Below, in pieces: positions 1 to 64,000 of a stretch of 64,000 nucleotides of DNA. Position numbers and translations under genes: made by a program. The stretch is from contig JARFIW010001469.1 of assembly GCA_036346225.1 (NCBI GenBank), positions 12,308,001 to 12,372,000 of the forward strand, written 5' to 3'. Under the pieces are notes generated by a model. It had not been told where the DNA came from. It saw only the letters and a program-made list of their open reading frames with translations, and made no database searches. The number at the start of each line of letters is the position of its first letter. Positions within the stretch are counted from its first letter, which is position 1. Source of the stretch: Platerodrilus igneus. Lineage: Eukaryota > Arthropoda > Insecta > Coleoptera > Lycidae.

Positions 1-500
1 CTGCACGTGTCGGGATACTTAGCTTGCACGCCATCGGAAGGGAATTAGCACCGCATCACCACGGTAGTCGGGATCCATTTACCTGGTTATCATAACGGCA
101 CCGGTGATCTACAGGTAAAAGCAGTTGGTCTGTGGGAAAAAACAGTCGGGCTTCCATAAGAACAATTTGGCCCACAGCTAAGAGCTAAAAAGAGAATCTT
201 ATTAGGATGGGTAAACGCGGAAAACTCACCGATATACTCAAAATATCCACTACTTGTCGAACAAAAAAAGTGCATTGCTGTTGAAGTATTAGGAGGAGTA
301 ATGTAGAAAAATACCTCAAAGCACGAGCCGCGGAATCAAATCAAAATTTGTTTAATAACCAGAATTCTAAATTCAATCCCCGCGTTATTAACCAGACAAA
401 TGTGATTAGAAACTCGACACAAGCTTCATCAGTGAAGTATGATCCATTATTGCAATGAGTCTTTAGGTTGGAGTAGTATAGGAAGAAATTTTGCTCAATC
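1..500. other. No recognised gene
   Basis: I find no recognisable gene here. On the plus strand 304-459 is an open, asparagine/glutamine-rich stretch that could be a leftover of a gag-like or low-complexity protein, but there is no motif to support it. Confidence 0.3.
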
Positions 501-507
501 GGAATAT

Positions 508-740
508 GTATCAAGCCGACGGATACTTAAAACAATGTACTGACTATGTAACTTATAGCGGAAACTTTCTAATTCGCAGCAAATGGGTTTAAATGAAATT
601 ATAATAAAGCGTACTTATTGTAGGAAGGTCTAATATACAGGGTGTTGTTTGAGTATTGGAAGCAGAATCATTGTGAATGACGAATGAAATAAAAAGGGTA
701 CGGTTTAATACATCGTCGGAAGACGAACGTAACATGTGGA
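508..740 (+). repeat. Dispersed repeat, copy A
   Basis: This stretch resembles 6836-7080 on the same strand and 4630-4820 on the opposite strand. Shared landmarks, in order, are a GGATAC(T/C)TAAAACAA block, a GCAAAT-GGTTTAAATGAAA block, a GTACTTATTGTA block, and ATATACAGGGTGTTG. It is the most diverged of the three. The family is unidentified; the ACAGGGTGTT word is common at ends of arthropod transposons and retroposons. Confidence 0.6.
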
Positions 741-759
741 TTCTTTCATGATTATAACC

Positions 760-1600
760 GTATTATTTTGCCAGCTTGGCAATAATGAAACAACGAAATT
801 CCAACACTACCATTATAATGGTACAAAATTTTTATGAAGGATCTTCAAATTATGAATCATCCGAAAAACATCTTTTGTCTACACATACTATGTAAGAAAT
901 TTATTTACACAGAGAAAAACTTATACGTGCAATTTAGCAACTTAAGTCTAAAAAAAAATCTCATAACTACGAGATATTAATAAAGGATTCACACAGTCCA
1001 GTAATCTCGTAACTTTTTTATCTAGGTCACAAAATTTTCTTTAAGAGTAGCATGGATAAATTAAATACGCTTGTTTAACCCGTCTACAAGTAATTGATCA
1101 GTGAGTTATAAAAAAAAACTTTCAGTAAAGTTCAAATCACCTCAAAGTTTGACGTCAAATAATATCTATAGAAATTATCCACCCGCTAGTAACTTTCTAT
1201 ACGCAAAAAATCTTATACTAACTTAATCTACTTAATACGAGCTCAAATTCTCTCCCTAAGGGTTTAAAACAATGTTATACTTGCGTTTTGGATCGTCAGA
1301 TTCTCATACAACTTGCCTCAAAAAAGGTACTCTAGATTAATCACTGTAGAGCTTTCCATTTTCGAGATATTTTAAATTAAGTCATACTCAACTCATGCAA
1401 GAAATCAACGTATTATTAATTCTTTCAAAAATCCAAATGTTTATTTTATGAATTCGTAACTGATATCTGATTTAAATTAAACACAGTAAGTTGACAAACA
1501 TGTACATATTTCTAAAAATAATGTTTCATTTATATTAGTTTTACTATTAAAATACAAATAATTACAAACTGTTGCTGAATTTAGTAGGCTTCTCTGACTT
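760..1600. other. AT-rich spacer
   Basis: AT-rich sequence with no open frame of note and no repeat that I can match elsewhere in the window. Confidence 0.4.
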
Positions 1601-1637
1601 GGTGTAGTTGACAATACACGTTCAATTAAACACAAAA

Positions 1638-1970
1638 ATGGTAACATACACATTCTCTGAATATGCTGACATGCATTTGGTATTAGGAGAATGCCATGGC
1701 AATTCGGAAAAGGTCGTAATTAGATATACAGAGAAAAATGCAGGACGCATTGTTTTCAATAGAAAAGCTTTTGTGGCAGTAGATGTACGGATAAGGGAAA
1801 CTGGAACTATTTTACCTGCTGCTCAACATCCTGGAAGTGAAAGAGTAAACCGCACATTGAGAAATGAAGAAAATGTTTTAAATTTAGTAGCGGAGAACCC
1901 ATGAATAAGTACCAGAAGACTTGCTACAAACGGGAGTTTCTAAGATAACATGTTGGAGAATTTGTTACGT
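1638..1970 (+). pseudogene. DUF4817-type transposase N-terminus, broken
   Basis: The ATG at 1638 opens a protein starting MVTYTFSEYADMHLV, the usual opening of the arthropod DUF4817 helix-turn-helix domain found at the N-terminus of mariner/Tc1-like transposase relatives. The expected series follows: an RxTEK-type segment, an IRETGT segment, and a VAENP segment. A TGA at 1902-1904 ends the frame at the conserved ENPGIS position, and the next helix (GVSKITCWRI) is found one frame away from about 1926, so there is one stop and one frameshift. No catalytic DDE domain follows: the homology stops where a short inverted-repeat element begins at about 1986. This is a dead fragment. Confidence 0.65.
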
Positions 1971-1985
1971 TTTTTTCGTGGCAGC

Positions 1986-2062
1986 CACGTTGGGCGCCAA
2001 ATTTATGCTACGTAACACAAAGAAAGTCAAAGAAATGACCGGGCTCAATCGGAGAGTAGGGG
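1986..2062 (+). repeat. Partial copy of the 5-kb inverted-repeat element
   Basis: CACGTTGGGCGCCAAATTTA followed by TGCTACGTA and then GACCGGGCTCAATCGG matches the end of the element family at 4916-5206. It directly follows the broken DUF4817 fragment, so it probably inserted there. Confidence 0.6.
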
Positions 2063-2219
2063 GGGTTGTAGAAAGCAGACTGACGAATGATGTATGCGGC
2101 GGTAAGGAGTTAGTAACAGTACCTGCAATAAAAGAAATTAGAATAGCAAACCTGCAATAAAATAAAAGATTAGTCCTGCAAACCTGAAATAAAGAAAAAG
2201 CATAGCAGCAATGCATAGT

Positions 2220-4620
2220 CTAAGTTATTCAGTACTTGGTAGAATGTAAAAAAAAACTGTTTAGATAATCTATATAATATAACAACGGTAAAAGCAATAC
2301 AGGCAAATGTTTAGTACAAAGTGAGGTAATATTGGGGAGTAGCAGAAACGTTTCCTCACACACCAATTAAACATAAATCAGACAAAATGTTGACAAAAGA
2401 TAAATAGATAAGACACAATTGGTATGAGTAATTCAGTAGCATTGATTTTTCTTTCTTTCTTTTTTTTTCTATGTTTTAAAATAGCATGCAAGTCTATTGT
2501 AAAAGGTATCAGAACCACAAAGATATGGTAAAGCAACGGATAGATATTTAAAGTAATAATCAGTAGGAAATAGTTCAACTTACAAAAGTCCTTCAGCAAC
2601 GCTTCCTTGCATTTGAAGTGTGGGATTCACGAGGTCCTGCACTAGCGAAGCACTTCACCCTTGACTGTGAGGGTGTTGATGGAACTTATCACACGTTACA
2701 CTAATCACACCTACGTATTTCACTGGTGTTAGCAGCAGGCATTATCACGCGTCGGAACTATGTAGCCTTGATAAATTTCTTGGTAATTCTATTTCCTAAG
2801 ACAATAATTTCGAAATATTCTGTAGCACTAATTTAATTTCAACTGGGACCAAATGTATATTATTTTCATAAACATTCCATAAAGCAGTGAGAAACTTCAA
2901 CCAATACCTTAGTAAACCGGTAATCTGTTATATTTCGCAAACACGAAACTTGCACAAGCAAAGATCTGTTGTAGATTCTTTGGGGTTAGAAAATTTAGAA
3001 ACTACAGTATCCACAGTATTTGAGATAATCCAAAGTATGAACTCAACCGAAAAACAAATAGTAAGCCACGCGTAAGCAATAAAACCGTCCGTCAAATGTC
3101 CTTAAAACACACGTGCGTCGACCAAACACGTTCGCCTATAAAACATACTATTTCAATCGGAATTACACTGCTCTACAGTTAATAAACAACTTTTACCCCA
3201 CAAGAAAACTCAACTAAAAACACAATTAGTAAAGCAACAAGGAAACAGTATTTTTAACGTAATAAATATAGAGGAACAAAGCACAAACTACAACTGCTCA
3301 TCTGCTTTTTATTCAACTCGTTGCTATTACAACCGCTTTTCGTAAATTATCTAGACTTGTATATCCACATAAGGAACAAAATTTATATGAATGCAGCCAT
3401 CATATCTACTAATTAATCACGAGCCGCTTATCACTTTCGACAAGCTGGAAAGTAATTTACTTTATACTAATAAATATAAAATATAGAACTAGTAATTGCA
3501 GAAATGTATTTACGAATTGGGTAGTGTAAAATGTTTAACTACAAAAATGCCCGTTACAAATTCTATAAGATCGACAGCTGTATAGCTATCACCTGCAACA
3601 AGTTGAGGATTTTTTAGAAACCGACTACCAACCTAGAGTTGAGTTTGGGGTATTCTAGAACATAGTTATTTTATGCATTGCAAATGCAATAGGATTGGTA
3701 GGGATTTGTATTCTTAACAACTGTAAATGCAAAAAAATTGCTGTATGATAAATGAAACGTTTTGTAACGCATCTTTAAACCCATAAAAATTTTACTACAT
3801 AAATAAATCAAGCTTGCAATTGCTTTGTATCTTAATAAAATACAGAAAATACATAATTAATTAAAGCCGAAAATGCTTATTTTATGCTTTGCAAATGCAA
3901 TACGAATGATATGGTTTTACACAGATGTATTAAATGGCTTGTATTTATATCTTAACGATTGAAACTTGGCTTTACTAAGTAATCATTAACAATTGAAGTA
4001 AATCAATTTATAATTTGATTTTTTAAGTTTATAACCGTTTTGTGATCTCTTGCTTGTCTGTCACTAGTGTACTACACGGAAATTTAATCACATGATTAAG
4101 AAGGGCTTTGTCATTTAATGGTAAAGAAGTAGGCTTATACTATACAGGTTGGAACAATTAAATATTCGTAAATTTCTATTTTTTTTCTGTTTACCTCAGG
4201 ATCGAGGGTATACGTACTTTTATTTTATTCTTACATTTTCGGAACACAATTTTGTTTACAAATTTGACCTTTATACTTCTTGGTCTTTTTCTTTTGGAAT
4301 TTGTATAACGAAGTTATATTGGTTGACGTTTAATTGAGAAGCTTATAGTGACAATAGGATGTCTCGTATACGAAGGGATAACATTACCGTATTAGAAACG
4401 GTAAAAGACACAACGAAACGTTGAAGCGAAGATGTTATTCAAAATTTTATATCAAAAACCTTTTTCCTTTACCTTTGGTTTTTCATGTACAACAACATGA
4501 TATTTTGTATAATATAGTTTTTTATAACAAATTTTTATATTTTTGAATGTCGGTAACTTTTTTCCCATTTAACTGACTATATCTCTTACTATTTCTGATA
4601 TAGTAATTGTTTCGTTCACT
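2220..4620. other. AT-rich region, nothing recognised
   Basis: No supported gene. Small open frames (for example 2887-3075 and 4149-4337) lack recognisable domains. If the P450 at 7.3 kb has upstream exons in this window I could not find them here. Confidence 0.35.
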
Positions 4621-4629
4621 TTCGAGGGT

Positions 4630-4820
4630 AAGTTGAAAACCTAGACCCTTTCTGATTCGCTATTCATTTACGTAGATTTTGTTACTATTCCAACAACATC
4701 CTGTATAAATTATCGTTTTCATTTAAACCAATTTGATGCAAATTTGAAAAGCTTATTCTATAAATTAAATAGTCAATACCATGTTTTAGGTATCCGTGAA
4801 CTTGCTACACGTTACGATAG
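4630..4820 (-). repeat. Dispersed repeat, copy B (inverted)
   Basis: This is the reverse complement of the unit at 6836-7080. It contains ATTCGCTATTCATT, CCAACAACATCCTGTA, TTTCATTTAAACCAATTTG and TTTTAGGTATCCGTGAACTT in the mirrored order. Copies B and C are closer to each other than either is to copy A. Confidence 0.65.
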
Positions 4821-4915
4821 CGTACAATTAAATTCTTGCACTGTTACGACCGAAAGATTCGTCGAAATAATGGATTATACTATTATTTGATTAGCGTGTT
4901 TCAAGTTTCTAATAA

Positions 4916-5128
4916 AAAATTTATGCTACGTATATCGGCGTAGCCTTAAAAAAAGAACTAAAGGAAGAAAATGACCGGACTCAAACGCAACACTAAAAAC
5001 CACAGCTCTAGATCATTGTAAATATAAAATTACATATACCACATTAGCACTACAATTAAGCCCGGTCATTTTCTTTCTTTGGTTTATTTTTTCTAGGCTA
5101 CGTCGATGTACGTAGCATATATTTTGGC
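4916..5128. mobile_element. Short element with long terminal inverted repeats
   Basis: The two ends are inverted copies of each other over roughly 65 bp. The left end runs from AAATTTATGCTACGTA to AAAATGACCGG; the right end runs from CCCGGTCATTTTCTTTC to TACGTAGCATATATTTTGGC. The core between them, with CACAGCTCTAGATCATTGTA, is non-coding and recurs at 5479-5553. This is a MITE-like architecture. The exact outer boundary and target duplication are not clear. Confidence 0.6.
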
Positions 5129-5320
5129 CCCACGTTGGGTGCCAAAATTTATGCTACGTACATCTATGTAGCCTTAAAAGAGAACCAAAGAAGAAAATTA
5201 CCGGGCTCAATCGGTAAGCAGACGGGGTATTTCACATACAAAAACAAGGGAAGGCCTGAAATAAAAATATACTCACTCGTTCACAACTTACAACTAAACA
5301 TACACAAAAAAAACCTCTAA
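5129..5320 (+). mobile_element. Adjoining partial copy, forming a palindrome
   Basis: After a 12-bp centre (CCCACGTTGGGT), the terminal repeat of the preceding element is repeated in inverse orientation at 5141-5206, so 5060-5206 is an imperfect palindrome with arms of about 66-69 bp. The sequence beyond (CTCAATCGGTAAGCAGACGG) matches the copy near 2040. The centre, with the adjoining GCCA, also resembles a retroelement primer-binding site on the minus strand, so an LTR-junction origin is an alternative. Confidence 0.5.
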
Positions 5321-5478
5321 TTAAAAAAAATATATTCAAAAGTACAGTAGTATCAAAAAAATGAACAATCAATAATTACAAGCTACGCATATTAAAAAAA
5401 CAAAAAGAAATCATTTTTAAAATGGTGAGCTGCCGTTTATAGGTACCTAACCTCTACATTAATTAACTTAAAGAAACC

Positions 5479-5553
5479 CAAACGCAACACTAAAAACCAC
5501 AGCTCTAGATCATTGTAAATATAAAATTACACATACCACATTGGTACTACAAT
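5479..5553 (+). repeat. Second copy of the element core
   Basis: CAAACGCAACACTAAAAACC through the TACTACAAT end repeats the core at 4983-5055 with few mismatches, but no terminal inverted repeats flank it here. It may be the remainder of the partial copy that starts at 5141. Confidence 0.65.
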
Positions 5554-5559
5554 ATTTTA

Positions 5560-6565
5560 ACTAACAAAAATTTATAACTCCAAACAAAAAAGGTAAACCA
5601 ACAGTTATAAATCATCATCGTACGCCTACGATTACATATATACAATTAACTGGATAAAATGACCACAATAATTGCAATATTAATACTTCATATTAGCTCA
5701 CATCACGATAATCATTTTAAAGATTCCGATGTAGTTATCAAATGGTGCAAACAGTGCATAAACATTCACCCTTGAGTTTACAACGTAGGAGTAGATCCTA
5801 CCGTCTCTAATGATGGGGCGAAACAGAGATGCGCGTTATTCTGTTTTGGGGGTGTCCTCCCATCACAAAAAGGGGCGGCGATCCAACGGGTAAAGCACAC
5901 AATATTGTGTGCGCGAAAATCCATAAAATGCAGAAACAAAAAAAACAACGTTAACGACGAGTACTTTGGTCGTGTTCAGAAAAGAAAAAGTTAGCCTAGA
6001 GCGAGTCGAGCTCACACTATTGGGGTTCCGTACCAATACTACAGTGAGCAATCAATAAACCAAATTAAGCTGTTTTTATTTTGTATGTATATTTAAACCT
6101 TATCCAAATTTGATTGTGGTAACTGAAAAATGAATATATTGTCCCACATTGTTCTGGTATACATTATTAGTAAATACGTTGTCTATTACTGTGTTTACAA
6201 ATTTTTTTCCCAGCAACTATTACACTGTCAAAAAACCTGCAGTTCCCGATAATCTATAACTCAATAGTTACTATCGCAATTAAAATCAAAATTTGAGCTT
6301 TGGAAAAGTAGGAGAACAGGGAAGGGAACAGTCATTTTTGGCACATTTTGAACTATATTGTAAAACAAATTTATAGAAGCCTTTTAGAATCATCTTTCAA
6401 ATGATACCTCACACGATATATTTATATATTTATATTTATATATTTATTAAAACTTTTTTTCTTTTGACCGAATTAACCCCTGCCATTTTAATCTTAAAAT
6501 ATTTTTTTTCTATTTTCTGAGTATCAATATATGTGCGCGTCATAAAGACCTAACATTGTGCCAAA
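5560..6565. other. AT-rich spacer
   Basis: No gene recognised. A short GTAGGA-GTAGA-TCCTAC hairpin sits near 5786 and a TATATTTA simple repeat at about 6417-6450. Confidence 0.35.
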
Positions 6566-6569
6566 TCAA

Positions 6570-6683
6570 ATTTCTACGTTACATAGTTTTCGAGAAAAGC
6601 CTCTGTGACAGACGGACGGACGGACACGAGAGTGATCTTATAAAGGTTCCGTTATACCTTATAAGACGCGGAACCCTAAAAAT
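6570..6683 (+). repeat. LINE 3' tail (RTE-like)
   Basis: The order GACAGACGGACGGACGGACA, then AGTGATCTTATAAAGGTTCC, then GCGGAACCCTAAAAA is the well-known 3' terminus of RTE-type non-LTR retrotransposons in insects. No coding part is attached, so this is a strongly 5'-truncated insertion. The assignment rests on remembered consensus features, not on an alignment. Confidence 0.5.
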
Positions 6684-6835
6684 GCACATATATTCGTTTT
6701 GAAATAACCAGAGTTCAAAGTAATACCAGTGTTATCAACACAGGTGATTAGAAAACACGGTTTATCAGATAGTTCAATACATTATGTCGAGTCTTTATAT
6801 TGAAGTAATTTAGAAAGTAATTATACGCTATCGTA

Positions 6836-7080
6836 ATGTGTAGCAAGTTCACGGATACCTAAAACAAGGTATTGACTGTTTAATTTATAGAACAAGCTTT
6901 TCAAATTTGCAGCAAATTGGTTTAAATGAAAATCGTTAGGAAGTGTACTTATTGTAAAACGGTATGATATACAGGATGTTGTTGGAATAGTAACAGAATC
7001 TACGTCAATGAATAGCGAATCAAAAAGGGTGTGGTTTTTAGCTTACCGTCAAAAGTGAACGTAACACAATTTACTCCTTC
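6836..7080 (+). repeat. Dispersed repeat, copy C
   Basis: This is the best-preserved copy of the family at 508-740 and 4630-4820, with ACGGATACCTAAAACAAGG, AAATTGGTTTAAATGAAA and ATATACAGGATGTTGTTGG. It lies just upstream of the P450 exon, so probably inside the intron of that gene. Confidence 0.65.
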
Positions 7081-7348
7081 GAATGTTAGATACTCTGTAT
7101 ACAGCACCAAGGAAGTTTTTCTTATACTAGATGATAAAAATTTTATGCAGCCGCTCTTTACTGTTTTGTCAATCAGATACTACGTTCAAAGTGTTTTTGT
7201 AACAAACTCTGGAATATGTGTCTTTCGTATTAGAAACTGCCAACGTCACTTAAGATATCATCGCGTTGAAGATTTATGTAAAGTTATGTAACGCAATAAA
7301 ATGTTATTTAAAATATTAATAACTATGAGTAACTCATTTCCTTTATAG

Positions 7349-7842
7349 AATCTCTACGTAAGTGGCCACCAGTCATGTTTACCGACAGGAAGTCAATAAA
7401 ACCATATACAATAGAGCCAGAAATACCAGAAGAAGAACGCGTCTATTTGGAAAAAGGGGAAGAAATCTGGATTCCAATCTTTGCTTTGCATCGTGATCCA
7501 CAGTATTATCCCGATCCTGAAAGGTTTGATCCTGAACGCTTTAGCGACACTCAGAAGCATAATATAAATCACTTGGTTTATTTACCATTTGGTAGTGGCC
7601 CAAGAAATTGTATTGGTACGTAAAAAAACCTTTAACATAATTTTATTTTAGAAATTGCAGGGTCACGTTTTGCTTTACTAGAAGTAAAGTTAATCATATC
7701 GTATATTTTACGGTATTTTGATATTGTTCCTACTACGAAAACTCAAGTACCGCTAATATTAAGCCCAAAGCAACTATTTCCTATGCCCAAAGAAGGGTTT
7801 TGGTTAGAACTGAAACCTAGAACAAATACATTAACCAGCTAA
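7349..7842 (+). CDS. Cytochrome P450, last two exons (CYP9-like)
   Basis: This encodes the C-terminal part of a microsomal P450 monooxygenase, a haem-thiolate enzyme that oxidises xenobiotics or endogenous lipophilic compounds. Exon 1 (7349-7615) follows a TTTATAG acceptor and begins inside the K-helix ExxR motif (split E codon, then SLRKWPP). The PERF segment (PDPERFDPERF) and the haem-binding loop FGSGPRNCIG follow. Exon 2 (7661-7842) completes GSRFALLEVK and ends at TAA. Both exons are intact. The wording TDR, KPYTIEP and GSRFALLE fits clan 3, most like CYP9; the subfamily is not certain. Upstream exons, which should hold the membrane anchor and I-helix, were not found in the preceding 7.3 kb, so they lie outside the window or are lost. 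Confidence 0.9.
7616..7660 (+). other. 45-bp P450 intron
   Basis: The GTACGT donor and the GCAG acceptor join the two exons in frame exactly at the Cys-Ile-Gly-Ser-Arg sequence of the haem loop. An earlier TTTTAG (7646-7651) would insert extra residues into the loop, so the later acceptor is preferred. Very short introns of this size are usual in insects. Confidence 0.85.
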
Positions 7843-8019
7843 ATGTAGATGAAAACGATTGTCATGTAGAGATTTCTGAAGCATATACAATAATTAATTT
7901 TAGAAAACTTATCTAAATTGTTTTTATTAACTTTATTTTATCAGATATTATCCAACAGTACAATATACGTACCAAAGGGTATGTAGCAGAAATACATGGT
8001 ATATACAGTAGAAAATTAG

Positions 8020-8389
8020 CATTCTTTTTAATCTTCTTTGGGAATTAAACCACTCATAGTTTTTAAAATCATCTTTATTTACGTTTCGATCCATGACCTA
8101 GGATCGTTGTCAAAATAATAAAAACTTCAAGTTTGACATTCATGACAAATTCAAGGTGACTGATTTATTAATGTTCGATATATTTGGTTTTATTACATAA
8201 GCAAAAATTTTTAAAGTTTAAAAGAATGATCGCCTTCAATTGAAGGCAATCATTCTTTTAAACTTTAAAATCCTAGGTCATGGATCGAAACGTAAATAAA
8301 GATGATTTTAAAAACTATGAGTGGTTTAATTCCCAAAGAAGATTAGGAAGAATGCTAAACAAACCACAACAAACATACAGGGAGTATTT
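8020..8389 (+). mobile_element. Hairpin retroposon, copy 1
   Basis: The element is flanked by 13-bp direct repeats AGTAGAAAATTAG (8007-8019 and 8390-8402). Its 85-bp outer arms (8020-8104 and 8270-8354) are near-perfect inverted copies, and a second palindrome (8213-8267) lies inside. About 35 bp of unpaired tail, CTAAACAAACCACAACAAAC onward, sits only on the right, so the structure is asymmetric. A sister copy at 27753-27983 shares arms and tail. Long target duplications and the one-sided tail suggest target-primed reverse transcription with an inverted 5' piece, as seen in Penelope-like elements; the family is inferred. Confidence 0.7.
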
Positions 8390-8409
8390 AGTAGAAAATT
8401 AGTTTCTAC

Positions 8410-9300
8410 ACGTGCTCGGACCAAGGAAAAATGCGCCTTGGTGGATAAATTTAAATTACGTCCATAGATTTAAGTAAATATATTACATAAGGAATAATAT
8501 AATCAGTTAGTTACACATATTAAAAATTATAAGATATTTATATGAATTACAATAACGTAATTGTATATTAGTATTATTGTCGGAAGGCGGCTCAATCTTG
8601 AAGTTACTAGTTTATTCACCCGCCATCCGATACCTCTTTAAAAAAATGAAACACTATTTCATTTAAAAACTAATGTAAAAAATACAAAAATACAAAATGA
8701 GGAAAGAAATTCAAGATAACAAAATGTACTTAGTTATCATACTATAGCTACATAATAGCTTAAATATTCAAGTCTAACTTATAATTTTATTCTTCTTGCC
8801 TTTATTTCCGTAAATACATCAACAATTTTATTTATCGCAAATATAATGTTCTATTGCTATTAATGATAAATCGACTAGCACTAATATCAGAGTGTGTGAC
8901 CTTCATGATACTGATATCAAGTATGTTGAGGTAGAGTTACAATTGAGCCATGTTATGCAGAAAGCATCCAACACGCAAATATATTATTTGGACTAACAGC
9001 TGCTTAAAGTTTAATACATTCAGTAAAATATCTGGTATCATTTTTATATATCTATCATATAATTTGTGTAGGTTTGATTAATACTTTTTTATAACACTTT
9101 TTGTTTTTTTTGATGCCGTATGAGGTTTTGCAAAAAAATTATAGTTTGTGGGTTAGTAGTTTGCAGCATATAACCAAATAAAAAATAAACGGATCAAAAG
9201 CAAACGTTTATATTTTTCCAAAAATATAAAAAAGTAATACACAGTAACTCGTACAAATAAAAAACACAAAACAAAAAAATTTTTTAGAAGTGCAAAAATA
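8410..9300. other. AT-rich spacer
   Basis: Nothing recognised. The region is strongly AT-rich with no long open frame on either strand. Confidence 0.4.
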
Positions 9301-9306
9301 GGTATT

Positions 9307-9823
9307 TTATGAACTTACTTCATCTACCTCAAAATCAAGGTCCTCTACATTGATATGAAAACTATCGTGCTTTAAGAATAAATGTTTATTTTTCTATTTT
9401 GATGGATTTCTTGCGCAGCCAGTTAATACAAATTTTGTGTACCGTAACTTTTCTGTTTGTGATAGCTTTTAACAAATTTTTAACTCCAATAAAATCAGCA
9501 GGCTCCATTTTCTGAACAATAAATGGATTTTTTCGTCTACATGATTTCATAATTTGCACATAATCATCGGCAGTATAAAGTCGTTGCTAGATTTTTAGCG
9601 CAGTTTCTATGTCACTGAAATCCGAATCGTTAGGCAAGTACGTATGTTCCACTATTAAAAAATTTAACGTGATACTTTCAAAATTTGGATTTTGATGTAA
9701 AATGTTTTTTTTAGTAATAGAATGATTTTAATATTACGATTTTGGACGCCACAGGCATCGCTCCAAAGAATTAAATGTTTGACTGCTGCAGATAGGCGAG
9801 TTTGAATATGCTTCCGCAAGCAA
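9307..9823 (-). pseudogene. Transposase-like gene, C-terminal half
   Basis: On the minus strand this continues the gene interrupted at 17605. It encodes, in order, an LRKHIQTRL segment, the signature LILWSDACGVQNRN, a YLPNDSDFSDIE segment, and a C-terminal RKKSIKIEK region followed by an acidic end that stops at 9307. One frameshift follows the run of A residues after the signature, a TAG lies after the DFSDIE segment, and another frameshift lies in an A run near 9390. The WSDxCGxQNRN signature belongs to a widespread animal family of transposase-derived proteins with an RNase H-like core. I do not know its formal name. When the gypsy element and one GCAA copy are removed, this half joins the 17.6-kb half in frame. 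Confidence 0.65.
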
Positions 9824-11277
9824 TGTAACATACTGTTTTAATACGCTCTAATAGTTCTAGTATTCCTAAAAATAGTTATTTTCTGGTTTAATTTTAGCAT
9901 TCTAATTATTAGAATGAAGGTCTGCAATTGTAGCGGCTGCGGGATCACCCAAGTAGGTTCCCAGCGAAGTTCCCAGAAAGTTCTAATCCAAGAGTTAATC
10001 ATTTTTCTAAAGGCACTTTACTTCAAAGGCGCTAAACATATCAGATTAGTTGCTATCTATGATTAGATGTCAATCATGTTCTAGGACCCTATTTATGTCT
10101 GGGTAGTCGGAAGGAATTTTTCAATTAGCGGAACACTCAACTAAAAATTAGTTCGGAGAGCTACTTGTGTGGCTATCTTAGGCATTGGCAGTTTAATTAA
10201 TCTTAAAGATTTACGACCAGCGTATCCCTTGTCGAGTATGAGAGCTAGGCAAGGGGTTATTTTTCAATTAACTTAAATGTATATAAGGATGCCAGCCGGT
10301 GGCAATCGGGGTTGTTTATTTCCAGACGCGTTAGAGTCTGAAGCTCGCGTTCTTGTAAGATTGAGTAAGTGTTTTATTTCTCTGAATTCAAGTGCGTGCC
10401 GTTATGTTCAAAGTTAGTTTATTTTTCTGAGTAAGTAATTATTATATATGGTATCACTATAAACTCAAAGCTGTGTTATGCATCATAAGTGATTTATTTG
10501 TTTAAATACAATATCTGTCGACTTTCATAACATACAACTTCGGGTTAAATGTCCGTTCCAGTATTTAATCCCTTTAGGATATTGTTAAAGACCGCATCTT
10601 TTGAAGGGTTTCTTATTTTATTGGGTTTCGACGTAGTCCGAGGCTTGTAATAACTAAGCCACGAATTCCGTTATTGTACTATTTGACCCGTGTGAAGGTC
10701 ATGTTTTTCCTGTTATTGATGACCCCGTGATTAAAGGAAGGTCGTTTCAGTATGCAAGTTAGTTAGACTACGGTAGCGTTAATTAATTATATGTATTGGG
10801 GTGTTTGCACCCAGAACTGTTGTTAATATTCATAAAATAAGGACTTTAGAATTGTTTAGTTAAGTTGTGTTTGTGCTAGCCGAAAACTTAATAACATTTG
10901 TCCCTGTGAAGTGACGTATTTTCTGTCCTGCATCTTAGTTCATCGCCACGAACAAAGTGCGACGAAAGCTATTACCGCGATCGGTCCATGGGCCGTTTAA
11001 TTCCCATGGTGGCGCCCTATTGTAAATATTGTTAATCACTGTATAATTTTGTATGCATATGTAATTAGGTTAAGTTAGTTAGTAGGCCGTTTAATAAAAC
11101 AATTGGAATTTTGTCTTAGTGTGTTGTTGTTTAATGAACCTCCCCTTCTCACCGACTGCAGCAGCTTGCGAGGCATTGTCCCGAAACGTGAGGGTACTCT
11201 AGTGTTAGAGGTCCTTCCCATTTATTATTTATTGTTAATTGGATACCCTCACGCGGTAGGTAAATATTACAATTACA
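9824..11277 (+). repeat. gypsy 5' LTR
   Basis: Matches 16151-17604 over its whole length. It holds a TATATAAG promoter box at 10280-10287 and an AATAAA polyadenylation signal at 11093-11098, so the likely order is U3 to about 10310, a long R/U5 after that. Conserved small differences from the 3' LTR include position-matched single substitutions and the last nine bases. Confidence 0.95.
10280..10287 (+). promoter_or_regulatory. LTR TATA box
   Basis: TATATAAG lies in the first third of the LTR, upstream of a GC-richer stretch suitable for transcription start. The same box is at 16607-16614 in the 3' LTR. Confidence 0.6.
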
Positions 11278-11278
11278 C

Positions 11279-11294
11279 TGGCGCATTAACGTGG
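11279..11294 (+). other. Primer-binding site
   Basis: TGGCGCATTAACGTGG begins two bases after the 5' LTR end, the expected place and the expected TGG start of a tRNA primer-binding site. The priming tRNA was not identified. Confidence 0.6.
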
Positions 11295-11410
11295 TTAAAA
11301 TTGTAAATATGGTAAACAACACACGGACGAAGTTTTAGATTGTTTTATTTCTATTTAGTGTTAGGCAGAATTAACAGTTAATATTAGTGATTTAGGAACA
11401 GGTTTCGCTA

Positions 11411-12718
11411 TTGTTGACATTTACCTTTTATTTAAGCATGTATGTAGTAGAAGCCTTAAGAAGCGACGAGCTTAGTTATGAGCTTTTAATTAGGAACGTT
11501 GAACCAACAAAGTTAAGTGTGTTAGAAAAGCGAAAATTATTGCGTACAAAACTCATTGTTGAGAAAGTCGACAGTAATGTTTTTTCTGAGTATGAGAAAA
11601 TTGAAATTGTTCAAAAGGACGAAATTGAATTATTGAAACTTAAGATTTTTGAATTAGAAAACATTTTAAATTCTTTTGCCATTCTTCCTAATAGAAAAGA
11701 TTATATTAAACTTAACACGAGATTAATTCATGTAACAAAGAGACTAAATTATGTCAATTTCGATAGTGAATTTTTAGAGGTACACAAAAAACTGCATTCT
11801 AAGTGCATTAGAGCTTTTGAGATTTTAGAACAGGTAAACGGGGAAAATGAGATTAACGATAACCCTTCTTATTGTTCGGCTAGGGATAATAAGGATCCTA
11901 CAATAACACCAACAGCAGAGGTTTCATGCCCTGGAGCATCAACGGTTTCTTCCATTAATACCCCATCGGTTTCGATTTCTAGTAATGATTTAGGTACTCT
12001 AATTAAGTCCTTGAATAAATCAACGATTTCAGTCCCGATTCACAAGTGGGGATTACAATTTTCGGGTGAGTCTGATTCTATATCGGTTTTAGATTTTATT
12101 CAACGCGTCAAGGAACTGCAAGTTGCAAGAAAAGTTTCGTCAGATGACCTTTTCGAAGGGGCTATTGATCTTTTCACCAGTTCAGCATTGGATTGGTATA
12201 GAGCAACGCGATGTACAGTAAATTCATGGGAACAATTAATTTCTAAATTAAAGCAAGATTTTCTTTCAGCCGATTATGCAGAGAATTTTTTAATGTTAAT
12301 TAAATCTAGAAAGCAAGGCGCCGAGAAATCACCTACCATTTATATTTCAAAGATGGTAAATTTATTTTCTCAATTAGAAGATTCCATTCCAGTCCGGGAA
12401 CAAATAAAAATTATTAAAAGAAATTTACATACTTTTTATGCCACGCAACTGGCGTTAGTTGAAGTGACTGACATTTCCCATTTGATTTCTCGTTGTAAGG
12501 TTTTAGAAGACATTAAGCCTCCAAATTGTATTAAACGGGAACATTCTGATTCTGCCGACGTACCAGTTATCTTAGAACGCCAAGTTCGACAGAGTTCATT
12601 TTCTAATTATAATTTACCACGGTCCGGCGTTTCGAATTATTCTAAAAACACAGCAAAATTTTCGACTATTTGTTTCAACTGCAAAAGACGAGGTCACTCG
12701 TTTCATACTTGTCCGTAG
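11411..12718 (+). CDS. gag: gypsy Gag
   Basis: Structural protein of the retrotransposon particle, about 430 residues. Translation more likely starts at the ATG at 11438 (MYVVEALRSDELSYELL). The N-terminal 130 residues are charged and probably coiled-coil; the central part has the retrotransposon Gag fold with WYRATRC and a later FAxL-like segment; the end carries a CCHC zinc knuckle, CFNCKRRGHSFHTCP. A TAG at 12716-12718 directly follows it, and the same frame beyond the stop encodes a second Cys-rich knuckle (FCYSCGQ). Whether this TAG is a real Gag stop, a readthrough site or a mutation cannot be told from one copy. Confidence 0.85.
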   Translation: MLTFTFYLSMYVVEALRSDELSYELLIRNVEPTKLSVLEKRKLLRTKLIVEKVDSNVFSEYEKIEIVQKDEIELLKLKIFELENILNSFAILPNRKDYIKLNTRLIHVTKRLNYVNFDSEFLEVHKKLHSKCIRAFEILEQVNGENEINDNPSYCSARDNKDPTITPTAEVSCPGASTVSSINTPSVSISSNDLGTLIKSLNKSTISVPIHKWGLQFSGESDSISVLDFIQRVKELQVARKVSSDDLFEGAIDLFTSSALDWYRATRCTVNSWEQLISKLKQDFLSADYAENFLMLIKSRKQGAEKSPTIYISKMVNLFSQLEDSIPVREQIKIIKRNLHTFYATQLALVEVTDISHLISRCKVLEDIKPPNCIKREHSDSADVPVILERQVRQSSFSNYNLPRSGVSNYSKNTAKFSTICFNCKRRGHSFHTCP

Positions 12719-12942
12719 AAACGCGGAATATTTTGTTATTCTTGTGGGCAGCGGGAAGTTATGTCCACAAATTGTCCAAACTGCTCAAATAATTCAAAAA
12801 ACTATGGACAGGAAAGCGCGTAGTCAGCCGTTGCTTTTCCTCGTTTAATAATATTGCTGCTGACAAAAAGACGTGGTCGGAGTGGTTAGTAAAAGTTAAA
12901 AATTTTTGTAAATCATCTAAGGTTTTTTCAAATTTTTATAAA

Positions 12943-14127
12943 GTAAAAGGTGATACAAGACCTTATATTAATATCGAGATATTTAACGAAACTTATACTG
13001 CACTGTTGGATTCCGGGGCGAATACCTCTATTTTAGGCAGACACGGTCTGTGTTTATTGGATAAATATAAGTTAGAATTAATTAAAAATGTAAAAACGTC
13101 TATATTAACAACTGCAGATGGCACTTCACAATCAATTTTAGGTTCAATTAATTTGCCCTTGACTATAAACGGGGTTACTCGGTCTTTAAATGTTTTAGTT
13201 TCCGACTCAATAGAGTGTACCCTAACGTTAGGGATTGATTTTTGTCATTTATTTGAATTGAAAGTAGATTTTTCAAAAAATGAATTTTATGTTCATTCTG
13301 CGGAAACGAATAAATTAAATTTCATTAAAGTTATGGCCGATTTAAATGAAGACCAGAAATTTGAATTAAACAATGTTATTTCTTTATTTCAATCCCTGGA
13401 TCGTCCTACCTTAGGCCGAACCACTAAAATTTCACATCATATTACAACGGAAGACGTTGAACCAATTAAACAAAGGTATTACCCATTATCACCGGCGATG
13501 CTGGAACATGCTAATAAAGAAATTGATGCGATGCTTGAACAAGGCATTATTAGCCCAAGCAATAGCCCGTGGAACTCCCCCATGCTGTTAGTAAAGAAAA
13601 AAGCAAAAGGTGAATTTCGTGTATGTTTTGACGCTAAACGATTAAATTCAATTACAAAAAAAGACGCGTATCCCATTCCGTTTGTAAATGACATTCTTGA
13701 TAGATTACGCAATGCGAAATTTCTCAGTTCAATCGATTTAAAAAAAGCCTTTTGGCAATTGCCCTTGAGTGACGAAAGCAAGGAAAAAACAGCCTTTACT
13801 GTCCCAAGGCGCGGATTATTTCAATATAATGTAATGCCGATGGGTTTGGCCAATGCTCCAGGCACATTACAGAGGCTCATGGACTCTATTTTTGATTTTT
13901 CATTATCCCAATCGGTATTTGTTTATTTAGATGATATAATTATTATTTCAAGCACATTTAAGGAGCATATTAGAATTTTGAACGAAGTGTATGAGAAGTT
14001 GAAAGGCGCTAATTTAACTATTAACATTTCAAAATGTGAGTTTTGTAAACCAGAGTTACAATATCTGGGATATATGGTGAATAAAGATGGTCTCCGAACT
14101 GACCCAGCAAAATTGACGCAATTGTAA
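12943..14127 (+). CDS. pol: gypsy protease and reverse transcriptase
   Basis: The first part of Pol. The aspartic protease active site is LLDSGANTSILG, around 13000-13040, without a nearby ATG, as expected for a Pol made by frameshift or readthrough. The reverse transcriptase follows with KKKAKGEFRVCFDAKRLN, LSSIDLKKAFWQLPL, the MPMGLANAPGTLQRLMD segment and the catalytic YLDD box at about 13924. The frame closes at 14127 shortly after the LQYLGYMVN thumb segment; the expected continuation is present one frame away, so a frameshift has split Pol. Confidence 0.9.
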   Translation, partial: VKGDTRPYINIEIFNETYTALLDSGANTSILGRHGLCLLDKYKLELIKNVKTSILTTADGTSQSILGSINLPLTINGVTRSLNVLVSDSIECTLTLGIDFCHLFELKVDFSKNEFYVHSAETNKLNFIKVMADLNEDQKFELNNVISLFQSLDRPTLGRTTKISHHITTEDVEPIKQRYYPLSPAMLEHANKEIDAMLEQGIISPSNSPWNSPMLLVKKKAKGEFRVCFDAKRLNSITKKDAYPIPFVNDILDRLRNAKFLSSIDLKKAFWQLPLSDESKEKTAFTVPRRGLFQYNVMPMGLANAPGTLQRLMDSIFDFSLSQSVFVYLDDIIIISSTFKEHIRILNEVYEKLKGANLTINISKCEFCKPELQYLGYMVNKDGLRTDPAKLTQL

Positions 14128-15994
14128 ATTTTCCTCAACCCAAGACAGCCACTGAAATAAAACGTTTCACCGGTATGTGCTCTTGGTATAGGCGTTTTGT
14201 TTTGGATTTTGCCACAATTATAGCACCTATTAATGATTTACTAAAGGAAAGAGAAAATCGCAAGCGATTAAATGGACGGACGAGGCTCTTATTTCGTTTG
14301 AAAAAATTAAAGATGTTCTTACAAAGGCTCCTGTTTTAAGGAGTCCTGATTTTCGAAAGTTTTTCTTTACAATGTGACGCCTCAAATTACGGCGTTGGTT
14401 GTGTTTTAACTCAGGGAGAAGGAGACGAAGAACATGTAATTGCTTATGCTTCTCGCAGTTTAAATTCAGCAGAGAAAAATTATTCAGTCACAGAACGGGA
14501 ACTTTTGGCGGTGTGTTTTGCTATTCAAAATTCCGACCATATATTGAAGGAACTCATTTTAAAGTCATTACGGACCATCATTCTTTAATTTGGCTCCACA
14601 ACTTAAAAGATCCTGCGGGACGTTTAGCTAGATGGAGTGTGAAACTCCAACAATTTGATTTCGAAGTTATCCACAGGAAGGGTAAATTTAATGTGGTACC
14701 AGATACATTATCCCGAGCTCCTAGTGGAGCCTATGCTATTGATTCTTTAAATTTTTTTAGACGAGGTCGAGGATTGGTACAAAACATGTTAAATAATATT
14801 AAGGAAAAGCCAGATCTATATCCCGATTGGAGAGTAGAAAATGATAAAATGTATAAGTTTATTCCGAATAATTTGAATATCAAAGCCAATTTAATTGAGT
14901 GGAAATTAGTAGTGCCGAAATCATGCCGTGCACAAATTTTAAAAGAATGCCATGATGATCCAGTTTCGGCCCATTTGGGTGTATTTAAAACATATACAAA
15001 ATCAAAGAGCTCTATTACTGGCCCAAAATGCGGTCATATATTTCTAAATACATTAGTAAATGTGTTACGTGCTGCCAAAGCAAATCCAGCACGTTCAACC
15101 ATTATGGTTTTATGGGCAAAGAGAAAAAAAGTTTCATTTCCGTTTCAATGTTTGTCGATTGATTTAATGGGGCCCTTTCCGCGCTCGAAATTGGGGAATA
15201 CTTACCTTTTAGTTGTTACTGACTGGTTTACAAAATTCACTTTATTGCATCCCATGCGCAGCGCTTCAACAAAACAAATTTGTAATTACCTGGAAAATTT
15301 TGTATTTTTGGTATATGAGGTACCTCAAATTTGTATGATAGATAATGGCCCTCAATTTAAAAGTAATTTATTTTCTAATCTCATGAAAAATTATAAAATA
15401 CCTTCGGTTTGGTTTAACGCCAGCTACCATCCTCAAGTTAATTATGTAGAACGCGTTAACAAGGTAATTGGAGCTGCCATTCGCAGTTACATTCAAGATT
15501 CTCAGAAGAATTGGGACGATAATATTCACAAAATTGCTCATGCGCTTCGTAATGCTGTTCATGAATCCACAAAATATTCCCCAACATTTTTAGCGTTTGG
15601 ACGCACGGTTCCTCTCACCGAGGAATTTTATAATAAATTAAAGGATTTAAATCCAGAGGATCTGGCAATTGATACTCGTGAACAATTGGTTCAAGACCTC
15701 AATGAATTATCGCCCATCTTTAAAGAAGTTCAGAAGAACATACATTTGGCGTATGAACGTAATACGCACTCTTACAATTTAAGGCGCAGACCATTAAATT
15801 TCAAAGTAGGGGATTTAGTGTGGAAGCGCAATTTTATATTATCAGATGCTTCTAAATATTTCAATAAAAAATTAGCCCCGAAGTTCCTAGAAGCAAAGGT
15901 GATAGAAGTTTTAGGTTCTACCACTTATCGACTATCTTCCATGGACGGAAAACCGCTGGGGGTGTTCCACGTCCAAGACCTAAAACCTCACTAA
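14128..15994 (+). pseudogene. pol: gypsy RNase H and integrase, frameshifted
   Basis: The second part of Pol. 14128-14400 encodes the RT connection and the start of RNase H in shifting frames, including a CDASNYGVG segment near 14377. From about 14530 one frame stays open to 15994: VITDHHSLIWL of RNase H, then integrase. The integrase zinc-binding H-H pair is visible (ECHDDPVSAHLG), but its Cys pair is out of frame between roughly 15030 and 15085, where two compensating shifts occur. Catalytic residues D, D and E are seen in LSIDLMGPF, MIDNGPQF and YVERVNK. A chromo-like C-terminus (GDLVWKRN, FHVQDLKPH) ends the protein. Confidence 0.85.
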
Positions 15995-16138
15995 TAATTT
16001 ATTTTCCAATTTTTATTTTTCTTCCGCCAATTTTCTGAAAAGACTCAGTTGTCTTAAACATAATTGCGGTTGGATGTGTTAATTTCTACATTTATTTTTT
16101 CGATTTTCTTGAAATTCCTAAGAGCAATTTCAATTTTT

Positions 16139-16150
16139 CGAGGGGGGCTG
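16139..16150 (+). other. Polypurine tract
   Basis: CGAGGGGGGCTG lies immediately 5' of the 3' LTR, the place where plus-strand synthesis is primed. Confidence 0.7.
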
Positions 16151-17604
16151 TGTAACATACTGTTTCAATACGCTCTAATAGTTCTAGTATTCCTAAAAAT
16201 AGTTATTTTCTAGTTTAATTTTAGCATTCTAATTATTAGAATGAAGGTCTGCAATTGTAGCGGCTGCGGGATCACCCAAGTAGGTTCCCAGCGAAGTTCC
16301 CAGAAAGTTCTAATCCAAGAGTTAATCATTTTTCTAAAGGCACTTTACTTCAAAGGCACTAAACATGTCAGATTAGTTGCTATCTATGATTAGATGTCAA
16401 TCATGTTCTAGGACCCTATTTATGTCTGGGTGGTCGGAAGGAATTTTTCAATTAGCGGAACACTCAACTAAAAATTAGTTCGGAGAGCTACTTGTGTGGC
16501 TATCTTAGGCATTGGCAGTTTAATTAATCTTAAAGATTTACGACCGGCGTATCCCTTGTCAAGTATGAGAGCTAGGCAAGGGGTTATTTTTCAATTAACT
16601 TAAATGTATATAAGGATGCCAGCCGGTGGCAATCGGGGTTGTTTATTTCCAGACGCGTTAGAGTCTGAAGCTCGCGTTCTTGTAAGATTGAGTAAGTGTT
16701 TTATTTCTCTGAATTCAAGTGCGTGCCGTTATGTTCAAAGTTAGTTTATTTTTCTGAGTAAGTAATTATTATATATGGTATCACTATGAACTCAAAGCTG
16801 TGTTATGCATCATAAGTCATTTATTTGTTTAAATACAATATCTGTCGACTTTCATAACATACAACTTCGGGTTAAATCTCCGTTCCAGTATTTAATCCCT
16901 TTAGGATATTGTTAAAGACCGCATCTTTTGAAGGGTTTCTTATTTTATTGTGTTTCGACGTAGTCCGAGGCTTGTAATAACTAAGCCACGAATTCCGTTA
17001 TTGTACTATTTGACCCGTGTGAAGGTCATGTTTTTCCTGTTATTGATGACCCCGTGATTAAAGGAAGGTCGTTTCAGTATGCAAGTTAGTTAGACTACGG
17101 TAGCGTTAATTAATTATATGTATTGGGGTGTTTGCACCCAGAACTGTTGTTAATATTCATAAAATAAGGACTTTAGAATTGTTTAGTTAAGTTGTGTTTG
17201 TGCTAGCCGGAAACTTAATAACATTTGTCCCTGTGAAGTGACGTATTTTCTGTCCTGCATCTTAGTTCATCGCCACGAACGAAGTGCGACGAAAGCTATT
17301 ACCGCGATCGGTCCATGGGCCGTTTAATTCCCATGGTGGCGCCCTATTGTAAATATTGTTAATCACTGTATAATTTTGTATGCATATGTAATTAGGTTAA
17401 GTTAGTTAGTAGGCCGTTTAATAAAACAATTGGAATTTTGTCTTAGTGTGTTGTTGTTTAATGAACCTCCCCTTCTCACCGACTGCAGCACCTTGCGAGG
17501 CATTGTCCCGAAACGTGAGGGTACTCTAGTGTTAGAGGTCCTTCCCATTTATTATTTATTGTTAATTGGATACCCTCACGCGGTAGGTAAATATTCAAAT
17601 CACA
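16151..17604 (+). repeat. gypsy 3' LTR
   Basis: 1454 bp, the same length as the 5' LTR. Polyadenylation signal AATAAA at 17420-17425. The last bases AAATCACA are followed by the GCAA target duplication. Confidence 0.95.
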
Positions 17605-19249
17605 GCAAGAGCCCACTTCTTGGGACCCTCGTCCAGCGGTGCCTTCTACCCACACATAACAATAACCGCGATCTGCTTTACCACTATGTACACCAGCATT
17701 GTAGACCCACAGCTGGCGTTTATAAAATACTATATTTGTGGGAATACGAGGTAAAGTCTTCTGCAAATCAAAAGTCAGACATTCGTCGTCTTCCTCTGCT
17801 TTAGCTTTCGCAAAGTCGTCTTTGCGCAACTGCTGAACTTCTTGAGCAACTTGCACATGTTGATCATGTTGTGCTTTCAGTTCTGCTTTACGTTCTAAAC
17901 TTATTTCATTAGCTATTTTTATCATAATTCGGTCACAAATATTCTACGTATCTTTTTTAATTGGCTTCATTCGTAAGTTAAATTACGATAGAAGATTCTC
18001 TTATAAGAAGCAATGCTAATTTTTGGATTATTTTCTTGAACGCAGTACATTTCGTACATTTTTTGTATTGTGGGTCCCGGTGGAAGGAATTTAGCGTCAG
18101 TTTTAGCGCGACAGTAGTGCGAAATATATCGTGGTATTTTATTTATCTGATCCATCACTTTTCCTATAGTTACTTCAAAAAGTTTATTGCGCCTTTCACC
18201 AGTAGAACGTCTCTGGTCAGGTAAAGGAATTCGCCCGTGGAACTTTTTAAAGCTGTATTCACTCTGCAAGTACTTATTCCAAAAGATTTAATAAATATAT
18301 TCTTACATACAACTTGTTGACTGATTTAGTATATTCTGGAAAATGACCTTTTAGTAGGATTTCTGTCATTAAGTCGTTTCTTTGGGTATTCAAGTACACT
18401 AGTTGCTATAAAACTGGTTTCAGCATCGTACGACTGTAAAAACCAAAACCACTCAAACCCTTGTTTTCGAATTTCAATTGTTACCTTTTCAGCACACTTT
18501 AGAGTACAGTTGCAGTCAAAACTGACAAACAGTTTTTCTTCTATTCTTACGTTTTTGTAGTTGTAGTAAGGCTTATTGCTATTTTTATTAATTTTTTTTT
18601 GGCTCTATTTTGATCCTCAAATTTTCGCTTACATTCTTTCTTTGGTCTTCCGCGAGATGTATTTAAATTTGGAAATCTCTCCTGTTCAACATCGGGAACT
18701 ATATGTCTTGGTGGTTCCTTAATACCCTCTTTCTCTTCTTCCAAATCCGAAATTAGTGGAAATGCATCATGCAGCGTAAAAATTTCAGGACTGTACAAAA
18801 GATCCCGGTCAGAGTCGTCAAAATCTTCTGACCCGGAATAATTAATGACTTGTCAGTTCCCGTTAGGTATTACCCTCTTAGGTTGTTCACAACTAGGTCC
18901 TGCTCGAGAAATATCAGAGTTTTCCAAGCAGTGTTGATATTTATCAGTTAATGTATGAATCATTTTTTGACCTAAAAAATAAAATATTAAAATACAAATA
19001 TTGGTATTTGTATGGCTGATTATAACCTTTATGAGCACTACAACTCAATGGTATAATTTCGTTTTGTTCTTGATTGCTATTCACTACATCTAAGGTATTT
19101 TCATTTTCAGAATGACCATATTCTTTACTAATCTCAAGTGGTTCATTTAGCGGCATGGTTGAATTATTATTATCGTTTGCTTCAGGCAAGTAATCTATTG
19201 TGGCTGCTTCAGTTCCATAACCCTCGGTAGTTTCTTGTACTTGAAACAT
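17605..19249 (-). pseudogene. Transposase-like gene, N-terminal half
   Basis: The minus strand encodes the first half of the gene ending at 9307. The part nearest the gypsy insertion is clearest: KPIKKDT and CD (about 17930-17965), a basic coiled-coil ERKAELKAQHDQH, LTFDLQKTLPRIPTN, FYKRQLWVYN and YVWVEGTAGRGSQEVGSC, ending exactly at the insertion. Further upstream are IPRYISHYCRAKTDAKFLPP (18000-18170) and a Cys-containing part with a FEWFWF segment (18330-18540). The acidic frames at 18547-18798 and 18944-19249 are probably the N-terminus, with lower confidence. At least two frameshifts and a stop in place of a conserved Cys (KKDT then TAG) interrupt it. The function is unknown; it is either a transposon gene or a domesticated relative. 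Confidence 0.6.
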
Positions 19250-20056
19250 TTCTCGATCTGTAAAAAATCAAAAACGTAGATTTTGTAAGAAGCAGCTTCC
19301 AATCTACAGTAATTTTGATTCTATAGACCTTATTCTATGACACTTTAATTCTGATCACTGAACACTGTTGTATTTTATAAATAATTATTAATTAATAAAC
19401 GCTAATAATTACTAGATATATTACATTAGCAAATATTTAAATATCAACAGATAAAGAACTTAACCTGGAATTTATTAAGTATATATTAATTTCAAAACTT
19501 ACCATTTTGTTCAATACTACTTATGGCTGCAGCTATAATTTTCTAGATTCGGCTTCGGAACATGTTTGTTCTGTTGAGAAAATTGCATAAATTACGGCAG
19601 TTAATATCGTGCGTCTATGTCTATTAACCACAATCATACAACACGTGCGGAATTCACAGAAGAAAGAAAAAGAAAAGTAATAATGTACAAAACTACCATC
19701 CCACTTACAGTATCCACTGTGACTATAACTTTCAAATTTACAATCTGCAAAAATTAACTAAGTGGTTGGAAGTTCTTAGCTGAACATAATACGACATTTT
19801 ACTAATAACGGGTTGGTCGTTTGTATATTTTTAATGGTAAATAGGAGGAACTGGCTTGGTAGAATTTTACAAAATACAGATTACTACTTTTGTAGTCCAC
19901 CGGCAAACATATCTAAAAAAATATTGTTTTGTGGGTTGGAAGATTTCTGCATAACAGGGCCCAATTGATCTTTATATACATGTCGAATCCCTTAGGAAAA
20001 TGTCCAATGTATATATCGAAATATTTAACTATTACCAAACTATTATAATTGTCATT
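19250..20056. other. AT-rich spacer
   Basis: No gene recognised between the transposase-like gene and the packaging ATPase. Confidence 0.4.
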
Positions 20057-20637
20057 TCAGCCGTACGAGCACATTTCCTTAAACATGTCATAGGAGCAAT
20101 CGGGAGACACGTTTTCGTTGTAGGTATGCCGCAAGTTGACGTCATCTTGTTTAAATAATACAATAATAATACAGTTCTCCCGTACTAATTGTTTGAGAAT
20201 TTTTGAGTAGGACTGACAAACATACACGGACTCTATTGATTTATGACACTATTGAAAAATATTCTCGGTTCTAATCATATTTATCGCAAGCAACATCATC
20301 AAATATAAATACAGATTTTTTTGGATTGATTAGAATCAATTACCTCATCACTATCGTTGAATAGAAAATAACCAATACTTTTGGTTTTCTGTAAAACTTC
20401 TTGCAAAAGTATATATTTTGGTTGAAATAATGACTTAGAATACACGTACACTTTAGCAAAGCAAGCTCCATTTAAACCAAAAAGTCGTGATAGCATAACA
20501 TTTGCTTTTCCACATTCGCGTGAACCGCAAAATATAACGCTAAATGAGGGTGGTAATAATTTTCCATGCTCACTACTTTTTGTATCGTTGGAGCTTCTAA
20601 AATCTAAATTTACATCAGGAAGTTGATGTAAGGTCAA
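20057..20637 (-). pseudogene. Virus-type DNA-packaging ATPase (A32/FtsK-HerA class)
   Basis: The minus-strand protein starts MTLHQLPDVNLDF at 20637. It has a Walker A loop (CGSRECGKAN, where the usual T or S after K is A), and about 80 residues later a Walker B segment (VFIFDDVACDK). A downstream QSYSKI and FKQDDVNLRHTYNE region matches the family to its end at 20057. This is the ATPase type found in Polinton/Maverick and adintovirus-like elements scattered through insect genomes, where it pumps DNA into capsids. The frame is broken in an A run just before Walker B and by stops after it. It faces away from the plus-strand gene at 20763, so a shared upstream region is likely. Confidence 0.75.
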
Positions 20638-20762
20638 TCGAATTTTAAACCCGAATGTTTATTTGGTACCCCTGCAACTACTTTGTATAGGGTCTATTCA
20701 TCCTAGAAAATAAGTAGTACTATGATGCACTTTGAACATAGCGGAGGTCTCTTCAACATATT

Positions 20763-22773
20763 ATGAACAACTTCCGTTCGAACTATACATTCTTGGAGGA
20801 TATGAATTTTGTCGTCAACAGAAGCATTAATAAAAAAATTCCAACATCCTATACGTGTCCGTATAAAGTGGAACTAGCAGATGTTAAATTGGTAACTTTA
20901 TTGGAGGAGATACCAGATATGTTAGACGGACTCAAAAAAGATTATTACTATCTTTTTGACAAGGATGTAACCCAAGATTTTGCTGGCATATTTAGCAAGA
21001 TGGAGATGTGTAAATATTTAACTACAAACCATAACTTTTGCTACAAGGGCGAATACGAAGAAAACTGCGATATTATAGTTGACAACGATAAAACTGTGGG
21101 AATCGATTGTTTAACATGTTTAACAAGTTAACAACCAATGCAAGAATTAAGATATACAACAAATTTGTGTGTCAGATAGCAAGTCCTGGTGTTAATAACC
21201 AACTTGAAAATTATATACTAGATTTTTACGTTGTGTCAGATGCATTAATAAGGGAAACATTTGCGTATACTTTGCCCATGGAACGTGGTATTACGCGATT
21301 AGAAACTATGTCAGTGCGGAACAGGTGTATAATCCCTTAAAAAGACTGTTTAACCTAATTGGAAGATAGTAAGTTGTACTTCCTGAAGGCGCCAATGTAC
21401 TCGGTACCACTTGCCAAAATGTGGGATAAGCTATCGGACAAGCTACAAAATAGCTGCTGTTTAGTGTATAATAACCTACTACAGTACGTGTATTGGGGGA
21501 ATAGCAATACAAAGAAATTGACTGGCGTGCACATTAAGTTGTCCGAAAAACCAGAGGAAAGGGAAAATTGATAAAGTATGTGCTTTCGGCTTTTACTTTT
21601 AACTATTTACTTGTAAATTATTTGGAGATAGTAGAGGAGGAAGACAGCCAAAGTAAAATAAAAAACTTACACGAGTGCTACATTAAAGCAGGTAGTACAT
21701 ATTTTACACAATCTGCAACGCCATATTCTACAATTCCAAAATAATCATTTCGGAATTGGGGTTGATAGATATTCGCCCAGAGGTTGTACTACAACGTGTA
21801 AATATTGGTAGTAAACTCTAACCGTTTACGCTAAAGGAAATTGCTCCATTATGCACCCTGTAAGTGGAAGAAAAAGACAGCTGGAATTAGAGGAAATGGA
21901 TGCAAAAGGGCGAAAAGTCGGAGTATATGGAAAACACTGCGACAATACACGAACAATACAAAGATGTGTTAGATAAAGAACTTGGTATTAGAGAAAATGA
22001 GGAAGAATTAAAAGATTATTTTATATACCGAAGGACTGACTTAGATACATCCAGGTTCAACATGCTGTATGCATTTGTGGTTAGCAAGAAAGATTCTTTT
22101 AGTTATGTAGGCATTCTTGCGGTAAAGGATGGTACTAAATCCATATACTTTTTAAAAAGTTATTCTAAAAACGTATTTATCCAAAATGGCAGATGAACTA
22201 AGGAATGTGGATTTCGTATTCTTGGCGTACAACATACGCAAAGGGGTTCCACTAAACATTGTATATTTGCCTAGTAAAGAACCTTTCGGATCATTTAAAA
22301 CCGAGGGTCTTACAACCTATAACGACCGTATATCCCCAAAAGTGGTGAACTTGCAACTACGCAACAGTGAGTGGGAGAATAAAAATTCCCTCCAATACTG
22401 ACAAGAAGAAGTCGATCAAGCTACCAAGGTACGTATGCAGGATATAGTGGGAGAGCTGCGATTAAAAGATTGTCACAAGCTGTAAGAATTACACGAAGGA
22501 ATGGATCTGGTTGTCGGTGGAATCAAAGGCTTTATATATAGAGACAAACTTCGGTACATTTTGCAATTTGGAAACCTAGACGGTCTCTATATATCAAACA
22601 ATTGGCTAAAAAAGGAGATAGAGGACTTGGGTGTTGATTTAAATTTTAAGCAGCGAATAAAATTAGATAAAATTAAAACCACTTTAAACAAACATAAAGA
22701 ATGGACTTCTGTGTATAACTTTGTATTAAAATTAAGTTTAAATGGTTCCATGCTTGGTATTAAATATTATTAA
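20763..22773 (+). pseudogene. Unrecognised virus-like gene(s), copy 1
   Basis: Six successive open pieces in changing frames (20763-21131, 21107-21340, 21359-21571, 21900-22196, 22186-22401, 22501-22773) line up collinearly with the minus strand of 56760-54400 and, for the second half, with 57525-58215. Conservation across copies shows they were one or two real proteins of several hundred residues in total. The first half contains CPYKVELADVKL and NSCCLVYNNLLQYVYWG; the second holds ENEEELKDYF, a KKDSFSYVG segment and LPSKEPFGSFKTEGLTTY. I recognise no known domain. Its place next to a packaging ATPase suggests a structural or replication role, which is inference only. Confidence 0.6.
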
Positions 22774-22854
22774 ATTTTGTTATACATAATGTCAGAATAA
22801 AAATTTTAGAATAGTATTATATTGCTCTTTATTTACAAAAGGCGGTGACGCCAC

Positions 22855-22945
22855 CACGAAATAGCAGTCACACAAAAAGGGGTGCGCATGGGCAGAGGTG
22901 CGCATGAGTAGGAGCGTGCATAGGCAGGGATGTGCCTGAGCGTAC
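22855..22945 (+). repeat. GC-rich minisatellite, copy 1
   Basis: Degenerate repeats of a GGTGCGCATGGGCAG-type unit of about 14-16 bp directly follow the unknown gene. The same array follows the gene in the other two copies (54165-54290 inverted, 58290-58385). Confidence 0.6.
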
Positions 22946-23340
22946 ACGAAGGAAGCGGAAGTTAACAGTCACCAAGCATTTAATTCATTATTTGGGCGGT
23001 ATCGAGTACTTGCCGGCGTATGTAACTGTAGTAAAAACACAATTTGTACACGCAGCTTATTAATAAAATTAGTTTATCGAGGGAAGATGACAAGCGTTAC
23101 GTCATCTCTGGATGTGTGTTAACCTATGCATGGAGGCATAAAGATATAGGTCTAAGATATTTGTTTAGATTTGTATAGATTTAGTAAATCTATTGTATAT
23201 ATTAGTTTTCAGATTCTATAATTTTTAAGTTTTTCTCCCGTCTTCCCTTCTTCCAAATCCTTCCTGCTTCTATCCTGGTGGACAGAGTGTACGTGTTACC
23301 TCCACATGGTGTTCGCTGGACAACCAATATCTTGTTGACA
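22946..23340 (+). repeat. Non-coding part of the virus-like unit, copy 1
   Basis: This is collinear with the reverse complement of 53830-54165 and with 58380-58700. Shared blocks include TTATCGAGGGAAGATGACAA, ATCTATTGTATATATTAGTT and TTCCAAATCCTTCCTGCTTC. No gene is evident. Confidence 0.65.
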
Positions 23341-24185
23341 AACAACGCGAGTTATGTATCCCCCTATTTATCTATATAATAAATAATAGAATCTAATAGG
23401 AACTTATTATAAATATAAAATAAGTTAATTGCAACAATGTACTACAAGGATAAACCAGACAGGTTATTAACAGTTCATGAGAACGGATGCAATACAATGT
23501 ATTCCAGGCGATAGTGATACTGCAGGTGGCAGGTCACCGACGGTTAAGATATCCCAATTACCTAGAAAATAAAATTATAATAATGTAACAAAGTTTAGAA
23601 CTAAGAATAAAGCAGACGTGAGATCTGCAAGTTCCCACAGCCATGTGAGGGGGTAGGAACATTATAATAAGCCTAAGGACCCGGCAGTCAGTCAAAGTAT
23701 TCAGCTTTAGCATTGCAGTTTGCTTAGGCGACTCACAATATTAGTTCAATTAATTAATTAATTTTGATTTAAAGTTAAAATCAGTTTGTCAAAATTCCAC
23801 ATTAATTTCTGTATCAATTAAAATAGATGTGTTAAGTTTTGGAAGTGTTTTTTTTTAAAACGCAGCTTCCAAGGCCCAAACCTTATCTCGCGTACCAGTT
23901 GTTATTATTACAGTTTATAAATTTCTAAACCTAGTCTATGCGTTTTATCAAGTTTCTCATTAAGAGGTGGGTGGAGGGATGTGAAGGGATGTGGTAGGAT
24001 GCAGAGGGATATTGGGAGATGTGAAGGGATGTAGAGGGGCGGTGGAGGTGTGTGTGGAGGGTGGTGGAGGTGGTCTCAGAACCGGTGTTCTCTATCAATT
24101 CTAAAAACAGAACATCACTGTTTGAAAATGGTTTTAAATATCAAACACTTACGGCTTATAAAGAGTTCATTTCCAAAATTCCAGC
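23341..24185. other. Insertion unique to copy 1, with minisatellite
   Basis: The other copies run straight from the equivalent of 23340 to that of 24186; here about 845 bp intervene. The insertion contains a G-rich minisatellite at 23961-24075 built on GGGATGTGAAGGGATGT-type units. No coding region or clear ends were found. Confidence 0.5.
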
Positions 24186-24239
24186 GGTTTTAGATTTTCG
24201 GGAAATGGTTGGTAAAGGCATATGTCTTGGGTAGCGAAA

Positions 24240-24810
24240 AAAAGGTTTTAAAATGGAGTTAAATATAAATAAGCAAAAATTTAGAGGTTTAGACCTTCAA
24301 AAGTGTAACTTTGTAAGGGGTTTGCCCTATTTAAAATCTATTTACAGATTTGGACTCCCTAGAAAAATGTGATATTAATTGATACCAAACAAGATATATT
24401 TATCGCAAAAGAAACAAAAATAATCTTTTATGTGTTCGCTAGAGGGTATGTGTGTAAAACGGTGAGGGGTGGTCGGATTTTAAATCCATTTGCAAATTCG
24501 GATTATGCGTAAAATTCTACACTAATTTGATGTATCGCATGGCTAAAAAATTTTATAAAGACGGTCAGAAATCGCTGCTGGTAAAAAAATCTTAAAATAA
24601 GGGTAGCTCCCTGGAGGATGGTGCCATCTAAAAAATTCCTAGAAATTCAGGTAACTGATAAAAAATCCAATATTAGTTGATACCAAACAAGATATATTTA
24701 TTTCGAAAGATGAAATGGTTAGTTAAAGAAAGCTATTTGTTCCAGAATGCGTGTGGAAATGTGGCTGCTGGTGGAAAAGTGGCGCTGATTCCCCTGTGTT
24801 TGTACTACTA
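24240..24810 (+). repeat. Satellite monomers with palindromic core, copy 1
   Basis: About two diverged monomers of roughly 250-300 bp. Each has a GGTAGCTCCCTGG-like block, AAATTCCTAGAAATTC, a GATACCAAACAAGATATATT block, and an AAATCTATTTACAGATTT-type palindrome. The same monomers occur at 49735-50560 and 53560-53700 (inverted) and at 58800-58925 and 61850-62640. Confidence 0.65.
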
Positions 24811-24859
24811 ATAAGTAACCACTCGCAGAATTAAATTGACAGATATTTGATTACTTTAA

Positions 24860-27738
24860 AGGTTTCCTTAGCAACGCAAGTCTAACTGTCCCTATAAGTA
24901 CAACAACCTACTTGTTTGAAACTTCAAATTTGACATCGGTTAATTTTTAACTTTAATATCTAATAATATTTGTTTCAATATTAAATCATCGTTTTGCCTG
25001 TCACAGAAAAAAATAGTGTATTATACACGGGTAAAAATGTCAGATTTTAACTCTCGGTGCTTTGAAAAACACACCTCGAGCTAAAATCTAGTACTTTTTC
25101 CCTTTTATAATAAAGAACTATTTCTACTAATAACAAAGTCAAAAACCAAGCCCACAAGAACGTGATTCACTTCTGTTTATAGTTTGCAATGGCTTTCTAA
25201 CGTACTTTCATTTTTGATAAAAAACAAATTATTGGTAATTATAATACTCTACCGTTGGCCAGTATTCTTTCTCTTCCGTCATTTTAGACGCGGTTTCCTT
25301 ACCGCACATCCTTAAGGGGAAACCGAGGGTGTTGTATTTTTAATTTAAATTACGTAGGTAAATATACATTTCCTATTTATAATTAAGTTATAATTAATAT
25401 TTGGTGGAACGCGACAGAAAAGTCTGCCCAACTTTGACCTAAATATTATTTCATTGCGATTTAAAACAGTTACCAATCAGTATCTGGATGTATTAGATTT
25501 ATAGTCGTAAATTTGGAAGTGACGTACTTTCCTATAATTTACATGTATACATTTATATTCTTTTCGTTCAGCAAAGATAATGATTTGCAATAATTTTTTA
25601 TGAGCAGGTAAATTTGTAACCCAGTAACTAATCCTGGCCTTATTCGTTGCCATGTACTGTATTTAGGACTGACCTCGTATTCTAAAATATAGATAAGCTC
25701 TATTATCAGACGATACGGGATACCGATAATAATAATATATCTAGTCGTTGTGGTGTAGGTGTAAATTGATTGCCGGGTGTTTATGTTAAAAGGTAAAAAG
25801 TTTTTTTACTGATCTTTGCCATCAGCATTAAATGTCTATTGAGTTGAATACAAGTTGCCAAGGTGCTTTAATTCCTTAACATTGAGCGACTGGTCTCGAT
25901 ACAACACACACAAAATATTGATGTTAAAATAGCCTCTTGCTTATACTTTGACAAACCTTTAAAATATTAAAAACTTAGGCTTTGGGTTGTAAGTACCATT
26001 AGTTTTAGTTATGTATGTACCAAGGGTATCAAGTTGATGTTTATGGCCTGAGGGCGTCGATGTTAGAAACCCGAGGAGCCCTAGGGTTTGTACGTTGCCC
26101 GAGGTCAGTGGCGCAACCAGGATATCAAGACAGGCAGGGCTCGAATTTTGAAAAAGGCGCGATTGCCCAAAGTGTTTCGGTTCGGTTGTGTTGTTTAATA
26201 TTTCAAAAAAAACTAGCGTCCTGGGACACATTTTTATAACATTATGAAAAATAAAGAAAAAATCATAAGTACATTTCTTGTTTATACTAATTAAATGATT
26301 TACATTAAAATAAAACCGAACTTTCTTGTTTTACATTTATTATAGTATAATTACCCATATGTATTATACATTTGCATTAATATTTAAAAGTTAATCATTA
26401 TAATACTTATAAAACACGTATACCTCCTTGTTTAGGAAAAAAAATTGTGTTATTAAGATTATTACAGGTATCTATTAAACATTCGATTAATACAATTGCT
26501 TGCAAGTATACAAATTAATTTTTTTCTTCTTAATTCTTTTAAACTGTTCTAAAACTTCATCAAAATCGATATTTTCACATAAATTTCGTTCTATGTAGGG
26601 TAGACAATACAGTGATTGGCACTTTAAGAAGCATACCAGTGTTAACTAATTAAGCCTCTCGTAAATATCAGATAGCAAATTGGACCACCATATACCATAA
26701 ACGACTACCTTACCTGATATCACAAGGTCGAGAATTTCTTGTTAATGTGGGATGCCAAGGTAAAGTTGAATGGAAAACGGCTTGAGGAAAAGAAAAACTC
26801 ATTAGAGATAAATGGCTAGTAGAGTGTTAGCTCTTGGTAGATCATGAGCTTGGGTCATGGGTTGACAAATGACAAAATATATAGATAAAGAGCGCCGCCA
26901 TATTTTTCAATACAACAACATACGAAGATACATGTAATTTGTATTAGGGGAATGCGGAAACCTGAAGTTTACACCGCTTATGTAGCCACAAAACCTAAAT
27001 ATCAACCTTGCAAAGCACTTACCAAAATGTCACTTACCAGATGTATTACAGTACAGATGTCTCTGCATATCCTGTGAACAAACAAATGCACAACAGGTAC
27101 ACCGTTTGTGTCCTTAAAAATATTCACCAATAAATAACATATTTGATATTAAGTTCCAAATATATATATACTCAGAGTACTTGTTATCATTAGACAGAGT
27201 TAATATTTTGCTTATTAAGAACCAAGAAATTTCCTTTGAATTTTTTTATAATAAAAGAATTAAGCAAAAAAAAATTCTATTCAATTAAATTTGTTTAGCT
27301 TGTTTCAACATTAATATTTAGAATAAAAATTTACATGGAAAGAAACTAGTATTGTTCTATCTTCAAAAACACAAACATCTTTAAACTCAATATTTCAACA
27401 TATGTTAACTGTAAGGTATTTGCTTTCTTAATAATTTAAATCTCAAATTTAATTATAGCCTTCAGTAGTACTACAGTCGACTTTACAATTGAGAAAAAAG
27501 ATTATTTTACGTAATTCAAAAATGTAGTATTCAAACAAAGAATAAGCTCTAACTTTATATCCTTCAAAAATTTATCATGTCTTAAAATTAAACTGCATGA
27601 CCTCTAAATAATCAAAGATATTATTAATGTAGCATAGAATAGCATGTGGTAATTGTATTGACTAACTAGATATTTTTTGACATCAAACGTCAATAACAAT
27701 TTTTTTAGTAAAGCTAAAACTGTCTGCTTGTGGAACAA
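24860..27738. other. AT-rich region, little recognised
   Basis: No gene recognised on either strand. At 26107 CAGTGGCGCAACCAGGATAT resembles a hAT-type transposon end and the next 80 bp resemble sequences common near such ends, but no partner end was found. Confidence 0.35.
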
Positions 27739-27752
27739 ATATAGTAGGCAAC

Positions 27753-27983
27753 TTTTTTCTTAATCTTCTTTGGGAATGAAACCACTCATAGTTTTTAAAA
27801 CCTATTTTATTAAAAATGTGGAACGTTTCACGATTTTGCGTGTCATGTTGATGATGTCACGCAAAATCGTGAAGCGTTCCACATTTTTAATAAAATAGAT
27901 TTGAAAAACTATGAGTGGTTTCATTCCCAAAGAAGATTAAGAAGAATGCTAAACAAACCACAACAAACATACAGGGAGTATTT
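27753..27983 (+). mobile_element. Hairpin retroposon, copy 2
   Basis: Flanked by 14-bp direct repeats ATATAGTAGGCAAC (27739-27752 and 27984-27997). Arms of about 85 bp (about 27757-27842 and 27858-27943) fold on each other with a short loop, and the unpaired right tail ends ACATACAGGGAGTATTT, as in copy 1 at 8020-8389. The outer 40 bp of the stem match copy 1; the inner stem is unrelated to it. Stem-plus-tail can be read as YEWFHSQRRLRRMLNKPQQT in one frame, so the tail may be the 3' end of a coding region. Confidence 0.75.
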
Positions 27984-27999
27984 ATATAGTAGGCAACAA

Positions 28000-28910
28000 T
28001 TAAGCCATCTTTAAAATTTTGTAAAGTTACGAGAATAAAACGGGATGTTTCTTACAAAATGAATTTGAAAATAACTAAATCAAAGTAGAATATCAACCTT
28101 TGATCATACGTAAAACACCTAAATAAATACAAATTAAATTAAAGGTTAAAAGTCACTCACGTGCTTGAAGTACAGTTCAATCAAAAAAACTTGAACGTTA
28201 TTACCAGAACCAAACAACATCAAATGTCGACAAATCTAAGCACATCTGCGATTCACGCAATATGAATAACATACCATTATGCCGAATTTTACGCTGCAAT
28301 TTTCAAAGACCTTTAGAACAAAATATTATCCAACCAAATAAAATCTCCGTTACATATGACCAACAATCTTCGTTTTCTAAATTTTAAACTAAAGCTTTAT
28401 TTCTGTAGTATTGCATGTTTTAATGATGGATTACTCAATATTCTTCGCATCTGCAGGAATCAACCGACTTTACCGATGGTGCAATACAAAATAAAATAAT
28501 CTTTACCAAAAGTTGTCAGGAACCACATCATGACACGAAGGTATTCGTTAATCAACTTTCTTGCGAACTCTGCACCAGGCCATGTGCCTGAATATCATGT
28601 TGACTTCTCTATGCTCCGGAGAGCAGCTTACTTCTTTAAGCGCTAATGGAAAAAAGAAGTCGAACTGACAGACAAACGATTAGAATTGTAACTTAGACAT
28701 CGAAAGGGGAAGGAGTGCATAATCCATTATACACTTAATAACTATTTTTTGTGATCAGACAATTATAATTTATGTTTTTATATTTTCGAAGCATGATATT
28801 AGATTTATAAGGAATGTGTAACTAACTTGAAAAAAATACGTTACACCAGTCTATTGTTCATTATAAATAGAGCAACAGGTAAATAAAGTACAGTTTGGGG
28901 TGTTTTCATC
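28000..28910. other. AT-rich spacer
   Basis: No gene or repeat recognised. Confidence 0.4.
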
Positions 28911-28914
28911 ATCA

Positions 28915-29075
28915 TTTTGTTTTCGACCTTACTTAAGGTCGGTTTGACGCAGCTCTAACTTCTTTTTTATTCTGTGCTAATCTAAAAAGCTCTACATACC
29001 CTTCACAACCTAAATTTCTAATAATTTGACCAATATAGTTTGGTCTAGGTCTTCCTATATCCTTCTATCTTTTTC
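28915..29075 (-). repeat. 3' fragment of the LINE
   Basis: A second, 5'-truncated copy of the 3' end of the LINE at 29415-36420, in the same orientation. It encodes the same LFRLAQ and AAS-type C-terminal segment and shares the GTCGGTTTGACGCAGCTCTA block. Confidence 0.75.
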
Positions 29076-29204
29076 CTATCCAGCTGGCTCTACATAGATA
29101 TTAGCAACCTGATGGTTGTTAAAGAACTCTAACATGTTTAAATGATTACCATTTATAAGGTAATGAAATATAACCTGGTTATCCGCTTCAAAAAAGGAAA
29201 AGTG

Positions 29205-29390
29205 TTAAATTATATGTTATGGTAAAGCTTAAGCAACGAATCGCTGCCAACATGCCAGACCGCTACCTAATTGTGAGTTATGTCATGGTGACGTGTATTA
29301 AATTATATGTTATAGTAAGGCTTAAGCAACGAAACGCTACCAACATGCCAGACCGCTAACTAATTGTGAGTTATGTCCTGGTGACATTTA
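29205..29390. repeat. Tandem duplication, period 93 bp
   Basis: TTAAATTATATGTTATGGTA at 29205 recurs as TTAAATTATATGTTATAGTA at 29298; the units (29205-29297 and 29298-29390) differ at only a few positions. The duplication lies between two LINE 3' ends. Confidence 0.85.
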
Positions 29391-29433
29391 GTTAACTGAT
29401 TTTTATTTTTTTTTGTTTTGTTTTCGAACTTAC

Positions 29434-30058
29434 TTAAAGTCGGTTTGACGCAGCTCTAAATGTTTTTCTATTCTGAGCTAGTCTAAAAAGGTCTACATAC
29501 CCTTCACAACCTAAATCTCTAATAATTTGACTAATATAGCTTTGTCTAGGCCTCCCTACTCTATTTTTATTTGGTAGTCTATAACCTAAGACTTTACTAA
29601 ATAGTCCCTCGTGACTTAACTGGTGCCCTATCATTCTATCTCTCCTGACCTTCAATTGTTTCCACATACAGGGATCCTCACCTATCCTTCTATAAACTTC
29701 CTCGTTTGTTACTCTATCTGTCCAACTAATCTTTAACATTCTCCTATAACACCAAGTTTCAAAAGCTTCTATCTTTTTCTTATCTACTTCTTTAATTGTC
29801 CAAGTCTCACTACCGTATAGTAGAACGCTCCATACGTACGACTTTAAGAAACTTTTTCTATTATCTAAACTAATACTATTAGCTATTAGTAAGTTTTTCT
29901 TTTTTAAAAACATTTTTCTAGCTTGAGCTATTCTAGCTACTATATCCCCTCAGCTACGTCCATCCTTTGTAATTATACTACCTAAATAGCAAAATTCATC
30001 TACCTCCTCTAACTCGGTATTACCTATTTTTAATTTTGGTTTAGAACTAGGCTGTAAC
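29434..30058 (-). pseudogene. LINE RT, C-terminal part
   Basis: Continues the reverse transcriptase on the far side of the hAT insertion: PSSKPKLKIGNTELEEVDEF with CYLGSI near 29990-30050, a TGA in the KDGRS-GDIVARI segment near 29950, then an open part to 29434 with FLKSYVWSVLLYGSETWT, ETWCYRRMLKISW and a Gly-Arg-Pro-Arg end. This thumb/connection-like tail is typical of LINEs of this group. The single stop lies just above the long open part. Confidence 0.8.
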
Positions 30059-33000
30059 CAGCGGCGGCCCTAGGGCGGTGCGAGCGGTGCGACCGCACCG
30101 AGCGCCGTCATATGGAGGGCGCCGAAAACGGCTGAACGCCCGACTAGGTACCGATCGACTTACGCGCAAGTAGAGGTAACCAAACTGAAACAGCATACTG
30201 TTTCATGAGACATGATACTGAAACACTAGAATGTACTGAAACCCCATACCGAAATAGTGAAACAGCGAAACAGCACTCACCTAGTTTTATATTTTCACAA
30301 CTAAAAAACAACATGTTTTAAACAGAGCTCAGGATATGTGAACTTCAGGACACCTGTCGCACTGTAAGGTTTAATAGCAGTTAAGTGTATCAGGCACTTA
30401 TAGGTTTTAATACATTGATTATTGTGCTGCTCAAGATTGGCCAATTATTACTTTATAAGCAGACAGAATTCAGTGAATGTTTTACACGTAGTCATCGTGT
30501 AATTATAATAAGGCTGCTTCAAAGCAGTCATTTTTTGTAAGAAGTTTGCGATTGCTTTCTTTTTGTATTAGGTATTTTACAGTTTCTAGTTTTGATTTAT
30601 AAAAGAAAGAAGTGTTTTTAAGAATATAGGTTACTGCAGTAATTGAAACGTACGACATACCAACTAAATTTATTTACATGACTGTTTCATATTTTCCTAT
30701 GGCCTGCTAGTGCTCTACGCGCAAGCGAAGAACGTGGAGGCGGTGAGGGGAACGGGTGAATGAACATTTGTTTCGTCAGTCACAGTCGCTCGCAAATATC
30801 GTCTGTTTGCGCACAGGTGTATTTGGATTTTGATATACCTACTTACTTGTGTAACGTGTAATTATTAAATTGTTATTTATTACCTTAAATGTTACCAGAA
30901 TTATTGTTTTTCTACCGATAAAACTACAGTACAGACACATTTCAAGCACGGTTCAACTCGGTTCAAGTAAGTATTTATGCGTGTTAGAGATAGATTTATT
31001 AATTCTGATATTCTGTTCGAATAATATCAAAAATCATAAATTACGACAACTGCCATGGAGTAGATCCTATTTATTTACATAATATAAATGTTAAATGTAT
31101 TTCTTACAGAAAATAAACATGCCGCTTAAAAAAAAACTATCAGGATCTCAGAACCTAAAAAGAAAAAAGCAAAAACTAGAGGATAGAGAAAGCCGCAAAA
31201 GCACTTGCAACATTTTTTAAATCATCATCATCAAGCGTTCAATACACAGGAGAAGACAAAGAAGCTGATGAACATGAAGAGAAAATCACTGAAGATGATG
31301 CTACTCCTGGGACCTCATCTGAAGTTATTATAGAAGATATACATCATATACCATCCACATCTTCTATAATAACTTCAGATGCAGCATGCCTTTAAGATGA
31401 AAGTGATGATATTTCAAAATGGCCGCCGCTTATTCATTCGTCCACACGAGACGAAATAATTATTCGTGGACCTGTACGCAAAGAAATAAACAACGAAGAG
31501 TACCCTAGAACATATGATGGGCGTCATTTTTCTAATATACATTTTCAAAGAGTAATGCCAAATGGGGAAACTTTTAATAGAAGATGGCTTGTATACTCAA
31601 AATTAGCAGACAAGGTATATTGTTTTTGCTGCAGTATATTTAATCGAAATGTCCACTCTAATTTGGGAAAAAATGGATTAGACGACTGGAGACACTTGTC
31701 GACACGTCTCAAAACTCACGAAATATCTACAGATCATCGACGTGCTATGAACAATTGGATAGAAACTTCGATTAGACTGAAAAATTTTAGTGGAATAGAC
31801 AAACACTTGCAAAAATAGATTGAAGACGAAAAATCAAGGTGGACCGCTATACTGGAACGAATGATGGCAATAGTATTCTTCTTAGCAGGAAATAATTTGT
31901 CGTTCAGAGGAAGCTCTGGATCTGAAACTTTATACACTAATAATAATGGCAACTTCCTGGGTTTGGTGCAACTTCTAGGAAAATATGATCCTGTGATGAT
32001 GGAACACCTTCGCCGTATTGCTGGTAAGGAGACTAATGTCCACTATTTCAGCACAAGAATTCAAAACGAGTTAATTGGCTTACTTGGAAGTGAAGTTCGA
32101 AATACAATTTTGACTATGATTAAGTCATCCAAATACTTCTCTATCATACTGGACTGCACTCCTGATGTAAGCCACGTTGAACAATTATCAATAACTTTCC
32201 GTTTTGTTGGCACTAATGGAGAAGAAGTGAAAGTACGAGAGTGTTTCGTTGCTTACAAGCCGGTAAGTGACTCTTCAGGAGAAGGGCTCACTGGCCTTTT
32301 TCTTGATGAAATTGTGCATGAAGTTGACTTGGATATGAACGATTGTCGAGGTCAAGGGTACGATAATGGCGCCAACATGGTAGGAATAAACAAAGGTGTC
32401 CAAACCAGAATTCCGAACCAATATTCTCGAGCATTTTTTAACCCATGTGGCTGTCACAACTTGAATTTGGTGGTAGCAGATGCAGCTAAATCATCCTTTA
32501 AATCGGTCTCTTTATTTGGATTTCTCCAAAGACTATTTGTATTATTTTCTGGATCAACAAAGAGGTGGGAAGTCATATCCAAACACATAGAAGGACTATC
32601 ACTGAAAAAAGTTTGCGAAACTCGCTGGGAGAGTAGAGTTTCTAGCCTTGCTTCTGTTCGCTACAATTACTATTCAGTTCGTGATGCTCTTTTGAATCTT
32701 CACGAAGAAACGAATGATTCAGTTGCTGCATCAGAGGCTTTGTCATTGATTCAGTATATGGAGCAATTTGAATTCTTAGTTACATTGGTGGCTTGGTATG
32801 ATATACTGTTTCAAGTAAACATTGTAAGTAAAGCTATGCAGTCTGAAACTATGGATTTATCAAACGCATCGCAATTGCTGAAAAGCTGCTCGGAATTCGT
32901 GAAGCAGTACCGGACTAATTCATCTGCTCAAATAACAGCTAAGGAAATAGCTTCTGAGGCTGGTATAGATTCCACGTTTAAGCCAGTCCGATCCCGGAGA

Positions 33001-33809
33001 AAGAAGCGATTATTTGAGTATGAAGCTGCAGATGAAACACCAACAGATCCCGAAGAACTGTTTAAAATTAACGTCTTTTACCCTATGATAGATACAATTG
33101 AAAATGTATTGGTAACTCGGTTTGGACAATTATCCAAATTCAATGATACATGGTCTTTTTTGTATAACATCAAAATAATTCCTGATAAGTCTTTATTAGA
33201 AAAAGCCTGTGCAGATTTGCAAATGATTTTAACCGATGGGGAAAAATGTGATGTGTCTAGTTGCGAATTGGTTGAAGAACTTTTGAGCCTGAATCCTTTA
33301 TTAAAAAACCTTGAATCAGCAGAGCCAATAAAAGTTCTTCAACTTATTAAAAAAAATGATTGGCAGGATATTTTCCCGAATGTGTGGACAGTGCTTCGAA
33401 TTTTGCTGACCATCCCTATAACTGTCGCCAAAGCTGAACGAAGCTTTAGTAAATTAAAACTAATTAAAACGTACTTACGTTCGACAATGTGTCAAGAAAG
33501 ACTGTCAGATCTTGCAATTCTATCGATAGAAAATGACATTGCCCAAGGATTAAATTATTCCGATTTAATAAAAAAATTCACAAACGCAAAGGCAAGAAAA
33601 GTGATTTACTGGTTTCTACGTTTTTAATTAAATAAATATAGTCAAACTAATATTTTTTCCTTTATTCTCTTCTCGTCAAAAAAACTGACACGAAATAAAG
33701 AACATAAATGTAAAATTAATTAGGTATGTTATTTTTTTCGTGTCTATGTAAACTGGGGCGTCACCATAAGATCTCGCACCACCGAAAAGTTTAGCTAGGA
33801 CCGCCCCTG
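30059..33809 (+). mobile_element. hAT transposon, near-complete (ZMYM1-type)
   Basis: Ends are CAGCGGCGGCCCTAG (30059) and CTAGGACCGCCCCTG (33809), imperfect terminal inverted repeats. An exact 8-bp target duplication GCTGTAAC lies at 30051-30058 and 33810-33817, as hAT elements make. The 5' subterminal part (30180-30290) is rich in TGAAAC/GAAACAG words, which may be transposase-binding repeats. The element sits inside the LINE and holds one transposase gene. Confidence 0.95.
31119..33627 (+). pseudogene. hAT transposase (zinc finger MYM-type 1-like)
   Basis: Cut-and-paste transposase. It starts MPLKKKLSGSQNLKRKK at 31119. A TTF-type zinc finger follows (YCFCCSIFNRN, then LKTHEISTDHRRAM). 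The RNase H-like domain has LDCTPDVSHVEQLS and GYDNGANM, and GCHNLNLVVADA. The C-terminal dimerisation domain has TVAKAERSFSKLKLIK. Breaks are few: a frameshift near 31210, TAA at 31394-31396, and TAG at 31816-31818; the frame is otherwise open from 31555 to 33627. The gene ends 180 bp before the right terminal repeat. It is dead or nearly so, unless the breaks are sequence errors. Confidence 0.9.
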
Positions 33810-33817
33810 GCTGTAAC

Positions 33818-34513
33818 TCACTTGTCATTATCTTTGTCTTTACTGAGTTAATTCTCATACTATAGTTACTCTGTAGTATCTCCTCTAAAATATTTAAAAA
33901 CTCTCCTAACTCTTTTCTAGACTCTGCTATAATGGCTGTACCATTTGAAAAACGTAACATGTCTATTTTCTGTCCCTGTACACTAACACCTATCTCTTTT
34001 CTCTCTCTAGCTAAGTTTAAAGCTTTCTCAATATAAACATTAAAAATCAAGGGAGACAGTATACAACCCTGTCTAACACCATTTCTAATCTTAGCTTCCT
34101 TTTCTATTTCATCAAATCTAATTACTACGCTTTGGTTTTTATATAGACTGTAAATAATTTTTCTATCCCTATGAGAAATTCCTATTTTTTTGCAAAACCC
34201 TGAACATAACAATCCAATTAACCCTATCAAATGCTTTTTCTAAATGTACAAACGCGAAATGAGTCTTTTTATTCTTTTGTAACCTTTTTTCGATAATTAC
34301 CCTAATCATTAGTATCGGTTCTGTAGTCCCTCTGTCTTTACGAAAACCATATTGGTCTTCGCCTAAATAATTCTCAGTTAAAGTTTCTACTCTATTTTTA
34401 ATTATTATTGTTAGTATTTTGGAAGCATGAGAAGTTAAACTAACCGTTCTAAAATTCTCACACCTATCAGCTCCTGACTTTTTTGGGATTGGGATAATAA
34501 TATTTTTTTTCAA
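33818..34513 (-). pseudogene. LINE reverse transcriptase core
   Basis: Two overlapping minus-strand pieces (34513-34169 and 34230-33818). They contain VRQGCILSPLIFNVYIEKAL (RT motif with the QG turn) and EDQYGFRKDRGTTEPILMIR. The catalytic box normally FADD reads FSNG (RFSNGTAII), so both catalytic aspartates of motif C are absent. A frameshift at about 34200 and one in an A run at about 34505 separate the pieces from each other and from the upstream gene. Confidence 0.85.
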
Positions 34514-36212
34514 AATCTATTGGAACCTCACCTCTGTCATATATTACTTTTACTAGTTCATATAATCTGTCTAAAGTTTTCTGACTTGCATATTTTATTA
34601 ATTCTGTGGGAATATCGTCTATCTCTGGCGCTTTATCTAGTTTAAGATTCCGAACAGCTCTATCAAATTCCTCTCTTAATATTGGGGACCCTATTTCTAC
34701 ATCCTCTTCTTGGTCGTTCTCTAACTCATCCATATCGTCTCCCTTATATAAATCTTCTAAATATCTTTTCCATCTATCTGCTACCTCAACTTTACTTATT
34801 AGAAGCTCATTATTCTTGTCTCTAATACCATTATATTTTTTCCTATCTTCCCCAAAAAACTTTTTAACTGCCCTGTAAGCCCTGTCTGTCTTACCTACTC
34901 TCAAATCATCTTGTATTCCCTTACAATTCTTTTCCATCCATTTATTTCTAGCTTTTCTACACTCATGTACTATCTTATTTCTAACTGTATTATATTTTTG
35001 CTTACTTTCACTATCCACCTCTCTGAAAGGTTTAAGCTTTCTTCTATTCTCTATTAAATCTAATATCTCCTTTGTTACCCAGGGTTTTCTCGCTTCTATT
35101 TTTTTCTTACCTATAGTCTGTGTTGCTGTATCATGTACAGTCAGTTTTATTTCTTTCCATCTATTTTCTACGTTCCCTCCTACAGCTATCTCTTTGCTCT
35201 TATTATCTAATACTTGTTTATATTCCTCTTTTACCTCACTATCATTAAGCTTACCTACATCCCATCCCTCTCTTTTAACCTTTCTCAATTTTTTGAATTT
35301 TAGTTTACACTTCATTTTAACTAAGTTATGATCGCTATCTATGTCAACCCCTGGATAACTACGACAGTTTTTAACTTGGTTTCTAAATCTTTGAATAACT
35401 AAAATATAATCTATTTGGTATCTAGCCCTATCACCTGGCGCTTTCCAAGTATATCTTCTCCTAACATGTTGTTCGAATAGGGTGTTTACAGTTACTAATC
35501 TATGTTCTTGGCAAAACTCAACTAATCTTTCTCCTCTATCATTTCGTCTGCCATACCCAAATTTTCCTACCATTTTTCCCTCACTACCTTCTCCCACTGA
35601 CGCATTAAAATCGCCCATAACTATTAAATTCTCATCTCCTTTTACTCTTCTCACTATACTATTTATATCCTCGTATACCTTTTCTACTTCCTCATCCTCG
35701 TACTGAGTTGTTAGCATGTAAACCTGTACTAAAACAGTGTCTGCGGGTTTTGTACTCAATCTAACCATAATTATTCTATCACTAAATTGTAAGTACTCTT
35801 TAACTGTATGCCCTAATCTTTTACCTAACACTATTCCTACCCCTGCTTGTCCATTAGTTGAAGAAGTTGTAATTATTCTATAATTATCTTTCCAAAAGTC
35901 ATTACTATCTGGCCATCTCACCTCACTAATACCTAAAATGTCTAGCTTTCCCTTTCTCATTTCGACTAATAAACTCGGTAACTTATCTACTCTAAGTAAT
36001 GACCTTACATTCCAAGTCCCTATCACTAAATCGAACTGTTGTTTTATATTCTTACGATGACGAGCCCCAAGTACCTCCTCCCGGAGATCCGAATGAGGGA
36101 GTATTTTACCTCCGGACAAGAATTTTACTTGTGAGCTCTCCATCATATGTATTTCGTGTTTTAGGCCACGCACACCTGGGAAATATTGTGGTAGGCTCCC
36201 ATATCTTTCCAC
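34467..36212 (-). CDS. LINE endonuclease and start of RT
   Basis: 581 residues, open throughout. Residues about 60-300 are an exonuclease/endonuclease/phosphatase domain with GTWNVRSL, LGISEVRWP, VMGDFNASVGEG, YQIDYILV and DSDHNLVKMK, covering the Mg-binding and catalytic residues of target-nicking endonucleases. The remaining part is a basic linker followed by the first RT segment, NLKLDKAPEIDDIPTELIK, where a conserved Gly after Pro is Glu. It ends by frameshift at an A run near 34500. The enzyme would nick target DNA to prime reverse transcription. Confidence 0.9.
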   Translation of the reverse strand: MERYGSLPQYFPGVRGLKHEIHMMESSQVKFLSGGKILPHSDLREEVLGARHRKNIKQQFDLVIGTWNVRSLLRVDKLPSLLVEMRKGKLDILGISEVRWPDSNDFWKDNYRIITTSSTNGQAGVGIVLGKRLGHTVKEYLQFSDRIIMVRLSTKPADTVLVQVYMLTTQYEDEEVEKVYEDINSIVRRVKGDENLIVMGDFNASVGEGSEGKMVGKFGYGRRNDRGERLVEFCQEHRLVTVNTLFEQHVRRRYTWKAPGDRARYQIDYILVIQRFRNQVKNCRSYPGVDIDSDHNLVKMKCKLKFKKLRKVKREGWDVGKLNDSEVKEEYKQVLDNKSKEIAVGGNVENRWKEIKLTVHDTATQTIGKKKIEARKPWVTKEILDLIENRRKLKPFREVDSESKQKYNTVRNKIVHECRKARNKWMEKNCKGIQDDLRVGKTDRAYRAVKKFFGEDRKKYNGIRDKNNELLISKVEVADRWKRYLEDLYKGDDMDELENDQEEDVEIGSPILREEFDRAVRNLKLDKAPEIDDIPTELIKYASQKTLDRLYELVKVIYDRGEVPIDFEKKYYYPNPKKVRS

Positions 36213-36544
36213 AACGCAGTTTTTAAAGATTTTAGCAAAAAGCCGTATCCGTTGCGGCCAACCCCCAACAAGCTTGTAAATTATTGAGGATCACCCGAAA
36301 CCAACCGACCCTCCTCCGATATCTTTTAGCCAGCAAGGCTGCTGCCCCTTGCTGCGCCTTTTAATCGCCTTTTACGATAAGCAGGCTTACTATAGTAGTA
36401 TTCTTTATCCCCTACTATAGGGAGATGGGGTGTTGTAGTAGTTGTAATATAAGTACAGTACAGCTTCGATTAAATAGAGTTTTTTAAATTTAATAATGGT
36501 TTTGATGACAAAATTACATTTATTAGTAAATGTAGTCAAAATTT

Positions 36545-39500
36545 CAGACATTGGCACTCCGATTACATTAATTGGCACCATACCGACTAATGATTGGCAT
36601 ACATTGTATGTTGTTGTTAAATTAATTAAAAATTTCAAATTGGTCAGTACCAATAGATAACTAAACTGTAGTATTTTGTTTAGCTTATTGTTTACCTATT
36701 TATTATATTGTTTTTTGTTTTACAGGTTTTACATTTAAAAATATTATCAGTCAATGTATCAAAATAGCCATACTTTTGGATGCAATTGTAGTGATATGTG
36801 CGAATACAAGTTGCACATTTAAAGCCATAAGAAATAATATTTATATTTCTAGTGCAAGAAAAGCAAATTCCACGTTTAACCAGGTTTCCAATAATTGTAG
36901 AACTGTTAAACATTTGACTCTCTTCTTCTGCTTCCAAAAAAAGAACTCTCTTTGCAGATTCTACAGCGAAAGTTAACCGTATATTGGATATAATATTAAT
37001 GTTTTTATTGTCTTCTTTGCTCTTTATTATATTTGTATTATACTATTAGCATTTGAGATGTCTAGGAGTCTTCTTTCCTCAGGTATAGAAATATTGTTTC
37101 TCAATAAATCTGTGCAAAGTTCATTTTTGCTGACTTTTTAACGCTTTTTGTTTGTTTTGTACATTTTATTTAGCTCAGTTTATTTGCCTCCGTTTCTTCC
37201 TTCTTCTGTTGCCGCTTACGTTTCCTTTCTTCTTTTTACTTTTCCCCGCAAAGCTTTTTCTCTTTTTTTTCTACTTGTAGTTTTTTCCATTGCTTAGATG
37301 TTAATACAAATGGCATTCTTTTTGAACTTTTAGTGCCTTTTCGAACTGGACTTTCCGGCGATATTAAATAATCTCTTATTGAATTATTCCTTACTTTATT
37401 CGATGTTTCAGTTTCTTTCAGTAAATCGTCAGTTTCGTAGTTAATTGTGTTTGAAAAATCTTGATGGATAATATTATTTTCTGAAAGGAAATGACAATAA
37501 TAGTCACTTAATAAATAAACTAACTAATTTTGTTAATCTACCTATTACTTTATAAGTCACCAATGCTTCTTCATTTTGGGTTGACATTTTAGGTGAACCA
37601 TTCGGTACAATAATTGCGTTTGTTAAACCTCTAACTAAACTTCCATTTTCTAAAAATATATGAGTAGTATGTAGAAGGTAACCAAAGAGATGGATATTAC
37701 AAAAAATTACTTGACACTTCATTTAATGTTGGTTGCTTTTCGTTCTACTCTTTAGTTATTGGCAAGTTGACAAGCACCAATGGTAGTTCTTCAATACTAA
37801 AGATTTCGTCGGTAATGTTATTGATGTCAATAGAATGATCTATTTCTATAATAATAGAATCATTTGGAAGTTCAGTACTATCCGGATTATAAGACAGGGG
37901 TTGATGCATATTAAAATCATTGTGGGAACAAGCAGATCGATATTCCTTCCACAGTTCATGCAGGATCCGAAACGCATCAGATTCCTGTCCGGTAGTTTCA
38001 TCAGCTTCCATTAGCTGATGCATTACTTTATCTCCTACTATTTCACGAAATCTTACGTAGTATATTGAAGTAGTGGGATCGATTTTCTAGCAGGTAGTTT
38101 CAGATTTCTTTATTTTGCCCAAACATTTGGAATAATCTATGGCGTTAGAGTTCCAAAGACATAAACCAGCCTTTTAAAACCGTTAGATATAATTTCAGGT
38201 TTTATGTGGTTGTCAATGATTAGTTTTAAAATTGAGGTAAATTTGTCTTGAGTTAGTGCCTCCAAATTATGTTCCCTCCTCCAATCCAAGACGCACTTTT
38301 TCCAGTAGGATTTAAAGGGTTTAAACATTGACACATCAGCTTGCTGTAATACTCGCATGGAGTTGGCATACAGACAAATTAAAATTATGTTCAGTTCCGA
38401 GCAGAGCTCACTCGACTGATATGAGGTGTGCGTACTGTGGCCGCCTACAAACAATATCACTGAAAATTCAATGCCTTTATTTACTATGAATGAGTGGAAA
38501 ACGTTACCTATATACTCATAAAACAGTTCAGTTTTCATCCACTCCTTTTTACTAAAGCCGATACCCCATTCATCTGGGACTGATGAAGAAATAGATACTG
38601 GCAATTGCTTATGAGGATAAATAATTAATGGAGGTGTCACTTCACCTTTTGCGGATAATGTAAACAAAACAGTTATCGTAGATTTTGTAGGTGCATTTCA
38701 TATACATTTCTAGCTCCTTTAGGGGCTAATATGAGTTTGTTTCTAGGGCAAAGCATAAAACATGTTTCGTCTGCATTGAATACTCTGTCAGGACAACGAA
38801 GAATTTCAAAATAGTTTTCATCTCTTAAGTACGTTTCAATATTGTGAAACCAGTTTCGAATATCTACTTCGCTAACATTAGCACTGGCAATGGTCACAGC
38901 TTCAGGCACTCTTTCACGTAACACCGGATGTCGTTTTAGGAAGAATTTATATCACCCGGTACCTGGTATATTATCTTTAAAAGGGTTATCTCTTGAAGTT
39001 TTATCTAAAAAACATTTCACGCTCATTTGCAAATCCTTCTTTCGCCGAGGAAATCCTTTTTTAAAACTGTGAAAAACCCAATCGACTAAAATCTTTTCTT
39101 CATCCCCTGAAAGAATTGGTCTTGGCCCTAGTGTTGACTTCGTAAACTTGTCAGTTAAACGAAATTGCAATGTTGATCGTGATATTCCATATTTTCCGAA
39201 GTTGCTTTTTTCGACACACCATTTTCTTAAATATCTTCTAAAGCCTTTGAAAGCTTCTCCTCATCATATTTTTTAGCGCATTTAGAGCCCTCGATTACTT
39301 TGGGTATGATTTACCTTTAGAAATAGTTTAAATACAGCAATTTACGCTAGTGGTGACAATTATTGGCACTAGTGCCAACGACTATCTAATAATACAAATC
39401 ATTACAACTTACATCTAAAATGTGAGTTAGTTGATCATTTTATTCCAAAAACATTTTTGTGTAAATAATATAGTTATTGGCACCCTGTGACAATAATTGA

Positions 39501-39911
39501 AAATTGCCCATATTATTACGCAGTCATTGGCACAGGTGAAATTATATACAATAAATATAATAAACTGTCACAGTATTTCAAATTACCGTTTGTAAATGTA
39601 AAAATAACAGATACTTACCGATTATAGCCTACTACTTCAAGTAGGAGTAACGAATAAATCACAAAATTGAGCTGCAAAATCTTAGCAGTACCATAAAAAT
39701 CTTCCGATAATGAATCGAACACAGACATAGACGTATACGTGTAAATCTTTCAACCGTCATGATAGACCAAGTTTTATACAAATGACAGAACATACCAAAA
39801 ATAGATGGCACTACATATAACAAGTGAAACAAAATTTAATAACTTTTCTGATTTCTTATTTATTTAACTTTTACGGACGCATGCCAATCAGTGTCGGAGT
39901 GCCAACGACTG
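36545..39911 (-). mobile_element. pogo/jerky-type (Tc1-mariner superfamily) element
   Basis: Ends are inverted: CAGACATTGGCACTCCGA at 36545 and, on the minus strand, CAGTCGTTGGCACTCCGA at 39911. A TA follows the right end, but the left end lacks a clear TA. Further ATTGGCAC words near 36573, 39367, 39475 and 39527 are probably subterminal binding repeats. The element carries one transposase gene on the minus strand. Confidence 0.75.
36692..39310 (-). pseudogene. pogo-like transposase with C-terminal zinc finger
   Basis: Minus strand, in order: an N-terminal HTH region (KCAKKYDEEKLSKAL near 39280); a CENP-B-like DNA-binding part (39170-38952); the DDE_1 catalytic domain with FNADETCFM (38924-38673) and LFVGGHSTHTSYQSSELC plus QADVSMFKPFKSYWKK (38667-38137); an acidic linker (38023-37745); a basic Lys/Arg-rich part (37490-37190); and a Cys/His-rich finger (CFSC, CATC, HYNC, CKTC at 36937-36692). 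The second catalytic Asp (DGHSTH in relatives) is Gly. Several frameshifts separate the pieces, so the copy is dead. Confidence 0.8.
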
Positions 39912-39916
39912 TACTG

Positions 39917-41706
39917 CTTACGTTACAATGTAGCTAAAGCATTTAAGCTATCTTCTCCTATTGTCGATCTAAAGTAGTTATCAATTAACCGTAGCGGACT
40001 GAAACTTCACGCGGCAGAAGCAATGCTAACAGGTAATGTTAAAAACAATTTATACAATGGGGCAATATTGGGGTGGCGGTCTATCATATTATTTGAATAT
40101 ATAAATGACAAAATATCTGTAATTTTTGGTTGGCCGTTGCTGTTATCTTCGTTATTAGTATTAGAGAATACCTCAAGATATAGTATTGTAACGTTTATAT
40201 ATTGATCGGCGGTACTCCGTGGATTGACCAAGTCAATTTTATAAAATAAAATTAAGCCTTTAAAGATTTTATTGTGGTTATATTCATCTGTAAAATTATT
40301 GGGTTCTAAAGGTGAAAATATTGCAGCTTTCTCAATATAATCCCTAAATCGTACCAGAGTTGAACCGGGTCACGATTTTTTGATGTGGTGACCCGAAAAC
40401 AGACTGATCCGGGACCCGGGGACCCGGGACGCGAACTGACCCGGTGACCCAAACTGACCCGAACTGACCCGAACTGACCCAAAGATACCCGAAGTGACCC
40501 TGTGACCCGGGACCCAAACTGACCCGGTGACCCAAACTGTTTTCTCGAATTCACAACTTTTTTCTAATTTAACTCTTACTGGTTCCGAGATCGCAATGGT
40601 GCCGGTCACAAAAAACGATCTGTAGATGCGTTTTGCTTCGTAATGTTTGAATAAATTTGAGGTGTTCTTGTTGATTAGGTATTAATATTCTAACTCATAA
40701 TAATATAAAAATATTGTAATTCAACTAAAAATTATTACGTATATGAATGAGTTAAAGGAAAAATTTAGCATTAGCAAGTTATAAGTGATGATTAAATAAA
40801 TGTTACCGCCCTAAGTGCTAAACTGTTAACCGTTAAACGATTTTAAAATAATTCTTATCTCTCTTGTCGTATGTATTATGACTTATTCACGTCAATGTCA
40901 GGAGCATAAATCAGGTCACCGGGTCACCGGGTCAATACAGGGCCACTGGATCAATACCGGGTTACGGGCTCAATACCGGGTCACATGTCTGACTTGGTGA
41001 CCCGCAAAGAAAGTGACCCGAGGTGACCCGGTGTTTCGGTGACCCGGTCTAACACTGAACCATACATTAAATGTTACAATAATTTTGTCTACTATCATAA
41101 AATAATTGCTAATTTTAAAATTTTGTCTGCTGCAGCATCATATTGCTCATCATGAAAATGTTTTCGTTTACAAACTAGAGTTTTTTCGTATGATTCGTCA
41201 ATTTCGCATGATCGGGTTAATGTTTTTGCTCCTGTTTCATAATTAAAAAAGTTAACGTCATTTCTCAGTTTCCTAATATTGTTCATAGTAACGTTAATAT
41301 ATGATTGATTATATGATGAAGCAATGCTCAAATTGATACTTGCTTTTTGAAGATATACTGACAAACCATTTAATTACTTCAATAGATTCTCTCAAATTAT
41401 TAACATTAAAATAGATTCAAACATATAAATTTGAGTCAAAGGTTCATTACATTCCGATACAATATTTGCTATAGTATGGACTTGGCCTTCTAAAATTTGT
41501 CCATAGTGGTTATTATATCAGCTTTAAGATTTTTCTTCAATACACATACAGTGTTATTGTCACTGTGCCATCTAGTGTCACTTAGTCTTTTTAAAGTAGT
41601 TCTTATTTGTTCATCCTATATATTTAAAACACTTAGCCGTTTCTTGTAATGCTTAGTTTGAGGAATGTACTAAATAGATTTTCTGCATTCAAGTACAAAA
41701 TTATAG
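39917..41706 (-). pseudogene. Older ZMYM1-like hAT transposase remnant
   Basis: The minus strand encodes pieces of a second hAT transposase, unlike the one at 31-33 kb in detail. TLKRLSDTRWHSDNN lies near 41560-41600, a Lys-rich linker at 41364-41095, and the C-terminal dimerisation region PLYKLFLTLPVSIASA (about 40060-40010) followed after a stop by SFSPLRLI and LNALATL, ending at 39917. Frames open across the removal of the 703-bp element at 40355-41057. Multiple stops show it is the oldest layer here. Upstream parts are cut off by the foldback element at 41716. Confidence 0.7.
40355..41057. mobile_element. Non-autonomous hAT element with GACCCGGT arrays
   Basis: 703 bp with imperfect terminal repeats CAGAGTTGAACCGGGTCAC (left) and, on the other strand, CAGTGTTAGACCGGGTCACC. 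The flanks AATCGTAC and AACCATAC match at 6 of 8 positions, a decayed 8-bp duplication. Arrays of GACCC/GGGTCA words fill 40362-40535 and 40912-41050 and open several spurious reading frames. It interrupts the hAT remnant. Confidence 0.75.
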
Positions 41707-42435
41707 CTTAATATAACCTCTGTGAAGTTGGCACGACATTTTTTAAATTTTAAAAAAGCAATGATAGTTCTAGTAGCACTTTTCATAGTTTTAGAGTTCC
41801 TGATAGAAAATTAAAAGAGTTCCGCATTTTTAATACAAAAAAATAGCAAATGATAAATTGTCGTGCTAACTTCGCGAATCTAGCACGACACTTCCTCCTG
41901 TAATCTATAAGAAACCAATAAATATCACAACATTTAGCAAGAGTTCACGTTAGTTCTAATCGACTTCCATCTCTCTATGTAATTAAAATAAAAAATTGCA
42001 ACAATTAGGTTATTTGCTTAAACGACGTATATTGCACCCAGCACGACACTCGACGAAAAAGTGTCGTGCTGATTCTTTCTAGCGCATTTTTCGATATATA
42101 ATGACAGTTCTACATGAGTTGCAACAACTACGATCACTTTTAGCCAGAGTTCCAGTGGCTAACCATTTTTAAATAATTTTTTAATTTTCGGTCTAGCACG
42201 ACACTCGGAAAAAAAGTGTTGTCCTGTTCATTTCTAGCAAATTTTTCGATATATATATCGACAGTTCTGCATGAGTTCTAAAAACTACTACCACTTTTAG
42301 CCTGAGTTTCAGTGTCTAACCATTTTTAAATAATTTATTAATTTTTGGTCTAGCACGATACTAAGAAAAAGTGCCGTGCTAATCATTTCTAGCAAAATTT
42401 TTGATATATATCGACAATTCTACATCAGTTCTAAC

Positions 42436-44117
42436 TAGTGATGGATTCGAACCGAACCGAACCGAACCTTGCCCTAGGTTCGGTTCGGTTCGAAAACTTT
42501 TTAGTCCGGTTCGGTTCGAGGTTCGGTTCGAAAAAATATATTCCGGTTCGGTTCGGTTCGGTTCGAAAAAAACGAACCAAACCTCGAACCGAACCGAACC
42601 GGTTCGACATTTTGATATTTTAAACAACTAGTACGTTCAACTACAACAATTTAAACGTTTAATGTAGTTTATATATTTAGTAGCTGCTAGTTTCAAATAA
42701 ACCCAACATTAATATGTTTTAGATTTTAGTAGCATAAATCATATTAATACTATTTGTCCAGGTTTGATTTTTCAATACGTATTCTCTTTAACAAAGCGTA
42801 ATTACAATTAGGTTAATAGTGAAAACCACCTCTAAAATTTAGCATGTGTTTATAATTGATAAATTTTACTAATGTCATTTTACCGTGAAAGAACGATATC
42901 ACACGATCTTTGCGATTACTTTTATTTTAGTTTTAGTTAGTATAAAAAAAGTATCAAGACAATAAATAAGGTGTTGCTGATTTCTTATACAGTACAAACA
43001 AAAAGCTGTTTGTCAGTTTATCTTTATTATTATTTCTTTTAAAAGACAATATCAGATAGTTCTCGGAAAGAATCGCAAATCTAGCTCAAACAGTGTTTAC
43101 GTTTTTCATAATAAAATATAACAGTATTTATGGCACGGGCATTATGTTTGCTTATTATTTGCATTATAGTGTGTTATTTTATGTCGGTATTGATTGAAAA
43201 GTTTATGCCCCTATGAGTCATAAACTTCAACCCTTGGTCGTGAGAGAAAGTTTGGGGTCATTCTTTTGGAGTATCGGCTACTTCTAAGGACGTTGGTAAT
43301 GGCCACAATAAATAAACCGTAAATATTATCGTACCATGCGTTTTGTAGCACCATTTGTTGAGCGATTATGTACAAAAGAAAAGGAGATTAGTTTTTGCTA
43401 CAAGGTCACATTTTTTAATATTAATAGAGAGCTGGTTTTCATATAAAAGTAAAAAATAATTCAAAATGATGGATTAGTAATACATACTTAATTAAAAATT
43501 AAATTGTTTCGTTTATTCTCAAAACTTTTGTAGTCTCTAGACCGTGACCTCGGCTTGTGTATGTTTAAGATGGTTTTCAATACGACTTCTGTTCATTCAA
43601 TAAAATAAACTTGTTTTTAAAACCAAATTTTCAAAATCATTTCGTGTTTCTCCAATATCTAACACTAGTTATAAACAAACAACAATTTGAAATAAGGAGC
43701 ATTAAACAAATCGAACTAATCTAGAATTTTTTGTCCTACAAACGTGGCTCGATGACAAAATTTATTAGATATGTATCACTAATACCTATTAGATTATTTA
43801 CCTATTGCCTTAAAACTCAAAGACCATGTACATTAGAAAATCGTTCTAATTCTTATATGCTTGCTACTAGAGATTTTTAAAATGTGCGTTTGGGAGAAAT
43901 TAAGATTGACATGTTTTTAGTGAAAATTAAATTTATAAACTAAATTTTATTTAAAAAATCGAACCGGACCGAACCTTGAGCTAGGTTCGGTTCAAAAAAT
44001 TTGCCGGTTCGGTTCGAGGTTCGGTTCGAAAATAAAATGTTCGGTTCGGTTCGGTTCGAAAAATCGAACCGAACCTCGAACCGAACCTCGAACCTGTTCG
44101 GTTCGTGTTCATCCCTA
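42436..44117. mobile_element. Non-autonomous hAT element with GGTTCGGTTC arrays
   Basis: 1682 bp, ends TAGTGATGGATTCGAACCG and inverted TAGGGATGAACACGAACCG, with an exact 8-bp duplication GTTCTAAC (42428-42435 and 44118-44125). Arrays of GGTTC/GAACC words fill both subterminal regions (42446-42605 and 43958-44107). The AT-rich middle has no coding sequence that I recognise. Confidence 0.9.
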
Positions 44118-44617
44118 GTTCTAACAGCTACGACCATTTTTAGCCCGAGTTCCAGTGGTTAACCATTTTTAAATAATCCTTTAAATTTTGGTCTACCACG
44201 ACACTCGGAAAAAGTGCCGTGCTGATCATTTCTAGCGAATTTATCGATATATATTGTCAGTTCTACATGAGTTCTAACAACTACGATCACTTTTAACCTG
44301 AGTTCCAGTGTCTAACCATTTTTAAATAAGTTTTTAATTTTGGTCTAGCACGACACTCGGAAAAAAGTGCCGTGCTGATCATTTCTAGTGAATTTTTCGA
44401 TATATATCGACAGTTTTACATGATTTCTAACTACGGCCACTTTTAGCCTGAGTTTCAGTGGCTAACCATTTTTAAATAATTTATTAATTTTCGGCATTAG
44501 GAACGCGTACAAAATTCAACTTTCGGATAACCTGCGTTCCTCCGCAAGAAAAGTCTTATAACAGGCAAGAAAAGACCTTCTGATTATTAAAGAATTACGA
44601 CAGAAAGTTTTTATTTA

Positions 44618-44740
44618 AAAGCGGACAAAGGTAATTGGTTGGTCATTTTAGACAAACAGGACTATGTTGATATAGTAGAAACTTTGATATCTAAGGGTCC
44701 TTATAGACCAATAGTCACAAAGAGAAAAAATGAAATACTT
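44618..44740 (+). pseudogene. Penelope-like RT fragment
   Basis: An open stretch reads KADKGNWLVILDKQDYVD followed by TLISKGPYRPIV. The KADKGN...V.D..DY signature is the conserved segment at the start of the reverse transcriptase of Penelope-like elements. It sits in the single-copy centre of the foldback element, ends at the right arm, and has no RT core motifs beyond. Upstream, an in-frame TAA lies 15 or so codons before it. Confidence 0.7.
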
Positions 44741-45451
44741 TTTTTCGAGTGTCGTGCTAGACTAAAAATTAAAAAATTATTTAAAAATGGTTAGACACTG
44801 GAACTCAGGCTAAAAGTGATCGTAGTTGTTAGAACTCATGTAGAACTGTCGATATATATCGAAAAATTCGCTAGATATGAACAGGACGACACTTTTTTCC
44901 AAGTGTCGTGCTAGACCGAAAATTAAAAAATTATTTAAAAATGGTTAGCCTCTGGTACTCTGGTTAAAAGTGATCGTAGTTGTTGGAACTCATGTAGAAC
45001 TGTCGATATATATCGAAAAATGCGCTAGAAAGAATCAGCACGACACTTTTTCGTCGAGTGTCATGCTGGGTACAATATACGTCGTTTATGCAAATAACCT
45101 AATTGCTGCAATTTTTTTATTTTAATTACATATAGTGATGGAACTCGATTAGAACTAACGGGAACTCCTGCTAAAAGTTGTGATATTTATTGGTTTCTTA
45201 TAGATTACAGGAGGAAGTGTCGTGCTAGATTCGCGAAGTTAGCACGACAATTTTCATTTGCTATTTCTTTGTATTAAAAACGCGGAACTCCTTTTATTTT
45301 CTATCAGGAACTCTAGAACTATGAAAAGTGCTACTACAACTAACATTGTTTTTTTAAAATTTAAAGAATGTCGTGCCAACTTCACAGGGGTCTTAATATA
45401 TGTAGATGTGCGCGCAGTATGTATTTTTCTTCACAAAAAGCGTAATATTAA

Positions 45452-47864
45452 CCCTACATAACGCAATTTTTTTAATAGCCATAAGAAAAATATTTTTGGC
45501 TGTAAAATTATGCTTACATAAAGGAAAAAATAATTAAAAAAATCTTGATTAACTATTATATATTTATTTTTCAAAATGTTTACTTGTAGCATATATGATA
45601 CATAATGCTTCTCTTAAGCGATCTTCCTAAGAAGTATGAAATTTTACAAAACAATTATTATTTTTGTTTAGGCAAAAATGTAGACCTCATTTCTGACATT
45701 TTATATAAGAAAATGATTTACATGAAGGGTACGTGCATCTCTGGCGAGTTTCTTCGTATATTGGCCAATGACTTGCCCCATCAAGCCTTACGTCTTTTGG
45801 TGGAACATAAGAGGTCGTTGCAGAACGTGCCTTTTTCAGCTGTAATTTTTTTTCAGTTTCAGAGGGCCTGCCCCTTTTTGAATAATTGTCGACGCCTACT
45901 TTGCATAAACAACAAGCTATATCTGCTCGAAAATCAGCAAGTCTTATGTTGGTAGTTTCACCACGCTGTTTTTCTACTCGTTTGTAGAGTAACCAAGCAT
46001 TCACTATCATTTGGTCAAGGAGGTGATAAAATAAACGTATGTACCACTTTTGGAACGAATTTTTATATTGTACCTGCCAATAAGGCTATCCATAAGATCG
46101 ACGCCTCCCATGTGGCGATTATACTCAGTTATTACATTCGGGCACTCTATCTCAATCCGTTTTTTGCTTTCTGTCAAATCTTTCTAAAGTTGCCTTTGGA
46201 AGTGTTCCGGTATATGTAGACAGTAGGCAAACAGTTTTATTATCTTTCCAGCCAATACATGAGATATCGACACCATCATAGTTGCAAACATATTCATGAG
46301 ATGTGCCTCTTGCCATTTTCTTGAATTCGTTTTCTGTTGGCAGCTTGCAGTTTGGAATTCTGGACCTTCTTACCGTACCCAAAGAAAATATTCCTTTTTT
46401 TGCTAGACATGATACCAAAGGAAGGCTGGTGTAATAGTTATCAAAATACAGCACATAATTTTGATTTATGGGAACAATTCTACATAATCGTTGAACTAAA
46501 TTTCCGGTAGCTCCCAGATCCTCCTCAGTGTTAGGCACGAATTCATGGTTGCCTTTTCCAACATATACCTCAAAGTGATAAGCAAAGCCAGATATACCAG
46601 CTAGAATAAATAATTTGATGCCCCACTTATGCGGCTTAGCAGGCATATATTGCTTCAGAGAATGCCTGCCCTTACTGGCACACATCTGCTCGTCGAGCGA
46701 TAACTGTTTTCAAGTGGAATAGATTGATATTTTGACAAAAAGCTGTCAATAATAGGCCTAATTTTGAATAATTTGTCGTAGTTGGGATTATCTTTTGGGA
46801 CCATTTTACTATTGTCATTGAAATGTAAGAACTGGCGTATTTTGTCAAACCTCTTTTCACTTAATGCTTGTTTTATTTGAGTAAAACCTAAATTGGTACT
46901 CAATAGGACCGGATCTTCGGCATATGTACGATAGACATATAAATACATATGCCTAAATATTTACGAAGATCTTGTTTGGTAATATTGGCCGGCTTATTTG
47001 GATTTATTTGTAATGAATATAAGTTTGATTCATCAACTATCTTTTGCAGAATGTCTTCAGAAACAAAATATGTGAAAAATGAATACGGAGTACTTAGATT
47101 TATAATTTGTGGAGATAATTGTTCAATACCTTTGAAAGATTTCACATCATCATCTAGGATCAAATTCTTTTTCTTCCAGGTGACCGTTTTTTTTTCTTTT
47201 TTGCATCCAAAACTTGCTTATTCGATGTTACTAGAGTCACGTTAGTTTCATGGTCTCCTGTCTGCTCGCCTATTACAATCCCGTCTTCAAACTCAATGGT
47301 GGCATTACGAATATCAACCTCGTCGATTTTACCTACACCGTCTTCCAAATCGGATTCATCGTCATCCAATCTATCCACACTGCACACGCTATCATCAAAT
47401 AAATGCTCAGCATACCATTCTAATTCAGCCTCTGTGAGTGGTTTGTGTTTATTCATTATGACGGCAAGTGTGCGTTACTGAATTCACTATGTATCAGCTT
47501 TGATACGCCCAAGTCGTAGCCGTATATCGACTGATATAGATAAAAATATTTTACTTAGATCGTAAAAACAAAACTATACTTACATTTGTGCATAATATTT
47601 TCAACAATAAACAGTTAATTCTGCTGAAATTTGTGATTATTCCAAACACGTGGTAAACTCTGCAAGACAAACAAACACTACCATCATTTCACGTCCTCTG
47701 TTGGCGGAGCATAAAATTGAGCGATTTTAGATCTAATGTAAATTGGAAATAGGTATGTATCAGAATTGCTACACAGCGTTACTAAACGAAAAATATTTAA
47801 TACACAGTTGGAAACAAGTTAGTTTTTAGGTTGTATCAGATACGATACAATACGTTATGTGGGG
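45452..47864 (-). mobile_element. piggyBac element
   Basis: Ends CCCTACATAACG and inverted CCCCACATAACG are each next to TTAA (45448-45451 and 47865-47868), the piggyBac target duplication. It is 2413 bp long with one transposase gene on the minus strand, and begins 52 bp after the foldback duplication. Confidence 0.9.
45687..47456 (-). pseudogene. piggyBac transposase, frameshifted
   Basis: Starts MNKHKPLTEAELEWYAEHLF at 47456 with an acidic N-terminus, then a Lys/Arg-rich segment near 47160, the PGBD core (TPYSFFTYFVSEDIL; RKYLGICIYMSIVHMPKIRS), FDKIRQFLHFND, the first catalytic Asp in LSLDEQM (near 46690, out of frame by a shift), KGRHSLKQYMPAKPHKWGIK and the second Asp region LYFDNYYTSLPL. 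The C-terminal part has a CTYPSC Cys-rich finger. At least three frameshifts split it (near 47160, 46930 and 46700), and 46010-46150 links the last parts in another frame. No stop interrupts the longer pieces. Confidence 0.85.
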
Positions 47865-47868
47865 TTAA

Positions 47869-48206
47869 TGATGGAAACGACGTTTAAAGATATTATATTG
47901 AGCGTTCACATTAACCACACAGCGCGAATATTTCCAATTTAAACCGCAGTATGACGAAGTATATGGTTATTAGGAAGGGCGAATGTGCGATACGCATGTT
48001 TGAGGACAAAACACATTGTGTGTAGGATCAATTGAGATTGAGGTGCCTATGGCATCGAAGTTTATTTCTATCGGGTGTGCATTGCTTCTCATACCTGTTC
48101 TATAGATTCTTATATAGTGCTTCTATAACTGTATTGTGTTTCCATTGAGTTTACTACATTGAGGATTGTTTAGTAAATACGTTAATTTTAATAAATTTCG
48201 AATATA
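47869..48206. other. Spacer
   Basis: No feature recognised between piggyBac and the OTU-like remnant. Confidence 0.4.
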
Positions 48207-48640
48207 ATGGGACGTCACGTCGTTCTAATTTCAGATGACCGTGATTATTTGTTTAGAGCGGCTGTTTATTCTATATTTAACAGCGATGAAAATCATCGTG
48301 ACACCCACTTGCAAGTAATCGAAAAAATAAGAGTTGAGTGAAATTTATTTGCAGCGTTTACTATTGGTGATTCGTTTTATATGCTACTTACCGGTTACTA
48401 ATGCAGTAGAATATGACAATTCAATGTTCTTAGATGGAGAATACGCTGGTGATGCAAAATTGCATAGGTCAGTTGTTTCCGGAATACTTATTTAAAATAC
48501 ATAATGACGACTACAATCACATTTTTGAGTATGTAGCTGGTAACAGTATGTATAATCTTGATGGATTTATTTGTACATCAACTAATGCAAAGGAAAATTT
48601 ATTAACTACAAGATGCACGGTGTTAGATTTATAATAATCA
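48207..48640 (+). pseudogene. OTU-like cysteine protease remnant
   Basis: Three consecutive pieces in different frames. The first, VVLISDDRDYLFRAAVYSIF followed by ENH and VIEKIRVE, resembles the OTU active-site segment (GDGxCLFRA...H..LR), with the catalytic Cys replaced by Tyr. Then LDGEYAGDAKLH resembles the W/YGG.xEL segment, and from 48440 IGQLFPEYLFKIHNDDYNHI continues one frame away. A TGA lies at the RVEW position. OTU domains are common passengers in insect mobile elements; the parent element here is unknown. Confidence 0.45.
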
Positions 48641-48819
48641 ATCGGTTTAATAAATGGCGCAGATGAAGTTCTAGTAGGAGAATAACTATTAATAAAGAAG
48701 TTATTAATTGCATTAGCGTTTGACAAACAAATAGGCAATCTATTTCCACTAGAGGTGGTGCCAAGGTTCTAAAGATGTTTTCAAGATTCCTTTAGTGAAA
48801 TGTTATTGAAAGTTGATGA

Positions 48820-49300
48820 AAAGTATGCTTTTTTCAATATAAATGGCATAGTTAGTTAAGTTTTGGAGGACCTTAATATAGCCCCAAGACCAGAGTTGTC
48901 TACTTTTTAAGAATTTCTTCATAGCTTTGTCCCGCAGCCTCATCAAATGCCTAATTGTTAGTGTCAACCACGGAGCGGGCTTTTTGGTGATACCAATAGT
49001 TATAATTGAAGCATATTCATTAAACAGTTGGAGTAGATAGTAATTAAAAATTTCAAGTTTTTCATTAACATTATGACAATGAAATAACTGATGAAGCGGA
49101 ATGGTTTACAGTTTAGTTTTAAAGTATTGCAAATCGAGATTTTGCAAGCACCTGTAGCTTTCAAATAGCAAAAATTTATTACTGTTAAGTACTCTAATAT
49201 GACAAAAGATTAACTTACGATCAACAAGTTGGTTACAACCCGATAAAATCTGTCATAAGTCTCCCATTATTTTCGTCTTTTATCACCCCCAATACTTTTT
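48820..49300 (-). pseudogene. Jockey-like LINE fragment
   Basis: The minus strand reads DRKLIFCHIRVLNSNKFLLF near 49220, then KKPAPWLTLTIRHLMRLRDK and AMKKFLKSRQLW near 48880-48970. The PWLT...MRLRDKA...YK.LRN pattern is the linker between endonuclease and RT in jockey-type LINEs. A stop lies between the two pieces. It ends near the start of the left palindrome arm. Confidence 0.6.
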
Positions 49301-49734
49301 TGTTAATTAGCGGAATTCCATAATTGTTTTTGGATGAATAGTCGGAAGTATCGAAACGTTGCTGACAGTCCCGGCTTCATAGTTTCATAAGGATCCTAAT
49401 TTATTATTTTATAAATTAGGCTATCTGTATCTGTGTAAAAAACTCGACACCCATTTCCAAAGGCTGCGTTCATAAATGATTAGTGAAAATCGTAAATTGC
49501 CAACTTAGCTATATCCAGGAAACACATACCAACAGTAGACCATTTTCAGTGAACCCAGGACCACATTTGCACCAGCATCCACATTTGCACCCACATCTGG
49601 ACCAATTTACATGTAAATTCCCATAAGGAGGAAATGAGGGAGATGAATCTCCACCTTGCTCCGCCTTGTGGAGATGAATCTCCGCCTTGTGGAATTTTTT
49701 TACCCCAACCATCCTTACCCTAAAAATCGATAAC

Positions 49735-50560
49735 CTAATCCCTAAAATTTTTGAGATACTTCTCGGTGTCTATTGGCACTGCACCCACGAGATAAACCTA
49801 TATTGTTTGGTATCAATTAATATTAGATTTTTCTCAGCTACCCGAATTTCTAGGAATTTTTCAGATTGCATCATCCCCCAGGGAGCTACCCCCATTTTAA
49901 GATTTCTTACCTGTAGCGACTTTTGAGCGTTCTTATAAATTTTTTTTAGTCATGCGATACATCTTGTTAGTCTAAAATTTTATGTAGAATCCAAATCTGT
50001 AAACAGATTTGAAATCGGACCACGCCCTGCAAAGTTATACCCCTTTAAAGTCCTGATCTTCTAATTTTGCTATTTGCTCTATAAGCAAACCTAACAAATA
50101 GTTTTCTTCGTCTAGCCATTGCATCTTTCGAGATAAACCTATCTTGTTTGGTATTAATCAATATTAGAATTTTCTCAGCTACCCCAATCTCTAGGAATTT
50201 TTCAGATTGCACCATCCCCAAGGGAGCTACCCGAATTTTAAGATTTCTTACCTGTAGCGACTTTTGAGCGTTCTTATAAAATTTTTTATACATGCAATAC
50301 ATCTTGTTAGTCTAGAATTTTATGTAGAATCCGAATCTGTAAACAGATTTAATATAGGACCACGCCCTGCAAAATTACACACATACCCTCTGCGAGATAA
50401 ATCTTTCTCCACATTTCCACCCACGAGATAAACCTACCTTGTTTGGTATTAATTAATATTAGATTTTTTCCAGCTACCCATATCTCTTTAAATTTTTCAG
50501 ATTGCATCATCCCTAAGGGAGCTACCCCAATTTTAAGATTTTGTACCAAGATCAATTTCT
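49735..50560 (-). repeat. Satellite monomers, left arm
   Basis: About three tandem monomers of roughly 270-330 bp. Each has GAGATAAACCTA, TTGTTTGGTAT, TTTCAGATTGCATCATCC, GGGAGCTACCC and, in two of them, AATCTGTAAACAGATTT. Open frames here are by-products of the repeat. Confidence 0.8.
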
Positions 50561-50599
50561 AATCACCCTCCTTTTAATATCTACAATCCTTTAACCAAA

Positions 50600-51309
50600 C
50601 ACGTAGCAGTATTAACATAAATTAAGCATACGAAAATTTATTTTATCAATTTACAGTTTAATAAACTAATTACAATTTTACAAAGTATAACATTATTTCC
50701 GGTGCGTACCCGAAAGTTTAACCTGTAACAAAAAAAGATTAATGTGTTGTTTAAATAGACCTGTAATAAAAAGATTAATGTAAAAAGAGGAAACGTGTTT
50801 TCAGTTAATAAGACATATTATCGTTAACCTAACAATATGTTTTACCGTCCAGCGACACCACGTGGAGGTAAACACATTCAATGTAATGGGTTTTAAATAT
50901 GAGAATGGGAGGTCAACTTTCACGTAATCATCGCGTGGTTAATAATTAAAGCTGTATATAATTTTATTTTAAACGTGTATATCTTCTCCAAACAAATGCG
51001 GTTATTATAATCCGGAAAGTACGCTAAATACAAGTCAATTAACAGCAATTAAATATTGCTTACTGACCTACCTTAATTAGGTTGCTGTGCTATTAGGAAT
51101 GATGTTTAAGACTTCGTACGTATTTTCCGGATTATATGTTGTATTCTTTTTATTAAGTAATCGAATAAATCGTTCCTTCTGCTTCCAAAGAAACTCGGAC
51201 ACTCCATTGTCGACGCTGGTGTTATTTATGCGATAGCTAGCCATGCAGTTGTTAAACGCTGTGCTAATCATTTCTACCCATCTTCGTTAGTAGCGGTAAC
51301 TGATGCATT
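50600..51309 (-). other. Arm sequence with one small open frame
   Basis: No known gene. A 64-residue frame (51077-51271, minus) with EFLWKQKERFIRLLNKK is matched in the right arm near 61200-61420, so it may be part of a protein with the zinc-finger gene upstream of it. Confidence 0.4.
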
Positions 51310-51649
51310 TTATGTTTGTTGCTCCTTAAGTGTGCGGCGTACGTAGTTTTCCATTTCGAAATCGCATACTGTACACATAATTCGTGGTTGTTTCGTACAA
51401 GACCCTTTAACAGCTGGTGGCGTTGAACGTTTACTGCTTAATGACATACCGTGCTGTTTTTCCTTGTGTCGCTGTGAGCTATTCTCGTAAAAGCGATACC
51501 GCAAGACCCAGAGTTTAAGTACTTTGCTGCGGACGGCTAACCCTGGGCGATGTTACACTACGACATTTGTTCTGGTGCCGTTTGAGAGCATTTTTCCAGG
51601 TATAGGAAGCACCGCAAGGGTTGCACTTATAAACGTTTGCAGGTACCAT
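51310..51649 (-). pseudogene. Zinc-finger protein, left-arm copy
   Basis: ATG at 51649 opens MVPANVYKCNPCGASYTWKN followed by ALKRHQNKC, a C-x2-C-x12-H-x4-C finger. A degenerate second finger (RYRFYENSSQRHKEKQH) and a third Cys pair (MCTVCDFEME) follow after a frame change near 51500. About 110 residues in all, ending at 51310. Such fingers bind nucleic acid; in a mobile element they may act as DNA-binding or regulatory protein. The parent family was not recognised. Confidence 0.6.
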
Positions 51650-53540
51650 TTTAGTACAAAACAAAACCCGCACTATAGCACTTTGGTTAAACTTGTAATC
51701 GAACTAACTAAAAAGCTTACTCGAGCGTACCTGATTTATGTTCCTTATAGAATGCATACCGAAGGTTTCCGAAGACGACCGAACGATGTTGAGGATTCGG
51801 CGGGGAACTAAATGATGTCATAATCCTTGCTGCTCGTCCAATACATTTAGCGCTAATGCATGCACCTGGTTCGCTTCGTCGATGGTGCGAATGCCGTTAG
51901 TAGAAACACCGGAAAACGTCTTCCATGTTATACGGATCGCGTGCATATTAAAAATCCAAAAGGGTGGTAGCACACGCACACAAGTTGTGTGCAAGTCGTG
52001 CTGTAGAAGATGCAATGCTACTATAACCAAAAACACTTTAAACCATTACTAAGAAAATACCAACTTGTTGTCTACAGGATACTTACAACAATTTAATTTT
52101 AAATAACTTCTACGTCATATTTTAGGAAATGGGGGGTTTGAATATTTCTCCAAATGAATCACCAAGCGAAAGTATATGCTTAACGGTATTAGAATTACCC
52201 ATTAATTTCCTATTTTTACGACCGTGGTTAATTATAGATTGAAATTTAATTTGTGCACGTTCGAGCTTCTCGTAAACTAACATATTTTAGAGCAACAATG
52301 CGCTGTATAATACATGCATACCCTTCGCCGCGCTACTGCTATTCTTGTAATTGCTAGAAAAGTCACTCTCCTTTTTACTGTTAGGAGCGATGCAAAGCAC
52401 CATTTTTATACTTTCTATAGCACATCGACACTTTTCGTCTGATAATTAAATTTTGCTTCTGTAGGCTTTTACACTTTCGCATAGCGGTCGGCCGCACGTA
52501 TTGATTTCTAGAACCGGTAAGTACTCGATATCCTCCAAATAGAGAATTAGATGCTCGATGTCTGTCAACTTCCAATTCCCTCGTAAAGGTAGAAAAACTC
52601 GGTCAATCATCCATTAAACTTCGACCCGCTACCGTTTTGATAATTTCCAAACATTTTCGAACGACAATGGGCTGAGAATTTTTAAACCTCCGAGGATCTT
52701 TAAGTCGTGATCAATTACACATCCGAGCTACGCGTAAACTAACATATTTTGCAGCAACTGTATAATACATGCATACCCCTTCTCTGCGCTACTGCTATTC
52801 TTGTAGTTGCTTGGAAAAGTCAGTCGCCCTTTTTACTGCTAGGGTCGCTAAAAGCACCATTCCATACTTTATTTATAAGTGTAGCACATCGCACACTTTT
52901 TGTCGTTAATTAAATTTTTGTTTATGTAGGCCTTTACACTTTCGCTTATTTAAACATCTAATACGACCGATTAACCACTTTCGATTATTCTAACGGAGAA
53001 CCACCATACATCCCGCTGCACCGTTCTTTTTGATTCCAACGATCCTATAGGCTTCCGCACTAACACCTAACGTATCTTTCCTACTATTTGTTAAACAAAA
53101 ACTACCGGTATCGCCATTGTGGACGTAAACAGATGTTTGTGGATGTGTACGAGAGTATGTAACCATATACATTAACCAGTCTAAGCTATTTTATTTAAGC
53201 CAAAAACTATTATTTTCTAAACCACAATTAATAATCACCTTTATAGGTTTAACATTTCGACCATTTCCCAATGACTGGTGCTACGTACATGGAAACTTTA
53301 ATTTCTTATTAGAGAATTCTTATTCTCCGCGCACTGCTGCGTAGTTGCATGCTTACCTCTTTTGCAGGTATATGCTCGTTATAGGTTGTAAGACCTCGGT
53401 TTTATAACTACAATTCGTGAGACCCTTTAATTTTTAATCGTATCTTTTTCGCCTACAATACAGTAGGAGTTAGCCTACTACCAACAAATTCTAATACTGG
53501 ACCCCCATTAAATACGTCTTTAATTTTCCTACAACTTTTT
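51650..53540 (-). other. Arm sequence, unrecognised
   Basis: Non-identified sequence that pairs closely with 58990-60840. Open pieces (51818-52036, with TNGIRTIDEANQVHALALNV; 52381-52575; 52990-53172) are preserved in the other arm but have no domain that I recognise. Parts near 52500 and 54100 resemble each other (HRASN and GGYRV-like segments), suggesting an internal duplication. Confidence 0.4.
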
Positions 53541-54164
53541 GTTGACAAGTGTTATATTGTATTTATTATACGGGTAGTCACTCTTTTAAGATAAATATAT
53601 TTTGTTTGGTATCAACTAATATTAAATTTTCTAGGGACCCCAAATCTGTAAATAGATTTTAAATAGGACCACCCATACAAAGTTATGCCTTTTAAAGACT
53701 AATTTTTACCCATCTTTATTTAACTCCATCTTTAAAACCCTTTTTTTCGCTAACCAAGACATATGCTTTAACCAACCGTTTCCCTAGAAATCTAAAACCG
53801 ATGTGCCCCGCAGAATACCACGTAAAGGTAACACGTATACTCTGTCAACCAGGATAGAAGCGAAGAAGGATTTGGAAGGTGGGCGAGGAACTTAAAAATT
53901 ATGGAATTTAAAAACTAATATATACAATAGATTTACAAAATCTATACAAATATAAACAACTATCTTATATCTTTACGTCCCCATGCGTAGATTGTTGTAC
54001 TATTAGGAATGATATACCTTTTGTCATCTTCCCTCGATAAATTAATTTTATTAATTATATGCGTGTACAAATCGTGTTTTACTCCGGATACATACCGGCA
54101 AGTACTCCACACCAAATAAAAATTAGATGCTCGGTGACTGTTAACATCCGCTTCCCTCGTGTAC

Positions 54165-54290
54165 GCCCAAACACATCCCAGCCCATGAGCACCCCTGCGC
54201 ATGCACACCCCTGCCCATGCGCGCCCATGCGCGTACACCTGCCCATGCTCGCTGCCCATGAACACCCCTTTCTGTGCGACTGCTATTTCG
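54165..54290 (-). repeat. GC-rich minisatellite, copy 2
   Basis: Degenerate GCCCATGCGC-rich units (CACCCCTGCCCATGCGCG and similar), inverse of 22855-22945. It opens spurious frames on both strands. Confidence 0.7.
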
Positions 54291-54399
54291 GGGTAACGTT
54301 ACAGCCTTTTATAAATAAAGGAACAATGTTATATACTATTATAAAATGTTTATTCTGACATTATACATAACAAAATTTAAAAATATTTAATACCAAGCA

Positions 54400-56764
54400 T
54401 GGAGGCATTTAAACTTAATTTTAATACAAAGTTATACACAGAAGACAGTCCTTTCTTTATGTTTGTTGGTTTTAATTTTATCTAATTTTATTCGCAGCTT
54501 AAAATTTAAATCGACACCCAAGTCTTCTATCTCCTTTTCTAACCAATAGTTTGATACATAGAGACCGTCTAGGTTTTCGAATTGTAAAATGTACCGAAGT
54601 TTGCCTCTATATTTAAAGTCTTTGATTCACCGACAACCAGATCCATTCCTTCGTGTAATACTTGCAGCTTGTGACAATCTTTTAATCGCAGCTTTCCCAC
54701 TATATCCTGCATACGTATCTTGTTAGCTTGATCGACTTCTTCTTGTCGGTATTGGAGAAATCCTTTTTCCCACACACCGTTGTGTAGTTGCATATCCACC
54801 ACTTTTGGGAATATATGGTTGTTATAGGTTGTAAGACCCTCGGTTTTAAATGATCCGAAAGGTTCTTTACTGGGCAAATATACAATGTTTAGCGAGAACC
54901 CCTTTGCGTGTGGTGTACGCCAAGGTTACGAAACCCGCATTCCTTAGTTCGTCTTTGTTATCTGCCATTTTCGATAAATACGTTTTAGAATAACCTTTTA
55001 AAAAATATACGGATTTAGTGTCATCCTTTTCCGCAAGGACGCCTACATAACTAAAAGAGTCTTTTTTACTAACCACAAATGCATACAACTTGTAGAAACC
55101 AGATGTATCTAAGTCAGTCCATCGGCACATAAAATAATCTTTTAATTCTTCCTCATTTTCTCTAATAAGATGTTGTTTGTCTAACACATCTTTGTATTGA
55201 TCGCGTATTGTCGCAGTGTTTTCCATGTAGTCTAATTTTCTCCTTTTTGCATCCATTTCCTCTAATTCCAGTTGTCTTTTCCTTCCACTTACAGCGTATG
55301 GTATACATAATGGGGTAATTTCCTTTAGCGTAAACGGTGAGTTTACTACCAATATTTACGCGTTGTCGTACAACCTCTGGACGAATGTTAGGCGTATCTA
55401 TCAATCCCAATCCGAAATTACTATTTCTTTTGGAATTGTAGAATATGGTGTGCAGATTGTGTAAAATATGTACTACCTGCTTTAATTAGCACTTGTGTAA
55501 GATTTTATTTTATCTTGGACTCTTCCTTACTATCTCCAAATAATTTACAGGTAAATAGTTAAAACTAAAAGCCAAAGCACATACTTTATCAATTTTCCTT
55601 TTCCTCTGGTTTTTTGGACAACAATTTGCAAAGCCCGTCAATTTCTTTGTATTCCATTCCCCAATACACGTACTGTAGCAGGTTATTATACACTAAACAG
55701 CAGCTATTTTGTAGCTTGTCCAATACTTACTCCACATTTTGGAAGTGGTACCGAGTACATTGGCGCCTTTAGGAAGTATAACACTATCTTCCAATAAGGT
55801 TAAACAGTCTTTTAAGGGTTTATACACCCATTCCGCACTGACATAGCTTCTAATTGCACAGTTGTATATTGTCGCTTCCAATCGCGTAATACCATGTTCT
55901 TTGGCCAAAGTAGACGCAAATGTTTCCCTTAAACGTACATCTGGACAACGTAAAAATCTAGTATATGATTGCCAAGTTGTTTATTAACACCAGGACTTGT
56001 TATCTGGCACACAAATTTGTTGTAAATCTTAATTCTTGCATTGGTTGTTAGCCATGTTAAACAATCAATCCCCGCAGTTTATCGTTGTCAACTATAATAT
56101 TACACTTTTCTTCGTATTCCCCTTATAGCAAAAGTTATGGTTTGTAGTTAAATAATTACACATCTCCATCTTGCTAAATATACCCGCAAAATCTTGGGTT
56201 ACATCCATGTCAAAAGATAGAAATAATTTTTCGACTTCGTCTAATATATCTGGTAGTTCCTCAATAAAGTTTCCAACTTAACATCTGCTAGTTCCACTTT
56301 GTATGGAACACATATAGGATTTTGGAATTTTTATTAATGCATTCGAGGTCTTCTTTTCCGATAATTTCTTTTACTCTCTGGCCATCTTGTTACTGCTTTC
56401 CAGAAAACGGAAGCTTAGCTTTAACACCATGCCTAGCGAAACAAATCGTTGAACTTTCTTCGTAGATAGCTGTTAAATACCACAAATTTCTTTTTAGGAT
56501 AAACATCCGTTTGTTTGCAGATGCTTGTTCGGTGTCAGAAAGGTCGCAAATTTTAACCAACATTATATTGTCACAAAATGGTTCTGTAATTGGTGTGTGT
56601 AGTCCACCAGTCAGCATCTTTTCGCCTTCGACATAACAAATATTACCAATTCTGTCACCAGATTATTGTTGCACATATTTTCTGCAACAGCCATAATCCA
56701 AATCGCTCATTTGTCGGTTTCACTTTATTCCCAAGAAGTTGAGAAACGTTAATCACCTTTGAGA
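54400..56764 (-). pseudogene. Unrecognised virus-like gene(s), copy 2
   Basis: This is the longest of the three copies and shows the start: MSVSKVINVSQLLGNKVKPT near 56772. Pieces follow at 56617-56390 (ICDLSDTEQASANKRMFILK), 56300-55585 in shifting frames, 55410-54867 (basic segment GRKRQLELEEMDAKRRK, then ENEEELKDYF and a KKDSFSYVGVLAEKD segment) and 54877-54569 (SKEPFGSFKTEGLTTYNNH). The order is that of 20763-22773. The basic segment may be a nuclear localisation signal. Frameshifts are frequent, mostly single-base. No known domain was recognised. Confidence 0.6.
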
Positions 56765-56959
56765 CGCTCATGTTTACCTTCTAGCTACTATCGAATACTA
56801 AATTGAATACGAAAAAATTGTTCTCTTAGTATTCTACAGAGTGGGGGCGTATATTGCCGAAGATAGTCGAATATGTTGTTATCCACCTAAGCCGACAGGG
56901 ATGCGCATCGACATATATCCGGATAATGTAGGTGTTAATTAGGGTGAAATTCCCCATAT

Positions 56960-57077
56960 AAATTCCCCTGACCACATGACCATATGACCACATGACCACA
57001 TGACCATATGACCACATGACCACATGGCCATATGACCACATGACCACATGACCATATGACCACATGACCATATGACC
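56960..57077. repeat. Minisatellite of 9-bp units
   Basis: Runs of ATGACCACA, ATGACCATA and TGACCACAT-type units, about a dozen in all, placed in the spacer between the palindrome arms. It is followed by two small hairpins (AATGAGTTTTCTCATT at about 57088 and AATGAGTTTTCCATT near 57136). Confidence 0.9.
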
Positions 57078-57179
57078 TAATTGCTTTTAATGAGTTTTCT
57101 CATTAAAAACCCATTAACACTAATTGCTTTTTAATGAGTTTTCCATTAAAAAACCAAGTGTGGACCTAGGTTAGATAAA

Positions 57180-57524
57180 GGAAAAATTAATAGGTTGGGT
57201 CGGCGCCGGGCGGTAACCTATTTTCGGTTTTTTGGGAAAAACCTGGGTGGGTTTAATTTGAAAACTCGGGGGTCGTCTGTGTAAATGGTTGTGCATGTTC
57301 CGTGTCGTGTGGGTTGTGTTCCTTTCCCTGGGTTCTTTGGTGCGGTGCTGGTGGTTTAAACGCTCTTTTTCCGCGGGTGGGCGGGGTGAAGGTGTCGTTT
57401 TGTAGTGAAAGCGCGTCTGGGGCTTAACGTTGCGGCTTCTGGGTGAATTGTGGGCGGCGGTTCTGGTGAAAGGGTGTTGGCGACAAAGGGCGGTGGACTA
57501 ACCTTTGGGTGGGATAAAGAATTA
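57180..57524. other. Anomalous G/T-rich junction sequence
   Basis: Strikingly rich in G and T on the plus strand (for example GGGTGGGCGGGGTGAAGGTG), unlike everything else in this AT-rich window. No coding frame or repeat was found. It adjoins the damaged inner end of the right palindrome arm. Confidence 0.6.
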
Positions 57525-58215
57525 TTTTATGTGCGATGGACTGACTTAATACATCCGGGTTTTTTGTTGCATTTGGGTTAGTAAAAAAGACCTTTTAGTT
57601 ATGAGGGCTTGCGAAAAGGATGGACTAAACCGTATAAAAAGGTTATTCTAAAAACGTTTTATCAAAATGGCGATAACAAAGACGAACTAAGGAATGCGGG
57701 TTTCGTAACCTTGGCGTACACCACACGCAAAGGGGCCAAACATTGTTTTTGCCCGTAAAGAACCTTTCGGATCATTTAAAACCGAGGGTCTTAAATAAAA
57801 ACCATATATTCCCAAAAGTGGTGGAATGCAACTACCAACGTGTGGGGAAAAGGATTTCCCCAATACCGACAAGAAGAAGTCGATGCTAACAAGATACGTA
57901 TGCAGGATATAGTGGGAAAGCTGCGATTAAAAGTTGTCCGCTGCAAGAATTACACGAAGGTGGATCTGGTTGTCGGCGGAATCAAAGACTTTAAATATAG
58001 AGGCAAACTTCGGTACATTTTCAATTCGAAAACCTGCGGTCTTTTGTATCAAACTATTGGTTAGAAAAGGAGATAAAGACTTGGGTGTCGATTTAAAAAC
58101 TGCGAATAAAATTAGATTTCCCTGAAACAAACATGAAAGGACTGTCTTCTGTGTATAACTTTGTATTAAAATTAAGTTTAAATGACTCCATGCTTGGATT
58201 AAATATTTTTTTTTA
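57525..58215 (+). pseudogene. Unrecognised virus-like gene, copy 3 (second half)
   Basis: Matches the last part of copies 1 and 2 from the segment encoding ELKDYF onward, through EPFGSFKTEG-like and DLVVGGIKDFKYRGKLRYI-like parts to the end. About one base in fifteen or so is missing relative to copy 2 in the first 300 bp, destroying the frame. The first half of the gene is absent. Confidence 0.65.
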
Positions 58216-58289
58216 TGTTTGAAATAAACATTTTATAATAGTATATAACATTGTTCTTTATTTATAAAAGGCTGTACGTTACCCCGAAA

Positions 58290-58385
58290 AGCAGTCCGAG
58301 AGGGGCAGCGCATGGGAGGGGTGGCGGGGGCGCATGGGGTGTGATGGCGGGGTGCTCATGGGCTGGGATGTTTGGGCGTACACGA
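58290..58385 (+). repeat. GC-rich minisatellite, copy 3
   Basis: GCGCATGGGAGGGGTGGCGG and similar units at the same place relative to the gene as in copies 1 and 2. Confidence 0.6.
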
Positions 58386-60840
58386 GGGAAGCGGATGTTA
58401 ACAGTCCCGCATCAATTTTTATTTGGTTGGATCGTGCGTATGTATCCGGGTAAAAACGGCCGTTATTAATAAAATTTTTATCGAGGGAAGATGACAAAAG
58501 GTAATCATTCCTAATAGTACAACAATCTACGCATGGGGGTAAAGATATAAGATAGTTGTTTATATTTGTATGATTTTGTAAATCTATTGTATATATTAGT
58601 TTTAAATTCCATAATTTTTAAGTTCTTCGCCCACCTTCCAAATCCTTCCTGCTTCTATCCTGGTTGACAGAGTATACGTGTTACTACGTGGTATTCGCGG
58701 GACACCGGTTTTAGATTTCTAGGAAAGGTTGGTTAAAGCATATGTCTTGGTAGCGAAAAAGGGTTTTAAAGATGGAGTTAAATAAAGATGGGAAAATTAG
58801 TCTTTAAAAGGCATAACTTTGTATGGGTGGTCCTATTTAAAATCTATTTACAGATTTGGGGTCCCTAGAAAATTTAATATTAGTTGATACCAAACAAAAT
58901 ATATTTATCTTAAAAGAGTGACTACCCCGCGTATAATAAATACAATATAACACTTGTCAACAAAAAGTTGTAGGAAAATTAAAGACGTATTTAATGGGGG
59001 GTCCAGTATTAGAATTTGTTGGTAGTAGGGTAAGTCCTACTGTATTGTAGGCGAAAAGATACGATTAAAAAGATTAAAGGGGTCTCACGAATTGTAGTTA
59101 TAAAACCGAGGTCTTACAACCTATAACGAGCATATACCTCAAAAGGGTAAGCATGCAACTACGCAGCAGTGGCGGAGAATAAGAATTCTCCAATAAGAAA
59201 TTAAAGTTTCCATGTACGTAGCACCAGTCATTGGGAAATGGTCGAAATGTTAAACCTATAAAGGGATTATTAATTGTGGTTTAGAAAATAATAGTTTTTG
59301 GCTAAATAAAATAGCTTAGACTGGTTAATGTATATGGTTACATACTCGTACACATCCACAAACATCTGTTTACGTCCACAATGGCGATACCGGTAGTTTT
59401 TGTTTAACAAATAGTAGGAAAGATACGTAGGTGTTAGTGGGGAAGCCCATAGGATCGTTGGAATCAAAAAGAACGGTGCGGCGGGATGTATGGTGGTTCC
59501 GTTAGAATAATCGAAAGTGGTTAATCGGTCGTATTAGATGTTTAAATAAGCGAAAGTGTAAAGGCTACATAAACAAAAATTTAATTAACCGACAAAAAAG
59601 GTGCGATGTGCTACACTTATAAAAAAGTATGGAATGGTGCTTTTAGCGCCCTAGCAGTAAAAAGGGCGACTGACTTTTCCAAGCAACTACAAGAATAGCA
59701 GTAGCGCAGAGAAGGGGTATGCATGTATTATACAGTTGCTGCAAAATATGTTAGTTTACGCGTAGCTCGGATGTGTAATTGATCACGACTTAAAGATCCT
59801 CGGAGGTTTAAAAATTCTCAGCCCATTGTCGTTCGAAAATGTTTGGAAATTATCAAAACGGTAGCGGGTCGAAGTTTAATGGATGATTGACCGAGTTTTT
59901 CTACCTTTACGAGGGAATTGGAAGTTGACAGACATCGAGCATCTAATTCTCTATTTGGAGGATATCGAGTACTTACCGGTTCTAGAAATCAATACGTGCG
60001 GCCGACCGCTATGCGAAAGTGTAAAAGCCTACAGAAGCAAAATTTAATTATCAGACGAAAAGTGTGCGATGTGCTATAGAAAGTATAAAAAATGGTGCTT
60101 TGCATCGCTCCTAACAGTAAAAAGGAGAGTGACTTTTTCTAGCAATTACAAGAATAGCAGTAGCGCGGCGAAGGGGTATGCATGTATTATACAGCGCATT
60201 GTTGCTCTAAAATATGTTAGTTTACGAGAAGCTCGAACGTGCACAAATTAAATTTCAATCTATAATTAACCACGGTCGTAAAAATAGGAAATTAATGGGT
60301 AATTCTAATACCGTTAAGCATATACTTTCGCTTGGTGATTCATTTGGAGAAATATTCAAACCCCCCATTTCCTAAAATATGACGTAGAAGTTATTTAAAA
60401 TTAAATTGTTGTAAGTATCCTGTAGACAACAAGTTGGTATTTTCTTAGTAATGGTTTAAAGTGTTTTTGGTTATAGTAGCATTGCATCTTCTACAGCACG
60501 ACTTGCACACAACTTGTGTGCGTGTGCTACCACCCTTTGGATTTTTAATATGCACGCGATCCGTATAACATGGAAGACGTTTTCCGGTGTTTCTACTAAC
60601 GGCATTCGCACCATCGACGAAGCGAACCAGGTGCATGCATTAGCGCTAAATGTATTGGACGAGCAGCAAGGATTATGACATCATTTAGTTCCCCGCCGAA
60701 TCCTCAACATCGTTCGGTGTCTTCGAAACCTTCGGTTGCATTCTATAAGGAACATAAATCAGGTACGCTCGAGTAAACTTTTTAGTTAGTTCGATTACAA
60801 GTTTCCAAAGTCTATAGTGCGGGTTTTGTTTTGTACTAAA

Positions 60841-61170
60841 ATGGTACCTGCAAACGTTTTAATGCAACCTTGCGGTGCTTCCTATACCTGGAAAATGCTC
60901 CAAACGGCACCAGAACAAATGTCGTGTGAACATCGCCCAGGGTTGCCGTCCGCAGCAAAGTACTTAAACTTGGGCTTGCGGTATCGCTTTTACGAGAATA
61001 AACCTTCAGCGACACAAGGAAAACAGCACGGTATGTCATTAAGGTAAACGTTCAACCCCCAGCTGTTAAAGGGTCTTGTACGAAACAACCACGAATTATG
61101 TGTAAGTATGCGATTTCGAAATGGAAAACTACTAGCCGCACATTTAAGGAGCAACAAACATAAAATGCAT
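60841..61170 (+). pseudogene. Zinc-finger protein, right-arm copy
   Basis: Mirror copy of 51310-51649. It begins MVPANV at 60841, but small deletions remove the first Cys pair from frame and put the finger residues (CGASYTWK) in a shifted frame; RYRFYEN follows at about 60980. Less intact than the left copy. Confidence 0.55.
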
Positions 61171-61849
61171 CAGTTACCGCTACTAACGAAGATGGGTAGA
61201 AATGATTAGCCAGCGTTTAACAACGATGGCTAGCTATCGCATAAAAACCCAGCGTCGACAATGGAGTGTCCGAGTTTCTTTGGAAGCAGAAGACGATTTA
61301 TTCGATTATAATGAAAAAGAATACAACATAAATAAGTCCTGCGAATGCTACGGCGTCTTAACACTCAACGGCAACTGTGGTGCGAAGAATCCGATGTTGA
61401 ATGCTGTTAATGACATTGTGGTTTAACGTCTTCGTGATCTGAAATATACCGCAGTCTTGGAAACCATACAGATTCTAAATCAGAGGAATTATGAAACATG
61501 GTGTCGCGGTTGGTCTATGGAAAGTGCTCATATTTAGAAAACTAAATTAATAAGTATTACCTGAATGACGTGTCTAGGAGGTAAAAATATTGTTAGGTTA
61601 CGATAATGTGGTTTATTTAAACTGTAATAAAATTCGTTCTGTATAGTTACTCTTTATTACAGTTTTAAAATTGTAGATTTTGTTATTAAATTTAAGGTAT
61701 CCTGTGGTGGAAATTGATAATGTTTATAAGTGTTTGATAATGTAACGTGTCATTTTAATGATCTGTCTTACGTGATTCGGATCTACATAAGATTCGTAGA
61801 TATTACAAGGATGGCAGCTGTATAAAATTGACGCATCGCTTCGTGTACA

Positions 61850-62640
61850 GAAATCTTAAAATGTCGGGTAGCTCCTGGGGATGGTGCAATCTGAAAAATT
61901 TAAAGAGATTGGGTAGCTGGAAAATTCTAATATTATTAATACCAAACAAGGTAGGTTTATCTCGTGGGTGGAAATGCTGGAGAATAGATGCTTATGAGCT
62001 CGCAGAGGGTATAGTGGTAACTTTGCAGGGCGTGGTCCGATTTCAAATCTGTTTACAGATTCGGATTCTACATGAAATTCTGAGACTAACAAGATGTGTG
62101 CATGTATAAAATTTTATGAAGAACGCTCTAAAAGTCGCGTACAGGTGAAGAAATCTTAAAATTGGGTAGCTCCTGGGGATGTGCTAATTCTGAAAAATTC
62201 GCTAGAAGATCTGGGTAGCTGAGAAAATTACATTTGCATTAATACACAAACAAGTTATGGTTTCTATCGTTTCGAAAGATGCATGTAACGAAGTTAAATT
62301 TTGTTAGGTTTGCTTTTAGGAAATAGCAAAAATTAAAGATCAGGACTTTAAAGGGGGTATAACTTTGATTGGTCCGATTTCAAATCTGGTTTAAGTTTGG
62401 ATTCACTAAAATTTTAGACTAACAAATGTATGTGATAAAAATTTTATAAGAACGCTCAAAAGTTTCTACAGGTAAAATTTTAAAAGGGGTATCCTGGGTT
62501 TGGTGCAATCTGAAAAATTCCTAGAAATTCACTGAAAATCTAATTTAATTGTCCAAACAATATAGGTTTATTAGCCCGAAAGTATCTCAAAATTGGGTAG
62601 CTCAGGATTAGGTCTATCTGATTTTTAGAAGGATTGGTTG
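61850..62640 (+). repeat. Satellite monomers, right arm
   Basis: About three monomers of the family at 49735-50560 in the opposite orientation, with GGGTAGCTCCTGGGGATG, CCAAACAAGGTAGGTTTATC and CAAATCTGTTTACAGATTCG. The last monomer (62460-62640) is the most diverged. Confidence 0.75.
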
Positions 62641-62810
62641 GGGTACAAATGAATTAAACCACAAGGTCGGAGTTATCTCAGGCGTGAGCAAGTGGTAGAT
62701 TCATCTCTCACGGAAATGTAAATTGGTCAGATTGTATGGTGCAAATGTGGATGCTAGGATGCAAATCGTGGATAACTGGATTCCATGAAAATGGTTACTA
62801 CGCTAACATA

Positions 62811-64000
62811 TGATAGGTTTATTAAAATATGTTTCAGATTTAAGAAGTTCCACTACCACAAGGTTTTTATCGAAGATTGTAACACTTTTGAATAACGGGC
62901 TGGAAATCCTGGTTTCGGCTCCATATCTTACTTCCCAGTTTTGCACAAGTTTCACATTACAACGTTTGCGTATATTCTCCATCGTTTCCCAAAGACTGCA
63001 TTATTCATTAGCTTGAACAAGTTTATCTCAAATTCATTCCTTGTTCGTTTCCGAAGTTCAGTATTGAGGTCAATGTAAGATTTTAGCCAGCAGCTTTGTT
63101 TAAATTTTAGGACTCCATGAATTGCAGATAATTTAAGTCCATTTTCTAAAGCTTGTTTCAGGTTTCTATAATGGATCACATATCTTCTTTTAGCATTTAG
63201 TGTAGCCATTAATTTGGTACTTTGAGTTTTTGATACAGGCGGTTTTCCAATCTTCAGATCAATGTACTCCGGACAGAATGGGATGTCTTTATCTACATCA
63301 TGAATAGATTCCAGATACTCGAAATCCACCTCCAAGATATAACCATCATTCGCATTATCATGAACTGATGTCACGTCGATGTTAGTGTCCACCCATTCAA
63401 ATCCTCCATAGGGCAAGGGTTGACTCATGGCCCATCCATATTGATTATTAACGTCATAATGCATAAGATACACATCGGGGTTGGAAGGATCATACGTTAG
63501 TAAATATTTCTTATTCGCCGATGCATGCGATTCCGAACACACTTGACTAAGTCCTCCCCGTATACCCTTCTCAATAAATAACAACGGATCAATGTCAGTC
63601 AATAACTCAGGTTCCTGGCGTGTATGCTTCAACATTCCGCCCCAAGTGTATGCTGGAAGGGTGTAATAGTGGGCGGCGTCTAGTCCATAAGCTAAATGAC
63701 CACTTGCACGAAACTGTTCAAATACTTCAACCAATAGCATCACATCGGTCTTAAGGTATAAGTCAGAGTACTGCCCCTGTTTTGAATATTAAATGCTTTC
63801 CACACTTTTATGCATGCGCATACTGCTTGTTAGTAATTCCTCTACATTCCAGCAAATTGTAAAACTCTTGTTGAGTAGGTAGTGAAGCGTAATTCAGCTT
63901 TTCAAAGGAATCTATGAAATCGTACGGGTATACACCTTTTTTAGTTAGTAATTCAAACTTCTCATTTGTCAATCCAGAAAATTCATTTTTATTAACCGAT
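62811..64000 (-). pseudogene. Protein-primed type B DNA polymerase (Polinton/adintovirus type), partial
   Basis: The replication polymerase of Polinton-like elements, which primes from a terminal protein. Minus strand from the window edge: KGVYPYDFIDSFEKLNYASL (about 63930-63870), a stop or frameshift near 63810, then an open part 63743-62952 with HYYTLPAYTWGGMLKHT, EKGIRGGLSQ, the palm motif HYDVNNQYGWAMSQPLPYGG and FKLMNNAVFGK. After that motif the frame shifts and the conserved MENIRKR part continues in another frame to FNKPII near 62815. The similarity stops where the right palindrome arm begins, so the final catalytic (YxDTD) segment is missing. The N-terminal part lies beyond the window. 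Confidence 0.85.

Follow-up and report, generated by a model that had tools for sequence, protein, structure and literature searches.

What is the gene family that recurs in this 64,000-bp stretch of the Platerodrilus igneus genome (the window), and does the A32-like packaging ATPase beside its first copy belong to it? A sequence-only reading had proposed a virus-like element present in three copies, each with a multi-piece gene trailed by a GC-rich minisatellite, a shared block and satellite monomers, and with the ATPase among its genes. We find a very abundant mobile DNA element with inverted arms, apparently derived from the virus-like Polinton transposons, and an ATPase that lies beside a truncated copy of it and apparently is not among its genes.

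A single insert with inverted arms

Self-BLAST of the window confirmed the recurrence and changed the count. The gene pieces at 20824-22773 (+) are collinear with a minus-strand gene at 84% nucleotide identity (20824-23314 to 56340-53813; 2600 columns, E 0.0), and the 3' half of this large gene occurs again from 57515 (22009-23322 to 57515-58704, 76%, E 0.0). As proposed, the minisatellite region, the shared block and the approximately 340-bp satellite monomers follow each gene stretch. The supposed second and third copies, however, are the arms of one insert (Table 1), and the third is not a whole copy: it is the other arm, which holds only the 3' part of the gene. The arms are 92.6% identical along 51106-55144 versus 61361-57515, and 80% in their outer parts (49534-50546 versus 62799-61845). 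The insert has the termini AGTAG/GTAG and splits a Polinton-type PolB gene, two consecutive parts of which flank it. The part before the insert, with a DNA_pol_B_2 profile match (E 6.2e-19 for 62952-63788), corresponds to residues 693-1092 of the PolB of L001, the one Polinton-like virus that a PolB query retrieved from viral contigs. In the flanks of genome copies (at most about 3.5 kb inside the stretches examined) no Polinton gene was found, so that the position of the window insert inside PolB may be a coincidence; we therefore rejected an insertion preference for Polintons. Copy 1, a truncated second element, has the terminus CTACT at 24805-24809 and lacks the first 148 codons of the large gene, and it is there that the ATPase adjoins.

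Table 1. Positions of the element, its parts and its neighbours in the window
Feature	Position	Strand	Basis or remark
A32-like packaging ATPase, two pieces	20057..20658	-	motifs, weak alignment, host-genome relatives
Copy 1, a second element, truncated: large-gene residues 149 onward, minisatellite region, block, satellite	20824..24809	+	
Polinton-type PolB, after insert	49230..49533	-	residues 1094-1192 of L001 PolB, E 8e-12
Left target-site duplication ACCAAC	49528..49533	.	read from sequence; 4/6 equal to right GCTAAC
Whole 13,268-bp element with long inverted arms	49534..62801	.	self-BLAST, PolB flanks, termini
END (terminal 247 bp), arm 1	49534..49780	.	related END genome-wide in inverted pairs
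Satellite monomers (~340 bp), arm 1	49781..50600	.	
Second gene region (zinc fingers and PolB N-terminus-like part), arm 1, broken	51107..52050	-	
GC-rich minisatellite and 3' flank of large gene	53831..54330	-	
Large gene, broken in window (795 codons where intact)	54435..56771	-	tblastn, relatives P0001-P0004
Central spacer with (TGACCACA)n, turn of the palindrome	56781..57515	.	
Inverted 3' part of large gene, other arm	57516..58117	+	gene residues 557-778, two overlapping matches
Second gene region, arm 2, broken	60447..61360	+	
Satellite monomers, arm 2	61836..62571	.	
END (terminal region), arm 2	62576..62801	.	
Right target-site duplication GCTAAC	62802..62807	.	element's last base absent just before
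Polinton-type PolB, before insert	62812..63966	-	insertion site, outside the element

The ends hold up across the genome. All five genome copies examined with both ends have AGTAG...CTACT termini and a perfect 6-bp target duplication. Among the 40 END matches scored (1315 candidates), 26 form 13 inverted pairs 10,571-17,381 bp apart, where 0.01 pairs within 20 kb are expected by chance; the remaining 14 of those listed are unpaired. These data show precise ends with 6-bp target duplications and a high copy number. The element is roughly 10.6-17.4 kb long and is an imperfect palindrome: its left half runs END, satellite, second gene, spacers, minisatellite and part of the large gene up to the centre, and its right half continues with large gene, minisatellite, spacers, second gene, satellite and END. 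How far inward the left side extends differs from copy to copy.

The A32-type assignment of the ATPase draws support from its motifs, from a weak, collinear alignment of its pieces with a Polinton-like virus ATPase (scores reached by 28 and 169 of 2000 shuffles), and from host-genome relatives at 42-43% identity, many with 231-codon open frames (best 150 scored of 6550 candidates, the window ATPase itself included). Pfam and PDB searches with its larger piece gave nothing, and viral contigs held no relatives of the piece queried; the L001 ATPase matched only itself there. The window has a single ATPase, and tblastn of 20 other genome copies (E≤0.01, 10-kb stretches) found none. It adjoins the element family and is apparently not a member, which largely agrees with a position in an unrelated insertion, and the gene family stands without it.

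Two conserved genes

The host genome (2.7 Gb) yielded 21,151 candidates for the large gene, the best 91 scored places being 60-63% identical to P0004. An intact genome copy aligns to the broken window gene over residues 1-795, with 46% identity through the breaks (tblastn). The full-length frame (approximately 795 codons; at least 780) is intact in nine of 20 genome copies, a sample biased to intact copies since it was chosen from the best P0004 matches. Median dN/dS over the 36 pairs among these nine is 0.35, not near 1, the value that the sequence-only reading had set for a repeat family lacking coding constraint. These comparisons show a gene that some copies retain as an open frame and that is under purifying selection.

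What the encoded protein does is less apparent. The order of its motifs D-[IV]-T-Q-D, RxKIYNK and TRLEATIYN is reminiscent of Rep_trans-type rolling-circle initiators, a likeness for which profile searches gave no support. Pfam, PHROGs, NCBIfam and PDB sequence searches gave nothing credible for a Rep-like reading, and the Rep_trans profile (PF02486) was absent from P0001-P0004 (E≤5) and from the intact copy (E≤1). Two phage records tried as a Rep_trans yardstick were discarded, one belonging to another Rep family and the other having no match. Two structure models (mean pLDDT 38.9 and 33.3) were unusable, and no transposase profile matched. No relatives were obtained from viral contigs (two large-gene queries and P0001), prokaryote genomes (two large-gene queries) or phages (P0004), and a copy-2 piece had 0 long relatives among 300 candidates. 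Plasmid matches of P0004 were TraE-like or unannotated, with E 0.4 or worse among the matches listed, and were judged chance; a FolD-like match of P0002 (PDB E 0.002; NCBIfam E 7e-4) was set aside, having no P0004 counterpart and E 0.21 with a three-protein profile. Most likely, the 795-aa protein is a factor that the element supplies for its own replication or for recognition of its ends.

The zinc-finger gene suspected in the arms is there as well, its C2H2 frame being weak in the window and clear in genome copies. This second gene has dN/dS 0.23-0.35 (three stop-free of eight near-full matches). Its end is related to the N-terminus of Polinton PolB, with 33% identity over 129 columns (E 9e-9) to L050, a stretch that shares its reading frame with a PolB copy and precedes that copy's PolB match by 820 codons; both finish at ININKY-P. 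The zinc fingers have no counterpart in the PolB stretch examined, and viral contigs held no relatives of the arm gene. The alignment shows the terminal part of the second gene to be a relative of the N-terminus of this genome's own Polinton polymerase.

Arms and inner junctions

In 13 of 16 comparable copies the two arms of the same copy are 97.3-99.7% identical, and in 12 of the 16 a copy's own arm is the closest of all. The exceptions are L026 (own arm 98.6 versus 98.7 for another copy), L034/L035 (91.6-91.8 versus 95.9) and the window element (88.9 versus 91.0). An own inverted arm of at least 300 bp was not found in five of 21 stretches (L022, L030, L033, L036 and L040). These comparisons show that the arms of one copy are each other's closest relatives in most copies. 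Since the arms are sisters on the tree and the inner junction differs in each copy examined, one arm of a new copy seems to be re-copied from its partner. The arms, taken alone, could also have become alike after insertion by gene conversion or crossing-over, with the junctions as later deletions, and this would be compatible with other readings of the element. Inverted repeats are known substrates of gene conversion, and L026 is as near another copy as its own arm. Nevertheless, we regard this route as doubtful, because the junctions are distinct in all 15 copies examined and the arms are sisters along the tested region in 12 of the 12 copies with both arms long enough.

Relation to Polintons

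Polintons are defined by terminal inverted repeats and a 6-bp target duplication, and they have AG...CT ends. The element resembles Polinton/Maverick transposons (adintovirus-like in animals) in its long inverted termini, 6-bp duplication, AG...CT ends, size (10-17 kb) and one gene akin to the N-terminal region of PolB. It differs from them in that full PolB, integrase, ATPase and capsid were not found inside it with the queries used, in arms extending to 5-7 kb, which each copy seems to form anew, and in a 795-aa gene without recognised family. The PolB of L001 and that of the window had no match in L022-L046 (E≤0.01), the PolB N-terminus-like stretch standing alone. The same stretches had no match to the RVE integrase (tblastn) or the MCP of L001 (both E≤0.01), each a single distant and insensitive query; the sole window match of the integrase lies inside a Gypsy-like frame, 15203-15583 (E 5e-5), outside the element. 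The gene set of an adintovirus-like provirus (ATPase, PolB and capsid) was not found together on one element, the capsid query again being insensitive. The broader proposal of a multi-copy, virus-derived element with unrecognised genes under coding constraint is borne out, with apparent Polinton descent.

In foldback transposable elements the inverted arms are very long and contain tandem satellites. The element shares both traits, but is set apart by two conserved protein genes, the 6-bp duplication and a new inner junction in each copy. The PolB of Bidnaviridae is Polinton-derived (PMC10175614; see also PMC4061559). Like these viruses, the element would be a reduced Polinton offshoot, with genes on separate molecules as one possible reading; unlike them, it is integrated and multi-copy, with no capsid gene found and no full PolB on the molecule. 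Among the papers listed by literature searches, no title or abstract opening describes such an element.

We consider it probable that the element is a non-autonomous, Polinton-derived mobile element copied by PolB supplied in trans. PolB is abundant elsewhere in the host genome (best 139 scored of 12,668 candidates). Counted by eye, the 139 listed copies include 16 pairs within 20 kb (0.14 expected by chance), 15 divergent and none convergent, so that only 30 copies are in close divergent pairs. PolB from such separate elements, some also inverted pairs, would copy the element as linear DNA; the growing strand would fold back or switch template, at a position that varies, and one arm would thereby be rebuilt on the model of its partner; and a Polinton-type integrase, likewise provided in trans, would insert the product. 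Single distant queries found no integrase or capsid gene in the element, so that provision in trans is inferred.

A new kind of autonomous DNA transposon, whose transposase would be the 795-aa protein, making the 6-bp duplications, and which would have captured the polymerase-like arm gene as a fragment, appears unlikely. It would fit the fact that no other large gene was seen in the element, that selection acts on the 795-aa gene, and that first-look candidates are more numerous for it than for PolB (21,151 versus 12,668; query lengths differ, so the counts are not strictly comparable). However, Polintons are indicated by the AG...CT termini, the long inverted ends, the length of the target duplication (6 bp) and the kinship of the second gene with PolB, and transposase profiles found nothing.

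We give somewhat less credence still to the idea that the element is one segment of a Polinton-like virus or transposon that is multipartite, with polymerase, ATPase and 795-aa gene on separate palindromic molecules. Each of the three is amplified (PolB, best 139 of 12,668; ATPase, best 150 of 6550; large gene, best 91 of 21,151), and the divergent PolB pairs (15 of 16) resemble the element's arms. Window aside, the three genes hardly ever lie within 20 kb of each other (by eye): among the copies listed, large gene and ATPase are neighbours once (C968, 13 kb), PolB and ATPase once (C1215, 4.3 kb), and large gene and PolB never, a scarcity that is weak because the lists hold only best-scored copies. 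Against this stands also that no capsid gene was found. In its boldest form, a similarly long shot, a Polinton lineage would have split into single-gene palindromic molecules, each with genomic candidates in the thousands and each re-forming one arm on its partner every round; such a multipartite virus or transposon would replicate by snap-back.

If the element is indeed such an offshoot, Polintons would have abundant gene-carrying parasites or segments. The rebuilding of ends in linear inverted-repeat genomes is better known from defective viral genomes; this beetle genome would then hold a many-copy record of how it proceeds, and the 795-aa protein can be named as a conserved family with a testable function.

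Architecture and ends of the palindromic insert

The sequence-only reading had counted two sets of gene pieces and satellites, its copies 2 and 3, as separate copies. Self-comparison of the window shows that they instead form the paired arms of a single palindromic unit, because the gene-bearing arm regions match in inverted orientation at 92.6% and the satellites do so at 80%. A truncated second element, copy 1, has gene pieces matching those of the unit at 84%, and no inverted partner was seen upstream of it in the same comparison. In copy 1, approximately 0.87 kb separating the shared block from the minisatellite flank does not align to the insert and includes a GTGGAGGGAT tandem repeat.

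Features in and just beyond the window (window positions unless a contig is named)
Feature	Position (strand)	Partner or remark
Direct repeat	9824-11277	16151-17604
Frames between direct repeats	11396-15994
Probable LTR retrotransposon	9824-17604
A32-like ATPase	20057-20658 (-)
Copy 1 gene pieces	20824-22773 (+)	56340 downwards (-)
Copy 1 stretch without alignment to insert	23315-24181
GTGGAGGGAT tandem repeat	23971-24070
Copy 1 terminus	24809
Further inverted-repeat unit	41716-45398
PolB residues 1094-1192	49533-49230 (-)
Palindromic insert	49534-62801
Inverted arms	57515-61361 (+)	55144-51106 (-)
Inverted satellites	61845-62799	50546-49534
PolB residues 693-1092	63966-62812 (-)
Inverted PolB copy	G000:C1397:12375115-12375903	approximately 3 kb past window end

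With the polymerase encoded on L001, a contig of a Polinton-like virus, as query, two PolB parts were found that directly flank the unit; judged by sequence, the 13,268 bp are an insertion between them. The open PolB part matches the DNA_pol_B_2 profile (E 6.2e-19). Since an inverted PolB copy lies just beyond the window, the insert may be located inside an arm of a paired PolB element. Of 12,668 PolB candidates in the genome to which the window belongs (2.71 Gb, 1723 contigs), 139 were scored. Read by eye, this best-scored list contains 16 pairs closer than 20 kb, versus 0.14 expected, and as 15 of them are divergent (one, on C904, is same-strand and none is convergent), part of the PolB copies is inverted-paired too.

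The ATPase gave 150 scored places of 6550 candidates, at 42-43% except for itself and many with 231-codon frames. Dozens of these copies have exactly equal scores, which suggests that an ATPase-bearing element multiplied in a recent burst. Among the best copies in the large-gene, PolB and ATPase lists, read by eye with the window set aside, neighbours within 20 kb amount to one gene-ATPase, one PolB-ATPase and no gene-PolB combination. Elsewhere in the window, a 1454-bp direct repeat (98.8% identical) encloses frames that look Gypsy-like by eye, and the whole is probably a young LTR retrotransposon. A further inverted-repeat unit, with tandem monomers of 153-157 bp and outer arms 93% alike, has no similarity to the element in self-BLAST.

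All five copies read at both ends have the termini AGTAG...CTACT and perfect 6-bp duplications (TATGTG, AACATG, TACAGG, TCCGGA and CAAGTT); the duplication of the window insert reads ACCAAC/GCTAAC, with one terminal base lost. Searching the genome with the terminal region (END) of genome copy L025 yielded 1315 candidates, of which 40 were scored; among these, 26 form 13 inverted pairs spaced 10,571 to 17,381 bp apart and 14 have no partner in the list; the interior was read for the L025 pair only. In Polintons, target duplications are 6 bp long and the ends read AG...CT. The element shares these end features, and none of the Polinton gene features tested was found in it; for this reason it is filed as Polinton-derived rather than as a Polinton itself. 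Among papers found by a phrase search on non-autonomous Polintons and the like, none is about such an element as far as titles and abstract openings show. Parts of the published work cover the Polinton gene set (PMC4028283), that set together with bidnavirus origin (PMC10175614), and integrase relations (PMC2836005).

Coding content

The longest copy-2 piece of the large gene has P0001 (312 aa; 44%, E 9e-35) as the sole relative found, one of 72 candidates, and none among longer proteins. Three of five candidates (P0002, P0003 and P0004) match a copy-1 piece at 53-61%, and P0002 and P0004 show that a small upstream frame in the insert encodes the protein's N-terminus. A search of the window's genome with P0004 gave 21,151 first-look candidates; the 91 places scored are 60-63% identical to it. 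A frame of at least 780 codons is present in 9/20 genome copies read, and the 36 pairs of these nine have a median dN/dS of 0.35 (range 0.26-0.79; median dN 0.020, median dS 0.062). That the gene is open at 60-63% identity to P0004, a protein from another source, together with a dN/dS below 1 among copies, suggests that the 795-aa protein matters for the spread of the element. The order of its motifs suggests a candidate rolling-circle-type initiator, a reading backed by no profile in the profile searches.

The second gene is open for 276 codons, stop to stop, in genome copy L041, and a Pfam search detects two C2H2 fingers in it. Its C-terminal 125 residues share 33% identity (E 9e-9) with L050, which lies in frame with a same-genome PolB copy, 820 codons upstream of the match in that copy. 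The shared stretch ends in both with ININKY-P, past which PolB continues and at which the second gene stops. L050 contains nothing that corresponds to the zinc fingers, and L001 PolB matches the PolB-like part weakly (E 1.1). Elsewhere the gene is often broken, being stop-free in 3/8 near-full matches.

Variation among copies and origin of the arms

Anatomy was compared in 20 genome copies (L022-L041, 10-kb stretches) and the window. Minisatellite, block, spacers and second gene follow 3' of the large gene in this order as far as each stretch extends, except that L033 is lost within the minisatellite, L034 and L035 stop early in the second gene, L038 has a minisatellite deletion and L040 is rearranged in a spacer. 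The downstream-side satellite and END were read in the window and five extended copies; otherwise, satellite was reached just at the outer margin of a few stretches. On the 5' side, a centre containing a TGACCACA-like repeat is followed by the same parts inverted. How far inward this arm reaches varies: to the satellite only (L033, L036, L040), the second gene or spacers (L024, L025, L027, L031, L037, L039), the minisatellite (L023) or part of the large gene (L026, L028, L029, L032, L034, L035, L038, L041, window). None was seen in L022 and L030 within the stretch read. L034 and L035 (G000:C930:108158 and 124720), which are 99.4% identical over 8 kb, 16.6 kb apart and in the same orientation, are a tandem duplication derived from a single insertion.

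Five stretches (L022, L030, L033, L036 and L040) showed no own inverted arm of at least 300 bp. For the 16 with a comparable own arm, identity between a copy's arms is 97.3-99.7% in 13, versus medians of 87-95% to other copies. In 12 of the 16, no other copy comes closer than the own arm; the exceptions are the window, L026, L034 and L035. In a tree built from a single arm region (B3 and the first part of the second gene), the arms of one copy are sisters in 12/12 copies having both, with support of at least 0.92 in 11 and 0.44 in L024. Each of the 15 inner junctions examined is distinct. Given that own arms are mostly closest and sisters on the tree, and that the junctions all differ, the simplest reading of these sequences is that one arm is re-copied from the other during the making of a copy: whenever a new copy forms, one arm would be copied off the opposite arm.
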